DNA of 51,919 nucleotides from Laspinema palackyanum D2a (lineage in GTDB: Bacteria > Cyanobacteriota > Cyanobacteriia > Cyanobacteriales > Laspinemataceae): positions 1-51,919 of the forward strand of contig JAMXFF010000052.1 in NCBI GenBank assembly GCA_025370845.1. The letters run 5' to 3'. A program made the position numbers and the translations under genes. The notes beneath the pieces were generated by a model, which ran no database searches, was not told the origin of the DNA, and was given only the letters and a program-made list of their open reading frames with translations. How positions within the stretch are numbered: position 1 is the first letter of the stretch; the number at the start of each line of letters is the position of its first letter. Positions 1 to 51,919 of the stretch are shown here, piece by piece.

Positions 1-34
1 AGTTTTCAGGGAGGCCCCATCCCTGAAAACTTTT
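1..34 (+). terminator. Hairpin followed by T-run, candidate terminator of an off-window gene
   Basis: A perfect inverted repeat (GTTTTCAGGGA at 2-12, TCCCTGAAAAC at 20-30) with a 7-nt loop is followed by TTTT. It would end a plus-strand transcript entering from before the window, but no gene is visible to confirm this. Confidence 0.5.
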
Positions 35-112
35 AAACCATAAGCATTTTAGCCTTAGCTTGATGCGTATGGGGTTTGAACCCCCGCAGGTGTGTGTTGG
101 GAAGAACTAAGA

Positions 113-250
113 AAGAGAACGACTGAACTCGTTACTACGAACATTGATGAGAGAACGACTGAGGTCGTTACTACGAACATTGATGAGAGAACGACTGAAG
201 TCGTTACTACGAACATTGATGAGAGAACGACTGAAGTCGTTACTACGAAC
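113..250. repeat. Tandem array of a 36-bp palindrome-bearing repeat (4 copies)
   Basis: Three full units (113-148, 149-184, 185-220) and a 30-bp partial fourth (221-250) are nearly identical. Each contains a palindrome of the form AACGACTGAAGTCGTT followed by ACTACGAAC. The few differences fall in the palindrome centre (AACTC, AGGTC, AAGTC). There are no unique spacers, so this is not CRISPR. The same palindrome family recurs in reverse orientation at 49642-49752. It resembles cyanobacterial REP-type intergenic repeats. Confidence 0.85.
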
Positions 251-260
251 TAAGAATGCC

Positions 261-300
261 AAAAAAAGGGTAGTGCAATGAATGCACCACCCTTTTTTTT
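261..300 (-). terminator. Rho-independent terminator of fba
   Basis: A 10-bp stem (268-277 with 283-292) around a 5-nt loop is flanked by A7 and T8 runs. Read on the minus strand, the only imperfect pair is a G-U wobble and the stem is followed by seven U residues. It lies 58 nt beyond the fba stop codon. Confidence 0.85.
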
Positions 301-357
301 ATTGATAAAAATGGCAGATAAGAGTTACTTGCTCTTACCTAGGCCAATTTTTACAAT

Positions 358-1437
358 TTAGGCGGTCACAGCTTTCTTGATCGTGGCGCTGAGTTCGCCT
401 TTGGCGTACTTGGCGGCGAAGTCATCGAGGTTGACTTGCTTGATCTTGGAGGCGTTACCGGCGGTACCAAAGGCTTGATAGCGTTCGGCACAGACTTTTT
501 GCATATATTGGATGGAGGGTTTCAGGAAGTGACGGGGGTCAAATTCCTTGGTATTTTGGGCCAGGGCTTCACGGACTGCCGCAGTGATTGCCAAACGGTT
601 ATCGGTGTCGATGTTCACTTTACGGACACCGCACTTGATTCCTTTTTGGATTTCTTCGATGGGCACGCCGTAGGTTTCGGGGATGGTTCCGCCGTATTTG
701 TTGATCAGTTCGATCAAGTCTTGGGGTACGGAGGAAGAACCATGCATGACCAGGTGGGTGTTCGGCAAGCGGCGGTGAATTTCTTCGATCCGGCTGATTG
801 CTAAGATTTCCCCAGTGGGTTTCCGGGTGAATTTGTATGCACCGTGGCTGGTTCCGATCGCTACTGCCAGAGCATCCACTTGGGTTTGCTCAACGAAGTC
901 AACGGCTTGATCCGGATCGGTCAACAGTTGGTCGTGGGAGAGTTTTCCTTCAAACCCGTGACCATCTTCTGCTTCACCCATGCCGGTTTCCAAAGAACCC
1001 AAGCAACCGAGTTCGCCTTCGACGCTGACGCCGATGGAGTGAGCCACTTTCACGACTTCGCGGGTGACTTCCACGTTGTACTCGTAGCTGGCGGGGGTTT
1101 TGGCATCTGCTTCCAAGGAGCCATCCATCATGACGCTGGTGAACCCTTGTTTCATGGCCGAGTAGCAGGTGGAAGGTGCGTTGCCATGATCTTGGTGCAT
1201 GGCAATGGGGATGTGGGGGTAGGTTTCCACTGCGGCTAGGATCAGGTGGCGGAGGAAGTTTTCCCCTGCATATTTGCGTGCACCACGAGAAGCTTGCAGA
1301 ATCACGGGGCTGTTGGTTTCGTTAGCAGCCTGCATGATCGCTTGGATCTGCTCCATGTTGTTGACGTTGTAGGCCGGAATGCCGTACTCGTTCTCTGCTG
1401 CATGATCCAGCATTAACCGCATAGGTACAAGCGCCAT
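358..1437 (-). CDS. fba: Class II fructose-bisphosphate aldolase (Calvin-cycle type)
   Basis: This 359-residue enzyme cleaves fructose-1,6-bisphosphate into dihydroxyacetone phosphate and glyceraldehyde-3-phosphate. In cyanobacteria it also condenses these and sedoheptulose precursors in the Calvin cycle. Class II zinc-enzyme motifs are clear: HQDHG at 81-85 (catalytic Asp83, zinc His84), EGELG near 140, GTSHGAYKF near 195 and MHGSSSV near 231, the last two giving zinc and phosphate ligands. Length and the long C-terminal region match the class IIB subgroup. The ATG start is supported by a strong AGGAGG about 6-11 nt upstream. The gene appears to be monocistronic, with its own terminator and a 285-bp leader region separating it from tRNA-Lys. 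No anomalies were seen. Confidence 0.97.
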
Positions 1438-1722
1438 AGATGGTCCTCCTAATTACTTTTTTTTCAGCGATGGGGTATGGACAAGCTGAAATTGTTACAA
1501 CAAGTTTAAGACAAATTTCAGATTTTTACGAATTATATCTAAAAATGAGAACTTTATAACGTTTTTATCTCAGAATTGCCAATTTTGACTTTTAAAGCCG
1601 AATCAAGGAGGATAAATCAAGGGGCAACGGGAAGACACTCAGGAAAAAACCCAGCATTTTCAGATTTCAGCCTTCCTGTTCAATGCCTTTGAGACTATAA
1701 AAAATATGATTTTTTGAATTTA
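1438..1722. other. fba upstream region
   Basis: This 285-bp AT-rich stretch lies between fba and tRNA-Lys, both on the minus strand, and must contain the fba promoter. A short A/T hairpin near 1700-1716 could end the tRNA transcript but is weak. I could not assign a convincing -35/-10 pair. Confidence 0.4.
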
Positions 1723-1794
1723 TGGGTCGCCCGGGATTCGAACCCGGAACTAGTCGGTTAAAAGCCGAATACTCTACCGTTGAGTTAGCGACCC
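1723..1794 (-). tRNA. trnK-UUU: tRNA-Lys (anticodon TTT)
   Basis: The minus strand folds into a full cloverleaf: acceptor GGGTCGC/GCGACCC, D-arm ACTC/GAGT, anticodon loop CTTTTAA (anticodon TTT) and T-arm CCGGG/CCCGG with a TTCGAAT loop. Length is 72 nt. The discriminator is A, and the 3' CCA is not encoded, so it must be added by a nucleotidyltransferase (a candidate lies at 33765-35033). Confidence 0.96.
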
Positions 1795-1860
1795 GCGTGC
1801 TTTCTTTTTCAGCACCTTAGCTACATTAGCACAGGCTCTTAAAAAAAAGCAAGGGGTTTT

Positions 1861-2730
1861 TTAAAAAAAATCTGCGGTGAGGCGAACTTGGGTTTCCCAC
1901 TTGTCTCCGGGTTGCAGATTCATCAGGTGTAGCCCGGTGTTGAGGGCATTTCGGGGGGCGGTCCAAGGTTCGAGGCAGTAGAAGTCTTTGTCTTTGAGGG
2001 TCCAAAAGACGACGTTGGAATAACTGGCCTTAAAGAGTAACCGGACTTGCAAGCGGCGACTATGGTCGATCGCCGTGGCAGCGAGTCCGGTAATTTTGGT
2101 AAAAGCGGCGTCGATTTCCTCTACGTTGAGGTCGAATCTGCCGGTGAAGGGATGTTGATTCTGGGTTTTTTGGTCCGTGTATTGGACGGCGGGAATTTTA
2201 AATTGGAGTTTGGACTTATCCGGGGCCCAAAAGTACGGATGAAGTCCGGTGGAAAAGGGCATAGGCCGATCGCCAGTGTTGGTGTAGCGTTGGTCGATTT
2301 CCAGGCTATTGCCTTTGAGCTTATAGGTAAAGGCCAGTTCAAAGTCAAACGGATAAACGGCACGAGTGCGATCGCTACTATTGAGAATCAGGGTAATGCT
2401 GGCTAGGTCCTTGGTTACTCCCTCGGTGACTTCCCACGGTAAATCCCGGGCAAACCCATGTTGTTTGAGAGTGTACTCTTTCCCTTGATAGCTGTAGGTA
2501 TTATTCGGCAAATTCCCACATATCGGAAACAAGATGGGGATGCCGCCACGGACACTTAAATCCGGATTGGTAAAGCGTTCGGCATCCAGATAGAGGAGGT
2601 CATGACCTTGAACTTGCCAACTGGTGATGATGCCACCCCGTTCGGGAACGACTTCGACCCGGGATTGAGCGGGTTGGTCGGAGAGGATGTAGGTCTTGTA
2701 TTGTTCTTCTTTTACTGCGATCGCAAACAC
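1861..2730 (-). CDS. Aldose 1-epimerase family protein (galactose mutarotase fold)
   Basis: The 289-residue protein belongs to the aldose-1-epimerase / glucose-6-phosphate-1-epimerase superfamily, whose members interconvert the alpha and beta anomers of sugars. Family landmarks are visible: RGGIPILFPICGNL at 61-74, KQHGFAR with His91, GLHPYF with His164, and LEPWTAPRNALN with the probable catalytic Glu254. The sugar substrate cannot be fixed from sequence. The start is GTG at 2730, preceded by AAGGATAAAGGAT, which can serve as a ribosome site. There is no signal peptide, so it should be cytoplasmic. It stands alone between tRNA-Lys and a minus-strand CapA-family gene. Confidence 0.88.
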   Translation of the reverse strand: MFAIAVKEEQYKTYILSDQPAQSRVEVVPERGGIITSWQVQGHDLLYLDAERFTNPDLSVRGGIPILFPICGNLPNNTYSYQGKEYTLKQHGFARDLPWEVTEGVTKDLASITLILNSSDRTRAVYPFDFELAFTYKLKGNSLEIDQRYTNTGDRPMPFSTGLHPYFWAPDKSKLQFKIPAVQYTDQKTQNQHPFTGRFDLNVEEIDAAFTKITGLAATAIDHSRRLQVRLLFKASYSNVVFWTLKDKDFYCLEPWTAPRNALNTGLHLMNLQPGDKWETQVRLTADFF

Positions 2731-2891
2731 TGTTTATCCTTTATCCTTGAGTCGAATGATCGGGGGCGGCAATTATCTCAGTCTTTACGGTTGTAACGGA
2801 CGGCGATCGGATAGTCAAGGGGAACTTGCCACGGGGTTGATTCAGAACCCTACTCTCAGACCCTTGTTCCCCTGGGGCGATCGCCGTTGCC

Positions 2892-4811
2892 TTAGCTGGA
2901 AACCAGGCTCTTGGGGAACTGCGGCAGTTTGATTTTCTTATTCCGACCCGCTACACCGATGGCACCCCCTGCCGCAGCCGCAGCCAGGGCCATACCCACC
3001 GCCCGAGAGGTCCCATTAGATTGAGGTGGGGAAGCCGGTTCCGCCTCGCCCAATTTATCAGCTTCTCCAAAAGTAAGAGGCTCACCCAAGTCATTGGTAA
3101 AGGGGGAGGCATTAAACGCCTCAGCTGGATCACCGGGCAACTCTTCTTCTAGTGTCGGATTAGGCTTAATCTCAGCGGGCTTTTGGGATTCAAACACGGT
3201 ATTTCCCGAGGTCACCACTTTAGATTGACGAGCATCCAGAATCATCGGAGAAGTCATCGGTTCTTCAAACACCCCAGAGATCATATCGATGTGTTCGAGA
3301 ATGCGATCGCCCCTTTCCCCGGTGACCACTTTGGGCTGATACTTCCGCACCTCAACGGGTAAAAATTCCACCTTCATTTGTTGTTCTCGCAACGACACCT
3401 TCAGGACAGCGGTATCATAATCGCTGCGAGCATTCCCTCCAAAAATAAAATTCCCCAGAGAGTAAGCAATAGGCCGTCCTTTATAAATTTCTGACCCCTG
3501 CAACACATGAGGATGATGACCGACAATCACATCGGCTCCTTGGTCAATCGTAAAATAGGCCAATTCGCTCTGCCAAATTTCTGGATAATTTGCCAGTTCT
3601 ACGCCCCAGTGAAAATTCACCACAATCCAGTCTACTTCATCCCGAACGGCCTGGATGTCCTCAGCAATCCGCTTTTCCATGCCGTGATTGGTCCCCGGTA
3701 CGCCTGCGGCTGCGGCATGATAATCCGCTGCATAGTAACCAAAGTAAGCAATTCGCTGACCTTTAACATCAATAATTTTAGGACGTCGGGCTTCCGTCAT
3801 CTCCATTCCGGCACCGACCCCATGAATTCCCGCTTTTTCTAAGGTTTTCAGGGTTTCCTGGAGTCCGGGACCCTGGTAGTCCATCGCGTGATTATTGGCC
3901 AGGTTGACAATATCAACGCCCCCAGAGGTGAGAACCTCCACGGAGGAGGGGTCGGCTTTAAAATTAAAGGTTTTTTCTAGTTTGGTGTCAGCGGTGGTCA
4001 AGGTGCCTTCTAGGTTGACCATTGCGATATCTGCCTCGCGGTATTCGGGCATTTGGTCAAAGGCCCAGGTATAATCACTCCCGATCAGGTCTTCAAACCC
4101 ATGACCGAGGGTGACATCTCCGCTCATCATCAGAGTAACCGTTGGGTCATTGGGGTTGATGACATCGGTATGTTCAATGACGGGAACGGTTTCTAAGGCT
4201 GCTTGGACCATTTTGGGCCGTTCCGGCTCTCCATTGACCGGATTGGAGGCAGATTGGGGGGAGACAATTGCGGTGGGTTGGGATTGGTCCTGCAATTGCA
4301 AGTAGCCGATCGCACTGCCCATGATAAAGGCACTGACGGAGACCCCTGCCACTAAAAATAATCGGAAAACTTTATAGTTGATCCAAGAAGCGGCGCGGGA
4401 GACCCCATCGAGCAGCTTCTGTAAATACTGATTTCTGCGTTGCTGGTTGGCTGGGGTGACAATGCGGATGGACTGCTGCCACAATAAGTCAGAATTTCCG
4501 AGGGGGTTAGCACCTGTGGCGATGATGCGAACTCCATCAATCACTTCCGAGTTGAGCCGCCAGATTTGCTGACAGATAAATTTGTTTAAGCCCGATCGCA
4601 GTTGCTGGGAGATATCGGGTTGATGGTTTAAGCCATTGATTTCCAGACGGATCGGCAGGCATCCTTTTTGGACGGGTTCGACCCGGGCATAAATGCCTTG
4701 GGGGGCCAGGTATGAGTTGATCAGGTAGGCGATCGCCCGAAAATTTCCCGCCCGTGCTAAGTCGAGCATTGAGGGTTCGGCAAAGGTGCTGAAACTGGTC
4801 ATCCTGTTCAC
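2892..4811 (-). CDS. CapA-family metallophosphatase-like protein, membrane anchored
   Basis: The 639-residue protein has three parts. Residues 1-145 form a cytoplasmic domain I do not recognise beyond its cyanobacterial look. A single transmembrane helix lies near 151-171. Residues 224-520 are a PGA_cap/CapA domain of the calcineurin-like metallophosphatase fold. Metal-site motifs visible are SGDVTLG at 230-236, NLEGT at 266-270, NLANNHAMD at 303-311, a HWG near 396 and GHHPHVLQG further on. CapA relatives act in poly-gamma-glutamate capsule synthesis, but the activity of cyanobacterial members is not established. The C-terminal 100 residues are low-complexity, acidic and proline-rich, then an Ala/Gly-rich possible second membrane segment near 608-622 and a basic tail. 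Two ATGs (residues 1 and 4) are possible starts. Confidence 0.88.
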   Translation of the reverse strand: MNRMTSFSTFAEPSMLDLARAGNFRAIAYLINSYLAPQGIYARVEPVQKGCLPIRLEINGLNHQPDISQQLRSGLNKFICQQIWRLNSEVIDGVRIIATGANPLGNSDLLWQQSIRIVTPANQQRRNQYLQKLLDGVSRAASWINYKVFRLFLVAGVSVSAFIMGSAIGYLQLQDQSQPTAIVSPQSASNPVNGEPERPKMVQAALETVPVIEHTDVINPNDPTVTLMMSGDVTLGHGFEDLIGSDYTWAFDQMPEYREADIAMVNLEGTLTTADTKLEKTFNFKADPSSVEVLTSGGVDIVNLANNHAMDYQGPGLQETLKTLEKAGIHGVGAGMEMTEARRPKIIDVKGQRIAYFGYYAADYHAAAAGVPGTNHGMEKRIAEDIQAVRDEVDWIVVNFHWGVELANYPEIWQSELAYFTIDQGADVIVGHHPHVLQGSEIYKGRPIAYSLGNFIFGGNARSDYDTAVLKVSLREQQMKVEFLPVEVRKYQPKVVTGERGDRILEHIDMISGVFEEPMTSPMILDARQSKVVTSGNTVFESQKPAEIKPNPTLEEELPGDPAEAFNASPFTNDLGEPLTFGEADKLGEAEPASPPQSNGTSRAVGMALAAAAAGGAIGVAGRNKKIKLPQFPKSLVSS

Positions 4812-5477
4812 TCCTATTTCTTGCTGGCAAGTCTAAATTTTAAATCAGGGATATCCCTGGGGAATTGATGTTTAGGGTTTATTTTGGGGTATTAATCCCT
4901 TTTAAGGATTCTCCCTGGGTCTCCCGAATGGGTGGGAGTGTGAACGGCGTTCTGATTCAACCGTTACTCCCGGTGAGCTTGTTTAAATTTGTCCTTTAAT
5001 TTGGGGATGGATGGTTGTTTAACGAACAATGGGTCTCTCCTTCCCCATTGCTGTTGAGGTCTGAATAACCGAGGCTGATCGTCACCCTCTTTTAAGTTAG
5101 CTTACTGTGAGAAACCGCCCCAATCAGTCCAGGTTGGTGGATTGAATGGCCGATCGCCCAAAAACTAAATTCCATCCTGCTGCCGCCTGCATTGTTCACT
5201 CAACTCGGTTCCCTCAGATTGTCCCCGATTTTCCCCGATTTTTCTGAGTCATTCTCAAGAGAAGCAACCGGGGAATTTCCCGGGAAGGATTGGCTTGACG
5301 ATTGTACCCCAAAACTTCCATTTTTTGAGTCTTTGACTTGACAAAATCATCCCAGATATGCGTTGGCTCACTTTTGGGTTGTCAAGGCGATCGCCCTGGG
5401 GGTTTAATGTGAGCCAAAGTCCCATGAGGCGATCGCGTCTAAAACGGTGGAATTCTCCTTTAAGCAGTTACTCTGCG
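4812..5477. other. Gene-free stretch
   Basis: These 666 bases carry several HIP1-like GCGATCGC sites but no credible open frame, RNA gene or strong hairpin. They hold the upstream region of the capA-like gene and the downstream region of the barrel gene. Confidence 0.5.
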
Positions 5478-6404
5478 TTAAAACTGATAAGTCACGCCCA
5501 CTTGCAAAACCGGGTAAAATCGGAAACGACCTAACGCATCCTCTAGGTCTTCCCGCTCGCGCTCAAGTTCACTGGCTAGGATGGGATTGGATGCAGCTCC
5601 GGGGGCGGTTAACGAGACATCGGGCGATCGCTGAAACATTACCCCAAGGTCCATAAAAAATCCCCATCGCTTTCCAAAGGCTACCGGATTACCCCAGCCG
5701 ACCCCAATATAAGGTGCAAAATCGGGAAAATCAACTTCTGCTTCTAACGTCCCCACTTGTGCTACCGGAAAGGTCGAGTTACCAATCTGATAGGAAGCAT
5801 TTGCGGCACTTGTCGAGGTCTGAGCAACGCCGGATGCCTGATTCCCGTTATAAACTAGACCCCCGGTGAGCCTAAATCCCGAGTCTTCGTTGGGAAAATA
5901 ATCGACAAAAGCGGGAATTGTCCGCAAATCGACATCGGTCTCGTACGTGATGTCGCTTTCTGTAAACTCAGTATTGAAGGATAACCCACTAAATCCTATT
6001 CTCGCGTTTAAATTGGGGAAAATCCGACCTGTAACTTGAGCGCCAATCCCTGGAGTTCCCACAGTACCGGAGACGGCAAACCCACTCCGTTCTTCCAGCA
6101 ATCGTAGGGTGCGTGGGGGCAGGGGGGCCGGTTGTGACGGGGGGACGGGACGAGGTGCAGGGGGAACGGGTTGGGTGGGGGGAAGAGGTTGGGTGGGGGG
6201 AAGAGGCGCGGGGGCCGGTGGGACCGGGGTCCGTCCAGGGACTTGTTGACAGCGAGAATTAAGAGGAAACAACCGACACAGGGTTTCTAAATCGGTATCT
6301 TGTGCCTGTAGGGGTTGGGAGAGACTGGCATCGATCGCCAAAGTGGTTAAAATACCAACCACCCCATAAAAAATTTTTATAGAAAGACTAAAGTTTTGAG
6401 CCAT
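5478..6404 (-). CDS. Secreted Pro-rich outer-membrane beta-barrel-like protein
   Basis: The 308-residue protein begins with a signal peptide (hydrophobic 9-24, likely cleavage after LQA near residue 34). A short segment with two cysteines (43 and 52) follows, then a proline-rich linker of PPTQP-type repeats (59-98). Residues 100-308 consist of alternating polar and hydrophobic strands with many Gly and aromatic residues, and the protein ends in VTYQF. A terminal Phe is the usual signature of proteins inserted by the BAM complex. This suggests a small outer-membrane barrel with a periplasmic Pro-rich stalk. Its ligand and role are unknown. It is divergently transcribed from the methyltransferase at 6679. 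Confidence 0.75.
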   Translation of the reverse strand: MAQNFSLSIKIFYGVVGILTTLAIDASLSQPLQAQDTDLETLCRLFPLNSRCQQVPGRTPVPPAPAPLPPTQPLPPTQPVPPAPRPVPPSQPAPLPPRTLRLLEERSGFAVSGTVGTPGIGAQVTGRIFPNLNARIGFSGLSFNTEFTESDITYETDVDLRTIPAFVDYFPNEDSGFRLTGGLVYNGNQASGVAQTSTSAANASYQIGNSTFPVAQVGTLEAEVDFPDFAPYIGVGWGNPVAFGKRWGFFMDLGVMFQRSPDVSLTAPGAASNPILASELEREREDLEDALGRFRFYPVLQVGVTYQF

Positions 6405-6678
6405 GAGCTTTTGTGTTCGGCTGGTGTTGGGCTGTTTGCGTTTGCCATCGCATCATATCCCATCCCACTGATGCCGGGGTAATGATTTTGCCTGGGGCTT
6501 GGGTGATCGCCCCTGTACCCAGGATTGCCCTGGGTGCTTTGCCTTTCCCATCCCTTATCTCTATACTGTGTAAAATACTGTTTAAACTTTTGATAACTTT
6601 TTTAACGATTCTTAACTCATCCGGGAGTCAGCGATCGCGCCTGAACACCGCACTCCATCGCAATCTTGAGGCCAAACC

Positions 6679-7545
6679 ATGACCGTTCGTAAAGACACAA
6701 TTTTTGAGCAGTTTTTAGCACCCGTCGTCTGGCTATTCGTTGATGAAAAGGCGATGCAGCAGGTGAGTCGTAGCATCGACTGGGAAACCGAGAGCGATCG
6801 CCTCAGACGGCCAGATTTGGAATACCCCGACTATTACATCACTCAAAATTTTCACGGGATTGAAGGCGGTTACCTCAATCGGGGTGCAGCCGTCAGTTAT
6901 GACCCGATCACCCAATATGCGCTTCCTCCCCATGAAGGGTGGATCCGCCAAGGGTTAATTGATGCCATTCGTACCCATCCGCGCCGAATTCTGGACCTGG
7001 GTTGTGGCACGGGTTCGACGACGATCCGGCTTAAGCAAGCCTTTCCCGATGCTGAAGTGCTCGGGTTAGATTTATCCCCCTATATGCTGGTGATGGCGGA
7101 ATATAAGGCTAAACAAGCGGGTTTAGAGATTCAGTGGGTGCATGGACCTGCGGAACAGACTGGATTTGCCCCCAATTCTTTCGACTTGGTGACGGCTTCG
7201 TTATTATTCCACGAGACCCCCACAGAAATTGCCGAGGCGATCGCCCAAGAAAGTTTCCGACTGCTGCAACCTGGGGGTCAGTTTTTGATTCTCGATGGCA
7301 ATCAAAAAACCCTACGCCAGACAGAGTGGCTTACCCAAATTTTTGAAGAACCTTATATTCAGGAGTACGCCGGTGGCAGTGTGGATGCCTGGATGGGTGC
7401 GGCTGGATTTGGGGCGGTGCAGACGACTGAAGTTTGGTTACTTAATCAGGTAACCAGCGGGATCAAACCTTTGCCTCAATCTCCGGCAGCGTCATCGAGG
7501 TGGACTGAACAAGAGGAGTCATGGGTGGTGGCTCCCAGCTACTAA
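6679..7545 (+). CDS. Class I SAM-dependent methyltransferase
   Basis: In this 288-residue protein the Rossmann methyltransferase core starts near residue 102. Motif I is DLGCGTG (106-112) and the acidic end of strand 2 is Asp131 in LGLDLSP, which together bind S-adenosylmethionine. Post-I motifs follow at FDLVTASLLFHE and LLQPGGQFLILD. The first 100 residues are a family-specific cap containing HGIEGGYLNRGAAVSYD. The substrate is unknown. The start ATG has a modest TTGAGG site upstream. The gene ends 13 nt before a HAD-hydrolase gene, so the two are probably co-transcribed. Confidence 0.85.
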   Translation: MTVRKDTIFEQFLAPVVWLFVDEKAMQQVSRSIDWETESDRLRRPDLEYPDYYITQNFHGIEGGYLNRGAAVSYDPITQYALPPHEGWIRQGLIDAIRTHPRRILDLGCGTGSTTIRLKQAFPDAEVLGLDLSPYMLVMAEYKAKQAGLEIQWVHGPAEQTGFAPNSFDLVTASLLFHETPTEIAEAIAQESFRLLQPGGQFLILDGNQKTLRQTEWLTQIFEEPYIQEYAGGSVDAWMGAAGFGAVQTTEVWLLNQVTSGIKPLPQSPAASSRWTEQEESWVVAPSY

Positions 7546-7558
7546 GGAGAGAGGAAGC

Positions 7559-8281
7559 ATGAGTTTAAAGGCGATTTTATTTGATTTCAATGGGGTCATT
7601 ATTAATGATGAGTCGATTCACGAGGAGTTAATCAATGAGTTGCTACTGTCGGAGAACTTGCGCCCGAAAAAGGGGGAGTTCTGGCAAATTTGTTTAGGAC
7701 GCAGCGATCGCGCCTGTATTGCGGAGTTGTTTGCCAGTCGGGGGCGCTTCCTGACGGATGCAGCGCTCAATGCTTTGGTGGAACGCAAGGCGATCGCCTA
7801 TCAAGAACGACTCGCGGCTCTGAATAAGTTGCCCATTTTTATGGGGGTGGATGACTTGATTTATAAACTGCGCGGCACTCCGTTAAAATTAGCGGTGGTC
7901 TCGGGGGCTTTGCGCTCGGAGGTGGAACTGGTGTTAAATCGGGCAAATATGGCCCAATATTTCTCGGCGATCGTGGCGGGAGATGACATCACCACGAGCA
8001 AACCGGAACCCGAGGGCTATCTGCTGGCGGTGGAACGGCTCAATCAGCAATATCCGGAGCTCAACCTGACCCCGAGTGATTGTTTGGCGATCGAAGATAC
8101 TCCGGCTGGTATTCAGGCGGCTCAACGGGCGGGGATTCAGGTGGTTGGCATTGCCAATACTTACCCGTTTCATATGCTCCAACGGCAGGCAGATTGGACG
8201 GTGGATTATCTACGAGATCTGGAACTCGATCGCCTCCGGGAGTTTTTTCAAAGCTGTTTGTCTCAACCTGTACCGGGTTAA
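7559..8281 (+). CDS. HAD-superfamily phosphatase / beta-phosphoglucomutase-like hydrolase
   Basis: The 240-residue HAD hydrolase has a helical cap between motifs I and II. Motif I is DFNGV (Asp9 nucleophile, Asn11), motif II is VVSG with Ser115, motif III includes Lys148 in TSKPEPEG, and motif IV is AIEDTPAG with Glu179/Asp180. The residue two after the nucleophile, normally an acid/base Asp in phosphatases and phosphoglucomutases, is Asn here. That may alter or weaken turnover. The ribosome site GGAGAGAGGAAG precedes the ATG. It is probably co-expressed with the upstream methyltransferase. The substrate cannot be assigned. Confidence 0.88.
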   Translation: MSLKAILFDFNGVIINDESIHEELINELLLSENLRPKKGEFWQICLGRSDRACIAELFASRGRFLTDAALNALVERKAIAYQERLAALNKLPIFMGVDDLIYKLRGTPLKLAVVSGALRSEVELVLNRANMAQYFSAIVAGDDITTSKPEPEGYLLAVERLNQQYPELNLTPSDCLAIEDTPAGIQAAQRAGIQVVGIANTYPFHMLQRQADWTVDYLRDLELDRLREFFQSCLSQPVPG

Positions 8282-8396
8282 AGGGAACTCTTCCTACTAG
8301 GGGAGTTTGAGCCATTTTGAACCGGGCAAAAATTTATCTGAGATTGCCTCTTCCCTTTCTGCCTGGGTTCATGTTATGATGGTTCCACGAATGACC

Positions 8397-8469
8397 GGGG
8401 AATTAGCTCAGTTGGTAGAGCGCTGCGATCGCACCGCAGAGGTCAGCGGTTCGAATCCGCTATTCTCCA
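8397..8469 (+). tRNA. trnA-CGC: tRNA-Ala (anticodon CGC)
   Basis: A 73-nt cloverleaf: acceptor GGGGAAT/ATTCTCC with a G3-U70 wobble (the alanine identity element), D-arm GCTC/GAGC, anticodon arm CTGCG-ATCGCAC-CGCAG and T-arm AGCGG/CCGCT. The anticodon is CGC, reading GCG. The CCA end is not encoded. The HIP1 octamer GCGATCGC lies within the anticodon stem-loop. Confidence 0.94.
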
Positions 8470-9298
8470 TTTTTAGGGCAAAACTCAGACCGCGTGAGCA
8501 AGTGGGGTTCTGGATTGCCTGGGTGGGATAACGTTACAATCCCGCGCTCGGCCATCCCTTCCACCTCGTTTAGAACAAAACTGAATCATTTTGACGACCC
8601 CACCATATAGGGGTCAAGGTTAGGGGATTGCAAAAAATAAATCATCCAAATGTTAAACGTCCCCCCTTGACGGGGTTTCTTTAAAGATGACTCAATCAAG
8701 GAGTCACTACGAACGGGTTTGACGGTTTTATTTTTTTGAGTTCCCTTATAGATTGCGTTAGTCCTGGCTAGGGGAGTGGGATTCGGGTTACAAAACGTTA
8801 CTCGAAATTTAAGGAAATCCCTCAAGTTCAATGAACTCAATCCTTGGGACAATTCAGAATGGGCTCGATGAGGCAACGAAGCCCCTTTTTAAGCAGAGGA
8901 ACCCTGGATCAGCGCGATATAATCAATTGAGCATCCCATGAATGGGTGCATTTTTCAATCGCAACATAAAGAGATATGGCTTTGTTTACCTTCAAAAAAC
9001 TTAATATGTAGTTTCAACTACCAAAAACAGCCTGATTCGCTGAAAAATCACGGATTCAAGACAGAACAAGGGCTGAAAAGGTAAAGTTTGTAACAAACGA
9101 ATTGTAAGGTTTTGGTAACTATTGTTGCATCTTATGTTCTGTCGATCCAAACCCGGATAAATACGGTATGGTGTAAATATAAAGGAATTATTAAGCTTAC
9201 TGGAAGAACGGCGAGGGTCGTTTTTCGGGTAGCCGCGAAATAAATCCGCATTTAGCCAATCCCCGACAAGAGATTGGTTTTTGTTGGCAGGAGGAAAT
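8470..9298. other. Long intergenic region upstream of the small ORF at 9299
   Basis: These 830 bases contain no convincing gene. Visible are a small hairpin near 8596-8617, a possible plus-strand terminator at 8861-8890 (GGGCT/AGCCC followed by CTTTTT), an AT-rich promoter-like stretch around 9160-9190, and a leader hairpin CCAATC (9256-9261) / GATTGG (9272-9277). The leader hairpin is followed by Ts immediately before the ribosome site of the next gene, which could act as an attenuator. Confidence 0.4.
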
Positions 9299-9526
9299 AT
9301 GAATCCCTTAATGCTACGTCAAATTTGGTCCTTGATAGAAAAAACCCAGGTTAACGTTTTGTTAAGCCTAGATGATGCTAGTTTGGTGCAGTGGTTGCTC
9401 AAGCAGTTTAGACAAGAGCAACCCCTCGATCCCGATCAAGTGAATGTGTTGAATGCATACCTGCGATCGCGACTCTCTCTGATTCGCGATATCGCCAGCG
9501 AACGCATTGCCACGGATATGGGATAA
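9299..9526 (+). CDS. Small conserved-looking helical protein, function unknown
   Basis: This 75-residue protein contains a leucine-rich helical pattern: a segment like SLVQWLLKQFRQEQPLDPDQ followed by YLRSRLSLIRDIA. The ATG at 9299 is chosen over an upstream TTG because GCAGGAGGAAAT provides a near-ideal ribosome site. It resembles small proteins common in cyanobacteria, but I cannot name a function. A similar layout (helix, acidic turn, helix) is seen in the small protein at 51398-51607, which may be a distant relative. It lies 288 bp before the amino-acid transporter cluster. Confidence 0.7.
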   Translation: MNPLMLRQIWSLIEKTQVNVLLSLDDASLVQWLLKQFRQEQPLDPDQVNVLNAYLRSRLSLIRDIASERIATDMG

Positions 9527-9740
9527 CCCATTGCTCAGTATCAGGGTTCCCTTGGCCCTACTCTCTATTTCCCGCAATGAGATGACCGATCGCGGTCCGG
9601 TTTGTCTGCCGCTTTCTTGGGGGATAGGCACGCAATGGCACAACCCACTCAACGGTTGAAACTCGTGATGGAATATCTACTGCGATCGCCACAGCAGTAG
9701 GGATTTTCATCGGTCGAACTCGCAGGCTTTCCCCAGTCGT

Positions 9741-9754
9741 GTAAGATAAAGCAC
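9741..9754 (+). promoter_or_regulatory. Possible NtcA-like site upstream of natF
   Basis: GTAAGATAAAGCAC fits GTA-N8-TAC with one mismatch (CAC in place of TAC). It lies 61 nt before the natF start. A -10 box at the usual 20-24 nt spacing is not evident, so this is a weak candidate. Confidence 0.2.
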
Positions 9755-9814
9755 AGCCTTTAATGAGAATAATTGCGCTGCAACCGGCCAATTCAATATA
9801 AGAAATTCATCGAG

Positions 9815-10873
9815 ATGGGTAAAAAGAGATTATTGAAACTGGCGAGTTTATGTCTGGCGATCGCTGCGACTGCTTGTGGGGGGACATCGGGTCAACCCAA
9901 TGGAACTGTTGCCACGGGTTCGCAGAAGTTGGCTCAAATTCAAAATCAGGGTCAGATTGTCTGTGGAGTCAGTGGCGAGTTACCGGGATTTAGTTTTGTC
10001 GATGCCACCGGCAAATATGCGGGACTCGATGTGGATATCTGTCGGGCGATCGCTGCCGCGATTTTTGACGACCCCGACGCGGTAGAATTCCGCAATCTCA
10101 ACGCGAAAGAACGCTTTACCGCAGTGAAAAGTGGGGAAGTTGATATCCTCAGTCGGAATACCACCTGGACCCTCAGCCGGGATACGGGGGCCGTGGGGTT
10201 GCAATTTGCCCCCGTCGTCTTCTATGACGGACAAGGGATTATGGTTCAGAAAAATAGCGGGATTACCAATCTTGCGGGACTGAAGGATAAAGCAATTTGC
10301 ACCCAAACGGGAACGACTAACGAGCAAAATGTCGCCGATCGCATGGCAAGTCTGGGCATTAATTATCAGCTTGTGGTGTTTGAAGATATTAACGTCGCCT
10401 ATGCTACCTATCTTCAGGGTCGGTGCCAAGCGGTGACGTCCGATCGCTCTCAATTAGTCTCGCGGCGATCGCGATTTCCTAACCCTGAACAACATTTAAT
10501 TTTAGAAGAAACCATTTCTAAAGAACCCCTCGCCCCAGCAGTGGGACCCGGAGATCCAAACTGGTCCGATGTGGTGAATTGGATTATTTATACCACAATT
10601 TATGCCGAAGAACTCGGGATTACCTCCGAAAATGTCGAGGAAATGGTTAATAGTTCTAATCCCGAAATTACCCGATTTTTGGGAACAGAAGGTAATCTAG
10701 GCCAAGAATTAGGATTGACCAATGATTTTGCCCTGCGCGTGATTCGCCATGTGGGAAACTATGGCGAAATTTATAATCGCAATTTAGGGCCAGAAACGCC
10801 TCTCAATCTTGAGCGGGGATTAAATCGATTATCGACTCAGGGCGGGTTGATGTATTCACCACCCTTTCGCTAA
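9815..10873 (+). CDS. natF: Amino-acid ABC transporter substrate-binding lipoprotein (NatF/AapJ type)
   Basis: The 352-residue periplasmic binding protein has a lipoprotein signal: positively charged GKKR, a hydrophobic stretch, then Cys21 in ATAC-GG (a slightly loose lipobox). The mature part is a bacterial extracellular solute-binding family 3 domain. Typical features are VCGVSGELPGFSF, YAGLDVDICRAIAAAIF, SGEVDILSRNTTWTLSRD and a TGTTNEQNVAD segment of the kind seen in AapJ/BztA/NatF proteins for acidic and polar amino acids. The ATG at 9815 is preferred over an upstream TTG because the signal peptide starts there. It is the first gene of a co-directional cluster with two permeases and an ATPase. 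The symbol follows the Anabaena Nat-II naming by family resemblance. Confidence 0.88.
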   Translation: MGKKRLLKLASLCLAIAATACGGTSGQPNGTVATGSQKLAQIQNQGQIVCGVSGELPGFSFVDATGKYAGLDVDICRAIAAAIFDDPDAVEFRNLNAKERFTAVKSGEVDILSRNTTWTLSRDTGAVGLQFAPVVFYDGQGIMVQKNSGITNLAGLKDKAICTQTGTTNEQNVADRMASLGINYQLVVFEDINVAYATYLQGRCQAVTSDRSQLVSRRSRFPNPEQHLILEETISKEPLAPAVGPGDPNWSDVVNWIIYTTIYAEELGITSENVEEMVNSSNPEITRFLGTEGNLGQELGLTNDFALRVIRHVGNYGEIYNRNLGPETPLNLERGLNRLSTQGGLMYSPPFR

Positions 10874-10924
10874 AGGAAGTTTAGTTTTAAGCTAAATTTT
10901 GTTAACAATTAGGAGATAAAACCA

Positions 10925-11890
10925 ATGGGATTGGGTCTATTAATTGATGGGAAATGGTTAACGGAACGGGAACAGGAAGATGGTGGCGGTCGATTTATTC
11001 GTCCTTCTACCACCTTTCGGAATTGGATTCCTGCCGATAAATCGAGTAAATATCCCGCAGTGGCAGGACGGTATCATCTGTATGTGTCCTTAGCTTGTCC
11101 TTGGGCCCATCGGACTCTAGTTATGCGGTCCTTGAAAGGCTTGGAAGAAGCCATTAGTCTCTCGGTAGTTTCGCCGGTAATTGACCAAAATAGTTGGGAA
11201 TTTGCCGAGTATCCGGGGATGATTCCCGATACGGTAAATCACTGCGATTATTTATGGCAACTGTATCTTAAAGCGGATAAAAATTACAGTGGAAGAGTGA
11301 CAGTGCCGGTTTTGTGGGATAAAGAAACCCAGCAAATTGTCAACAATGAATCTCGGGAAATTATCCGAATGTTGGATACGGAATTTGAGGGAATTGCCGA
11401 AAATTCTATTGACTTATATCCAAAGGATTTGCAAGAGGTCATTGATAAAACCATAGATGAGATTTATCAACCGATTAATAATGGAGTGTATCGGGCTGGA
11501 TTTGCCACAACTCAGGCAGCGTATGAGGAAGGGGTTACGGATTTATTTGATGCCTTGGACCACTGGGAAGGGATTCTGGGAAAACAGCGCTATTTATGTG
11601 GCGATCGCCTAACAGAAGCGGATATTTGTATGTTTACCACCCTGGTGCGATTTGACCCGGTTTATTATGTGCATTTCAAATGTAATATCCGGCGAATTGT
11701 AGATTATCCTAATTTATGGAATTATCTCAAGGAATTGTATCAACATCCGGGAATCAAATCCACCTGCAATTTTGACCATATTAAGCAGCATTATTATCGC
11801 AGTCATCCGAAAGTAAATCCCACGGGAATTGTTCCCAAAGGACCGATAATTAATTGGGATGAACCGCACGATCGCAGTCGGTTTGGGTAA
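10925..11890 (+). CDS. Xi-class glutathione transferase / glutathionyl-hydroquinone reductase-like
   Basis: The 321-residue protein of the YqjG/PcpF family carries the xi-class signature SLACPWAHRT with catalytic Cys58 in a CPWA motif. A glutathione-binding VPVLW (126-130) and NNES (139-142) follow. The C-terminal all-helical domain contains LCGDRLTEADICMFTTLVRFDPVYYVHFKCN, which is very characteristic of the group. Known members reduce glutathionyl-hydroquinones. A link to quinone or oxidative stress is possible, but the substrate here is unknown. The ribosome site TAGGAGATAAAACC precedes the ATG. The gene sits between the binding protein and permease genes of an amino-acid ABC transporter (51 and 30 nt gaps), an unexpected position. 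Confidence 0.93.
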   Translation: MGLGLLIDGKWLTEREQEDGGGRFIRPSTTFRNWIPADKSSKYPAVAGRYHLYVSLACPWAHRTLVMRSLKGLEEAISLSVVSPVIDQNSWEFAEYPGMIPDTVNHCDYLWQLYLKADKNYSGRVTVPVLWDKETQQIVNNESREIIRMLDTEFEGIAENSIDLYPKDLQEVIDKTIDEIYQPINNGVYRAGFATTQAAYEEGVTDLFDALDHWEGILGKQRYLCGDRLTEADICMFTTLVRFDPVYYVHFKCNIRRIVDYPNLWNYLKELYQHPGIKSTCNFDHIKQHYYRSHPKVNPTGIVPKGPIINWDEPHDRSRFG

Positions 11891-11920
11891 AGTCTCGCGA
11901 GGAGTTGAGGGGAATCATAC

Positions 11921-12883
11921 ATGAGAAGATTGTGGCGCGATCGCCGATTTTGGTTTATTGCCATCCAAGCTGTCGCCGTTGTCTTAATTGCGATATTAGG
12001 GTTAACCCTTTGGCAAAACTTGCAGCGAAATTTACAGCAACAAGGCATGAGTCTGGGATTTGATTTTTTAGAATCTCAAGCAGCGTTTGATATTGGCGAA
12101 ACCCTGATTCCCTACGAACGAAGTTCTACCTACGCGAGAGCTTTATTAGTAGGATTACTCAACTCCTTACGAGTGATGGCGGTGGGAATTATCCTAGCAA
12201 CGGTAGTCGGGATTACCGTGGGAGTCGGGCGATTGTGGGATAATTGGCTATTAAGAAAACTTTCGTTACTATATGTAGAAATTATCCGCAATACGCCTTT
12301 ATTGCTGCAATTATTTTTCTGGTATTCAGCAGTTTTTTTGAGTTTGCCTGGACTCCAAGATGTCATAAAATTACCGGGAAGAATTTATTTAAGTCAACAA
12401 GTTGTTGCCTTTCCCCTGCCTTGGACGATACCCGAAGTGCTGGAGAGTGGACAAATTATGGGGGGATTACAACTGTCTCCAGAATTATCCGCCTTGGTGC
12501 TAGGATTGAGTCTTTATACGGCGGCATTTATTGCAGAAATTGTGCGCGCCGGGATTCAATCGGTGCCAAAAGGACAGTGGGAAGCAGCAAAATCCCTGGG
12601 TTTAAATCCCAGTTTAATGTTGCGCTTGGTGATTTTTCCCCAAGCGTTGCGAACGATGATCCCCTCTCTGACGAGTCAATATCTGAATTTAGCGAAAAAT
12701 ACCAGTTTAGCCATTGCGATCGGTTATCCGGATATTTATTTTGTTGCCTCCACCACGTTTAATCAAACGGGACGGGCGGTGGAAGTGATGATTCTGTTGA
12801 TGGCAACCTATTTGACCATTAGTTTATTAATTTCCCTGTTTCTGAATTTTTACAACAAAAAAGTTCAACTGAAAGAACGCTAG
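11921..12883 (+). CDS. natG: Amino-acid ABC transporter permease (NatG/AapQ type)
   Basis: The 320-residue inner-membrane permease has an N-terminal helix (11-32), a long periplasmic loop with FDIGETLIPYERSSTYARALLVGLLNSLRV, and a His/Glu/Gln/Arg/opine-type permease core. The EAA loop that docks on the ATPase is visible as GQWEAAKSLGL followed by IFPQALRTMIPS. The IPYE segment before the core is typical of the AapQ/BztB/NatG branch. It should form a heterodimer with the permease at 13077. A ribosome site GAGTTGAGGGG precedes the ATG. The next permease gene is 193 bp downstream, separated by a REP-like element. Confidence 0.92.
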   Translation: MRRLWRDRRFWFIAIQAVAVVLIAILGLTLWQNLQRNLQQQGMSLGFDFLESQAAFDIGETLIPYERSSTYARALLVGLLNSLRVMAVGIILATVVGITVGVGRLWDNWLLRKLSLLYVEIIRNTPLLLQLFFWYSAVFLSLPGLQDVIKLPGRIYLSQQVVAFPLPWTIPEVLESGQIMGGLQLSPELSALVLGLSLYTAAFIAEIVRAGIQSVPKGQWEAAKSLGLNPSLMLRLVIFPQALRTMIPSLTSQYLNLAKNTSLAIAIGYPDIYFVASTTFNQTGRAVEVMILLMATYLTISLLISLFLNFYNKKVQLKER

Positions 12884-12932
12884 AATTTCAAGTAATAATA
12901 TAGCCTTTCTCTTGTCAATGAAGTCCATTAAG

Positions 12933-13005
12933 GATCCCCCTAAATCCCCCTTAAAAAGGGGGACTTTCTAGGTCCCCCCCTTTTTAAGGGGGGTTAGGGG
13001 GGATC
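12933..13005. repeat. REP-like paired palindromes between permease genes
   Basis: Two inverted arms, 12933-12962 and 12974-13005, each contain a core of the CCCCCTTAAAAAGGGGG type and end in GATCCCCC / GGGGGGATC. The pair could fold into one long hairpin within the transporter transcript. Short ATGAAGT / ACTTCAT repeats lie just outside (about 12918 and 13016). The same core recurs at 20787-20816. Confidence 0.75.
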
Positions 13006-13076
13006 GAGATAGACTTACTTCATGAAGATGAAAATTGCTGTAACTGATTAAATCTGTTATCAAGGGTGACGAATCT

Positions 13077-14120
13077 ATGGATAGCAAAGCCGAACTCCCA
13101 CCGATTACGCCCAAACTTTCTCCCTGGAATTGGGCTAGAAAAAATCTGTTTAATACTTGGTACAACAGCATTCTGACAGTGATTTGTCTGGGGTTGATTT
13201 ATCAGCTAGGGGGTGGATTGCTGCATTGGGCGATCGCCTTGGCAGATTGGCAAGTCATTGGGGTCAACTGGCGGTTGTTTTTAGTCGGAAGATATCCCCC
13301 CCAACTCTATTGGCGCGTGGGAATGGCAACGGGAGTAATTGCTGGCGCTGCTGCTTTTTCTTTCTGGGCAATCCGGTGGCGTTCCCGGTGGGTTCAATGG
13401 ATTCCTTTGGCGTGGATTTTAGCATTTCCCCTGATTCTCTGGTTCATTGGTGGGGGATTGGGACTGCGACAGGTTCAGACTCAGTTATGGAATGGATTAT
13501 TACTCACCCTGGTAACGGCAATTGTTAGTATTGTCTTGTCATTTCCCGCCGGAGTTTTGTTAGCATTAGGACGACAAAGTTCTCTCCCGGTGTTGCGCTG
13601 GTTGTGCATTCTCTATATTGAAATTGTCCGGGGATTACCATTAATTGGGATTTTGTTTATGGCGCAGGTGATGTTACCGTTGTTTTTGCCCGTGGAGATG
13701 CGTCTCGATCGCGTCATGCGGGCGATCGCTGGGTTGAGTCTGTTTAGTGCCGCTTACATGGCAGAAAATGTCCGAGGGGGTTTGCAATCTGTCCCTCGCG
13801 GACAAATTGAAGCAGCACAAGCGTTGGGATTGGCAACCCCTTGGGTGGTTTCGCTGATTGTCTTACCCCAAGCATTACGCGCCGTGATTCCCGCCATTGT
13901 GGGGCAGTTTATTGGATTATTTAAAGACACCTCTTTACTGGCGCTGGTGGGTTTAGTAGAATTAACAGGGATGGCGCGATCGATTCTGGCTCAACCTGAA
14001 TTTATCGGGGACTACGCGGAAGTCTACATTTTTGTGGGTTTAATTTACTGGGTTTTCTGCTATGGAATGTCCCTTGCCAGTCGCCGATTAGAGCAAAAAT
14101 TAGCCCGGGGGAAATCCTAA
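13077..14120 (+). CDS. natH: Amino-acid ABC transporter permease (NatH/AapM type)
   Basis: The 347-residue permease has extra N-terminal membrane segments compared with NatG, as in AapM/BztC/NatH. A segment GGLGLRQVQTQLWNGLLLTL leads into the transport core. The EAA loop is GQIEAAQALGL with VLPQALRAVIPAIVGQFIGLFKDTSL. It should pair with the permease at 11921 and the ATPase at 14744 to import amino acids across the plasma membrane. The start ATG at 13077 has only a weak ribosome site. Another methionine is not available nearby, so this start is likely. Confidence 0.92.
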   Translation: MDSKAELPPITPKLSPWNWARKNLFNTWYNSILTVICLGLIYQLGGGLLHWAIALADWQVIGVNWRLFLVGRYPPQLYWRVGMATGVIAGAAAFSFWAIRWRSRWVQWIPLAWILAFPLILWFIGGGLGLRQVQTQLWNGLLLTLVTAIVSIVLSFPAGVLLALGRQSSLPVLRWLCILYIEIVRGLPLIGILFMAQVMLPLFLPVEMRLDRVMRAIAGLSLFSAAYMAENVRGGLQSVPRGQIEAAQALGLATPWVVSLIVLPQALRAVIPAIVGQFIGLFKDTSLLALVGLVELTGMARSILAQPEFIGDYAEVYIFVGLIYWVFCYGMSLASRRLEQKLARGKS

Positions 14121-14226
14121 AGGCGATCGCCTGCTCAAACCCGCTAATTTTCTCTATGATAAAGAAATAGGCAAGTTTTTGGATAAACCCCTTGTCTCAT
14201 TCATTTAAACACCCTAATTTTTATTT

Positions 14227-14721
14227 ATGACTGATTCAAGCTTGCGAAAGGTGGCTGACCGTTTAGCGAAAACCTTAACCCAGGATTTATTAATTCAACA
14301 AACCACATCTGAACTAAGAGAAGCTCTTAATGTTAATCGAATTTTATTATATTACTTTTATTCCCCTTGGAAAGGACAAGTCACCTTTGAAGCAGTGAGC
14401 GCACCTCAATTTTCTGTTATTGGACAAAGTGGACCGGACCAATGTTTTGGAGATGAATATGCCGCTTTATATTTGCAAGGACGAGTCCGGGCAATTTCTA
14501 ACATTGAAACGGAACCGATTAACGAGTGCCATCGAGAGTTTCTGAAAACCCTCCAAGTTCAAGCTAATTTAGTAGTTCCGATTCTTTCCCCGATTGGATT
14601 ATGGGGATTGCTCGTAGCTCATCACTGCGAAGATACCAGATTGTGGTCTTTAGATGATATCAAACGGATGAAAAATGCCGCAGACACTTTAGGAACTGCT
14701 GCCACAATTCGAGATAGTTAA
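14227..14721 (+). CDS. Stand-alone GAF protein with DXCF cyanobacteriochrome motifs
   Basis: The 164-residue protein is a single GAF domain. It contains DQCF at 71-74, matching the DXCF motif whose Cys forms the second bilin linkage in violet/blue-absorbing cyanobacteriochromes. It also has ECHREFL with Cys101-His102, the canonical bilin-attachment Cys-His, followed by VQANLVVPIL and LWGLLVAHHC, both typical of this subfamily. There is no output domain. If it binds a bilin it would be a minimal photoreceptor; otherwise it is a degenerate relative used as a ligand sensor. It lies 106 bp after natH and 22 bp before the transporter ATPase gene, so it probably shares their transcript. No other sensor or regulator gene is in the cluster. 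Confidence 0.82.
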   Translation: MTDSSLRKVADRLAKTLTQDLLIQQTTSELREALNVNRILLYYFYSPWKGQVTFEAVSAPQFSVIGQSGPDQCFGDEYAALYLQGRVRAISNIETEPINECHREFLKTLQVQANLVVPILSPIGLWGLLVAHHCEDTRLWSLDDIKRMKNAADTLGTAATIRDS

Positions 14722-14743
14722 AAATGCCAGTAATTAATAAACC

Positions 14744-15487
14744 ATGACCCTAGATAAACAGCCCATTATTATTGCCAAAGATGTCCAGAAATGGTATGGA
14801 CAGTATCACGCCTTACGCGGCGTTAGTCTAACTATTGAACCCGGAGAAGTCGTGGTGATTATGGGTCCATCGGGTTCGGGTAAATCAACCTTTATCCGGA
14901 CCTTTAATGCACTAGAAGACTATCAAAAAGGACGGATTGAAATTGATGGCATTGAACTCTCCAACGACTTGAAGAATATTGATAATATTCGCCGGGAAGT
15001 GGGGATGGTTTTTCAGCAGTTTAATCTCTTCCCACACCTCACCGTCTTGCAAAATGTGACCTTAGCCCCCAAATGGGTGCGTCGATGGTCTAAGGTGAAG
15101 GCAGAGGAAGTGGGGATGCAGTTATTGGAACGGGTGGGAATCCTGGAACAAGCGCGGAAATATCCAGGACAGTTATCTGGAGGACAGCAACAACGAGTGG
15201 CGATCGCCCGCGCCTTGGCAATGCAACCGAAAATCATGCTGTTTGATGAACCCACCTCCGCCTTAGACCCAGAAATGGTCCGAGAAGTCCTAGAAGTGAT
15301 GCGGGATTTGGCAACCTCTGGGATGACAATGGTTGTGGTAACTCATGAAGTCGGATTTGCCCGAGAAGTGGCCGATCGCGTGGTGTTTATGGATGCTGGA
15401 AGTGTCGTCGAAGTGGCAACCCCCACCAACTTTTTCCAAAATCCCCAAGAAGAACGAACCCGTCAATTTTTGTCCCAAATTTTATAG
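14744..15487 (+). CDS. Amino-acid ABC transporter ATP-binding protein (AapP/BgtA type)
   Basis: The 247-residue ATPase energises the permeases encoded just upstream. The ABC motifs are intact: Walker [10 protein letters not shown] (41-49), Q-loop [17 protein letters not shown], signature LSGGQQQR (144-151), Walker [14 protein letters not shown] with Asp168-Glu169, and switch His201 in VVVTHE. Polar amino-acid importers of the GlnQ/AapP group have this pattern. In Anabaena the equivalent BgtA is encoded elsewhere and shared by two transporters. Here it is in the cluster, 22 nt after the GAF gene. Confidence 0.95.
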
Positions 15488-15525
15488 GCAGTTTTTGGCA
15501 AAATACAGGAGTTAGGAACGTAAAT

Positions 15526-15774
15526 ATGATTACCGTTATCGGATTACTGGCCGGAACATTAACAACTTTAGCTTTTGTTCCTCAAGTGATTCAAACTTGG
15601 AAGTCTAAATCGACAAAAGATGTCTCATTAAATACTTATTTAATGTTCTGTACCGGAATTTTTCTCTGGCTGGTTTATGGTCTATTCAAGCAGGATATTG
15701 CAATAATTATGGCTAACTCTATCACTTTTATTTTGGCCTCGATTATTTTAGGTCTGAAATTAAAATATAAATAG
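15526..15774 (+). CDS. SemiSWEET / PQ-loop family small membrane transporter
   Basis: The 82-residue protein has three transmembrane helices with the MtN3/PQ-loop signature FVPQVIQTWKSKSTKDVS (Pro19-Gln20) and a second segment GIFLWLVYGLFKQD. Bacterial SemiSWEETs dimerise to move small sugars down a gradient, but the substrate here is unknown. It lies 38 nt after the ABC ATPase gene, so it may be the last gene of that transcript. A repeat-rich region follows. Confidence 0.9.
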   Translation: MITVIGLLAGTLTTLAFVPQVIQTWKSKSTKDVSLNTYLMFCTGIFLWLVYGLFKQDIAIIMANSITFILASIILGLKLKYK

Positions 15775-15810
15775 TTAACCGCAATTAACCGGCTGGTTAA
15801 CCCACGAACC

Positions 15811-15945
15811 CGGCGGGGGTTCAAACCCCCGCCTAACAGCTAAAGTCGGATAAATCCGACTAAAAAAGTTGTCTTAATTGCTTTGTAGTCGGTTTTTAAC
15901 CGACTTGAGTTATTAGCCGGGGGTTTGAACCCCCGGCGGATTTTG
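15811..15945. repeat. Cluster of palindromic intergenic repeats
   Basis: Four palindromes are packed here: a C/G-rich one at about 15812-15836 with core GGGGGTTCAAACCCCC, AGTCGGATAAATCCGACT, GTCGGTTTTTAACCGAC, and a second G/C-rich palindrome at about 15916-15940 with core GGGGGTTTGAACCCCC. A copy of the last core is at 71-87. These are common cyanobacterial intergenic repeats and may also end the transporter transcript. Confidence 0.75.
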
Positions 15946-15987
15946 CAACTGTCCAACTTTCAAATTATCCTCATTAAACCCCTGCCT

Positions 15988-17631
15988 GTGACTCCTTCTA
16001 TCTTCGATGCTGAACATCTGTTATTTACTCCAGCGACTGCGGATGCTGATGCAATTCCCGTTATTTATGCCTTTCCCAATGAGTACACGGTTGGGATTAC
16101 TAGCTTAGGCTATCAAATCGTTTGGGCGACCCTGGCAACACGGGGGGATTTGCAAGTGTCTCGCTTGTTTACGGATTTACATGAACCCTTACCTGGGGAA
16201 CCCGAATTGTTGGGATTTTCCGTGTCTTGGGAATTGGATTATGTGAATATTCTGGGATTATTAGAGTCTCTGGATATTCCGATTCGGGCATCCAGTCGCC
16301 AAGAATCGTACCCCTTAATTTTTGGTGGGGGTCCGGTTTTGACGGCGAATCCTGAACCCTTTGCGGACTTTTTTGATGTGATTTTACTCGGGGATGGGGA
16401 AAATCTCTTGGGTGAATTTGTGGACGGGTATCAGCAGGTACGAAAGGCAGGGCGACTGCAACAATTGCGGCATCTGGCGACAATTCCCGGGGTGTATGTC
16501 CCCAGTTTGTATGAAGTCACCTATCACAGTCCCGAGGGGGCGATCGCCTCAATTCACCCCATTGATTCAGATATTCCCGAAACCGTCGCCAAACAAACCT
16601 ATCGCGGTAATGTTTTATCCACATCATCTGTGGTAACAGAAAAAGCCGCTTGGCCGGATATTTTCATGGTTGAAGTGGTCAGAAGTTGTCCAGAAATGTG
16701 TCGTTTTTGTTTAGCAAGTTATCTAACTTTACCCTTTAGAACCGCCAGTTTAGAACACTCCTTAATTCCGGCTATTGAACGAGGGTTACAAGTCACCCGG
16801 CGGATTGGATTATTAGGCGCTTCGGTGACTCAGCATCCAGAATTTAATCAATTATTAGATTACCTGAATCAACCGCAATTTGAGGATGTGCGTCTGAGTA
16901 TTGCCTCAGTTAGAACCAATACGGTCACCCCAGAATTAGCCCAAACCTTGGCCAGTCGCGGGACAAAATCCCTAACCATTGCCATCGAAAGCGGTTCAGA
17001 ACGGGTGCGGAAAATTGTCAATAAAAAGCTGGAGAATCAGGAAATTACCCAAGCGGCAGTCAATGCCAAAGCGGGGGGATTAACCGGGTTAAAACTCTAC
17101 GGAATGTCTGGGGTTCCTGGAGAGGAAATGGAGGATTTGGAGGCAACGGTGCAACTGTTGCAGTCTTTGAAAAAATCTGCACCGGGTTTACGCCTGACCT
17201 TTGGTTGTAGCACCTTTGTCCCGAAAGCGCATACCCCATTTCAGTGGTTTGGGGTGAATCCGCAAGCGGAAAAACGGTTGAAAAAGTTACAGAAAGAATT
17301 AGGAAAATCCGGGATAGAGTTTCGGCCAGAAAGTTATAATTGGTCGGTGATTCAAGCCTTAATTTCCCGAGGCGATCGCCGCTTATCTTCCCTCTTAGAA
17401 TTAGTCCGGCATTATGGCGAAACCCTCGGCAGCTACCGTCGCGCCTTTAAAGAATTGCGTGGAACATTACCAGACTTAGACTTTTACGTTCACGAGAATT
17501 GGGAATCCACCCAAATTTTACCGTGGAATCATATTTTAGGACCCTTACCTGTCACCACATTGCAAAAGCATTTGGCGGAGGCAACGAGTTATTTTCCTAC
17601 TGCGGAAAAAATCATGTCTCCAGTGAGTTAG
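15988..17631 (+). CDS. B12-binding-domain-like radical SAM protein
   Basis: The N-terminal region (to about 200) looks like the cobalamin-binding Rossmann-type domain of B12/radical SAM proteins, with FGGGPVLTANPEPFADFFDVILLGDGE. The radical SAM core follows, with CPEMCRFC giving the CxxxCxxC cluster ligands Cys234, Cys238 and Cys241. The GLLGASVTQHPE, IASVRTN and IAIESGSERVRK segments are usual for the TIM barrel, and a conserved C-terminal domain follows. The substrate is unknown; this type is widespread in cyanobacteria. I chose GTG at 15988 because the in-frame TTG farther upstream (15925) lies inside a palindromic repeat. No strong ribosome site is visible, so the start is uncertain. It encodes 547 residues. 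Confidence 0.85.
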   Translation: MTPSIFDAEHLLFTPATADADAIPVIYAFPNEYTVGITSLGYQIVWATLATRGDLQVSRLFTDLHEPLPGEPELLGFSVSWELDYVNILGLLESLDIPIRASSRQESYPLIFGGGPVLTANPEPFADFFDVILLGDGENLLGEFVDGYQQVRKAGRLQQLRHLATIPGVYVPSLYEVTYHSPEGAIASIHPIDSDIPETVAKQTYRGNVLSTSSVVTEKAAWPDIFMVEVVRSCPEMCRFCLASYLTLPFRTASLEHSLIPAIERGLQVTRRIGLLGASVTQHPEFNQLLDYLNQPQFEDVRLSIASVRTNTVTPELAQTLASRGTKSLTIAIESGSERVRKIVNKKLENQEITQAAVNAKAGGLTGLKLYGMSGVPGEEMEDLEATVQLLQSLKKSAPGLRLTFGCSTFVPKAHTPFQWFGVNPQAEKRLKKLQKELGKSGIEFRPESYNWSVIQALISRGDRRLSSLLELVRHYGETLGSYRRAFKELRGTLPDLDFYVHENWESTQILPWNHILGPLPVTTLQKHLAEATSYFPTAEKIMSPVS

Positions 17632-17700
17632 TCCGGTCAACATCTCTCCTTACACGAGTAGGGTTTTTACGTTCAGGGGAATTTGCCTGACATTTAAGTG

Positions 17701-17948
17701 CACTTCCGGTCCCCTCCCCTTGGCAAGGGGAGGGTTAGGGTGGGGTCCTCATGATATAGCTTTGCCATTTCATGAGGAATGGGTGGGTAGGGGGTCCTCT
17801 TGACATACCTTTGCCACCTCACGAAGAAAGAGGTTGGACCAGTCTCCATACAGGCGCTTAAACCGGAAAGAGTGAAGCGCAAGTGGCGATCGCCCAAGAA
17901 GAACCCCACCCTAACCCTCCCCTTGCCAAGGGGAGGGGACCGGAGGTG
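17701..17948. mobile_element. MITE-like element, copy A
   Basis: The ends 17701-17748 and 17901-17948 are inverted repeats matching at 46 of 48 positions. Each arm is itself a palindrome (CCCTCCCCTTG/CAAGGGGAGGG), giving a paired-REP layout. The interior is non-coding. It shares stretches such as TACAGGCGCTTAA and GTGGCGATCGCC with copy B at 32992-33189, which lies in the opposite orientation. It fills the gap between the radical SAM gene and a WD40 gene. Confidence 0.8.
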
Positions 17949-17978
17949 GACTTAAGCGTAAAAAACCTACCCACCCCT

Positions 17979-19166
17979 TCAATGCCATTCCCAAATCTTA
18001 ATGGTGCCATCATCGCCGCCGGTGGCGAGAGTTTGTCCATCGGGACTGAAGGCGACTGCACAAGTGGCGCGGGTGTGACCCGGGAGGGTACGGATTTCGC
18101 GGCCTGTTTTGACGTGCCATAATTTTACCGTGTTGTCGCGACTGCAACTGGCGAGGGTTTGTCCATCGGGACTAAAGGCGATCGCATAAACCCAATGAGT
18201 ATGACCGAAGAGGGTGCAAATATGGCGTCCGGTTTGGACTTGCCAGAGGTTGATGGTTTGGTCAAAGCTGCTGCTGGCAAGGATTTGGCCGTCGGGACTG
18301 AAGGCGATCGCGCAGACTTGTTCCCCATGTCCCGTGAGGGTATAGAGTTCCCTGCCGGTTTCGCGATGCCAGAGTTTGATGGTTTTGTCACTGCTGCCAC
18401 TGGCAACGAGTTGGTTATTGGGACTAAATGCCACTGCCATTGCATATCCCTGATGTCCCACAAGGGTTCTAACTTGCTGTTTTTTGGTGATGTCAATCAG
18501 TTTGATGGTTTTATCCCCACTGCCACCGGCGATAAATTCTCCGTCGGGACTGATGGCGATCGCATAAATTTCGCTGTCTCCCGGGAAACTATGAAGTTCG
18601 CTTTCCCCCAGACGTTGCCAAAGTTTGATGGTGTAATCCCAACTGCCACTGACCAGAATCGGCGATCGCGGACTATATGCCACTGCGGAAACCCAGTGAC
18701 TATGACCCTTGAGAGTGTACAATTTTCGTCCCGTATCCCTCACCCACAATTTAATCGTTTTATCCTTACTGGCGCTGGCAATTTGCCGTCCCGTGGGACT
18801 AAATGCCAGGGATAAAACCCAACTACGATGCGCCTGAATTGTATGAACGCATTCAAAAAAACGATAGGCATTAAACTTTTTTAAAGCTGCGATCGCCGTC
18901 GGTTCTCTCCGATGTTTCAGCAACAAAAAGGCCGATCGCCGCACCGTATGAGAGTCATCTTTTAAGGCATCAATGACTAATTCTAAACCCGCCTGACCAT
19001 AATTTAATGCCTCTTTCAACGCCGAAACTTTCACTGGAATATCCACCACCGCTAAACGGGTTTGAATCCCCGTCAATCCTCCCAATACTGCCGCACCCGG
19101 TGGCGGCGAATGGTGACCCCCCATAACCGCATCATAATATTTCGGACCCTCAAAATTCATTGACAT
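17979..19166 (-). CDS. WD40 beta-propeller protein with short HEAT-like N-terminus
   Basis: The 395-residue protein has a short N-terminal segment, then a HEAT-like helical pair (AGLELVIDALKDDSHTVRRSAFLLLKHRREPTA). From about 105 to the end there are seven WD40 repeats with typical GH...V.A.AFSPDG...ASGS.D.TIKLW spacing, which is enough for one closed seven-bladed propeller. Such proteins act as scaffolds; no catalytic domain is present. It lies 34 nt downstream of the Ser/Thr kinase-TPR gene on the same strand, so the two are probably co-expressed, and the propeller may be a partner or substrate of the kinase. The first two methionines (1 and 3) are both possible starts. Confidence 0.9.
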   Translation of the reverse strand: MSMNFEGPKYYDAVMGGHHSPPPGAAVLGGLTGIQTRLAVVDIPVKVSALKEALNYGQAGLELVIDALKDDSHTVRRSAFLLLKHRREPTAIAALKKFNAYRFFECVHTIQAHRSWVLSLAFSPTGRQIASASKDKTIKLWVRDTGRKLYTLKGHSHWVSAVAYSPRSPILVSGSWDYTIKLWQRLGESELHSFPGDSEIYAIAISPDGEFIAGGSGDKTIKLIDITKKQQVRTLVGHQGYAMAVAFSPNNQLVASGSSDKTIKLWHRETGRELYTLTGHGEQVCAIAFSPDGQILASSSFDQTINLWQVQTGRHICTLFGHTHWVYAIAFSPDGQTLASCSRDNTVKLWHVKTGREIRTLPGHTRATCAVAFSPDGQTLATGGDDGTIKIWEWH

Positions 19167-19200
19167 AGTATTTGCTGATTCAAATTTGAATCAATGTTCC

Positions 19201-20709
19201 TCAATTTTTAATTAAAATTTCCCACGCTTGCCATAACATAGAAGCTCGTTCAGCATCTCGTTCGGGCATCAGTTGTCTAGCTTGGTCTAAAGTGGTTTGA
19301 GCTTCGTTGTTGTTGCCGGTTTGCTTAATCGCCATGCTCATTAATAGCCAAATTAACGCTTGATTGGGTTGAAACTGTAACGCTTTCAAATAGCTAGAAA
19401 TTGCATCTTGATAGCGGCGAAGTTTATAAAGCATAATGCCTTTGTCTCGCCATGCGTCCCAGCGGTCTGGCTTGAGTTCTAGAGTTTTTTCATAGCCGGA
19501 CAATGCCTCATCATAGTTGCCCATTTCGGCATAGAGACGGGCTTTTTTGTACCAGGCATCCGCATTATTGGGTTTGAGAGCGATCGCCTGGTCATAAGAG
19601 GCGATCGCTGCATCAAATTTCCCCAAATTCTCCAAAATTGTCCCTTTAATCATTTGCGGCGTCGCCCCCATTAATCGCGAAACAATCGAGGGATTATTGG
19701 GGGGTGGCGGTGGTGAATTTCCCCGAACTCCGGGAGAGGGTTTGGGTTTGGGAGTCGTTCGATGAGTGACAGGCGGTAACCAATCTAAATCCGTGAGAAC
19801 TTCCGTCGCTGAATGATAGCGCCGATTGAGATTTGCTTCTAATAATCGGTCTAAAACCTTGGCAAATTCTAGGGTAACCGGAGATAAGAGATAATCGCGC
19901 CAATGCCAAACTCCTTCCTTGACATCAAATAAACTAAAGGGTTCAGTTGCCGTTAGTAATTGCACACAAGTTACACCCAAACAATACAAATCACTGGCTG
20001 GAACCGCTTGACCTAAAAATTGTTCCGGGGCGACATATCCAGCAGTACCAATTACCGTCCCAGTCCGTCCCAATGCCGTTGCAGTAGCAAATTTAGCCGC
20101 CCCAAAATCAACTAACACCAGTTGACCCGACTTCAACCGATTGGGTTCTTCTTGCATTTCATTGTTCGCCTCTAAAAGTTCGGTTATAGTGGCGCGGCGA
20201 ATAATATTTTCAGGTTTAATATCTCGATGGATTACTTTTTTTTCATGGACAAATTGTAAGACTGGTAATAAATCAAACAGCACTTCTCTAACTTTAAATT
20301 CGGAGAGTGCGCCTTCTGCTTCTAACTCTTGGGCTAAGGTTTTACCATCGATAAATTCTTGGACTAAATACTGATAATTATCAGACTCAAAATGAGCGAA
20401 TAAGGCAGGAATTTGGGGATGGGTTCCTAAATCATCTAAACGAACTGCTTCTTTTTGAAATAGTTGCGCTGCTTTTTGAGCATTTTGGGGGGTTTGGAAT
20501 TGGGGAAAAAACTGCTTGATGACGCAGCGGGGTTTTGAAGGTTTGTACTCATCGACTGCCAAGAAAGTTCGCCCAAACCCACCCTGTCCAATAGATTTAA
20601 GCGCACGATAGCGATCGCCCAGCAGCAGCTTTGCACCGCAATTATGGCAAAAGTTATAGCCTGCTGGGTTTTGAGGCTTTTGACAGTCGGGATTTAAACA
20701 ATAGCTCAT
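19201..20709 (-). CDS. Ser/Thr protein kinase with zinc ribbon and TPR repeats
   Basis: The 502-residue protein has a double-Cys zinc ribbon at the N-terminus (Cys4, Cys9, Cys21, Cys24), then a Hanks-type kinase domain. Motifs are GQGGFG at 41-46, catalytic Lys65, HRDIKPEN with His161/Asp163, and DFG at 201-203. The APE-like segment is GYVAPEQFLG. A Pro-rich linker (near 340-355) leads to about three TPR units (NADAWYKKARLYAEMGNYDEAL and repeats). All catalytic residues look intact. ATG at 20709 is chosen because the zinc ribbon begins MSYCLNPDC; an upstream in-frame TTG at 20775 lies in a repeat element. WD40 genes flank it on both sides. Confidence 0.92.
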   Translation of the reverse strand: MSYCLNPDCQKPQNPAGYNFCHNCGAKLLLGDRYRALKSIGQGGFGRTFLAVDEYKPSKPRCVIKQFFPQFQTPQNAQKAAQLFQKEAVRLDDLGTHPQIPALFAHFESDNYQYLVQEFIDGKTLAQELEAEGALSEFKVREVLFDLLPVLQFVHEKKVIHRDIKPENIIRRATITELLEANNEMQEEPNRLKSGQLVLVDFGAAKFATATALGRTGTVIGTAGYVAPEQFLGQAVPASDLYCLGVTCVQLLTATEPFSLFDVKEGVWHWRDYLLSPVTLEFAKVLDRLLEANLNRRYHSATEVLTDLDWLPPVTHRTTPKPKPSPGVRGNSPPPPPNNPSIVSRLMGATPQMIKGTILENLGKFDAAIASYDQAIALKPNNADAWYKKARLYAEMGNYDEALSGYEKTLELKPDRWDAWRDKGIMLYKLRRYQDAISSYLKALQFQPNQALIWLLMSMAIKQTGNNNEAQTTLDQARQLMPERDAERASMLWQAWEILIKN

Positions 20710-20763
20710 ATATGGACAAGCCAGCAAGGGGATAACTTTATAGTAATCGGTTGGCCCAGAATA

Positions 20764-20840
20764 GACTTCTTGCAAAATTCTAAAAAGCCCCCCTTTTTAA
20801 GGGGGGTTGGGGGGATCAATCCGGTATTTGGCAAGAAGTC
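20764..20840. repeat. Small inverted-repeat element with terminator-like core
   Basis: GACTTCTTGC (20764-20773) and GCAAGAAGTC (20831-20840) bracket a core palindrome CCCCCCTTTTTAAGGGGGG (20788-20806). On the minus strand the core is followed by CTTTTTAG, so it can also end the WD40 transcript from 20857-23232. The core matches the REP pair at 12933-13005. Confidence 0.7.
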
Positions 20841-20856
20841 TCACTCTATCAAGTCC

Positions 20857-23232
20857 CTACTCGCGTTGCCAAATCATCACGGTTTTATCGCTGCTGCCAC
20901 TCACCAGGGTGGTGCCGTCGGGAGTGATGGCAATGCCGGTGACTGCGTTGCTATGACCCTTGAGGGTTCGGATTAGTTCTCCTGTGTCGCGATGCCACAG
21001 TTTGACGGTTTTATCGGTACTGCTACTAATCAGGGTTTCGCTGTCGGGGGAGAAAGCAACAGCACCGATCGCCCCCCCATGTCCCGTAAAGGTGCGAAGT
21101 TCTTCCCCAGAGTTCACCTGCCACAGTTTTAGGGTCATGTCTGCACTGCCACTGGCGAGGAGTTGTCCATCGGGACTGAAGGCGATCGCATTCACAGCAT
21201 CGTTATGAGTCTTGAAGACGCAAATTTCCTGTCCCGTTTGTAACTGCCAGAGTTTAATTATCCCCTCATCTGAGGCAGTGGCGAGAATGCGATCGTCCGG
21301 ACTAATTGCTAAGGCGCGAATCATGCCCGGATGAGCATTAAATCGGCGAAGTTCTTCCCCGGTTTCTCGATGCCAAAAAGCAACGGACCCTCGGGTATCA
21401 CTGGCGATGATTTGTTGACCATTATTGAGAAAAACAACGGCATAAACCGCCTCAGAATTGCGGGTAAAGCGATGGAGTGGGCGACCCTCCGCTACATCCC
21501 ATACTTCTACTGCTTCCCCGACCCCAGCCGCGATCGCCCCACCATCAGGACTGAAGGCGATCGCATTCACCGAGGCAAACCAGTCTTCCCCATTAAAGTT
21601 GCGGATTTCGGTCCCTTCAGGAATCCCCCAGAGTTTCATCGTATTATCCCCATCCCCAGCAGCAACTTTCTTGCCATCGAGATGAATTGCTACACAATTG
21701 ACAATATCTCGATGTCCGGCGATCGTCCGAATGCATCGCCAATTCTGATGGGGAAATCCGTCAGAATCTGGAACAGTCTCTGGAGACTCTGAGGAAGGTT
21801 TTTCCCCCCGCCATTTGCCGACAAATCCTTGCAAATCCCCCAACACTTCACCGATGGATGATTCGATTCCCCCCATTGCTTTAGTGAGGGATTCGGGTTT
21901 GGTAAAAGGTTTGATGGACAATTTCGGGATTAAGGGTTTGTTCCCTGTCGTTGGAGTAGGGTCTGGGTTTTCCTCCGATGGCGCAATGATTTCATCGTCC
22001 CACTCGTCCAAGTCATCCTCGGAATTGGCAGGCGGTGGCGGTGGCGGTTTCACGGAAAAGGCTTCTTTGCGATATTCCGAAGGGACCCGAGGTGGTTCGC
22101 TGGGGTTGTCTGGGGTTGGAGGATTGGCGTTGCTGTCGTCAGGAGGAGGTGAGGATAGGGTTTGGAGTTCCGGGAGGGGAGAGGGGATGGCGCGGGATGC
22201 GGTTTCTAGGCGTTCCAAACGCTGGGTGACTGCCTCAATTACGCTATTCACCCGGGCGATCGCCTCTTGGTTTTGTTGGTTTAACCGGATTTGAATCTCT
22301 TGGAGTTCAGTCGCTGTTGGCGGTTCATTGAGTGCTTCTAATTGTTGCAGGCGATCATAAATTGCCTCAAATTTCGGGGAATTGGAGAGGGATTGGATCG
22401 CCTCCTGGAGTGCAGCAGCAGAAGTGCTGGAAGTGTCTGATTCCGGGGAGGAGGCGATCGCATTAATCGCCTGAGTGGTAACTTCCAGTTGATGGAGGCG
22501 ATCGCTAAGGTTTGCCAGGGTTTCAGCAGTCGGGAGAGTGGCGAGGGATTGATAAATTTGCCCCACTGCCTTTTCCGTTTGTTCCCACAAGGATTTTGTA
22601 AACGCTTCGATTTGGCGTTCGGTTTCTTGGTTGACTTGTTCCGTTGCGGTTTCCAGTTGTTCGAGGCGATCGGCTAAAGGTTTGAGATTGGGGAAGGGGG
22701 GAAGGGATTCCAATGCTTGATGGATACGGGCGATCGCCGTTTCATTTTCCTGGCGCAACGAGTCTTTTAACTCCAATTTCTGCGCTTCGATGCGATCGCG
22801 CTGTTGTTCCAGTTGAGATTCCAAAGCATTTATCCGGGCAATAATTGGGTCCAGAGTGGGGACTTCCGGGATAGCGGGGAAACTTTCCTCAACTTGGGCG
22901 ATCGCCTCGAACAGTTCATCCCGCAAGGATTCTTGTAACTGGGTGATCCGTTCTTCGGTTTGGGAGTTTGCCTGTTGCTTGCTGGATTCGAGGCGATCAA
23001 ACCGCTGGTTTAGGGGTTGGAGGGAGTCATAAACTTGGGCGACTGCCTCCTCGCTGCGCCGTTGGTTGAGTTGGTACAGTCGTTGTCGATTCACCACATT
23101 CAAACTCACCGACACCGTTAACGGGACCGCAGCATAGAGGACTTGTTGAGTCCCGGCAACGGCGATCGTGCCGAGCACAGAACCGGCAAGGGCCACAGAT
23201 TCAGTAATTTCGAGCCAGTGGGGTTTGGTCAT
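20857..23232 (-). CDS. Membrane-anchored coiled-coil WD40 protein
   Basis: The 791-residue protein has hydrophobic N-terminal segments (about 10-45) likely to anchor it in a membrane. A long coiled-coil region follows (about 50-360, heptads rich in Leu, Gln and Glu, repeats of the RLEQLE type). Next come an acidic/proline-rich linker (365-440) and a C-terminal seven-repeat WD40 propeller (about 505-791). Repeat 2 and 3 blades are degenerate; 4-7 are canonical. No enzymatic domain is visible. It may act as a scaffold. ATG at 23232 is preferred to an upstream TTG at 23262. It lies upstream of the kinase-TPR gene on the same strand. Confidence 0.88.
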   Translation of the reverse strand: MTKPHWLEITESVALAGSVLGTIAVAGTQQVLYAAVPLTVSVSLNVVNRQRLYQLNQRRSEEAVAQVYDSLQPLNQRFDRLESSKQQANSQTEERITQLQESLRDELFEAIAQVEESFPAIPEVPTLDPIIARINALESQLEQQRDRIEAQKLELKDSLRQENETAIARIHQALESLPPFPNLKPLADRLEQLETATEQVNQETERQIEAFTKSLWEQTEKAVGQIYQSLATLPTAETLANLSDRLHQLEVTTQAINAIASSPESDTSSTSAAALQEAIQSLSNSPKFEAIYDRLQQLEALNEPPTATELQEIQIRLNQQNQEAIARVNSVIEAVTQRLERLETASRAIPSPLPELQTLSSPPPDDSNANPPTPDNPSEPPRVPSEYRKEAFSVKPPPPPPANSEDDLDEWDDEIIAPSEENPDPTPTTGNKPLIPKLSIKPFTKPESLTKAMGGIESSIGEVLGDLQGFVGKWRGEKPSSESPETVPDSDGFPHQNWRCIRTIAGHRDIVNCVAIHLDGKKVAAGDGDNTMKLWGIPEGTEIRNFNGEDWFASVNAIAFSPDGGAIAAGVGEAVEVWDVAEGRPLHRFTRNSEAVYAVVFLNNGQQIIASDTRGSVAFWHRETGEELRRFNAHPGMIRALAISPDDRILATASDEGIIKLWQLQTGQEICVFKTHNDAVNAIAFSPDGQLLASGSADMTLKLWQVNSGEELRTFTGHGGAIGAVAFSPDSETLISSSTDKTVKLWHRDTGELIRTLKGHSNAVTGIAITPDGTTLVSGSSDKTVMIWQRE

Positions 23233-23672
23233 GGTTTTCACAACAGGTGAACGAGCAATCAACAGTCTGACAAAAGTCTCACGCCCCTCTTAGCAAGGAT
23301 TCGGGGGTCTCTTTGGAATATTGCCAGAGGTCTAAATTAAATCGAGGCAGAGACTCACCGAGGGAATTGACCCCAATGTAGTCCTGAGCGTTCGATTTCT
23401 TTTCTCTATGGTAAGGCTTCTGAAGACAATCCGATGGGTGGGGGTTGTTGCGGTGCTGTTATGGTCTCAACGCGAGGAAATTCATTGTCGATTGAGTGAC
23501 CGTGAGTAATAGAGGCTTTTTTTCAGAGGCTTTCTCCACCTAATCAACACAGGGAAGCTCATTAATTAGGTGGCAATCAACAACTACCAACTCTATTTAC
23601 CTCCTCCAAGGAGCTTGACATTATTAAAGGTAAATGTGAAAATTCAATTGTTATCAAAATAAGCCCTACATT
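23233..23672. other. Intergenic region upstream of the methyltransferase gene
   Basis: The 440-bp spacer lies between divergent genes and becomes AT-rich toward the methyltransferase. It contains TTGACATTATTAAAGG around 23615, which could supply a -35 element. It also contains the left copy (23405-23423) of a 19-bp direct repeat found again at 26091-26109. Confidence 0.4.
23405..23423 (+). repeat. Direct repeat flanking the restriction-modification locus (left)
   Basis: TCTATGGTAAGGCTTCTGA is identical to 26091-26109, in the same orientation. The two copies bracket the restriction-modification genes. Confidence 0.7.
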
Positions 23673-24821
23673 ATGGAAGGAGAACAACTTTCTCTGTGGC
23701 CCGAATTAGAAACAATAGATTCTAAAAGAATAGAGAAACAACCTAAGTTACGACGATACGAGCGGATTCAGCGGGAACTGGTATTGAGTGAAACGGATCC
23801 TCACAAAATTTTTGTAGAAGTAGAAGCGGGTCTCAAATCTGATAATCCCTATCTATTTATGGATCTGTTTTGTGGTGCGGGAGGAATGACTCAAGGTTTA
23901 TTCCAAGCTGGCTTTAATCCGATCGCGAGTGTAGAAGTAAATCCGATTGCTTCTGCAACTTACCAAAGAAATTTTCCAAATTGCAATCATTTTTGTGGAG
24001 AAATAGAGAAATTTTCTCCTGACTTAGTTCTCAATAAAATTAATCCTTCCCCCGTACATTTAATCGTGGGAGGGCCGCCCTGTCAAGGGTTTTCCGTAGC
24101 GGGAAAACGCGACCCCAATGATCCTCGGAATCGTTTGTTTCAGGAATTTGTAAGAGTGGTTTCCCAGGTACGCCCCTGGTATGTTGTCATAGAAAATGTA
24201 CCGGGAATTCTGACGCTCCAGAAAGGAGCTATCAAACAAGCAATTTGTGAAGCATTGGAGGCGATCGGTTATTCCCATGTATCGATCGCCATTCTTGAAT
24301 CGGCCGATTACGGAGTTCCACAAATTCGCCCCCGTGCTATTTTTATAGCTAACCGATTTGGAATGGACAATCCTTATCCCAAGCCTCAATTAACCTCGGA
24401 ACAGTACAAACCCATCGAGTCAGCAATTTCTGATCTGCCCGAATATACCCGAATACCTGAAATTAACCATGAGTGGACTCGCCACTCATCGGAATATATG
24501 GAACGAATTGCAAAAGTTGCTCCGGGTGGGTCATTATATGAAAGTTATGTTGATGCGTTTAAGCGGCAATATCCCGGTAAACCAAGCATGACTGTTAAAG
24601 AAAATCATGGGGGCACTCACATCCATCCCTACCTCAACCGGGTCATTTCAGCCCGAGAAATGGCAAGATTGCAAAGTTTTCCCGATTCATTTATTTTTGA
24701 AGGGTCTATGAAGAAAGCAATGTGGCAAATCGGGAATGCTGTTCCACCTCGTTTAGCTGAGTGTATTGGCTACGCACTGATTCCCGCTCTAAACCACATA
24801 AAAAATTCCGGCTTAAACTAA
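23673..24821 (+). CDS. DNA (cytosine-5) methyltransferase of a type II R-M system
   Basis: The 382-residue enzyme transfers a methyl group from SAM to cytosine C5 in a specific DNA site. Motif I is DLFCGAGG (64-71) and motif IV is GGPPCQGFS with nucleophile Cys137. Motif VI is ENV (174-176), and motif VIII is IRPRAIFIA. The C-terminal motifs are RLQSFPD and GNAVPPRLAE. The target-recognition region between motifs VIII and IX is short, and the recognised sequence cannot be read from it. A 60-residue N-terminal extension precedes the core. It is convergent with an endonuclease gene whose stop codon lies 14 nt away, and the pair plus a controller gene make a complete restriction-modification locus. 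There is no clear ribosome site. Confidence 0.95.
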   Translation: MEGEQLSLWPELETIDSKRIEKQPKLRRYERIQRELVLSETDPHKIFVEVEAGLKSDNPYLFMDLFCGAGGMTQGLFQAGFNPIASVEVNPIASATYQRNFPNCNHFCGEIEKFSPDLVLNKINPSPVHLIVGGPPCQGFSVAGKRDPNDPRNRLFQEFVRVVSQVRPWYVVIENVPGILTLQKGAIKQAICEALEAIGYSHVSIAILESADYGVPQIRPRAIFIANRFGMDNPYPKPQLTSEQYKPIESAISDLPEYTRIPEINHEWTRHSSEYMERIAKVAPGGSLYESYVDAFKRQYPGKPSMTVKENHGGTHIHPYLNRVISAREMARLQSFPDSFIFEGSMKKAMWQIGNAVPPRLAECIGYALIPALNHIKNSGLN

Positions 24822-24835
24822 CATTTTGCTACAGG

Positions 24836-25561
24836 TTAATCAGTCTGAGCTATTTGTTGATTGAGGCGATCGCGCCAAGTTTCAAAATCATACCAGCCAC
24901 ATCCCACGCAACCTGTTTCAGCATCCTTCCCTCTAACGGGGACATCGGCGGGCCAGTTTTCATCTCCTTCGTAATAGAATTTGATGCCCAAAGGTGTCCC
25001 TCGTTTGTTCGTTTTAATACAGCGTTCACAACTTCTGGATTTTAAAAGGTTATGGTTCCCAGCACTATCTTTTTTGAGTAACTGAAATTTTTGCTTGATC
25101 TCTGCTGGGGTCATGTCCGCATCATGAGGCGGTTCAGTATCTCCCCACCGTTCCATTGGAAAGCGATGATCAATTATCAGTTCGTGAACGGAACGGGTTC
25201 TTTGTTCTATTACATCCCGGTAAGCATAAAATTCCAATATTTTTTTTGCTAGTTTAAGGGAAATATTTGTTGAAGAATTTGCCGGTTGGAGATTTCCTGT
25301 CCAGCGGTCTTGTAGTTGATTAGATTTACAATTTTCGCAATATTTACTTGTAGTTTCAATAATTAAACCAGGACGACTTTTTGTCCCGCGTTGTAATCCT
25401 TGAATTCCACCCCCTCCAGCATATTGTCCGGAACCAATTTTGCTTCCTTCACATTTACGGCAATGCCATTGTTGGTCTGCCAGAAGGTCAAATACTTTTC
25501 GTTGGGTCGAGTTTTTTCTGAATTGATTGATAATGTCAAAGGGTAAGTCTTCCGGGTTCAT
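24836..25561 (-). CDS. HNH-type restriction endonuclease with two zinc sites
   Basis: The 241-residue protein has a ββα-Me/HNH-like core: ELIIDHRF with Asp131-His132, and NHNLLKSRS with Asn169/Asn171. Two zinc-binding sets surround it, Cys34/Cys37 with Cys75/Cys78 and Cys178/Cys181 with Cys218/Cys221. Structurally characterised HNH restriction enzymes such as PacI and Hpy99I also use CxxC zinc pairs, so a similar build is likely. Specificity is unknown, but it should match the neighbouring C5-methyltransferase. Its ATG overlaps the stop codon of the controller gene (ATGA), implying translational coupling. No direct family name could be assigned by eye, so the call rests on motifs and context. 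Confidence 0.8.
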   Translation of the reverse strand: MNPEDLPFDIINQFRKNSTQRKVFDLLADQQWHCRKCEGSKIGSGQYAGGGGIQGLQRGTKSRPGLIIETTSKYCENCKSNQLQDRWTGNLQPANSSTNISLKLAKKILEFYAYRDVIEQRTRSVHELIIDHRFPMERWGDTEPPHDADMTPAEIKQKFQLLKKDSAGNHNLLKSRSCERCIKTNKRGTPLGIKFYYEGDENWPADVPVRGKDAETGCVGCGWYDFETWRDRLNQQIAQTD

Positions 25562-25806
25562 TCTATCTCGTCCACTTCAACTTCTAATCCATTGAGAAGA
25601 GTGGAAACCGTTAAACTTAGACCCCTGGCTAGACTGACAAGAGCAGTTAGAGAAGGATTTCTCATCCCGCGTTCAATTCTCGAAATGTAAGTTCGATCCA
25701 GGTTGGCACGAAACCCCAGTTCCTCTTGCGAAATTCCCAACTCTGTCCGACGCTTCTTGACAAGATTACCTAAGGCAAGCAGGATTGCTCTTCTCGATTG
25801 ATTCAT
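25558..25806 (-). CDS. Restriction-modification controller (C) protein, XRE-type HTH
   Basis: This 82-residue protein is almost entirely one helix-turn-helix: RTELGISQEELGFRANLDRT followed by YISRIERGMRNPSLTAL. This is the pattern of small C proteins that time expression of restriction enzymes. Its gene overlaps the endonuclease start by 4 nt. A two-operator C-box (25829-25854) lies 23 nt upstream of its ATG, where autoregulation would be expected. Known C proteins activate their own and the endonuclease gene at low level and repress at high level. Confidence 0.9.
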   Translation of the reverse strand: MNQSRRAILLALGNLVKKRRTELGISQEELGFRANLDRTYISRIERGMRNPSLTALVSLARGLSLTVSTLLNGLEVEVDEIE

Positions 25807-25828
25807 TTACCGATTGTCAAGGTCTGTA

Positions 25829-25854
25829 GACGATATGTCTATGGACGATGTGTC
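25829..25854 (-). promoter_or_regulatory. C-box operator (two GAC-N5-GTC sites)
   Basis: GAC-N5-GTC (25829-25839), four bases, then GAC-N5-GTC (25844-25854) reproduces the classic C-box geometry GACTnnnAGTC-N4-GACTnnnAGTC at the outer three bases of each half-site. A fifth half-site, GTC at 25822-25824, continues the N4 spacing. It sits 23-48 nt before the controller ATG, overlapping the probable promoter. Confidence 0.75.
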
Positions 25855-25978
25855 ACATCAAGCTTGATGAACCCCATATAGAGAGTAGGGCTATTTCATT
25901 CTAAAATTTTCCCAGAACCATAAGTTTTATCTGGCCAGGAGAATAAAACCGTCGGACCATCCTTGAGGGTACAGGGTC

Positions 25979-26110
25979 CTAACCCGAAGAATTTTGCCAC
26001 AGCTTAATCGTGCCATCGTGAGATCCACTCGCTAAGGTGATGCCATCGGGACTATACCCTAGAGAACTGACTATCATGGAATGTCTTTCTTCTATGGTAA
26101 GGCTTCTGAG
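25979..26110 (-). pseudogene. WD40 repeat remnant
   Basis: The minus strand encodes LGYSPDGITLASGSHDGTIK followed by LWQNSSG and a stop, clearly the last blade of a WD40 protein. The upstream frame is Arg/Ser-rich and not WD40-like, and no start or other blades are present. It is probably the 3' end of a lost WD40 gene. It ends 173 bp before the controller gene region. Confidence 0.75.
26091..26109 (+). repeat. Direct repeat flanking the restriction-modification locus (right)
   Basis: Identical to TCTATGGTAAGGCTTCTGA at 23405-23423. This copy overlaps the WD40 remnant. Confidence 0.7.
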
Positions 26111-26681
26111 TGCAGTCGCCGATCGCTCCTGGGGATCCATCCGGTTTGGGTTGTCAGCCCGATCGCCTAAGTCTCCTGGGAATTGTGCCCTGGGGGAGCA
26201 ACTTCGGTGCGATCGCCTATTTCTCCGCTTCCCTCTCATGGTTTGGCCTTTTTGATGTTTTTTATCTTAGCTGATTATAAGCGCGATCGCTATAGTCTCT
26301 TCGCGGTTTGTCTGATATTAAATCACCCTCTCAATATCCCTTAGTTTAGTTGGGGTTTTTCTTGGGTTTGGGTGTCGGGACTGCATCTATCTCGCGCCCC
26401 AGCTAGAGAGTTTCTACCATAAAGGACCTTAACAAGTCCCCATCCCAGTGCAGTTTAAAAAAACATTATGGGTTAGAGTTGAGGAAGAGAAAACTCGGAG
26501 CTGAACGCCAGTTTGCTGGACCTAGTAAAAATTCCGTATTTTTACAGTAGTAAAAAAGCCGCAATTAGGCTATCTAGCGGATATAAAATAAACCGCGTTT
26601 ATTAGAAGCTTCAGAGTAATCTGAGCGCCCACTTAATTCTTGATCCCCGTACCGAGATGTCGCGCATCTCCTCCTTCAGCC
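26111..26681. other. Gene-free region upstream of the large sensor kinase
   Basis: About 570 bases with HIP1-like sites but no credible frame. The last 120 bases are AT-rich and contain TATAAAATA near 26580, which could hold the sensor kinase promoter. Confidence 0.4.
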
Positions 26682-29600
26682 ATGCCCATCACCGAACCTG
26701 CCATCCATGCCCTCAATTTAGAAGCGGCGATCGCCCATACTCCGATCTGCGTTCCGCCCCATACCCCGGTGAACGAGGTCCTAGAACAGATGAATCGGGT
26801 CAAATCGACTTCGTGCCGCCTCGAAGACAGTGCTTCAAGCCCCCTCAATTTACAAACCCTCTCCAGTTGTGCCGTTGTCCAAGAGAACGACAAATTTTTA
26901 GGCATCTTTGTTGAGCGGGATCTGGTCAAATTGATTGCCTCGGGCAAATCTCTCGAAGGGATCACCGTGGGAGAACTGATCAATCCCTCACCGGTCTCGG
27001 TACGTCAATCCCAATTGCAAGATATTTTTTCTGTACTGCCCCTATTGCGGCAATATCATATTTCCCATTTACCCATTCTGGATGAAGGCGATCGCTTCAT
27101 AGGTTTGATCAGCACGGAAACCCTTCGGGAAATCCTGCAACCGTCGAATCTGTTGCAATTACGACAGGTTGCCGAAGTGATGACTCCCCAGATTGTCAGC
27201 GCCACACCCCAGACTTCTTTACTGGATATTGCCAAACTGATGACCCGCACCCAAGTCAGTTGCGTGATGATTTGCCAGAGGGGAGACGGAAAAATCACTC
27301 AGATTGGGACCGGAAACCGAGGAGATCTCAAGCCCCTGGGCATCATTACGGAGGGAGATATTATCCAAATCCAGGGGCTCCAACTGGACCTCAGTAGCAC
27401 CCCCGTCCAGCAAATGATGAGTTCGCCGGTGTTTGCCATTGGTGCCGAGGATTCCTTGTGGATTGCTTTGCAGAAGATGCAGCAGCACCATGTGGGGCGA
27501 TTAGCCGTTACGGGCATCCGAGGAGAACTGCGGGGAATTATTACCCAAACGACCCTGCTCAACTCGATTAATCCCTTGGAAATCTACAAGGTGATTGACG
27601 TGATGCAGAATACGATTAGCGCATTGGAAGCTGAAAAGATAGAACTGCTGCAAAATCGGACCACGGAACTGGAAAAACAAGTGCGATCGCGCACGGCTGA
27701 ACAAGAGCAACTCATCGCCTCCCTGGAAGCCAGTAGCCAACGCGATCGCCTCCTGGCTAAAGTCTCCCTGCAAATTCGCAAATCCCTCAATCTTGACGAG
27801 ATTCTTGCCACCACCGTAGAAGAGGTGCGTCAGCTACTCCACTGCCATCGGGTTTTGGTGTACCAGTTTGCGCCGACAAGGGAGGGGAAAGTGGTAGCGG
27901 AATCGGTGGAGTCAGGGTATCCGGCGATTTTGGACATCCAGGTTCGGGATATCTGCTTTCAGCAAATGCATGGCATCGACTATCTGAACGGGCGCAACCA
28001 GGCGACTGCTGATATCCGTCAAGCCGGATTAAGCTTCTGCCATCAGGAGCTATTAGAGCATTTTCAGGTACGAGCCAGTCTCGGGGTCCCGATCGCCATT
28101 CAGGGAGACCCCGCTCACCCCCATCTCTGGGGCTTGCTGATTGCCCATCACTGCAATGAACCGCGACCCTGGCAGGCATCAGAAATTGATTTACTGGATA
28201 AAATTTCGGTGCATATTGCGATCGCCATCCACCAAGCCCAACTTTACCAAGATACTCAACTGGAACTGGCTGAACGTCACCGGGTAGAAGCGGCCCTGCG
28301 TTCCAGCGAACAATTATATGCCACCTTAGCGGAAGCCTCTCCTGTGGGCATTTGGCGCACAGATCCCACAGGAAAATGTATTTACATCAACGATCGCGCT
28401 TGTGAAATGCTGGGTTTATCTCGACAAGCGGCCCTCGGTGACGGTTGGCTCCAATCTTTGCATCCCCAGGACCGCGCTCGTGTCATCGCAGAATGGGCCA
28501 AATCAACCCAATTCCACACCCCCTTTGCCTGCGAATATCGCTTTTGTCGTCCCAATGGGGAGGTGAGTTGGGTTTTTGGTCAAACTCTTGCTGAAATGGG
28601 CCCCGATGAAGAAGTGATGGGCTACATCGGGACGGCTACAGATATCAGCGATCGCAAACGAGCCGAACAAGCCCTAAAAACCTTGAATGCCGAACTCGAA
28701 AGGAGAGTCTCGAAGCGAACTGAGGAATTAGAACAAACCGTTCAACAATTACAGGGAGAAATCCAGCAACGACAGCAGGCACAACAAGAACTAATCCTAG
28801 TCAAAGAACGGCTGCAATATTTACTCTGGGTCAGCCCCACAATTATTTATAGCTGTCAAGTTCAATATCCCTACTCCACTACCTTTATTAGCTATAACGT
28901 CTTCCAGATTTTAGGATATGAACCCAAACAATTCCTGAATAATCCCCAATTTTGGTGGGATTGCATTCATCCGGAAGATCAGGAGCTTGTCGAGACTGGA
29001 TTTTCGCAGATCTGCGATCGCGAAAACCAGAGTCTGGAATACCGATTGCACCATGCTGAGGGCCGCTATATCTGGGTTCAGGACGATTTTCGCGTTGTCC
29101 GAAATGCTCAAGGTCAAGCCATAGAAATTGTCGGGTCTTGTGTTGATATTAGCGATCGCAAATTGGCCGAAAGTGAACTGCAAGAAAGCGAAGATCAACT
29201 CAGTAAATTTTTCGAGAGTGCCAACGATTTGATTCAAACCGTGGATGCTCAGGGAAAAATTCTCTATGTCAATCGTGCTTGGCGTGAAACCCTGGGCTAC
29301 AGCCCGGAAGAAGTGCAGCACCTCTTTGTGTCTGACATCATTCATCCCCACTGCAACCCGCGCTATCATCAACTCTTAAGCACCCTCAACGGAGACTGCA
29401 CTCAAACCGTCACCTTTGAACTTAAAGCGCTCAAAAGCAACGGGCGAGCTGTCTTCTTAGAAGGAAGACTCTCGTTGAAAAACGAGGGAAATCGCTCCAA
29501 AATTCACGGCGTATTTCGAGATATCACTCGACGAAAAATTGATGAATTAAAGCTACAAAGACAAGCGGAAGTTTTACAAACTATTTTTGACAATCTTCCC

Positions 29601-31820
29601 CTGATGCTGGTATTTTTTGATGGTCAAGGTCAAATCCAGCTTCTGAATACAGCCCTAGAAAAAACCCTGGGTTGGTCCTTGGCAGAAGCGCAAGCACAAG
29701 ATACCTTTGTGCAGTGCTATCCCGACCCGGAAGAACGCCAAAAGATCCTAGATGGCATAGAGGCAGGAACAGGGGAGTGGATTGAGGTCAAAGCCAGAAC
29801 CCGTCAGGGGAGAGAGCTAGAGGCCGCTTGGGCGAATATCCGCCTCTCTGATGGCAGTGGGATTGGCATTGGGCAGGATATCACCGAACGGAAGCGATCA
29901 GAAGCCGCCTTGCGCCACAGTGAGCAGTTATTCCGTTCCACCTTTAATGGGGCTACCATCGGACTGGTTCATAGCGATATCAAGAGTCAGTTTCTGCGAG
30001 TCAACCAAAAATACTGTGAAATTCTCGGCTATTCTCAAGAAGAATTGCTGCTTAAAAATTGCATGGATATTACTCATCCCGATGATGTGGAGAAGAATAT
30101 TCAGTGTCTGAAGCCGCTGCTCAGGGGAGAGGCTCGCGAGTGTTCCTTTGAGAAACGGTATTATCGGCAGGATGGGTCAATCATTTGGGCGTCTCTAACG
30201 GTATCCCTCGTGCGTCAACCCTCGGGAGAACCAGACTATTTTATTGCCGCTGTGGAAGATATTACCGATCGCAAAAAAGCGGAAGCTGAAAAAGAAAAAC
30301 GCGATCGCTATCTGACTGCCTTAGTCGAAATTCAACATCAATTATTAAATTCCTCCGTAGATACGGACCTCTACGAAATCGTTCTGAGGATTCTAGGACC
30401 CGTCTCCGGTGCCAGTCGCCTCTATATTTTTGAAAATTCCCACGATTCCCAAGGCTGTTTACTCACCAGTCAAAAAGCGGAATGGTGCGCCGAGGGGATT
30501 GAGTCCCAACAAAACAATCCCAACTTGCAAAATTGCCCCTACGAAGAATTTTTCACGCGACTGCCCAATACCCTGGGGAAAGGGGAAATCATTGAAGGCA
30601 TCGTCTCTAATTTTGCAGACTCCGAACGCTTAGTTTTAGAACCCCAAGGGATTGAAGCCATTCTGTTGTTACCCCTGATGGTTAATGGGGACTTTTTTGG
30701 CTTTATCGGTTTTGATAACTGCAAGGAAGCCCAACCTTGGGACCCGTTAGAAGTCAGTTTATTAAGTTCCGCAGCAGCGGCGATCGCCCTAGCAAAAGAA
30801 CGTCAAATCACCCAAGCCGCCCTCGCCCGTCAGTTGGCTGCGGTAGAAGCCGCTACTGATGGCATCGGCATTCTCAATGAAAACAGTGAATACATTTATT
30901 TGAATTCCGCTCATGCCAAAATATTTGGATATGACGACCCCAAAGAGTTGCTGAATAAAAGCTGGAAAGAGTTATACCATCCCCCAGAGATTCACCAAAT
31001 AGAACAGGAAGTTTTTCCAGTCCTGGGGGCATCGGGACAATGGAGTGGAGAAACCTTGGCCAAAAGACGAGATGGCACGACCTTTCCGGAAGAAATATCC
31101 CTCACCTATATTGCTGGGGGGGGATTAATTTGCGTGGCTCGGGATATTACGACTCGTAAACAATCCGAGGAACAAATTAAAGCCTCCCTTCATGAAAAAG
31201 AGGTATTGCTCAAAGAAATTCACCATCGGGTCAAAAATAACCTGCAAATTATCCACAGTTTATTGAAACTGCAATCCAGCTACACGAAAGACCCCCTCAC
31301 TTTGCAAATGTTCCGGGATAGCCAAAATCGCATCCGGTCGATGGCCTTGATTCACGAACTATTATATCGCTCCACTAACTTAGGCAGCATTAATTTTTCG
31401 GAATACATCAACCAGTTAACCACGAATTTATTTCGAGCCTATAATATAACCGCTCATTCTCGGCCCGAAATTCTCATTAATGTAGAGCCGATTCAACTGG
31501 GAATTGATACAGCGATTCCTTGTGGTCTAACCATTAATGAGTTAATCACCAATGCCTTTAAATATGCATTTGTCGATGGGTTATCTGGTACAATTAGCAT
31601 TGATTTTCATAAAGACGGAGCTGACACCTACGAACTAAAAATTTCTGACAATGGGGTAGGATTTCCTGCTGACTTAGATTTCCGAAATACTGAATCCCTA
31701 GGGTTGAAATTAGTGTGTAACCTCACCCGGCAACTGGATGGAGAAATCACCCTCGATCGCAGTCAAGGAACCTGCTTCACGATTAGATTTCAAGAATTAA
31801 CTTACCAACCTAGAGGATAA
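26682..31820 (+). CDS. Multi-sensor histidine kinase: CBS x4, DXCF-type GAF, PAS x6, GAF, HisKA_2
   Basis: The 1712-residue sensor has domains in this order: CBS pairs (about 30-136 and 163-303), coiled coil, GAF 1 (366-520), PAS 1 (545-660), coiled coil, PAS 2-5 (711-1199), GAF 2 (1221-1373), PAS 6 (1386-1493), HisKA_2 with EIHHRVKNNLQ (His1514/His1515) and HATPase (to about 1706) with NELITNAFKYAF and DNGVGF. GAF 1 carries DICF (423-426) and FCHQELL (Cys453-His454), the two cysteine motifs of DXCF cyanobacteriochromes, so light input is likely. CBS pairs usually bind adenine nucleotides. There are no transmembrane segments. ATG 26682 is preferred over an in-frame TTG at 26640. A receiver-kinase gene begins 4 nt after its stop. 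Confidence 0.92.
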   Translation: MPITEPAIHALNLEAAIAHTPICVPPHTPVNEVLEQMNRVKSTSCRLEDSASSPLNLQTLSSCAVVQENDKFLGIFVERDLVKLIASGKSLEGITVGELINPSPVSVRQSQLQDIFSVLPLLRQYHISHLPILDEGDRFIGLISTETLREILQPSNLLQLRQVAEVMTPQIVSATPQTSLLDIAKLMTRTQVSCVMICQRGDGKITQIGTGNRGDLKPLGIITEGDIIQIQGLQLDLSSTPVQQMMSSPVFAIGAEDSLWIALQKMQQHHVGRLAVTGIRGELRGIITQTTLLNSINPLEIYKVIDVMQNTISALEAEKIELLQNRTTELEKQVRSRTAEQEQLIASLEASSQRDRLLAKVSLQIRKSLNLDEILATTVEEVRQLLHCHRVLVYQFAPTREGKVVAESVESGYPAILDIQVRDICFQQMHGIDYLNGRNQATADIRQAGLSFCHQELLEHFQVRASLGVPIAIQGDPAHPHLWGLLIAHHCNEPRPWQASEIDLLDKISVHIAIAIHQAQLYQDTQLELAERHRVEAALRSSEQLYATLAEASPVGIWRTDPTGKCIYINDRACEMLGLSRQAALGDGWLQSLHPQDRARVIAEWAKSTQFHTPFACEYRFCRPNGEVSWVFGQTLAEMGPDEEVMGYIGTATDISDRKRAEQALKTLNAELERRVSKRTEELEQTVQQLQGEIQQRQQAQQELILVKERLQYLLWVSPTIIYSCQVQYPYSTTFISYNVFQILGYEPKQFLNNPQFWWDCIHPEDQELVETGFSQICDRENQSLEYRLHHAEGRYIWVQDDFRVVRNAQGQAIEIVGSCVDISDRKLAESELQESEDQLSKFFESANDLIQTVDAQGKILYVNRAWRETLGYSPEEVQHLFVSDIIHPHCNPRYHQLLSTLNGDCTQTVTFELKALKSNGRAVFLEGRLSLKNEGNRSKIHGVFRDITRRKIDELKLQRQAEVLQTIFDNLPLMLVFFDGQGQIQLLNTALEKTLGWSLAEAQAQDTFVQCYPDPEERQKILDGIEAGTGEWIEVKARTRQGRELEAAWANIRLSDGSGIGIGQDITERKRSEAALRHSEQLFRSTFNGATIGLVHSDIKSQFLRVNQKYCEILGYSQEELLLKNCMDITHPDDVEKNIQCLKPLLRGEARECSFEKRYYRQDGSIIWASLTVSLVRQPSGEPDYFIAAVEDITDRKKAEAEKEKRDRYLTALVEIQHQLLNSSVDTDLYEIVLRILGPVSGASRLYIFENSHDSQGCLLTSQKAEWCAEGIESQQNNPNLQNCPYEEFFTRLPNTLGKGEIIEGIVSNFADSERLVLEPQGIEAILLLPLMVNGDFFGFIGFDNCKEAQPWDPLEVSLLSSAAAAIALAKERQITQAALARQLAAVEAATDGIGILNENSEYIYLNSAHAKIFGYDDPKELLNKSWKELYHPPEIHQIEQEVFPVLGASGQWSGETLAKRRDGTTFPEEISLTYIAGGGLICVARDITTRKQSEEQIKASLHEKEVLLKEIHHRVKNNLQIIHSLLKLQSSYTKDPLTLQMFRDSQNRIRSMALIHELLYRSTNLGSINFSEYINQLTTNLFRAYNITAHSRPEILINVEPIQLGIDTAIPCGLTINELITNAFKYAFVDGLSGTISIDFHKDGADTYELKISDNGVGFPADLDFRNTESLGLKLVCNLTRQLDGEITLDRSQGTCFTIRFQELTYQPRG

Positions 31821-31824
31821 ACAA

Positions 31825-32970
31825 GTGGAGAAGATAATCACAGTTTTAGTCGTTGAAGATGAAATTATTACGGCGATCGATATTCAAAGTAGTTTAGAAA
31901 ACTTGGGATATCACGTTCCCCCCATCGCTTCAACGGGCCAAGAAGCCCTAGACCAGGTGGCGAAATTTCAGCCGGATATTATCCTCATGGATATCGTCCT
32001 CAAAGGCGAAATAGATGGCATCGAAACGGCTAATCGGATTCGCGATCGCCAGCCAATTCCGATTATCTTCCTCACCGCTTATTCCGATGATGCCACCTTA
32101 GCCCGGGCAGGCATTAGCGAACCCTTTGGCTACTTACTCAAACCCTTTGATGACCGGGAACTCCATACCACCATTCAAATGGCCCTCAAGCGCTATCAGG
32201 CTGAATTAAAAATCCGTCAAGAGCGCGATACCGCAGAACAACTCCAGCGAGAAGCGGAGAATCTGGTAGAATTGAATTCTCGCTACATTGCCATGACTTC
32301 CCACGAATTCCGCACCCCGATGACCACGATTCACTCCTCATCGGAATTACTGGAACATTACAGTTATAAATGGTCCGAAGAGAAAAAAATCAGCCATCTC
32401 AAGCGGATTCAATCCTCGATTAAGACCATGACCAAACTTTTAGATGAAGTCTTGACCATTGGTAAAGCTGATGCGGGTAAATTAGAGTTTAATCCGATTA
32501 AGTTAGATGTAGTCAACTTAGCTCAAGAACTGGTGGAAGAACTGCATTTAACCACGGATAAACCTCGGATCAATTTGCAGGTTTTCGGGGAGATTGACCA
32601 GGCCAGTATGGACCCAAAATTGTTGCGCCACATCTTGACAAATCTCCTGTCTAATGCTTTAAAATATTCCCCGGCTGGGGGAACGGTTGAGTTTACCCTG
32701 ACCGGCCAAGGAGAATACCTGATTCTATCCGTGCAAGATTCAGGAATTGGGATTCCTGAATCGGATTTAATCCATCTGTTTGAGTCCTTTCAACGGGCCA
32801 GTAATGTCGGCAGTCTTCCCGGGACGGGTTTGGGATTGGCGATCGTGAAAAAGTGCGTCGATCGCCATCATGGAACCATTACCGTTAACAGTACCGTAGG
32901 GGTGGGCACCACTTTCACAGTCACCTTACCCCTGCATTCCCCCGTTGCTTCCGCCATCCCCGTGATTTAA
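31825..32970 (+). CDS. Response receiver-histidine kinase hybrid
   Basis: The 381-residue protein has an N-terminal receiver (Asp56 in ILMDIVLKG, Thr84 in FLTAYS, Lys106 in LLKPF), a short coiled coil, a HisKA dimerisation helix (TSHEFRTPM, phosphoacceptor His160) and a HATPase domain (N-box NLLSNALKYS, DSGIGIP, GTGLGLAIVKK). It is the expected partner of the upstream multi-sensor kinase: phosphate could pass from HisKA_2 to its receiver and so control its own kinase. The downstream regulator is not in the window. The start is GTG, 4 nt after the previous stop, and no other start fits as well. Confidence 0.93.
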   Translation: MEKIITVLVVEDEIITAIDIQSSLENLGYHVPPIASTGQEALDQVAKFQPDIILMDIVLKGEIDGIETANRIRDRQPIPIIFLTAYSDDATLARAGISEPFGYLLKPFDDRELHTTIQMALKRYQAELKIRQERDTAEQLQREAENLVELNSRYIAMTSHEFRTPMTTIHSSSELLEHYSYKWSEEKKISHLKRIQSSIKTMTKLLDEVLTIGKADAGKLEFNPIKLDVVNLAQELVEELHLTTDKPRINLQVFGEIDQASMDPKLLRHILTNLLSNALKYSPAGGTVEFTLTGQGEYLILSVQDSGIGIPESDLIHLFESFQRASNVGSLPGTGLGLAIVKKCVDRHHGTITVNSTVGVGTTFTVTLPLHSPVASAIPVI

Positions 32971-32991
32971 GCACTCATGAGTGATTTGCCT

Positions 32992-33189
32992 TACTTCCGG
33001 TCCCCTCCCCTTGGCAAGGGGAGGGTTAGGGTGGGGTCCCTCTTGGAGGCGATCGCCACATAACGCACTTTTTCGGGCTTAAGCGCCTGTATAGAGGCTG
33101 GGGAAACCTGTTTTTCGTGACGTGGCTTTGCTACGTCCGGAGGACCCCACCCTAACCCTCCCCTTGCCAAGGGGAGGGGACCGGAGGTG
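32992..33189. mobile_element. MITE-like element, copy B
   Basis: Near-perfect 48-bp inverted ends (32992-33039 and 33142-33189) match those of copy A at 17701-17948. The interior, read on the opposite strand, shares TACAGGCGCTTAA and GTGGCGATCGCC with copy A, so this is the same family inserted in reverse. There is no coding capacity. It lies directly after the receiver-kinase gene. Confidence 0.8.
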
Positions 33190-33436
33190 CAGTTAAGCGT
33201 AAAAAGCATACTCTTGTAAGCCTTTGAGGGTAAGGGTTTAGTAGACTCAGGACAACCGAATTCCGGATGAAGGGGGTTTTAGGTCCCCTGAACAGCAGGA
33301 AGGACAAGGCAGCGCCTTGTCCCTCCGGTTCCCCTCTAAAGTCTGGGTTTCAATCGATTGAAACGGGTCTAATTGGGGTTAAAATAAACAGCAATTTACC
33401 CGATTAAATCGCCTAAACCCGTGAGGGATTTTCATC
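33190..33436. other. Intergenic region with a short perfect hairpin
   Basis: GGACAAGGC (33302-33310) and GCCTTGTCC (33314-33322) form a 9-bp stem with a 3-nt loop. No T-run follows, so it is more likely a repeat-derived hairpin than a terminator. Nothing else was seen. Confidence 0.5.
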
Positions 33437-33685
33437 CTAGGTGGGAACTAATTCCCCGGGACGTAATCGCGCCCATTTGCCCATTTCTTCTTTAAAACTT
33501 TCACAACCGACCACATCCCATTCCATCTCAATGGCATCCGGCGTATTGCGGATATTCACATTGATAGTAGGTTCTAGGGGTTCAAAATCCGGCGTTTCAG
33601 TTAAATGGGGCTGTTGATGTTGATATTCCACTGCGTTATAAGTTAAGCAGCGATCGACATAGTGGCAGTTTACGCAAATACACAT
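33437..33685 (-). CDS. ycf34: Ycf34 family protein
   Basis: The 82-residue protein begins MCICVNCHYVDRC, with Cys2, Cys4, Cys7 and Cys13, then the conserved TYNAVEYQHQQPHL. This is the hallmark of Ycf34, a plastid- and cyanobacteria-specific protein. A Synechocystis study linked Ycf34 to photosynthetic electron transport and an iron-sulfur cluster, and the four cysteines fit this. A GGAG site 8-11 nt upstream supports the ATG at 33685; a longer upstream frame lacks conservation. It is divergent from the nucleotidyltransferase gene, with 79 nt between starts. Confidence 0.95.
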   Translation of the reverse strand: MCICVNCHYVDRCLTYNAVEYQHQQPHLTETPDFEPLEPTINVNIRNTPDAIEMEWDVVGCESFKEEMGKWARLRPGELVPT

Positions 33686-33764
33686 CGTAAACACTCCATA
33701 CGGCTTTTTTGTTACTCTAACGTAATCAGCAGAGATATTGCCCACCCGGTAGGTTGATTTTTTT

Positions 33765-35033
33765 ATGAAACAAGGCGAATCTATTCGTACTCTGGGTCCC
33801 GAAACTTGGCCGTTTAGCGTGGAAATGCTGCCTAATGATGCCTATCTCGTTGGCGGTTCGGTTCGAGATGCCTTGCTGGAACGGCAGTCCCCCTATTTAG
33901 ATTTAGATTTTGTTTTACCGGGATATGCGATTAAAATCGCCAAGCAGATTGCCGATCGCTATAAAGCAGGGTTTGTGGTCCTCGATGATGAACGCAAAAT
34001 CGCCCGGGTGGTGTTTCCCCATGCCACAGTGGATTTTGCTAAACAGGAGGGGATGACCCTAGAAACCGATTTGCAACGCCGGGATTTTACGATTAATGCG
34101 ATCGCCTACCATCCGACAACGGGTCAGATTGTAGACCCTCTAAAAGGGCGGGAAGACTTACAAACCCGCACAATTCGGATGATTTCTCCTACAAATCTCG
34201 CCGATGATCCCCTGCGGTTATTACGCGGTTATCGGCAGGCGGCGCAATTGGGGTTTACCCTAGAAGCTCAAACCCAAGCGGCAATCCGACAATTAGCGCC
34301 TTTGTTGCGGCAGGTGGCAGCAGAACGGGTGAATACGGAGTTATGGTATCTGCTAAACTGCCGGGGGGGAAGTTCTCATCTGGTGGCAGCATGGGAGGAT
34401 GGTTTGTTGCGCTATTGGTTGCCTGATGCCACGAAAGATTCCCTCACTATTTTAACCCGGATTGATGAGGCCGTGATGCAACTGGCGGAAAAATGGCCGC
34501 AGTTGGGGGAAGAATTTTTGTTAGATTTGCGCGCAACTTTGAGGATTTCTGGATATTTAGGAATTGCCAAATTAGTTTGTTTGTTACCGTTAGAACCGGG
34601 TCTAGCACAATCGCAATTAATGCGATTAAAGTTGAGTCGGGTGGAAGCTAAAGCAGCGATTCAGGTGATAAAAAGTTGGGAGTTAATCCAACAGCAACCG
34701 GAGTTAACAGACTGGACGGTGCGATCGCATTATTTTCTATTTCGTCAAGTGGGGTCGTTGTTTCCGTCCTTAGCTGCGATCGCCCTGGCATCAGGAATTT
34801 CTCTGGAGGCCCTAGGCAATGCCGTTGAGCGCTATTTGGACCCCGAAGACTTGGCGGCACATCCCAAAGTTCTGATTACGGGGACCGATTTAATCAGCGA
34901 ATTAGGGATTCCGGCGGGTCCGCAAATTAAGGAAATTTTAAATCAAATTCAGTTAGCAACGGTGGAGGGAGAGATTTCCACAAGGGAAGAAGCAATGGCA
35001 TTAGCTGATAAAATCAGGCAATCTATCCGATGA
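33765..35033 (+). CDS. Class II tRNA nucleotidyltransferase (CCA-, CC- or A-adding)
   Basis: The 422-residue enzyme has the nucleotidyltransferase signature LVGGSVRDALL (28-38) with DLDFV (catalytic Asp46 and Asp48), then RRDFTINAIAY (105-115) and DDPLRLLRGYR (147-157), followed by a helical tRNA-binding body. It adds CCA, or part of it, to tRNA 3' ends. Some cyanobacteria split CC- and A-addition between two related enzymes, and the sequence alone does not show which this is. Both tRNA genes in this window lack an encoded CCA. ATG at 33765 lies at the end of a T-rich leader without a strong ribosome site. Confidence 0.9.
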   Translation: MKQGESIRTLGPETWPFSVEMLPNDAYLVGGSVRDALLERQSPYLDLDFVLPGYAIKIAKQIADRYKAGFVVLDDERKIARVVFPHATVDFAKQEGMTLETDLQRRDFTINAIAYHPTTGQIVDPLKGREDLQTRTIRMISPTNLADDPLRLLRGYRQAAQLGFTLEAQTQAAIRQLAPLLRQVAAERVNTELWYLLNCRGGSSHLVAAWEDGLLRYWLPDATKDSLTILTRIDEAVMQLAEKWPQLGEEFLLDLRATLRISGYLGIAKLVCLLPLEPGLAQSQLMRLKLSRVEAKAAIQVIKSWELIQQQPELTDWTVRSHYFLFRQVGSLFPSLAAIALASGISLEALGNAVERYLDPEDLAAHPKVLITGTDLISELGIPAGPQIKEILNQIQLATVEGEISTREEAMALADKIRQSIR

Positions 35034-35058
35034 TTAAATGAACCCCTGATAAAGGACG

Positions 35059-35124
35059 AGAAACCGGGTTTCTTAGCCAAATTTGTGATAATTCCCAGCA
35101 ACTTATCGCAGAAACCTGGTTTCT
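35059..35124. repeat. Paired short palindromes after the nucleotidyltransferase gene
   Basis: AGAAACCGGGTTTCT (35059-35073) and AGAAACCTGGTTTCT (35110-35124) are near-identical palindromes 37 bp apart. They are of the AGAAACC/GGTTTCT type seen often in cyanobacterial intergenic DNA. Confidence 0.75.
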
Positions 35125-35133
35125 CAACCCCTG

Positions 35134-35998
35134 GTAAAGTCGGCGGAGGCGCTGACAATAAACTGACCATCAGGGGAAAAAGCAACGGACTGAATAGAGT
35201 CTTGGTGGGGGAGATTATGGGCGCAGTCGAGACCCTAAGCAGTCTGGGCCATTCGCAAGGCTTTTGTGAGGGTTTTTGTGAGTAAATCCTGGATTATGAA
35301 TACCAGGTTCCGCGCTTCTTTCTCCTGGAGCGGGCGATCGCGCCCGTAAATGCATGCATCTCAATAATCTTGCTCAATTGGGTTCAACGACAACAACGAG
35401 CGATCGCGCAGTTGTTGTCCATCCTCCAACGAGTATCCAGGGGTTTCTCTCCCCCTACCGCACTCTCATCTCAACGGGTTAAGCGCACAAAGATATTCCG
35501 GACCTGAGTTTGCTCCATTGGGGATAAACTGTGATATACTATGTCCGCAGTTTGGGCGATCGCCTGACTCACTCCCCCCAGTTCTCGATATTCCTCACAG
35601 TGTAACCACCGCCCCTCTCGCCGTTTCCACAGTTCCAGTAACAGATGTTGCCACAATGGCATCGCCCCGGTTCTCCCCGGACTTCATCCAAAATTGAATT
35701 GCTGAAGTCTGCTTCAAAGCGCAATCCCACTTTTGCTGCCTGCATCTCCATCGATCGCCGCAACTCTGTGAGATCCATCGGTCTGATCAGTTCTTGTCGT
35801 TGCTGCATCCGTTCTTTGGGTTGGGGATACGGCGCAACTTCGCCCCAAAAGTCCGCCCGCAGGGTCACCACAACTGGCTGTTTTTGAGTCAGGGACAGGA
35901 GTCGGTGGATAAATTCCCACAGTTCCTCAAATGGGTCTACCAGCAACCCAAACGGCTGATCCTGCACCGGGCCTAACCTCGTCTTCCGGTCCCCTCCC
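35134..35998 (-). pseudogene. Decayed nSTAND1-WD40 gene
   Basis: The minus strand carries pieces of a STAND-type NTPase fused to WD40 repeats. From about 35975 it reads LLVDPFEELWEF, TLRADFWGEVAPYP and a long segment through ELRRSMEMQAAKVGLRF, as in nSTAND1 domains. At 35665-35668 the frame shifts: one G appears missing from a run of four, and the reading continues in another frame as MPLWQHLLLELWKRREGRWL to a stop at 35471. A single WD40 blade (DSIQSVAFSPDGQFIVSASA) survives at 35134-35203. The Walker A region and most blades are gone. The 5' border contains a 17-bp fragment of the MITE end (35982-35999). Intact relatives are suspected signalling or defence proteins. Confidence 0.8.
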
Positions 35999-36044
35999 CA
36001 ATCAGGACTACAGCACTTCTGCAAAACATCTACCCTGACCCAGA

Positions 36045-39000
36045 TCAATCCCCGGCCTTCTGCTTGAGCACCAGTAAGGTGATATCATCATAAACTTTTT
36101 GTTGACCAATATATCCCTTAACATCAGAAATCACCGCCTCTTGGATTTCCGAAGCAGATTTGTGATAGTTTTCCTGGACTACCGCAATTAACCGTTCTAA
36201 TCCATATTCTTGCTGGTCCAGATTCCATGCTTCGGTAATTCCATCGGTGTAGAGGACCACCACATCCCCGGGATTTAACTCGATGCGGGCGGTGGTGACA
36301 AACTCGGCTATTTCTTCCACCATTGCGATGGGAAATCCTAAATCAATCGTATCAATTCGTTCCACTTTTCCCTGCGCTCGCACCACAATGACTTCTTCAT
36401 GTTGTCCGCTAATTTGCAAGACCCCATCGGCATAATCTAACAGGGCTAAGGTCATGGTTTTATCACAATTCATCCGTTGAGCATTCTGATAAATCGTGCG
36501 ATTCAGGACATCTAAAAATTCCTGGGGATTCGTAAAATTCCCTTCTAACAAACTCCGGACCACGGTTTGGGCCATAATCATCAACACCCCACTTTCTAAC
36601 CCATGTCCCGTCACATCCCCGATGCCAATTTTCACCCGGTCCTGATATTGCAGCACATCATAATAATCCCCGCCGACTTCCTCCGCAGGTTCCATAAATC
36701 CCGCAATATCTAACCCAGAAATCCCATTCAGTTCCGCCTGTTTGGGTAAAATCATTTGTTGCAGACGACGGGTAACATCTAACTCCGCTGCCATGCGAAG
36801 ATTATCCGCTTTGAGACGCTCATTCAGAATGGTAATTTCCGCATTCGCTTGGGCCAATTCAGCGGTGCGTTCCTCGACTTTTTGTTCCAAGGTACGGTAC
36901 AGGAGGGCATTTTCTAGGGAAATAGCTGCTTGGGAGGCTAAAACTTGCAGGACTTCGAGGCGATCGCCTGTAAAGGCATCGGTGGTTAAGTTATTTTCAA
37001 AATAGAGAATTCCCGTCAGTTTCCCTTGATGACGAATTGTTGTACAAAGTACCGATTTCGGTTGATGGTTTAGAATATAGGGGTCTTGGGTAAACAGTCC
37101 TTCCCTTGTGGCATTATTTAACACCACATCAGACTGAGTTTTGGCGACATAATTGACAATCGCCGAGGAAATTTCCTCGCATTCTTCTACGGGAATCGAT
37201 TGCAAGACTATCCTTTTTTCCCCAGAAACCACCGCTGCTTCAACGGTTAAGCGGTCTTCGGTTTGTAAAATCAAAAAAGCTTTAGATGCACCGGCATTCT
37301 CTTGGAGAATTAAAATTAACTTCTCCAACATTTTGCTGAGGACAATTTCGCTAGAAAATGCTTCCGAGGCTTTGATTACCGTAAACAAATCCAGGGAACT
37401 GGCGCGACTGCTGCCTGTGGAGGAGTTAACGGTTTGGAATGAATCAATTGATGAAGCGGATGGACTCGCCCTGCGTAAAACTTGAGGATAGTTAGTTTCT
37501 AACTGTTGAACCTTGGCATCGGCACCCCATTTTTGATAATTATAAGCGGCTTCTCGGATATAAACCTTGCCGATTTCATCCCATCCTTTGCGGAAATAAA
37601 ACTGTGCCGCTAGTTCATTGGCAAGGGCTTCATTTTGAGTAAATCCTGATTCTTTTGCCTGGGCGATCGCCTGCCGATAAAGCTCCATTGCTTCCAGTTC
37701 TTTTCCGGAAATTCGCGCCATTTCAGCGGAGACCAACAGGAATTTATCCTGGTAATTTTCCGGGCAGTTTTCCGCCCAAATTTGGAGTTTTTGCTGCTGT
37801 TGTTCCAGAATCGGCCAATACTCCTGTTGCTCGGTTTCCGATGCCGTGGGATAAACCGCTGCTAACACCAACCCATAATAAAATGGATGTTTCGTTTGGT
37901 AATAAAACCCAAAGTTAGCCGGAACGAGGGGTTCCGCTTCCCGACAGATGGCGAGGGCTTCCTCATAGTGTCCAAACGTATATAAAACCTGGGTTTTTAA
38001 ATAATGGTACCAGTTCAACCCAACGAGTAAATTTACTTCCCGCCACAACCGCAATCCCTCCACTTCATCAAACTCATTCTTAATCCCCTGAAACTGCTTG
38101 ATCACGTGCTGTAAATTCAGGCAAACGTACAGCATACTCTGATAATTGCTGTGGCGAATGATGAGGATAAATTTATCAGCTTCCTTGGCAATTTCTGGCA
38201 GACTGTCCCCAATTTCCAACCGCGTCCAGAGTTTCAAGAATAAAGCCCATACTCCATAGACGACATCCCCGACAGACCGGCAAATTAAGTGAGAGCGGTC
38301 ATAGAAGGGCAGATTAGTCATAAAGGGTTTTCGGTACGGATTGACGGCACTACAAAACAAATTAATTACCTTGCCGCTCCAGATGGGAGTCTTGGATTTT
38401 TCCAGCAGTTTTAAGGCGACTTCTCCAAATTCATATCCAGTTTTATAGTCGTTTTGGAGTCCCAGCATCAATCCGTAAGCTGAGTAAGCAAAGGCCGATG
38501 TATCGGTATGACCAAAGGTTAAGGAAAGCCGAGTCATGGTTAACACACACCAGCCATTATAATTGAGGTAATGTTCACTAAATGGAGCTCCCCAAAAGTT
38601 GGCTAGTAGGGTCATGCAGACCTGTTTTTCCGGGTCTTTCATCGGGGGTCGATGCAGGAGATCAGCAATATTAACTCCCGTCAGATTGGCTTGCACTTCC
38701 TGCATTTGGATGGCGATCGCCTCTTGCAATTCCTCCTCGGTTTCCGGGACATCTAACCCCATCAGCTTCATCCCCGCTAATCCCGCTTGCACCGATTCGA
38801 AGAATCGCTCCCTGATGGGAGACAGCAGCACAATCACGTTATAAATTTCCGCCCGTTCAAATTTATTAACAACTCGCTCTAATAAAATGCTAAATAGCTC
38901 GTCAGCCCCTTGAAAATTACCGGCTACATACTCACATTCCGCCAGTTCTCGATACACCGTAAAAGTCAGGGTATAACCTGTATCCCAAGCAGTTTCTGGC

Positions 39001-41396
39001 AGCAAAGACCGGGCGATCGCCAAATGCTTGACCGCCGCTTGATAGGCCGTAGAAGCTTTGGCTTTTTTGCCCGCCAGACTATTCAATCGAGCGACTTCTA
39101 ATTTTAACTCAGGGTCAACAATCGACTCTAGGCCCGCATTCAAATGGGTAACAATGTCAAAGATTTTAGACTCTAACTCCTCAGCAGCCGTGTGACTGAG
39201 CATTAACTGGCCAATCCGTAAGTGGGTATTAGACCGTTCCGATTCCGGAATTAAAGAGTAGGCCGCCTGTTGGACCCGATCATGTATAAATTTATATTCT
39301 ATACTAAGATCGCTCTCTTCTAAAAAGGTGGCAGTTTCTTCACTACTTTCCGGTAAAAAGCTGTGATTTTTGCTGGAAAATATGAATCCTTCTCGCACTG
39401 CAGGCCACAAATCTCGGGCCACTGCAATCTGGGACTGTTCCCGGACCACCGCCAAAGTTTTCAAATCAAAACTATTCCCAATACAAGCGGCGATCTTCAA
39501 ACTTTCCTGAACCTTTGGGGTAAGTTTTTGAATCTTCTGGGTCATTAATTCGACCACATTATCCGTCATCCCCACCGCTTGAATTTGGTCCATTTCCCAG
39601 GACCATTCCCCCTGGCTCTCCCCATCAGGAAATCGAAACGTTAACAGGTTACTGTCATAAAGCGATTTGAGCAACTGGTTGATAAAAAATGGATTGCCTT
39701 GGGTCTTTTGGGCAATTAACTCAGCTAGAGGCAAACTTTTCGTGACAGAACAGTGCAGGGTATCTGCAATCAATTGATTGATATCTTCTAACTTCAGCGC
39801 TTGCAGTTCAATCTGATTGATAATAGCTCCCTGTCCCTCCATCTCCTCGACTGCCGAGATTAACGGATGAGCCGCATCTACTTCATTATCTCGATAGGCC
39901 CCAATAATCAGTAAAGCCTGACTTTCCGAAGCAGTTGCCAATCGTTGAATCAGTTTCAAAGAAGCCAAATCTACCCACTGCAAATCATCCAGAAATAAAA
40001 CGAGGGGGTGTTCTTTTTGGGCAAAAACTGCAATAAACTTTTGAAACAATAAATTAAATCGGTTTTGCGTTGCCGTTGGCGGCAGTTCAGGAACCTCCGG
40101 CTGTTCGCCAATCAGTAACTCTAATTCCGGAATCACATCGGTGATCACCTGTCCTTCTGTTCCTAACGCTTCGATAATCCGCTGTTGCCAACGCTCTAAT
40201 CGTTCCGGGGTTTCCGTTAAAATTTGGCGAATCAGATTTTGGAACGCTTGAATCAGGGATTGATAAGGGATATCTCGGTTGAATTGGTCAAATTTTCCTG
40301 AGATAAAATAGCCCCGTTGTTGGGCGATGGGTTTGTGAATTTCTTGAACAATCACCGATTTGCCAATCCCGGAAAACCCTGACACTAACATCAGTTCAAT
40401 TCCCGGTGAATTAGGTTCTGAAGGTTCGGCATTTTGGGCGGTTCCGCTGACTCGTCCAAAGGCCGACATTAAAGCCTCAATTTCCCCTACTCTACCGTAA
40501 AGTTTCTGAGAGATTTGGAATTTGTCCGAGGTATCCTGTTCTCCAGGGGTAAACCACTCAATTTTACCCGTTTCTTGCCATTGCTTCCAGCATTTTTCTA
40601 AATCATAGCTTAACCCATACCCACTTTGATACCGATCTTCTGCCGTTTTTGACACCAATTTCATCACAATTGCACTGACAACTGGAGGAATTTGGGGATT
40701 AACTTGATGGGGGGGAATCGGCTGTTTGGCAATGTGAGCATGAACCATTTCTACCGGGTCCGTTGTGGGAAAGGGTAGTTCCCCGGTGAGCATTTTATAA
40801 AACGTGATTCCCAGAGAATAGAAGTCCGTGCGGTAGTCAATGGAGCGATTCATCCGCCCAGTTTGTTCCGGGGACATATAAGCTAGAGTTCCTTCGAGTA
40901 AATTCGGATTACTCAAGGTTTGGTGGGAGCGTTCCAGGCGAGTAGAAATGCCAAAATCGATTAAGGTCACTCGGAATGGATCGAGATTAACCACAATATT
41001 TTGCGGCTTAATATCTAAATGAATAATCGAGTGTTTATGGAGTTCTCCCAAACTTTTGGTAACGGGAATCGCGATTTTAAAAAAGGTTTCTAAGTTTAGG
41101 GGTTGAGTAGACAGCAGTTGTTCTACGGTCAAAGGGCCCGCATCTTCCATGATGAAGACCAGACTCCTACCCCAGCTTTCTAGGCTTAAAGGCTTAACAA
41201 CGCCAGGGATATCTAACGACTTGACAACTTCATATTGATGTCGGAATTTAGCAATTTCTGTCGGGGTAGGATATTCAGTTTTTAAGAGTTTGAGAATTTC
41301 CGTCTGCGCTTGGCCTTCTTTGCGGCCTCGGCAAACAATCGTCTGAGTTCTTTCATGAATTTCTTCGACGATTTCATAACCCGCAAAAAATAGCAT
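36045..41396 (-). CDS. Ser/Thr kinase-STAND ATPase-TPR-GAF-PP2C protein (copy 1)
   Basis: The 1783-residue protein has a Ser/Thr kinase domain (1-270), a AAA/STAND ATPase (about 300-560), a long helical/TPR-like region to about 1330, GAF (1334-1498), coiled coil and a SpoIIE-type PP2C phosphatase (about 1550-1780). Kinase motifs include HLDIKPQN at 126-133 (Leu replacing Arg of HRD) and DFG at 147-149; the glycine loop is degenerate. The ATPase has Walker A GFSGIGKS (340-347) and Walker B LVLFLDD (465-471). The phosphatase carries EVGGDYYD, GDVTGHG and LYTDGITEA. An AAGGAA site precedes the ATG. It is a tandem paralogue of 41514-46880. Confidence 0.93.
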   Translation of the reverse strand: MLFFAGYEIVEEIHERTQTIVCRGRKEGQAQTEILKLLKTEYPTPTEIAKFRHQYEVVKSLDIPGVVKPLSLESWGRSLVFIMEDAGPLTVEQLLSTQPLNLETFFKIAIPVTKSLGELHKHSIIHLDIKPQNIVVNLDPFRVTLIDFGISTRLERSHQTLSNPNLLEGTLAYMSPEQTGRMNRSIDYRTDFYSLGITFYKMLTGELPFPTTDPVEMVHAHIAKQPIPPHQVNPQIPPVVSAIVMKLVSKTAEDRYQSGYGLSYDLEKCWKQWQETGKIEWFTPGEQDTSDKFQISQKLYGRVGEIEALMSAFGRVSGTAQNAEPSEPNSPGIELMLVSGFSGIGKSVIVQEIHKPIAQQRGYFISGKFDQFNRDIPYQSLIQAFQNLIRQILTETPERLERWQQRIIEALGTEGQVITDVIPELELLIGEQPEVPELPPTATQNRFNLLFQKFIAVFAQKEHPLVLFLDDLQWVDLASLKLIQRLATASESQALLIIGAYRDNEVDAAHPLISAVEEMEGQGAIINQIELQALKLEDINQLIADTLHCSVTKSLPLAELIAQKTQGNPFFINQLLKSLYDSNLLTFRFPDGESQGEWSWEMDQIQAVGMTDNVVELMTQKIQKLTPKVQESLKIAACIGNSFDLKTLAVVREQSQIAVARDLWPAVREGFIFSSKNHSFLPESSEETATFLEESDLSIEYKFIHDRVQQAAYSLIPESERSNTHLRIGQLMLSHTAAEELESKIFDIVTHLNAGLESIVDPELKLEVARLNSLAGKKAKASTAYQAAVKHLAIARSLLPETAWDTGYTLTFTVYRELAECEYVAGNFQGADELFSILLERVVNKFERAEIYNVIVLLSPIRERFFESVQAGLAGMKLMGLDVPETEEELQEAIAIQMQEVQANLTGVNIADLLHRPPMKDPEKQVCMTLLANFWGAPFSEHYLNYNGWCVLTMTRLSLTFGHTDTSAFAYSAYGLMLGLQNDYKTGYEFGEVALKLLEKSKTPIWSGKVINLFCSAVNPYRKPFMTNLPFYDRSHLICRSVGDVVYGVWALFLKLWTRLEIGDSLPEIAKEADKFILIIRHSNYQSMLYVCLNLQHVIKQFQGIKNEFDEVEGLRLWREVNLLVGLNWYHYLKTQVLYTFGHYEEALAICREAEPLVPANFGFYYQTKHPFYYGLVLAAVYPTASETEQQEYWPILEQQQQKLQIWAENCPENYQDKFLLVSAEMARISGKELEAMELYRQAIAQAKESGFTQNEALANELAAQFYFRKGWDEIGKVYIREAAYNYQKWGADAKVQQLETNYPQVLRRASPSASSIDSFQTVNSSTGSSRASSLDLFTVIKASEAFSSEIVLSKMLEKLILILQENAGASKAFLILQTEDRLTVEAAVVSGEKRIVLQSIPVEECEEISSAIVNYVAKTQSDVVLNNATREGLFTQDPYILNHQPKSVLCTTIRHQGKLTGILYFENNLTTDAFTGDRLEVLQVLASQAAISLENALLYRTLEQKVEERTAELAQANAEITILNERLKADNLRMAAELDVTRRLQQMILPKQAELNGISGLDIAGFMEPAEEVGGDYYDVLQYQDRVKIGIGDVTGHGLESGVLMIMAQTVVRSLLEGNFTNPQEFLDVLNRTIYQNAQRMNCDKTMTLALLDYADGVLQISGQHEEVIVVRAQGKVERIDTIDLGFPIAMVEEIAEFVTTARIELNPGDVVVLYTDGITEAWNLDQQEYGLERLIAVVQENYHKSASEIQEAVISDVKGYIGQQKVYDDITLLVLKQKAGD

Positions 41397-41513
41397 AATT
41401 TTTCCTTGTCAAGTTAGGTTGAGTGATTTTGCTATGGAAGTAAGATATCCGAGCTAAAATTAGGGTAACAGTTTTTGTGGAGACGGGGAGGAATTGCCTC
41501 CTAATCTACTTTG
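41397..41513. other. Spacer between the tandem copies
   Basis: The 117-bp spacer contains the upstream region of copy 1, with an alignable counterpart upstream of copy 2 (46881-46965): both read TTTTTCC, then TCAAGTTAG and TAACAGTTTTT. The duplication therefore included the promoter region. A small hairpin GGAGG-AATTG-CCTCC lies near 41490. Confidence 0.6.
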
Positions 41514-44500
41514 CTAAGACCTGGGTCCTATCCCCCCGGCCTTCTGCTTGAGTACCAGTAAGGTGATATCATCATAAACTTTTTGTTGTCCAATATAATC
41601 TTTAACATCTGCGATGACAGCCTGTTGGATTTGACTGGCGGATTTGTGGCAGTTGTGCTGGACGACCTCAATTAACCGTTCTAATCCGTATTGTTGCTGA
41701 TTCAGATTAAACGCTTCGGTAATTCCATCGGTGTAGAGCACCACCACATCCCCTGGATTTAACTCGATGCGGGCGGTGGTGACAAACTCGGCTATTTCTT
41801 CCACCATTGCGATGGGAAATCCTAAATCAATCGTATCAATTCGTTCCACGACTCCCTGCGCTCGCACCACGATGACTTCTTCATGTTGTCCACTGATTTG
41901 CAAAATACCATCAGCATAATCCAACAGCGCCAAAGTCATGGTTTTATCACAATTCATCCGTTGAGCATTCTGATAAATCGTGCGATTCAGGACATCTAAA
42001 AATTCCTGGGGGTCGGTAAAATTGCCTTCCAATAAGCTTCGGACCACGGTTTGGGCCATAATCATCAACACCCCACTTTCTAACCCATGTCCCGTCACAT
42101 CCCCGATGCCAATTTTCACCCGGTCCTGATATTGCAGCACATCATAATAATCGCCGCCGACTTCTTCCGCTGGTTCCATAAATCCCGCAATATCTAACCC
42201 AGAAATCCCATTCAGTTCCGCCTGTTTGGGTAAAATCATTTGTTGCAGGCGACGGGTAACATCTAACTCCGCTGCCATGCGAAGATTATCCGCTTTGAGA
42301 CGCTCATTCAGAATGGTAATTTCCGCATTCGCTTGGGCCAATTCAGCGGTGCGTTCCTCGACTTTTTGTTCCAAGGTACGGTACAGCAGGGCATTTTCTA
42401 GGGAAATAGCTGCTTGGGAGGCTAAAACTTGCAGGACTTCGAGGCGATCGCCTGTAAAGGCATCGGTGGTTAAGTTATTTTCAAAATAAAGAATTCCCGT
42501 CAGTTTCCCTTGATGACGAATTGTTGTACAAAGTACCGATTTCGGTTGATGGTTTAGAATATATGGGTCTTGGGTAAACAGTCCTTCCCTTGTGGCATTA
42601 TTTAACACCACATCAGACTGAGTTTTGGCGACATAATTGACAATCGCCGAGGAAATTTCCTCGCATTCTTCTACGGGAATCGATTGCAGGACTATCCTTT
42701 TTTCCCCAGAAACCACCGCTGCTTCAACGGTTAAGCGGTCTTCGGTTTGTAAAATCAAAAAAGCTTTAGATGCACCGGCATTCTCTTGGAGAATTAGAAT
42801 TAACTTCTCCAACATTTTGCTGAGGACAATTTCGCTAGAAAATGCTTCCGAGGCTTTGATTACCGTAAACAAATCCAGGGAACTGCCGCGACTGCTGCCT
42901 GTGGAGGAGTTAACGGTTTGGAATGAATCAATTGATGAAGCGGATGGACTCGCCCTGCGTAAAACTTGAGGATAGTTAGTTTCTAACTGTTGAACCTTGG
43001 CATCGGCGCCCCATTTTTGGTAATTATAAGCGGCTTCTCGGATATAAACCTTGCCGATTTCATCCCATCCTTTGCGGAAATAAAACTGTGCCGCTAGTTC
43101 ATTGGCGAGGGCTTCATTTTGAGTAAATCCTGATTCTTTTGCCTGGGCGATCGCCTGCCGATAAAGCTCCATTGCTTCCAGTTCTTTCCCAGAAATTCGC
43201 GCCATTTCAGCGGATACCAAGAGGAATCTATCTTGGTAATTTTCCGGGCAGTTTTCCGCCCAGATTTGGAGTTGTTGCTGCTGTTGTTCCAGAAGCGGCC
43301 AATACTCCTGTTGCTCGGTTTCCGATGCCGTGGGATAAACCGATGCTAACACCAACCCATAATAAAACGGATGTTTCGTTTGGGGAAAAAACCCAAAGTT
43401 AGCCGGAAAGAGGGGGGCCGCTTCCTGACAGATGGCGAGGGCTTCCTCATAGCGTTCAAAGGTATATAAAACCTGGGTTTTTAAATAATAGTACCAGTTC
43501 ACCCCACTGATTAAATTGCCCTCGCGCCACAACCGCAATCCTTCCGCTTCATCAAACTCGTTCTCAATCCCCTGAAACTGCTTGATCACGTGCTGCAAAT
43601 TAAGGCCAGCGTACACCATACTCTGATAATTGGTCTGGCGAATCGTAATCAGAGATTTCTCCGCTTCTTTCGCGATTTCTTGCAGACTATCCCCCATTTC
43701 TAAGCGGATCCAGAGCCTCAAAAATAAAGCCCATACCCCATAGATCACATCCCCAACGGACCGGCAAATGAAGTAAGAGCGGTCATATAGGGCCAGATTA
43801 GTCCGGAAGGGTTTCCGGTACGGATTGACCGCATTACAAAACAAATTAATCACCTTACCCCCAAAAATAGGAGTCTTGGATTTGTCCAGTAGTTTTAAGG
43901 CAACTTCTCCAAATTCATACCCGGTTTTATAGTGGTTTTGCAATGCCAGCATCAATCCATAAGCCGAGTAAGCAAACGCAGAAGTTTCCGCATTGCCAAA
44001 GGTTAAGGAAAGTCGGGTCATGCTTAACACACACCAGACATTATAATTGATGTAACCCCCACCAAATGAAGCCCCCCAGAAGTTGGCTAAGAGGGTCATG
44101 CAAACCTGTTTTTCCGGGTCTTCCATCGGGGGTCGGTGCAGGAGTTCAGCAATATTAACTTCGCTCAAATTGGCTTGGACTTCCTGCATTTGTAGGCCGA
44201 TCGCCTCTTGCAATTCCTCCTCAGTTTCGGGGACCTCCAACCCCATCAACTTCATCCCCGCTAATCCCGCTTGCACCGATTCTTGAAATCGCTCCTGGGT
44301 AATCGTCAGTAACACAATCAAATTATAAATTTCCGCTCGGTCAAATTTGTCAAGGACTCTCTCTAATAGGATAGTAAATAGCTGATCCGCCTCCTGAAAA
44401 TTTCCCGCTAAATACTCACATTCCGCCAGTTCACGATACAGGGTAAAGGTGAGTTTGTAAGCCGTATCCCAAGCAGTTTCTGGCAACAAAGACCGGGCGA

Positions 44501-46880
44501 TAGCTAAATGTTTGACTGCTGCTTGATAAGCCGTGGAGGCTTTCGCTTTTTTGCCCGCAATCCGATTCAAGCGAGCGACTTCCACTTTAAACTCCGGGTC
44601 AAAAATCGATTCCCGACCCGCATTCAAATGAGTCACAATGTCAAAAATTTTAGACTCTAACTCCTCAGAACTCGTGTGACTCAAAATTAACTGTCCAATC
44701 CGTAAGTGAGTATTAGACCGTTCTGATTCAGGAATTAAAGAGTAAGCCGCCTGTTGAACGCGGTCATGTAGAAACTTATATTCTATACTAAAATCGCTAT
44801 CTTGTAAAGACGCGGCCGTTTCTTCACTACTTTCTGGTAAAAAGCTATAATTCTTACTAGAAAAAATGAATCCTTCTCGCACAGCAGGCCACATATCCCG
44901 TGCGACTGCAATCTGAGACTGTTCCCGGACCACCGCCAAAGTTTTCAAATCAAAACTATTCCCAATAGAAGCGGCAATCTTCAAACTTTCCTGAACTTTT
45001 GGGGCCAGTTTTTGAATCTTTTGGGTCATTAATTCAACCACATTATCCGTCATCCCCACGGCTTTAATTTGGTCCATTTCCCAAGACCAAGCACCCCGGC
45101 CTTCCCCTTGGGAAAACTCAAATGTTAACAGATTGCTGTCATAAAGCGACTTGAGTAACTGGTTGATAAAAAATGGATTGCCTTGAGTTTTTTGAGCAAT
45201 TAACTTCGCCAGAGGTAGACTGGTCGTCACTGAACAATGTAGCGTATCGGCAATCAATTGATTAATATCTTCTAACTGTAGCGGTTGCAGTTCGATCCGA
45301 TTAATCACTGCACCTTGTTCCTCCATTTCCTCGATCGCCGAGATTAACGGATGAGCTGCATCCACTTCATTATCCCGATAGGCCCCAATCATCAGTAAAG
45401 CCTGACTTTCCGAAGCGGTTGCCAAGCGTTGAATCAGCTTCAACGAAGCCAAATCCACCCACTGCAAATCATCCAAAAATAGCACCAGGGTATGTTCTTT
45501 TTGGGCAAAAACGGCTATAAACTTTTGAAATAGTAAATTAAATCGGTTTTGGGTTTCCGTGGGTGGCAGTTCAGGAACTGGAGACTGTTCCCCAATCAGC
45601 AACTCTAATTCCGGAATTACATCGGTGAGCACCTGTCCTTCCGTTCCTAACGCCTCCATAATCCGCTGTTGCCAACGCGCCAATCGTTCCGGGGTTTCGG
45701 TTAAAATTTGCCGAATCAGATTTTGGAACGCTTGAATCAGGGATTGATAAGGGATATCTCGGTTGAATTGGTCAAATTTTCCCGAGATAAAATAGCCCCG
45801 TTGTTGGGCGATGGGTTTGTGAATTTCTTGAACAATCACCGATTTGCCAATCCCGGAAAACCCTGACACTAACATCAGTTCAATTCCCGGTGAATTAGGT
45901 TCTGAAGGTTCGGCATTTTGGGCGGTTCCGCTGACTCGTCCAAAGGCCGCCATTAAAGCCTCAATTTCCCCTACTCTGCCGTAAAGTTTCTGGGAGATTT
46001 GGAATTTATCCGAGGCATCCTGTTCCCCTGGGGTAAACCACTCAATTTTGCCGGTTTCTTGCCATTCTCTCCAGCATTTTTCTAAATCGTAAATTAACCC
46101 ATAGGCGCTTTGATACCGTTCTTCCGCTGTTTTGGAGAGCAATTTCATCACAATGGCACTCACCACCGGAGGAATGTTTGGATTAATTTGATGGGCCAGA
46201 ATCGGTTGTTTAGCAATATGAGCATGAACCATTTCTAACGGGTCTGTTGTGGGAAATGGGAGTTCCCCCGTGAGCATTTGATAAAAGGTCGCTCCCAGAG
46301 AATAAAAGTCCGTGCGGTAGTCAATGGAGCGATTCATCCGCCCGGTTTGTTCCGGGGACATATAGGCCAGAGTGCCTTCGAGTAAATTCGGATTACTCAA
46401 GGTTTGGTGGGAGCGTTCCAGACGAGTAGAAATACCAAAATCTATTAGGGTCACTCGGACCGGATCAAGATTAACTACAATATTTTGCGGCTTAATATCC
46501 AAATGAATAATGGATTGTTGATGAATTTTTCCCAAACAGGTTGTAATGGGAATCGCGATTTTAAAAAAGGTTTCTAAGTCCAGTTTTTGAGTAGAAAGCA
46601 GTTGCTCCACAGACAAAGGACCAGCATCTTCCATCGTTAAGACTAGCCCTTTACCCCAGTTTTTTAGGCTTAAGGGTTTAACAATTCCGGGAATATTTAA
46701 CGGCTTGACAATTTCATATTGATGTCGGAATTTAGCGATTTCTGTTGGGGTAGGATATTCAGTTTTTAAGAATTTGAGAATTTCCGTCTGCTTTTGGCCT
46801 TCCTTGCGGCCTCGACAAACAATCGTTTGATTACTTTCATGAAGTTCTTCTAAGATTTCATAACCCGCAAAAGAGAGCAT
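41514..46880 (-). CDS. Ser/Thr kinase-STAND ATPase-TPR-GAF-PP2C protein (copy 2)
   Basis: The 1788-residue paralogue of 36045-41396 has the same domain order and motifs: HLDIKPQN, DFG, GFSGIGKS, LVLFLDD, EVGGDYYD, GDVTGHG and LYTDGITEA. The kinase and helical regions have visibly diverged, while a block covering the end of the helical region, the GAF and most of the phosphatase is nearly identical to copy 1. The last 60 residues diverge again, and copy 2 has a few extra C-terminal residues (GIGPRS). This points to recombination between copies. It lies upstream of copy 1 on the same strand, and both are probably expressed from similar promoters. Confidence 0.93.
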   Translation of the reverse strand: MLSFAGYEILEELHESNQTIVCRGRKEGQKQTEILKFLKTEYPTPTEIAKFRHQYEIVKPLNIPGIVKPLSLKNWGKGLVLTMEDAGPLSVEQLLSTQKLDLETFFKIAIPITTCLGKIHQQSIIHLDIKPQNIVVNLDPVRVTLIDFGISTRLERSHQTLSNPNLLEGTLAYMSPEQTGRMNRSIDYRTDFYSLGATFYQMLTGELPFPTTDPLEMVHAHIAKQPILAHQINPNIPPVVSAIVMKLLSKTAEERYQSAYGLIYDLEKCWREWQETGKIEWFTPGEQDASDKFQISQKLYGRVGEIEALMAAFGRVSGTAQNAEPSEPNSPGIELMLVSGFSGIGKSVIVQEIHKPIAQQRGYFISGKFDQFNRDIPYQSLIQAFQNLIRQILTETPERLARWQQRIMEALGTEGQVLTDVIPELELLIGEQSPVPELPPTETQNRFNLLFQKFIAVFAQKEHTLVLFLDDLQWVDLASLKLIQRLATASESQALLMIGAYRDNEVDAAHPLISAIEEMEEQGAVINRIELQPLQLEDINQLIADTLHCSVTTSLPLAKLIAQKTQGNPFFINQLLKSLYDSNLLTFEFSQGEGRGAWSWEMDQIKAVGMTDNVVELMTQKIQKLAPKVQESLKIAASIGNSFDLKTLAVVREQSQIAVARDMWPAVREGFIFSSKNYSFLPESSEETAASLQDSDFSIEYKFLHDRVQQAAYSLIPESERSNTHLRIGQLILSHTSSEELESKIFDIVTHLNAGRESIFDPEFKVEVARLNRIAGKKAKASTAYQAAVKHLAIARSLLPETAWDTAYKLTFTLYRELAECEYLAGNFQEADQLFTILLERVLDKFDRAEIYNLIVLLTITQERFQESVQAGLAGMKLMGLEVPETEEELQEAIGLQMQEVQANLSEVNIAELLHRPPMEDPEKQVCMTLLANFWGASFGGGYINYNVWCVLSMTRLSLTFGNAETSAFAYSAYGLMLALQNHYKTGYEFGEVALKLLDKSKTPIFGGKVINLFCNAVNPYRKPFRTNLALYDRSYFICRSVGDVIYGVWALFLRLWIRLEMGDSLQEIAKEAEKSLITIRQTNYQSMVYAGLNLQHVIKQFQGIENEFDEAEGLRLWREGNLISGVNWYYYLKTQVLYTFERYEEALAICQEAAPLFPANFGFFPQTKHPFYYGLVLASVYPTASETEQQEYWPLLEQQQQQLQIWAENCPENYQDRFLLVSAEMARISGKELEAMELYRQAIAQAKESGFTQNEALANELAAQFYFRKGWDEIGKVYIREAAYNYQKWGADAKVQQLETNYPQVLRRASPSASSIDSFQTVNSSTGSSRGSSLDLFTVIKASEAFSSEIVLSKMLEKLILILQENAGASKAFLILQTEDRLTVEAAVVSGEKRIVLQSIPVEECEEISSAIVNYVAKTQSDVVLNNATREGLFTQDPYILNHQPKSVLCTTIRHQGKLTGILYFENNLTTDAFTGDRLEVLQVLASQAAISLENALLYRTLEQKVEERTAELAQANAEITILNERLKADNLRMAAELDVTRRLQQMILPKQAELNGISGLDIAGFMEPAEEVGGDYYDVLQYQDRVKIGIGDVTGHGLESGVLMIMAQTVVRSLLEGNFTDPQEFLDVLNRTIYQNAQRMNCDKTMTLALLDYADGILQISGQHEEVIVVRAQGVVERIDTIDLGFPIAMVEEIAEFVTTARIELNPGDVVVLYTDGITEAFNLNQQQYGLERLIEVVQHNCHKSASQIQQAVIADVKDYIGQQKVYDDITLLVLKQKAGGIGPRS

Positions 46881-47381
46881 AGTTTTTCCTGGTCAAGTTA
46901 GTTTGAGGGGTTTCGCAATGGAAGTTAAGATGCCTGAGAGCTATAAATAGAATAACAGTTTTTCCCCAGAGACAACGAGCAGCGATCGCCTCCTCACTGA
47001 CTCGGTTCGGGAACGTCCCGGGGTAGGGTTTTTTGATTACTCCCATTCTAGCGAAGTGAGGATCCTATCCTGACGGGAAAACTTCGACCCCAGAGAGTTG
47101 TTATCCAAACTGAACCATTACAGGAGCGCGATCGCCCACTCAACTCGCATAGAATAATAGGCACCACTGAACTCAGCGATCGAGAGCGTTCCTTTAACTC
47201 GGCTCCAAGTTACAATTGAGCTAAATCCAGGTAAAGTCAGGGACAGATACTAGAACTTTACCAAATTTGAGGAATTTACCCTACAAATGAGCACCGAGAG
47301 CCATTCTATATTTCTATATAGAGGGTTCATCTCCTGTGTTTTCCCGATGATGATTGAGGTTCTGAATTCAAATTAAGCCGG
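46881..47381. other. Intergenic region upstream of the kinase pair
   Basis: The first 85 bases match the upstream region of copy 1 and probably hold the copy 2 promoter. The remainder has no credible gene, only a small AT-rich palindromic stretch around 47305-47325. Confidence 0.4.
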
Positions 47382-48515
47382 TTATTTCTTGGTCGCGATC
47401 GCCTCCCATAAACTCGCCAAAGGTGGCATGGGTCCTCCCCCTAGGCGATCGCTTACCCATTCGGCAGCAGCTAAACCGGATTGCAATGCCGTTTCAATTT
47501 GCCGATCGCCACACCAATCTCCCGCACACACCATCGGTAACGGTGTCATCGCCGTCAATAACGGTTCCGTTAAGGAACGCCGACAAAAGGCATAGCGCCA
47601 ACGATGGACCTGCATCCATTCTGGATCCTTCAACCAGGGAAACACCCATTCCCCCACCCAGTCGCACAATTCTCTCCCCACGGATTCTAGGTCCGTGGCG
47701 TCTAAATATTTTTCTGCAAACTCGGCGCTACTGTGCAACACAAACACAGGTTGAGTCGCCCCTGAACCCTTGCTACTCTGCCAAAACAGTCCCCGCAAGG
47801 GACTCTCTGGTGGAAAGAGTAGCGATCGCCCCCGATATTCCCCCTGGACTAACTCCCGTTGTTTCGATGCCGGATACCCCGCCATCACACTGATGCAGGG
47901 GTCAAACTCCACTGCCTTGAGGCGATCGACAAACGGACCAGGCAAACCCGACTCCCCCGACTCTAACACCATCACCGCTTGGGGGGCTGGGATCGCCATC
48001 ACCACTGCTTTTGCCCGAACTGCCAAGGGTACAGCAGCATCCCCGGAGTCTCCCATCGCTTCTAACTCCAGATGCCAATTCCCCTGGTCCGTAGGGGTAA
48101 CCGTTTGGACACGACGGCAACGCCAAATTTCTAAATGACGCGCCAAAAACTTGCCCACCGCATTGATCCCCGCCGGGGCCACATAATAAGGAGCAGACAG
48201 GTTTACAGCGGGATTCAGTTGGCCGTCGCCCTCCTGAACCTGATAAACCGTATCCGTCCAAGGGACCACAATTCCCGCCCGAGATAGGACCTGCACCAAC
48301 TGTTGAGAAAGCCTTTCCCTCGGATCTAAAAACGGTGCGCCAAAATCAGCCTGGGTATCATATAATCTACGGGTAGCGACTCGTCCGCCCACGCCGCGAG
48401 ATTTTTCGAGGACGACAACAGAATGACCCAGACACCGCAACTGTTGGGCACAGGTCAATCCCGCGATCCCCGCACCGATCACGGCAATATCAAATTCAAC
48501 GATGCGATCGCTCAT
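47382..48515 (-). CDS. Renalase-like FAD-dependent oxidoreductase
   Basis: The 377-residue protein has an N-terminal dinucleotide-binding fold, GAGIAG (14-19), with acidic Glu37 in LEKSRGVGGRVATRR, the flavin-binding motif of amine-oxidase-like and renalase-like proteins. A C-terminal segment CAGDWCGDRQIETALQSG closes the FAD site. Renalase-type enzymes oxidise isomeric dihydropyridine nucleotides, but the cyanobacterial substrate is unknown. There is no signal peptide. It stands alone and is divergent from the YaaW-like gene downstream. Confidence 0.85.
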   Translation of the reverse strand: MSDRIVEFDIAVIGAGIAGLTCAQQLRCLGHSVVVLEKSRGVGGRVATRRLYDTQADFGAPFLDPRERLSQQLVQVLSRAGIVVPWTDTVYQVQEGDGQLNPAVNLSAPYYVAPAGINAVGKFLARHLEIWRCRRVQTVTPTDQGNWHLELEAMGDSGDAAVPLAVRAKAVVMAIPAPQAVMVLESGESGLPGPFVDRLKAVEFDPCISVMAGYPASKQRELVQGEYRGRSLLFPPESPLRGLFWQSSKGSGATQPVFVLHSSAEFAEKYLDATDLESVGRELCDWVGEWVFPWLKDPEWMQVHRWRYAFCRRSLTEPLLTAMTPLPMVCAGDWCGDRQIETALQSGLAAAEWVSDRLGGGPMPPLASLWEAIATKK

Positions 48516-48732
48516 CGGTTTGTCCTCATCGGGTGTAAAAAAAGGGGTTTGACTAATCTACCGGATTGGGGACGGTTTCGAGTAAGCTAACAGCAATCGC
48601 TCAACTCAACAGCCAGGAACAGACGGTAAATATTTCTGGCCCTTGAGTGGGCGGATCAATTGCCAACATCAAGATGGCCAATCGGTCGAAACCGCAGGGT
48701 TTACAAGACAAGCACAGGGGAGGAAGCCAACC

Positions 48733-49575
48733 TTGGACGAACTGAGAGCAGCGCTAGAGTTAGCCACAGAAGAGGAATTACAGCAAATCACGGACATCTT
48801 GTTCCGTCGTCGCTTTAATCCGATTGATTACCTACAAACTCCAGAACCGATCGATATCCAAAGTCGCGATCGCGATTTCTGGCTCGATGCGATCGAAGAG
48901 AGATTTCGCTATCTCGCCGCCGATGGGTTAACCGTTTTAAGAGGAAAAACCCGCAAAGTCACCTACCGACAAACCCTCATCCAAGTTTGCCGCTATTTAA
49001 AAATTCCCTATTCTCAAGCCCTCTCCACCACGGATTTAGAAGCCGAGGTGTTTCTGTGCTTGTTGGGCAAAGCATGGCGACAACTCCCGGCATCGGAACA
49101 AAATGCCTTGACCGTAAGGGTCCAGCGATCGCTGGCATCGGCAACCATTCCCAAACCTCTGCCCCTGTCGGTCCAAAAAGACCCCCTCGGCTTACTCTTC
49201 AAAGGGGGTAGTGCCGTAGCCTTTACTTCCGTCGTTAAGCCAGTCGTCCTTAAACATATTGCCCATCAGTTTGCCCTCCATTTTGCCCGCTATCAAGTCG
49301 CCCAAACGGCGATCGTTCGCGGGGGCGCCGTGGCAGCCGGTCAAGTTCAAACTTACCTCACCGCCCAAACCGCCAAACGCGGAATGGCCCTCTCCGTCGC
49401 CCGCTATGGGGCCGCCCGCAGTGCCTTAGCCTTACTCGGACCCGTCCTCTGGGGCTGGTTCTTCGCCGATTTAGGCTGGCGGACCATCGCCACCAACTAT
49501 GGACGCATTATCCCCACTATTTTTACCTTGGCCCAAATTCGGTTAACCCGCAGTGAGTATTGGGAATTTGCTTGA
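48733..49575 (+). CDS. YaaW/UPF0174-like protein
   Basis: The 280-residue protein begins with a conserved helical region (DELRAALELATEEELQQITD), followed by a middle block LRGKTRKVTYRQTLIQVCRYLKIPY. This resembles the YaaW/UPF0174 family of unknown function. The C-terminal half is Ala/Gly-rich and hydrophobic, with likely membrane segments near 180-245. A TTG start at 48733 is chosen because GGGGAGGAAG lies 7 nt upstream; a longer frame from 48643 has no such site and begins with poorly structured residues. The family assignment is by pattern recognition and moderately sure. Confidence 0.65.
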   Translation: MDELRAALELATEEELQQITDILFRRRFNPIDYLQTPEPIDIQSRDRDFWLDAIEERFRYLAADGLTVLRGKTRKVTYRQTLIQVCRYLKIPYSQALSTTDLEAEVFLCLLGKAWRQLPASEQNALTVRVQRSLASATIPKPLPLSVQKDPLGLLFKGGSAVAFTSVVKPVVLKHIAHQFALHFARYQVAQTAIVRGGAVAAGQVQTYLTAQTAKRGMALSVARYGAARSALALLGPVLWGWFFADLGWRTIATNYGRIIPTIFTLAQIRLTRSEYWEFA

Positions 49576-49581
49576 TCTATT

Positions 49582-49640
49582 GAGGGGAGATGGGGAAGAT
49601 GGGGGAGATGGGGGAGATTGGGGGAGATTGGGGGAGATGG
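49582..49640 (+). repeat. G-rich polypurine direct repeats
   Basis: About six units of GGGGGAGATG or GGGGGAGATT in tandem. The strand bias and G-runs would allow a G-quadruplex or slippage. It lies in the spacer between the YaaW-like and ligase genes. Confidence 0.8.
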
Positions 49641-49641
49641 T

Positions 49642-49752
49642 CGTTTCCCCCGTTTGTAGTAACGACTTCAGTCGTTTCCCCCGTTTGTAATAACGACTTC
49701 AGTCGTTATCTTAGTTCAACGTCACGACTTGAGTCGTTATCTTAGTTCGTTA
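49642..49752. repeat. Palindromic repeat cluster, same family as 113-250
   Basis: Three palindromes of the type AACGACTTCAGTCGTT or ACGACTTGAGTCGT occur in 110 bp, separated by GTTTGTA-like and TATCTTAGTTC segments. This is the reverse complement of the family at 113-250, with more variation between units. Confidence 0.8.
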
Positions 49753-49797
49753 TGTCCCTCATCCTTGCCACTTCATCCTTAATCCTGCACTCTGTTC

Positions 49798-51234
49798 ATG
49801 ACCAAATCCTTATCCCTGCGGACCATTTGCCATCCCGATCGCCGGTTACAACTTTGGTGGAATAGCGCCCAAGTGGGACTGTTTTTATTACCCATGAGTC
49901 CGTTACTGGGTGGGATGGGTTTGTTGTTCGCCCTGTTTGGCACCTGGAAAGAACGGTATCGGGAAATTCAAGGGCGATCGCTCAACCAAGGATTTGCGGT
50001 CCTGGCCCTGTGGTTAGTCTTGACAACCCTGTTTGCACCCGATCGCCTCTCTGCCTTCCTGGGATTATTTAATTTTCTGCCCTTCTTTGCCTTATTCGTC
50101 ACCTTTAGCCTACTGATCCAGACGCCTGCACAGATGCGGCGAATGGCTTGGATTGCGATCGCCACCTCGGTCCCCATCGCTGTGATTGGCTGGGGTCAAC
50201 TCTTTTGGGGATGGGCGGGACCCGTGAAATTAGGATTAATCTTAGATTGGCGGTTGGATGCCACTGGCGCACCTCCAGGACGGATGGCGTCAGTGTTTGA
50301 ATATGCCAACGTTTTGGCGAGTTATTTTTTAATGACCTTTATTCTGGGATTGGGACTGTGGTGTGAGAGCTTTCAGGCATGGCGAACCCTGAAACAACAG
50401 CCGAAAAAACCGGAAAAAATCCGCGATCCCCGCGATCCCCGGGTGGTGAAAACCATTGACCTCTCGGTAACGGGAGAAGAAGGAAAAGTGGGGTGGGGTT
50501 TGGTGTTTTTGACCCTGGCGTTACTGGTGAATGCCATCGCCTTGGTGTTGACCAATTCCCGCAACGGTTGGGCGATCGCCTCGATGGCGGGGTTGGTGTT
50601 TATCCTGTACCTGGGATGGCGTTGGCTGTTACTATTCGTTATCGGGGCCCTGTCTGCGGTGTTGGGGTCGGCTTTTGGTCCTCACCCCCTGCGCCAAGGT
50701 TTGCAGGCGATCGTTCCCGCTTATTTTTGGATGCGAATCACGGACCAGTTATATCCCGATCGCCCCGTGGCAACCCTCCGCAAGACTCAATGGCAATTTG
50801 CCTGGGATTTGACTCAGACTCGCCCGATCACCGGGTGGGGGTTGCGAAGCTTTACCCCACTCTACGAAGCTCAAACCCAAGTCTGGATGGGTCATCCCCA
50901 CAACCTGTTTTTAATGCTGAGTGCAGAAACTGGAATTCCTGGGATGCTTTTATTGTCCGGGTTAGTCGCTTGGGTCCTGGCAAAAGGGGTCTTAACCTTA
51001 AAACATTGGTCCAGTCTGCCTGTAGAGGGTAATGTCGAGGGGACTGCCTCTGTCCCGGGAGTGATGACCAACGATCGCCTGATTTTTTTCACCTACCTTG
51101 TTACCTTTGCCAGTTGTACCTTATTTCACCTCTTCGATGTCACCCTGTTTGACTCTCGGGTAAACATTTTGGGGTGGTTAATCCTCGCTGCAATTTATGG
51201 GGTAGCAGACTCCCGGCGATCGGCGATTTATTAA
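49798..51234 (+). CDS. O-antigen ligase / Wzy-like membrane protein
   Basis: The 478-residue polytopic membrane protein has about ten hydrophobic segments. It contains the Wzy_C/O-antigen ligase pattern: a large periplasmic loop with TRPITGWGLRSFTPLYEAQT and GHPHNLFLMLSAETGIPG, whose His366-Pro-His-Asn is the usual conserved site. Such proteins join or polymerise polysaccharide chains on lipid carriers. An RDPRDPR-rich cytoplasmic loop lies near 204-225. There are no neighbouring sugar genes, so the substrate is open. The ATG follows a weak ribosome site. Confidence 0.87.
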   Translation: MTKSLSLRTICHPDRRLQLWWNSAQVGLFLLPMSPLLGGMGLLFALFGTWKERYREIQGRSLNQGFAVLALWLVLTTLFAPDRLSAFLGLFNFLPFFALFVTFSLLIQTPAQMRRMAWIAIATSVPIAVIGWGQLFWGWAGPVKLGLILDWRLDATGAPPGRMASVFEYANVLASYFLMTFILGLGLWCESFQAWRTLKQQPKKPEKIRDPRDPRVVKTIDLSVTGEEGKVGWGLVFLTLALLVNAIALVLTNSRNGWAIASMAGLVFILYLGWRWLLLFVIGALSAVLGSAFGPHPLRQGLQAIVPAYFWMRITDQLYPDRPVATLRKTQWQFAWDLTQTRPITGWGLRSFTPLYEAQTQVWMGHPHNLFLMLSAETGIPGMLLLSGLVAWVLAKGVLTLKHWSSLPVEGNVEGTASVPGVMTNDRLIFFTYLVTFASCTLFHLFDVTLFDSRVNILGWLILAAIYGVADSRRSAIY

Positions 51235-51397
51235 GTTATTTTCCCTCTGCCGTCGGAAATACGAGAATCCACGGATCCGAATATCCGAGAAATTACGGAG
51301 ACTGGATTTCTATAGATCTGCGGTGGTTGAATCAGGACGATCGCGTTTATGGTAGCTTCAGAAGCCCATAAAAAATTTGAAGCTTACAAAAATTCTG

Positions 51398-51607
51398 ATG
51401 ATGATCATAGATGCGATTTACCAGTTCCCGAACCTGACCGTAACCGATATTTTTTCTCATATTTATTCCGTCGGGCGGATTACCCAACGCGATCGGCAAT
51501 TTATCAAAGTTGCCCTTTTAGAACAGGACCTCAGTGATGAAGAAATTACCCTCATCGATCGCCTAGTCTATGCAGTCCGGCGCGGTTGGCTGCAAATGAT
51601 TGACTAA
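51398..51607 (+). CDS. Small conserved-looking cyanobacterial protein
   Basis: The 69-residue protein begins MMIIDAIYQFPNLTVTDIFSH and ends LIDRLVYAVRRGWLQMID. Pattern and length match small unknown proteins frequent in cyanobacteria. The start could be ATG 51398 or 51401; an upstream in-frame TTG at 51377 is less likely. No ribosome site is clear. The C-terminal half recalls the small protein at 9299-9526. Confidence 0.65.
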   Translation: MMIIDAIYQFPNLTVTDIFSHIYSVGRITQRDRQFIKVALLEQDLSDEEITLIDRLVYAVRRGWLQMID

Positions 51608-51919
51608 TTTCTCTCCTCCGTGGAGATTAATTCAATCTTAACTGTAACCCTGGATACAATGGTTAGGTTATTTCGCTTCATCCGCGTCATTCTCTGCCTT
51701 TTTTCCCTTCGCTCTATTGAGGAGAATCCGCAAACCCAACTTTGCCATAATTGTTATGATTTCTTTACATTGGAGAACCCTCTTCTGGGAACTTTTCCCT
51801 CACTTGCCCTAAATTGATAAGTAAAGATACTGTCTCCGTCTAAAACCCACATTCCGCAGGTTTCATCAAGTGAGTAAATAATATTTCTGGCAGGAGGCCC
51901 CTAGGAACTGAAGGATCCA
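51608..51919. other. Window end, no gene seen
   Basis: The last 312 bases hold a short hydrophobic frame (51620-51817) without ribosome site or recognisable pattern. Nothing else could be supported. Confidence 0.4.

Follow-up and report, generated by a model that had tools for sequence, protein, structure and literature searches.

Most work on cyanobacteriochromes treats them as modules that relay a signal through the chain to an output domain. A lineage that lacks an output domain, occurs mostly as one copy per genome and keeps both photochemical cysteines raises the question of which partner a lone light switch informs. Alr3356 of Anabaena/Nostoc 7120 is presumably a single-domain protein. 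It is described in PMC4788461 (citing Ma et al. 2012) as a photoreceptor of the cyanobacteriochrome family with a chromophore-binding GAF domain, and its gene is named there as a direct FurA target in Anabaena; alr3355 is given as ndhH (PMC8147232). In DXCF cyanobacteriochromes the second cysteine is reported to serve the photocycle and isomerisation (PMC11284453). The GAF domain of TePixJ comes from a methyl-accepting chemotaxis protein. The N-II amino-acid importer of Anabaena is described as natF, natG, natH and bgtA, with bgtA also serving the Bgt system (PMC4500139).

We analysed a window of 51,919 nt from Laspinema palackyanum D2a. It makes up the entire contig C71 of a genome of 7.41 Mb, in which there are 118 Pfam matches to GAF. 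The plus strand carries a cluster of genes for a natF-like amino-acid solute-binding protein (9773..10873, Pfam SBP_bac_3), a glutathione S-transferase (GST)-fold protein (10925..11890, Pfam GST_C_2 and GST_N_2), a natG-like amino-acid ABC permease (11921..12883), a natH-like amino-acid ABC permease (13077..14120, Pfam BPD_transp_1, with HEQRo_perm_3TM over its cut-off), a 164-aa GAF protein (14227..14721), a bgtA/GlnQ-like ABC ATPase (14744..15487, Pfam ABC_tran, with GlnQ as the best NCBIfam match but below its cut-off) and a SemiSWEET protein. The GAF gene is separated from the second permease gene by a 106-nt spacer (14121..14226) and from the ATPase gene by 22 nt. Its place between permease and ATPase, noted in the first-pass annotation, was confirmed, and the order is common to six of eight Laspinema genomes, including this one. 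In its kinds of parts the cluster resembles N-II, as outlined in the paper above, with a binding protein, two permeases and an ATPase, but differs from it by the GST-fold gene between binding protein and permease and by the solo GAF gene.

Identification of the GAF protein

The first-pass annotation had described a protein of 164 residues with a single GAF domain, a DQCF motif with Cys73, and Cys101-His102, and all of these were found in the open reading frame (ORF) at 14227-14721, which starts with ATG and lies in an open frame of 167 codons. Pfam detected the GAF domain with an E-value of 2.7e-14, with no output domain. The DQCF motif spans Asp71-Phe74 (14437..14448) with Cys73 as the second cysteine, and Cys101-His102 (14527..14532) is the putative canonical bilin ligand by its motif; in the alignment with TePixJ, the two sites correspond to its DPCF and ECH motifs. 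The top phmmer matches among PDB sequences were bilin-binding sensors, either cyanobacteriochrome GAFs or proteins derived from them (2.9e-24 for 6oap and 8e-20 for TePixJ, 3vv4). The predicted structure (pLDDT 88.4, pTM 0.86) had a fold matching bilin-binding cyanobacteriochromes, and model confidence was lowest in the DXCF loop (block pLDDT 63).

The protein therefore combines a GAF domain of the DXCF-cyanobacteriochrome type, the canonical Cys101-His102 and a second cysteine in DQCF. It shares the GAF fold, the second cysteine and the canonical CH pair with TePixJ and other DXCF cyanobacteriochromes, but in contrast to TePixJ its chain consists of one GAF only. The initial proposal of a single-GAF DXCF cyanobacteriochrome is supported by the Pfam result, the PDB-sequence matches and the predicted fold, and on these sequence-based comparisons the gene product is very probably a small, one-domain representative of the known violet/blue cyanobacteriochrome family.

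Distribution and conservation of the solo lineage

A search with a profile built from solo proteins, in which at most nine candidates were scored per genome, found a solo copy in 57 of 386 genomes sampled across the phylum, including the genome of the window. Each of the 57 had one match of at least 208 bits in an open frame of 165-213 aa, while the next matches listed in the survey reached at most 177.5 bits in frames of at least 383 aa. Among the genome of the window and its relatives (39 genomes), 21 held stand-alone copies of at least 170 bits, and the next matches scored at most 136 bits and lay in long frames. The stand-alone form had initially been regarded as exceptional. This was not borne out, since the solo lineage is spread over these 57 genomes and Alr3356, a probable member, is already in print as a cyanobacteriochrome.

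The loci behind the residue counts and neighbourhoods included the best 80 of at least 570 confirmed stretches from the locus search. Merging five duplicate pairs reduced the residue rows from 88 to 83, and one locus (L105), with its solo copy in two overlapping pieces and no intact ORF, was excluded from both analyses. The canonical cysteine was present in all 83 distinct solo members, followed by histidine in 82. The second cysteine was present in 81, so the two cysteines singled out in the first reading of the sequence are indeed conserved across the family. The deviants had Ser for the second cysteine (two members), CY for CH (one member) or lacked the Asp of DXCF (six members). Exact DXCF and CH motifs occurred together in 74/83 solo members, compared with 20/49 multi-domain GAF rows. 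Further residues, e.g., Tyr43, Tyr45, Thr53, Gly69, and Ile161, were fixed in the solo lineage and not in the multi-domain rows. At position 161, Ile was found in 75/83 solo rows and Gln in 45/49 multi-domain rows. The window protein ends three residues past this position and solo chains in general end near position 164 (Ser there in 58/83), whereas multi-domain chains run on.

In a tree using 45 of the 83 solo rows, a single branch with SH-aLRT 100 parted the 45 solo from 49 multi-domain GAFs, and the window protein fell in the same clade as the other solo proteins. The same split was obtained in a FastTree run, with a printed support of 0.159 after midpoint rooting. The multi-domain rows were chosen as nearest matches, excluding hits that covered fewer than 136 residues of the query or lay too close to the end of a locus; because of this choice, and because the profile was built from solo proteins, the contrasts between solo and multi-domain forms in the alignment and in the profile scores are somewhat sharpened. 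By sequence, the window protein is a member of a coherent lineage of solo DXCF cyanobacteriochromes that is found in many cyanobacteria.

Several copies stood out within this lineage. Among the best 80 of at least 570 stretches, Mastigocoleus testarum BC008 had two solo copies, one at L058:8001-8477 with DESF (Ser for the second cysteine) and one at L080:8001-8480 behind ndhH. A Dolichospermum/Anabaena subclade (L053, L061, L064, and L104) has Ser for the Asp of DXCF and keeps both cysteines. A contig labelled Candidatus Gracilibacteria also carries a solo cyanobacteriochrome (L040:8001-8471); this contig looks mis-binned, since its copy groups with that of a same-order genome (95/80). A plasmid search matched nine records, all below 60% identity and the best at 40% in a PAS domain protein, with no solo-lineage copy among them.

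Genomic neighbourhoods

Importer genes flanked the solo gene in two of 82 neighbourhoods, both from Laspinema (L039 and L148); the 82 retain three duplicate pairs from other genera (L086/L141, L095/L144, and L142/L143). The neighbours at the other 80 loci were lineage-bound. In heterocyst-forming genera they included a Methyltransf_28 protein (11 of 82 loci), ndhH (10), and glyoxalase (10), and the Nostocales solo gene often adjoins ndhH, methyltransferase or glyoxalase. At the ndhH loci, all from heterocyst-forming genera, ndhH was the nearest or next-nearest predicted gene upstream of the solo gene. In the Pseudanabaena group recO adjoins the solo gene in five loci (one recO member was scanned). 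Ten further neighbours that were scanned fell into unrelated families (eight) or into no family (two). No functional neighbour common to the solo lineage was found in the 82 loci. A member of the ATPase cluster lay within three genes of the solo gene in four of the 80 non-Laspinema loci (L056, L062, L090, and L133), and those of L056, L062 and L090 are taken to be other ABC proteins given their 30-36% identity to the window ATPase.

We searched eight genomes of other genera and two of Laspinema with the window permease. Three of the eight (G032, G014, and G016; loci L122, L123, and L124) contained an importer cluster of similar make-up in which no GAF gene separates permease and ATPase, and each had its solo gene elsewhere. 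The comparison of orthologous neighbourhoods proposed in the first-pass annotation thus found the importer setting in none of the other-genus loci examined, and the importer location of the GAF gene is best read as lineage-specific, confined to Laspinema among these loci. With importer flanks at Laspinema loci only, we rejected the idea that the protein is an importer subunit conserved across cyanobacteria. In the literature matches listed, no title or abstract opening placed a cyanobacteriochrome beside a transporter, a statement about those openings and not about print as a whole.

The number of the Alr3356 gene follows that of alr3355, ndhH, which matches the order of ndhH and solo gene at the ten loci above and differs from the importer setting in Laspinema. 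As judged from this neighbourhood and from the annotation in the papers cited for it, rather than from a sequence comparison, the solo lineage very probably includes Alr3356.

Selection and gene loss in Laspinema

The five other Laspinema copies with the same gene order were 91-93% identical to the window copy. The dN/dS of the GAF gene was 0.079-0.166 in all 15 pairs among the six copies, and ORF 14227-14721 is a real gene under constraint. The six copies formed one clade (100/99), with the same-family genome G009 as nearest branch (85/83). This grouping with a same-family genome speaks against gain from a distant donor, though its 85/83 support is below the starred level. Given a broad solo lineage and a narrow importer setting, we infer that the gene most probably entered the cluster within the Laspinema line. 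In G009, a single-contig genome, a natH-like permease gene broken by stops adjoins a 79%-identical GST gene (L125).

One Laspinema genome, G005, has lost the GAF gene. Its first nine codons run straight into the pre-ATPase spacer, in frame with the ATPase, and the rest of the gene is gone. The permease, ATPase and downstream genes are present in full or nearly so, with full-length frames for permease and ATPase. The assembly is 87% complete, yet the junction sits inside a contig, and in this genome the solo protein finds its best match within a frame of 709 codons. The permease and ATPase genes gave dN/dS of 0.025-0.102 in comparisons with G005, a constraint like that in the other genomes. The importer has thus been kept without the sensor, and this genome, together with the three of other genera, rules out that the importer is always accompanied by a GAF gene. 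With the remnant in frame (L119:2651-3439), translation of the G005 ATPase could begin at the former GAF start codon, adding a leader of 16 residues. Another Laspinema genome, G001, is uninformative on GAF loss, because the permease gene runs off the end of its contig and no ATPase reached the cut-off.

Transcription signals

In a simple scan the 106-nt spacer showed neither promoter-like nor terminator-like sites, on a background where site numbers in the whole scan were no higher than in shuffled sequence (3 against a mean of 4.9, and 3 against 3.3). An inverted repeat with 30-nt arms (12933..13005) lies between the two permease genes and overlaps a terminator-like site. A 29-nt exact piece of this repeat occurs once in its own genome, and the extra length is missing in four of the eight Laspinema genomes; the gap between the permease genes is only ~50 nt in G001, G003, G004, and G006. 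Co-transcription of the permease, GAF and ATPase genes is plausible.

Proposed function

The protein is probably a violet/blue photoswitch that acts in trans: a solo DXCF cyanobacteriochrome, which very probably belongs to the Alr3356 type and whose place in the importer cluster is specific to Laspinema. The GAF domain would take phycocyanobilin on Cys101, and the bilin may be isomerised to phycoviolobilin. Reversible addition of Cys73 to C10 would give a violet/blue-absorbing dark state with a green- or teal-absorbing photoproduct. The absence of an output domain, together with a chain that stops where its relatives continue, implies that the protein would have to signal in trans, and it could do so by light-dependent contact with a partner encoded at no fixed place. 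The GAF gene may share a transcript with permease and ATPase, and the importer can be kept without it.

The first-pass annotation had suggested a light-nutrient link through a sensor that shares a transcript with the importer and perhaps acts on its ATPase or permease. As a light-nutrient switch, such a sensor would bind one of these proteins and adjust amino-acid uptake according to the colour of light. The tight same-strand spacing of 106 and 22 nt, the gene order shared by the six Laspinema genomes and the spacer with no promoter-like or terminator-like site in the simple scan would all fit this. However, the arrangement was limited to Laspinema among the loci examined, the importer clusters of G032, G014 and G016 have no intervening GAF gene, with the solo gene elsewhere, and G005 keeps a full-length, constrained permease and ATPase with the GAF gene gone. 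We therefore regard this switch as unlikely, and the GAF gene did not hold up as a mark of a light-nutrient link. A link restricted to Laspinema is possible but not supported. In its most specific form, Laspinema would have recruited the output-less cyanobacteriochrome beside an N-II-like importer, the two would be co-expressed, and one photostate would bind the shared ATPase so that light colour gates the uptake of acidic and neutral amino acids, which we consider very unlikely. The persistence of the gene in the importer cluster in six Laspinema genomes could mean that place matters, and comparing the arrangement with the one genome where the gene was lost would allow this to be tested directly.

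The protein might instead be a bilin-binding GAF with a non-signalling role, e.g., holding or shielding bilin, with any photochemistry incidental. A solo protein without an output domain, widely kept as a small protein in the surveyed genomes, would be consistent with such a role, but the almost invariant second cysteine is one that PMC11284453 connects with photocycle and isomerisation, not simple attachment, and this role appears improbable. A trans-acting photoswitch of the Alr3356 type is the reading we prefer.

Other features of the window

Two adjacent genes on the minus strand (36045-46880) encode proteins of 1783 and 1788 aa that are 90% identical over 1782 positions, and the first has Ser/Thr kinase, AAA, GAF and SpoIIE phosphatase domains. 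Beyond about residue 1240 the two are nearly identical, a pattern suggestive of recent duplication or gene conversion. On the plus strand, 26640-31820 encodes a sensor kinase of 1726 aa that contains four CBS domains, two GAF domains and several PAS domains, and one of its GAF domains matches the solo protein at 36%.
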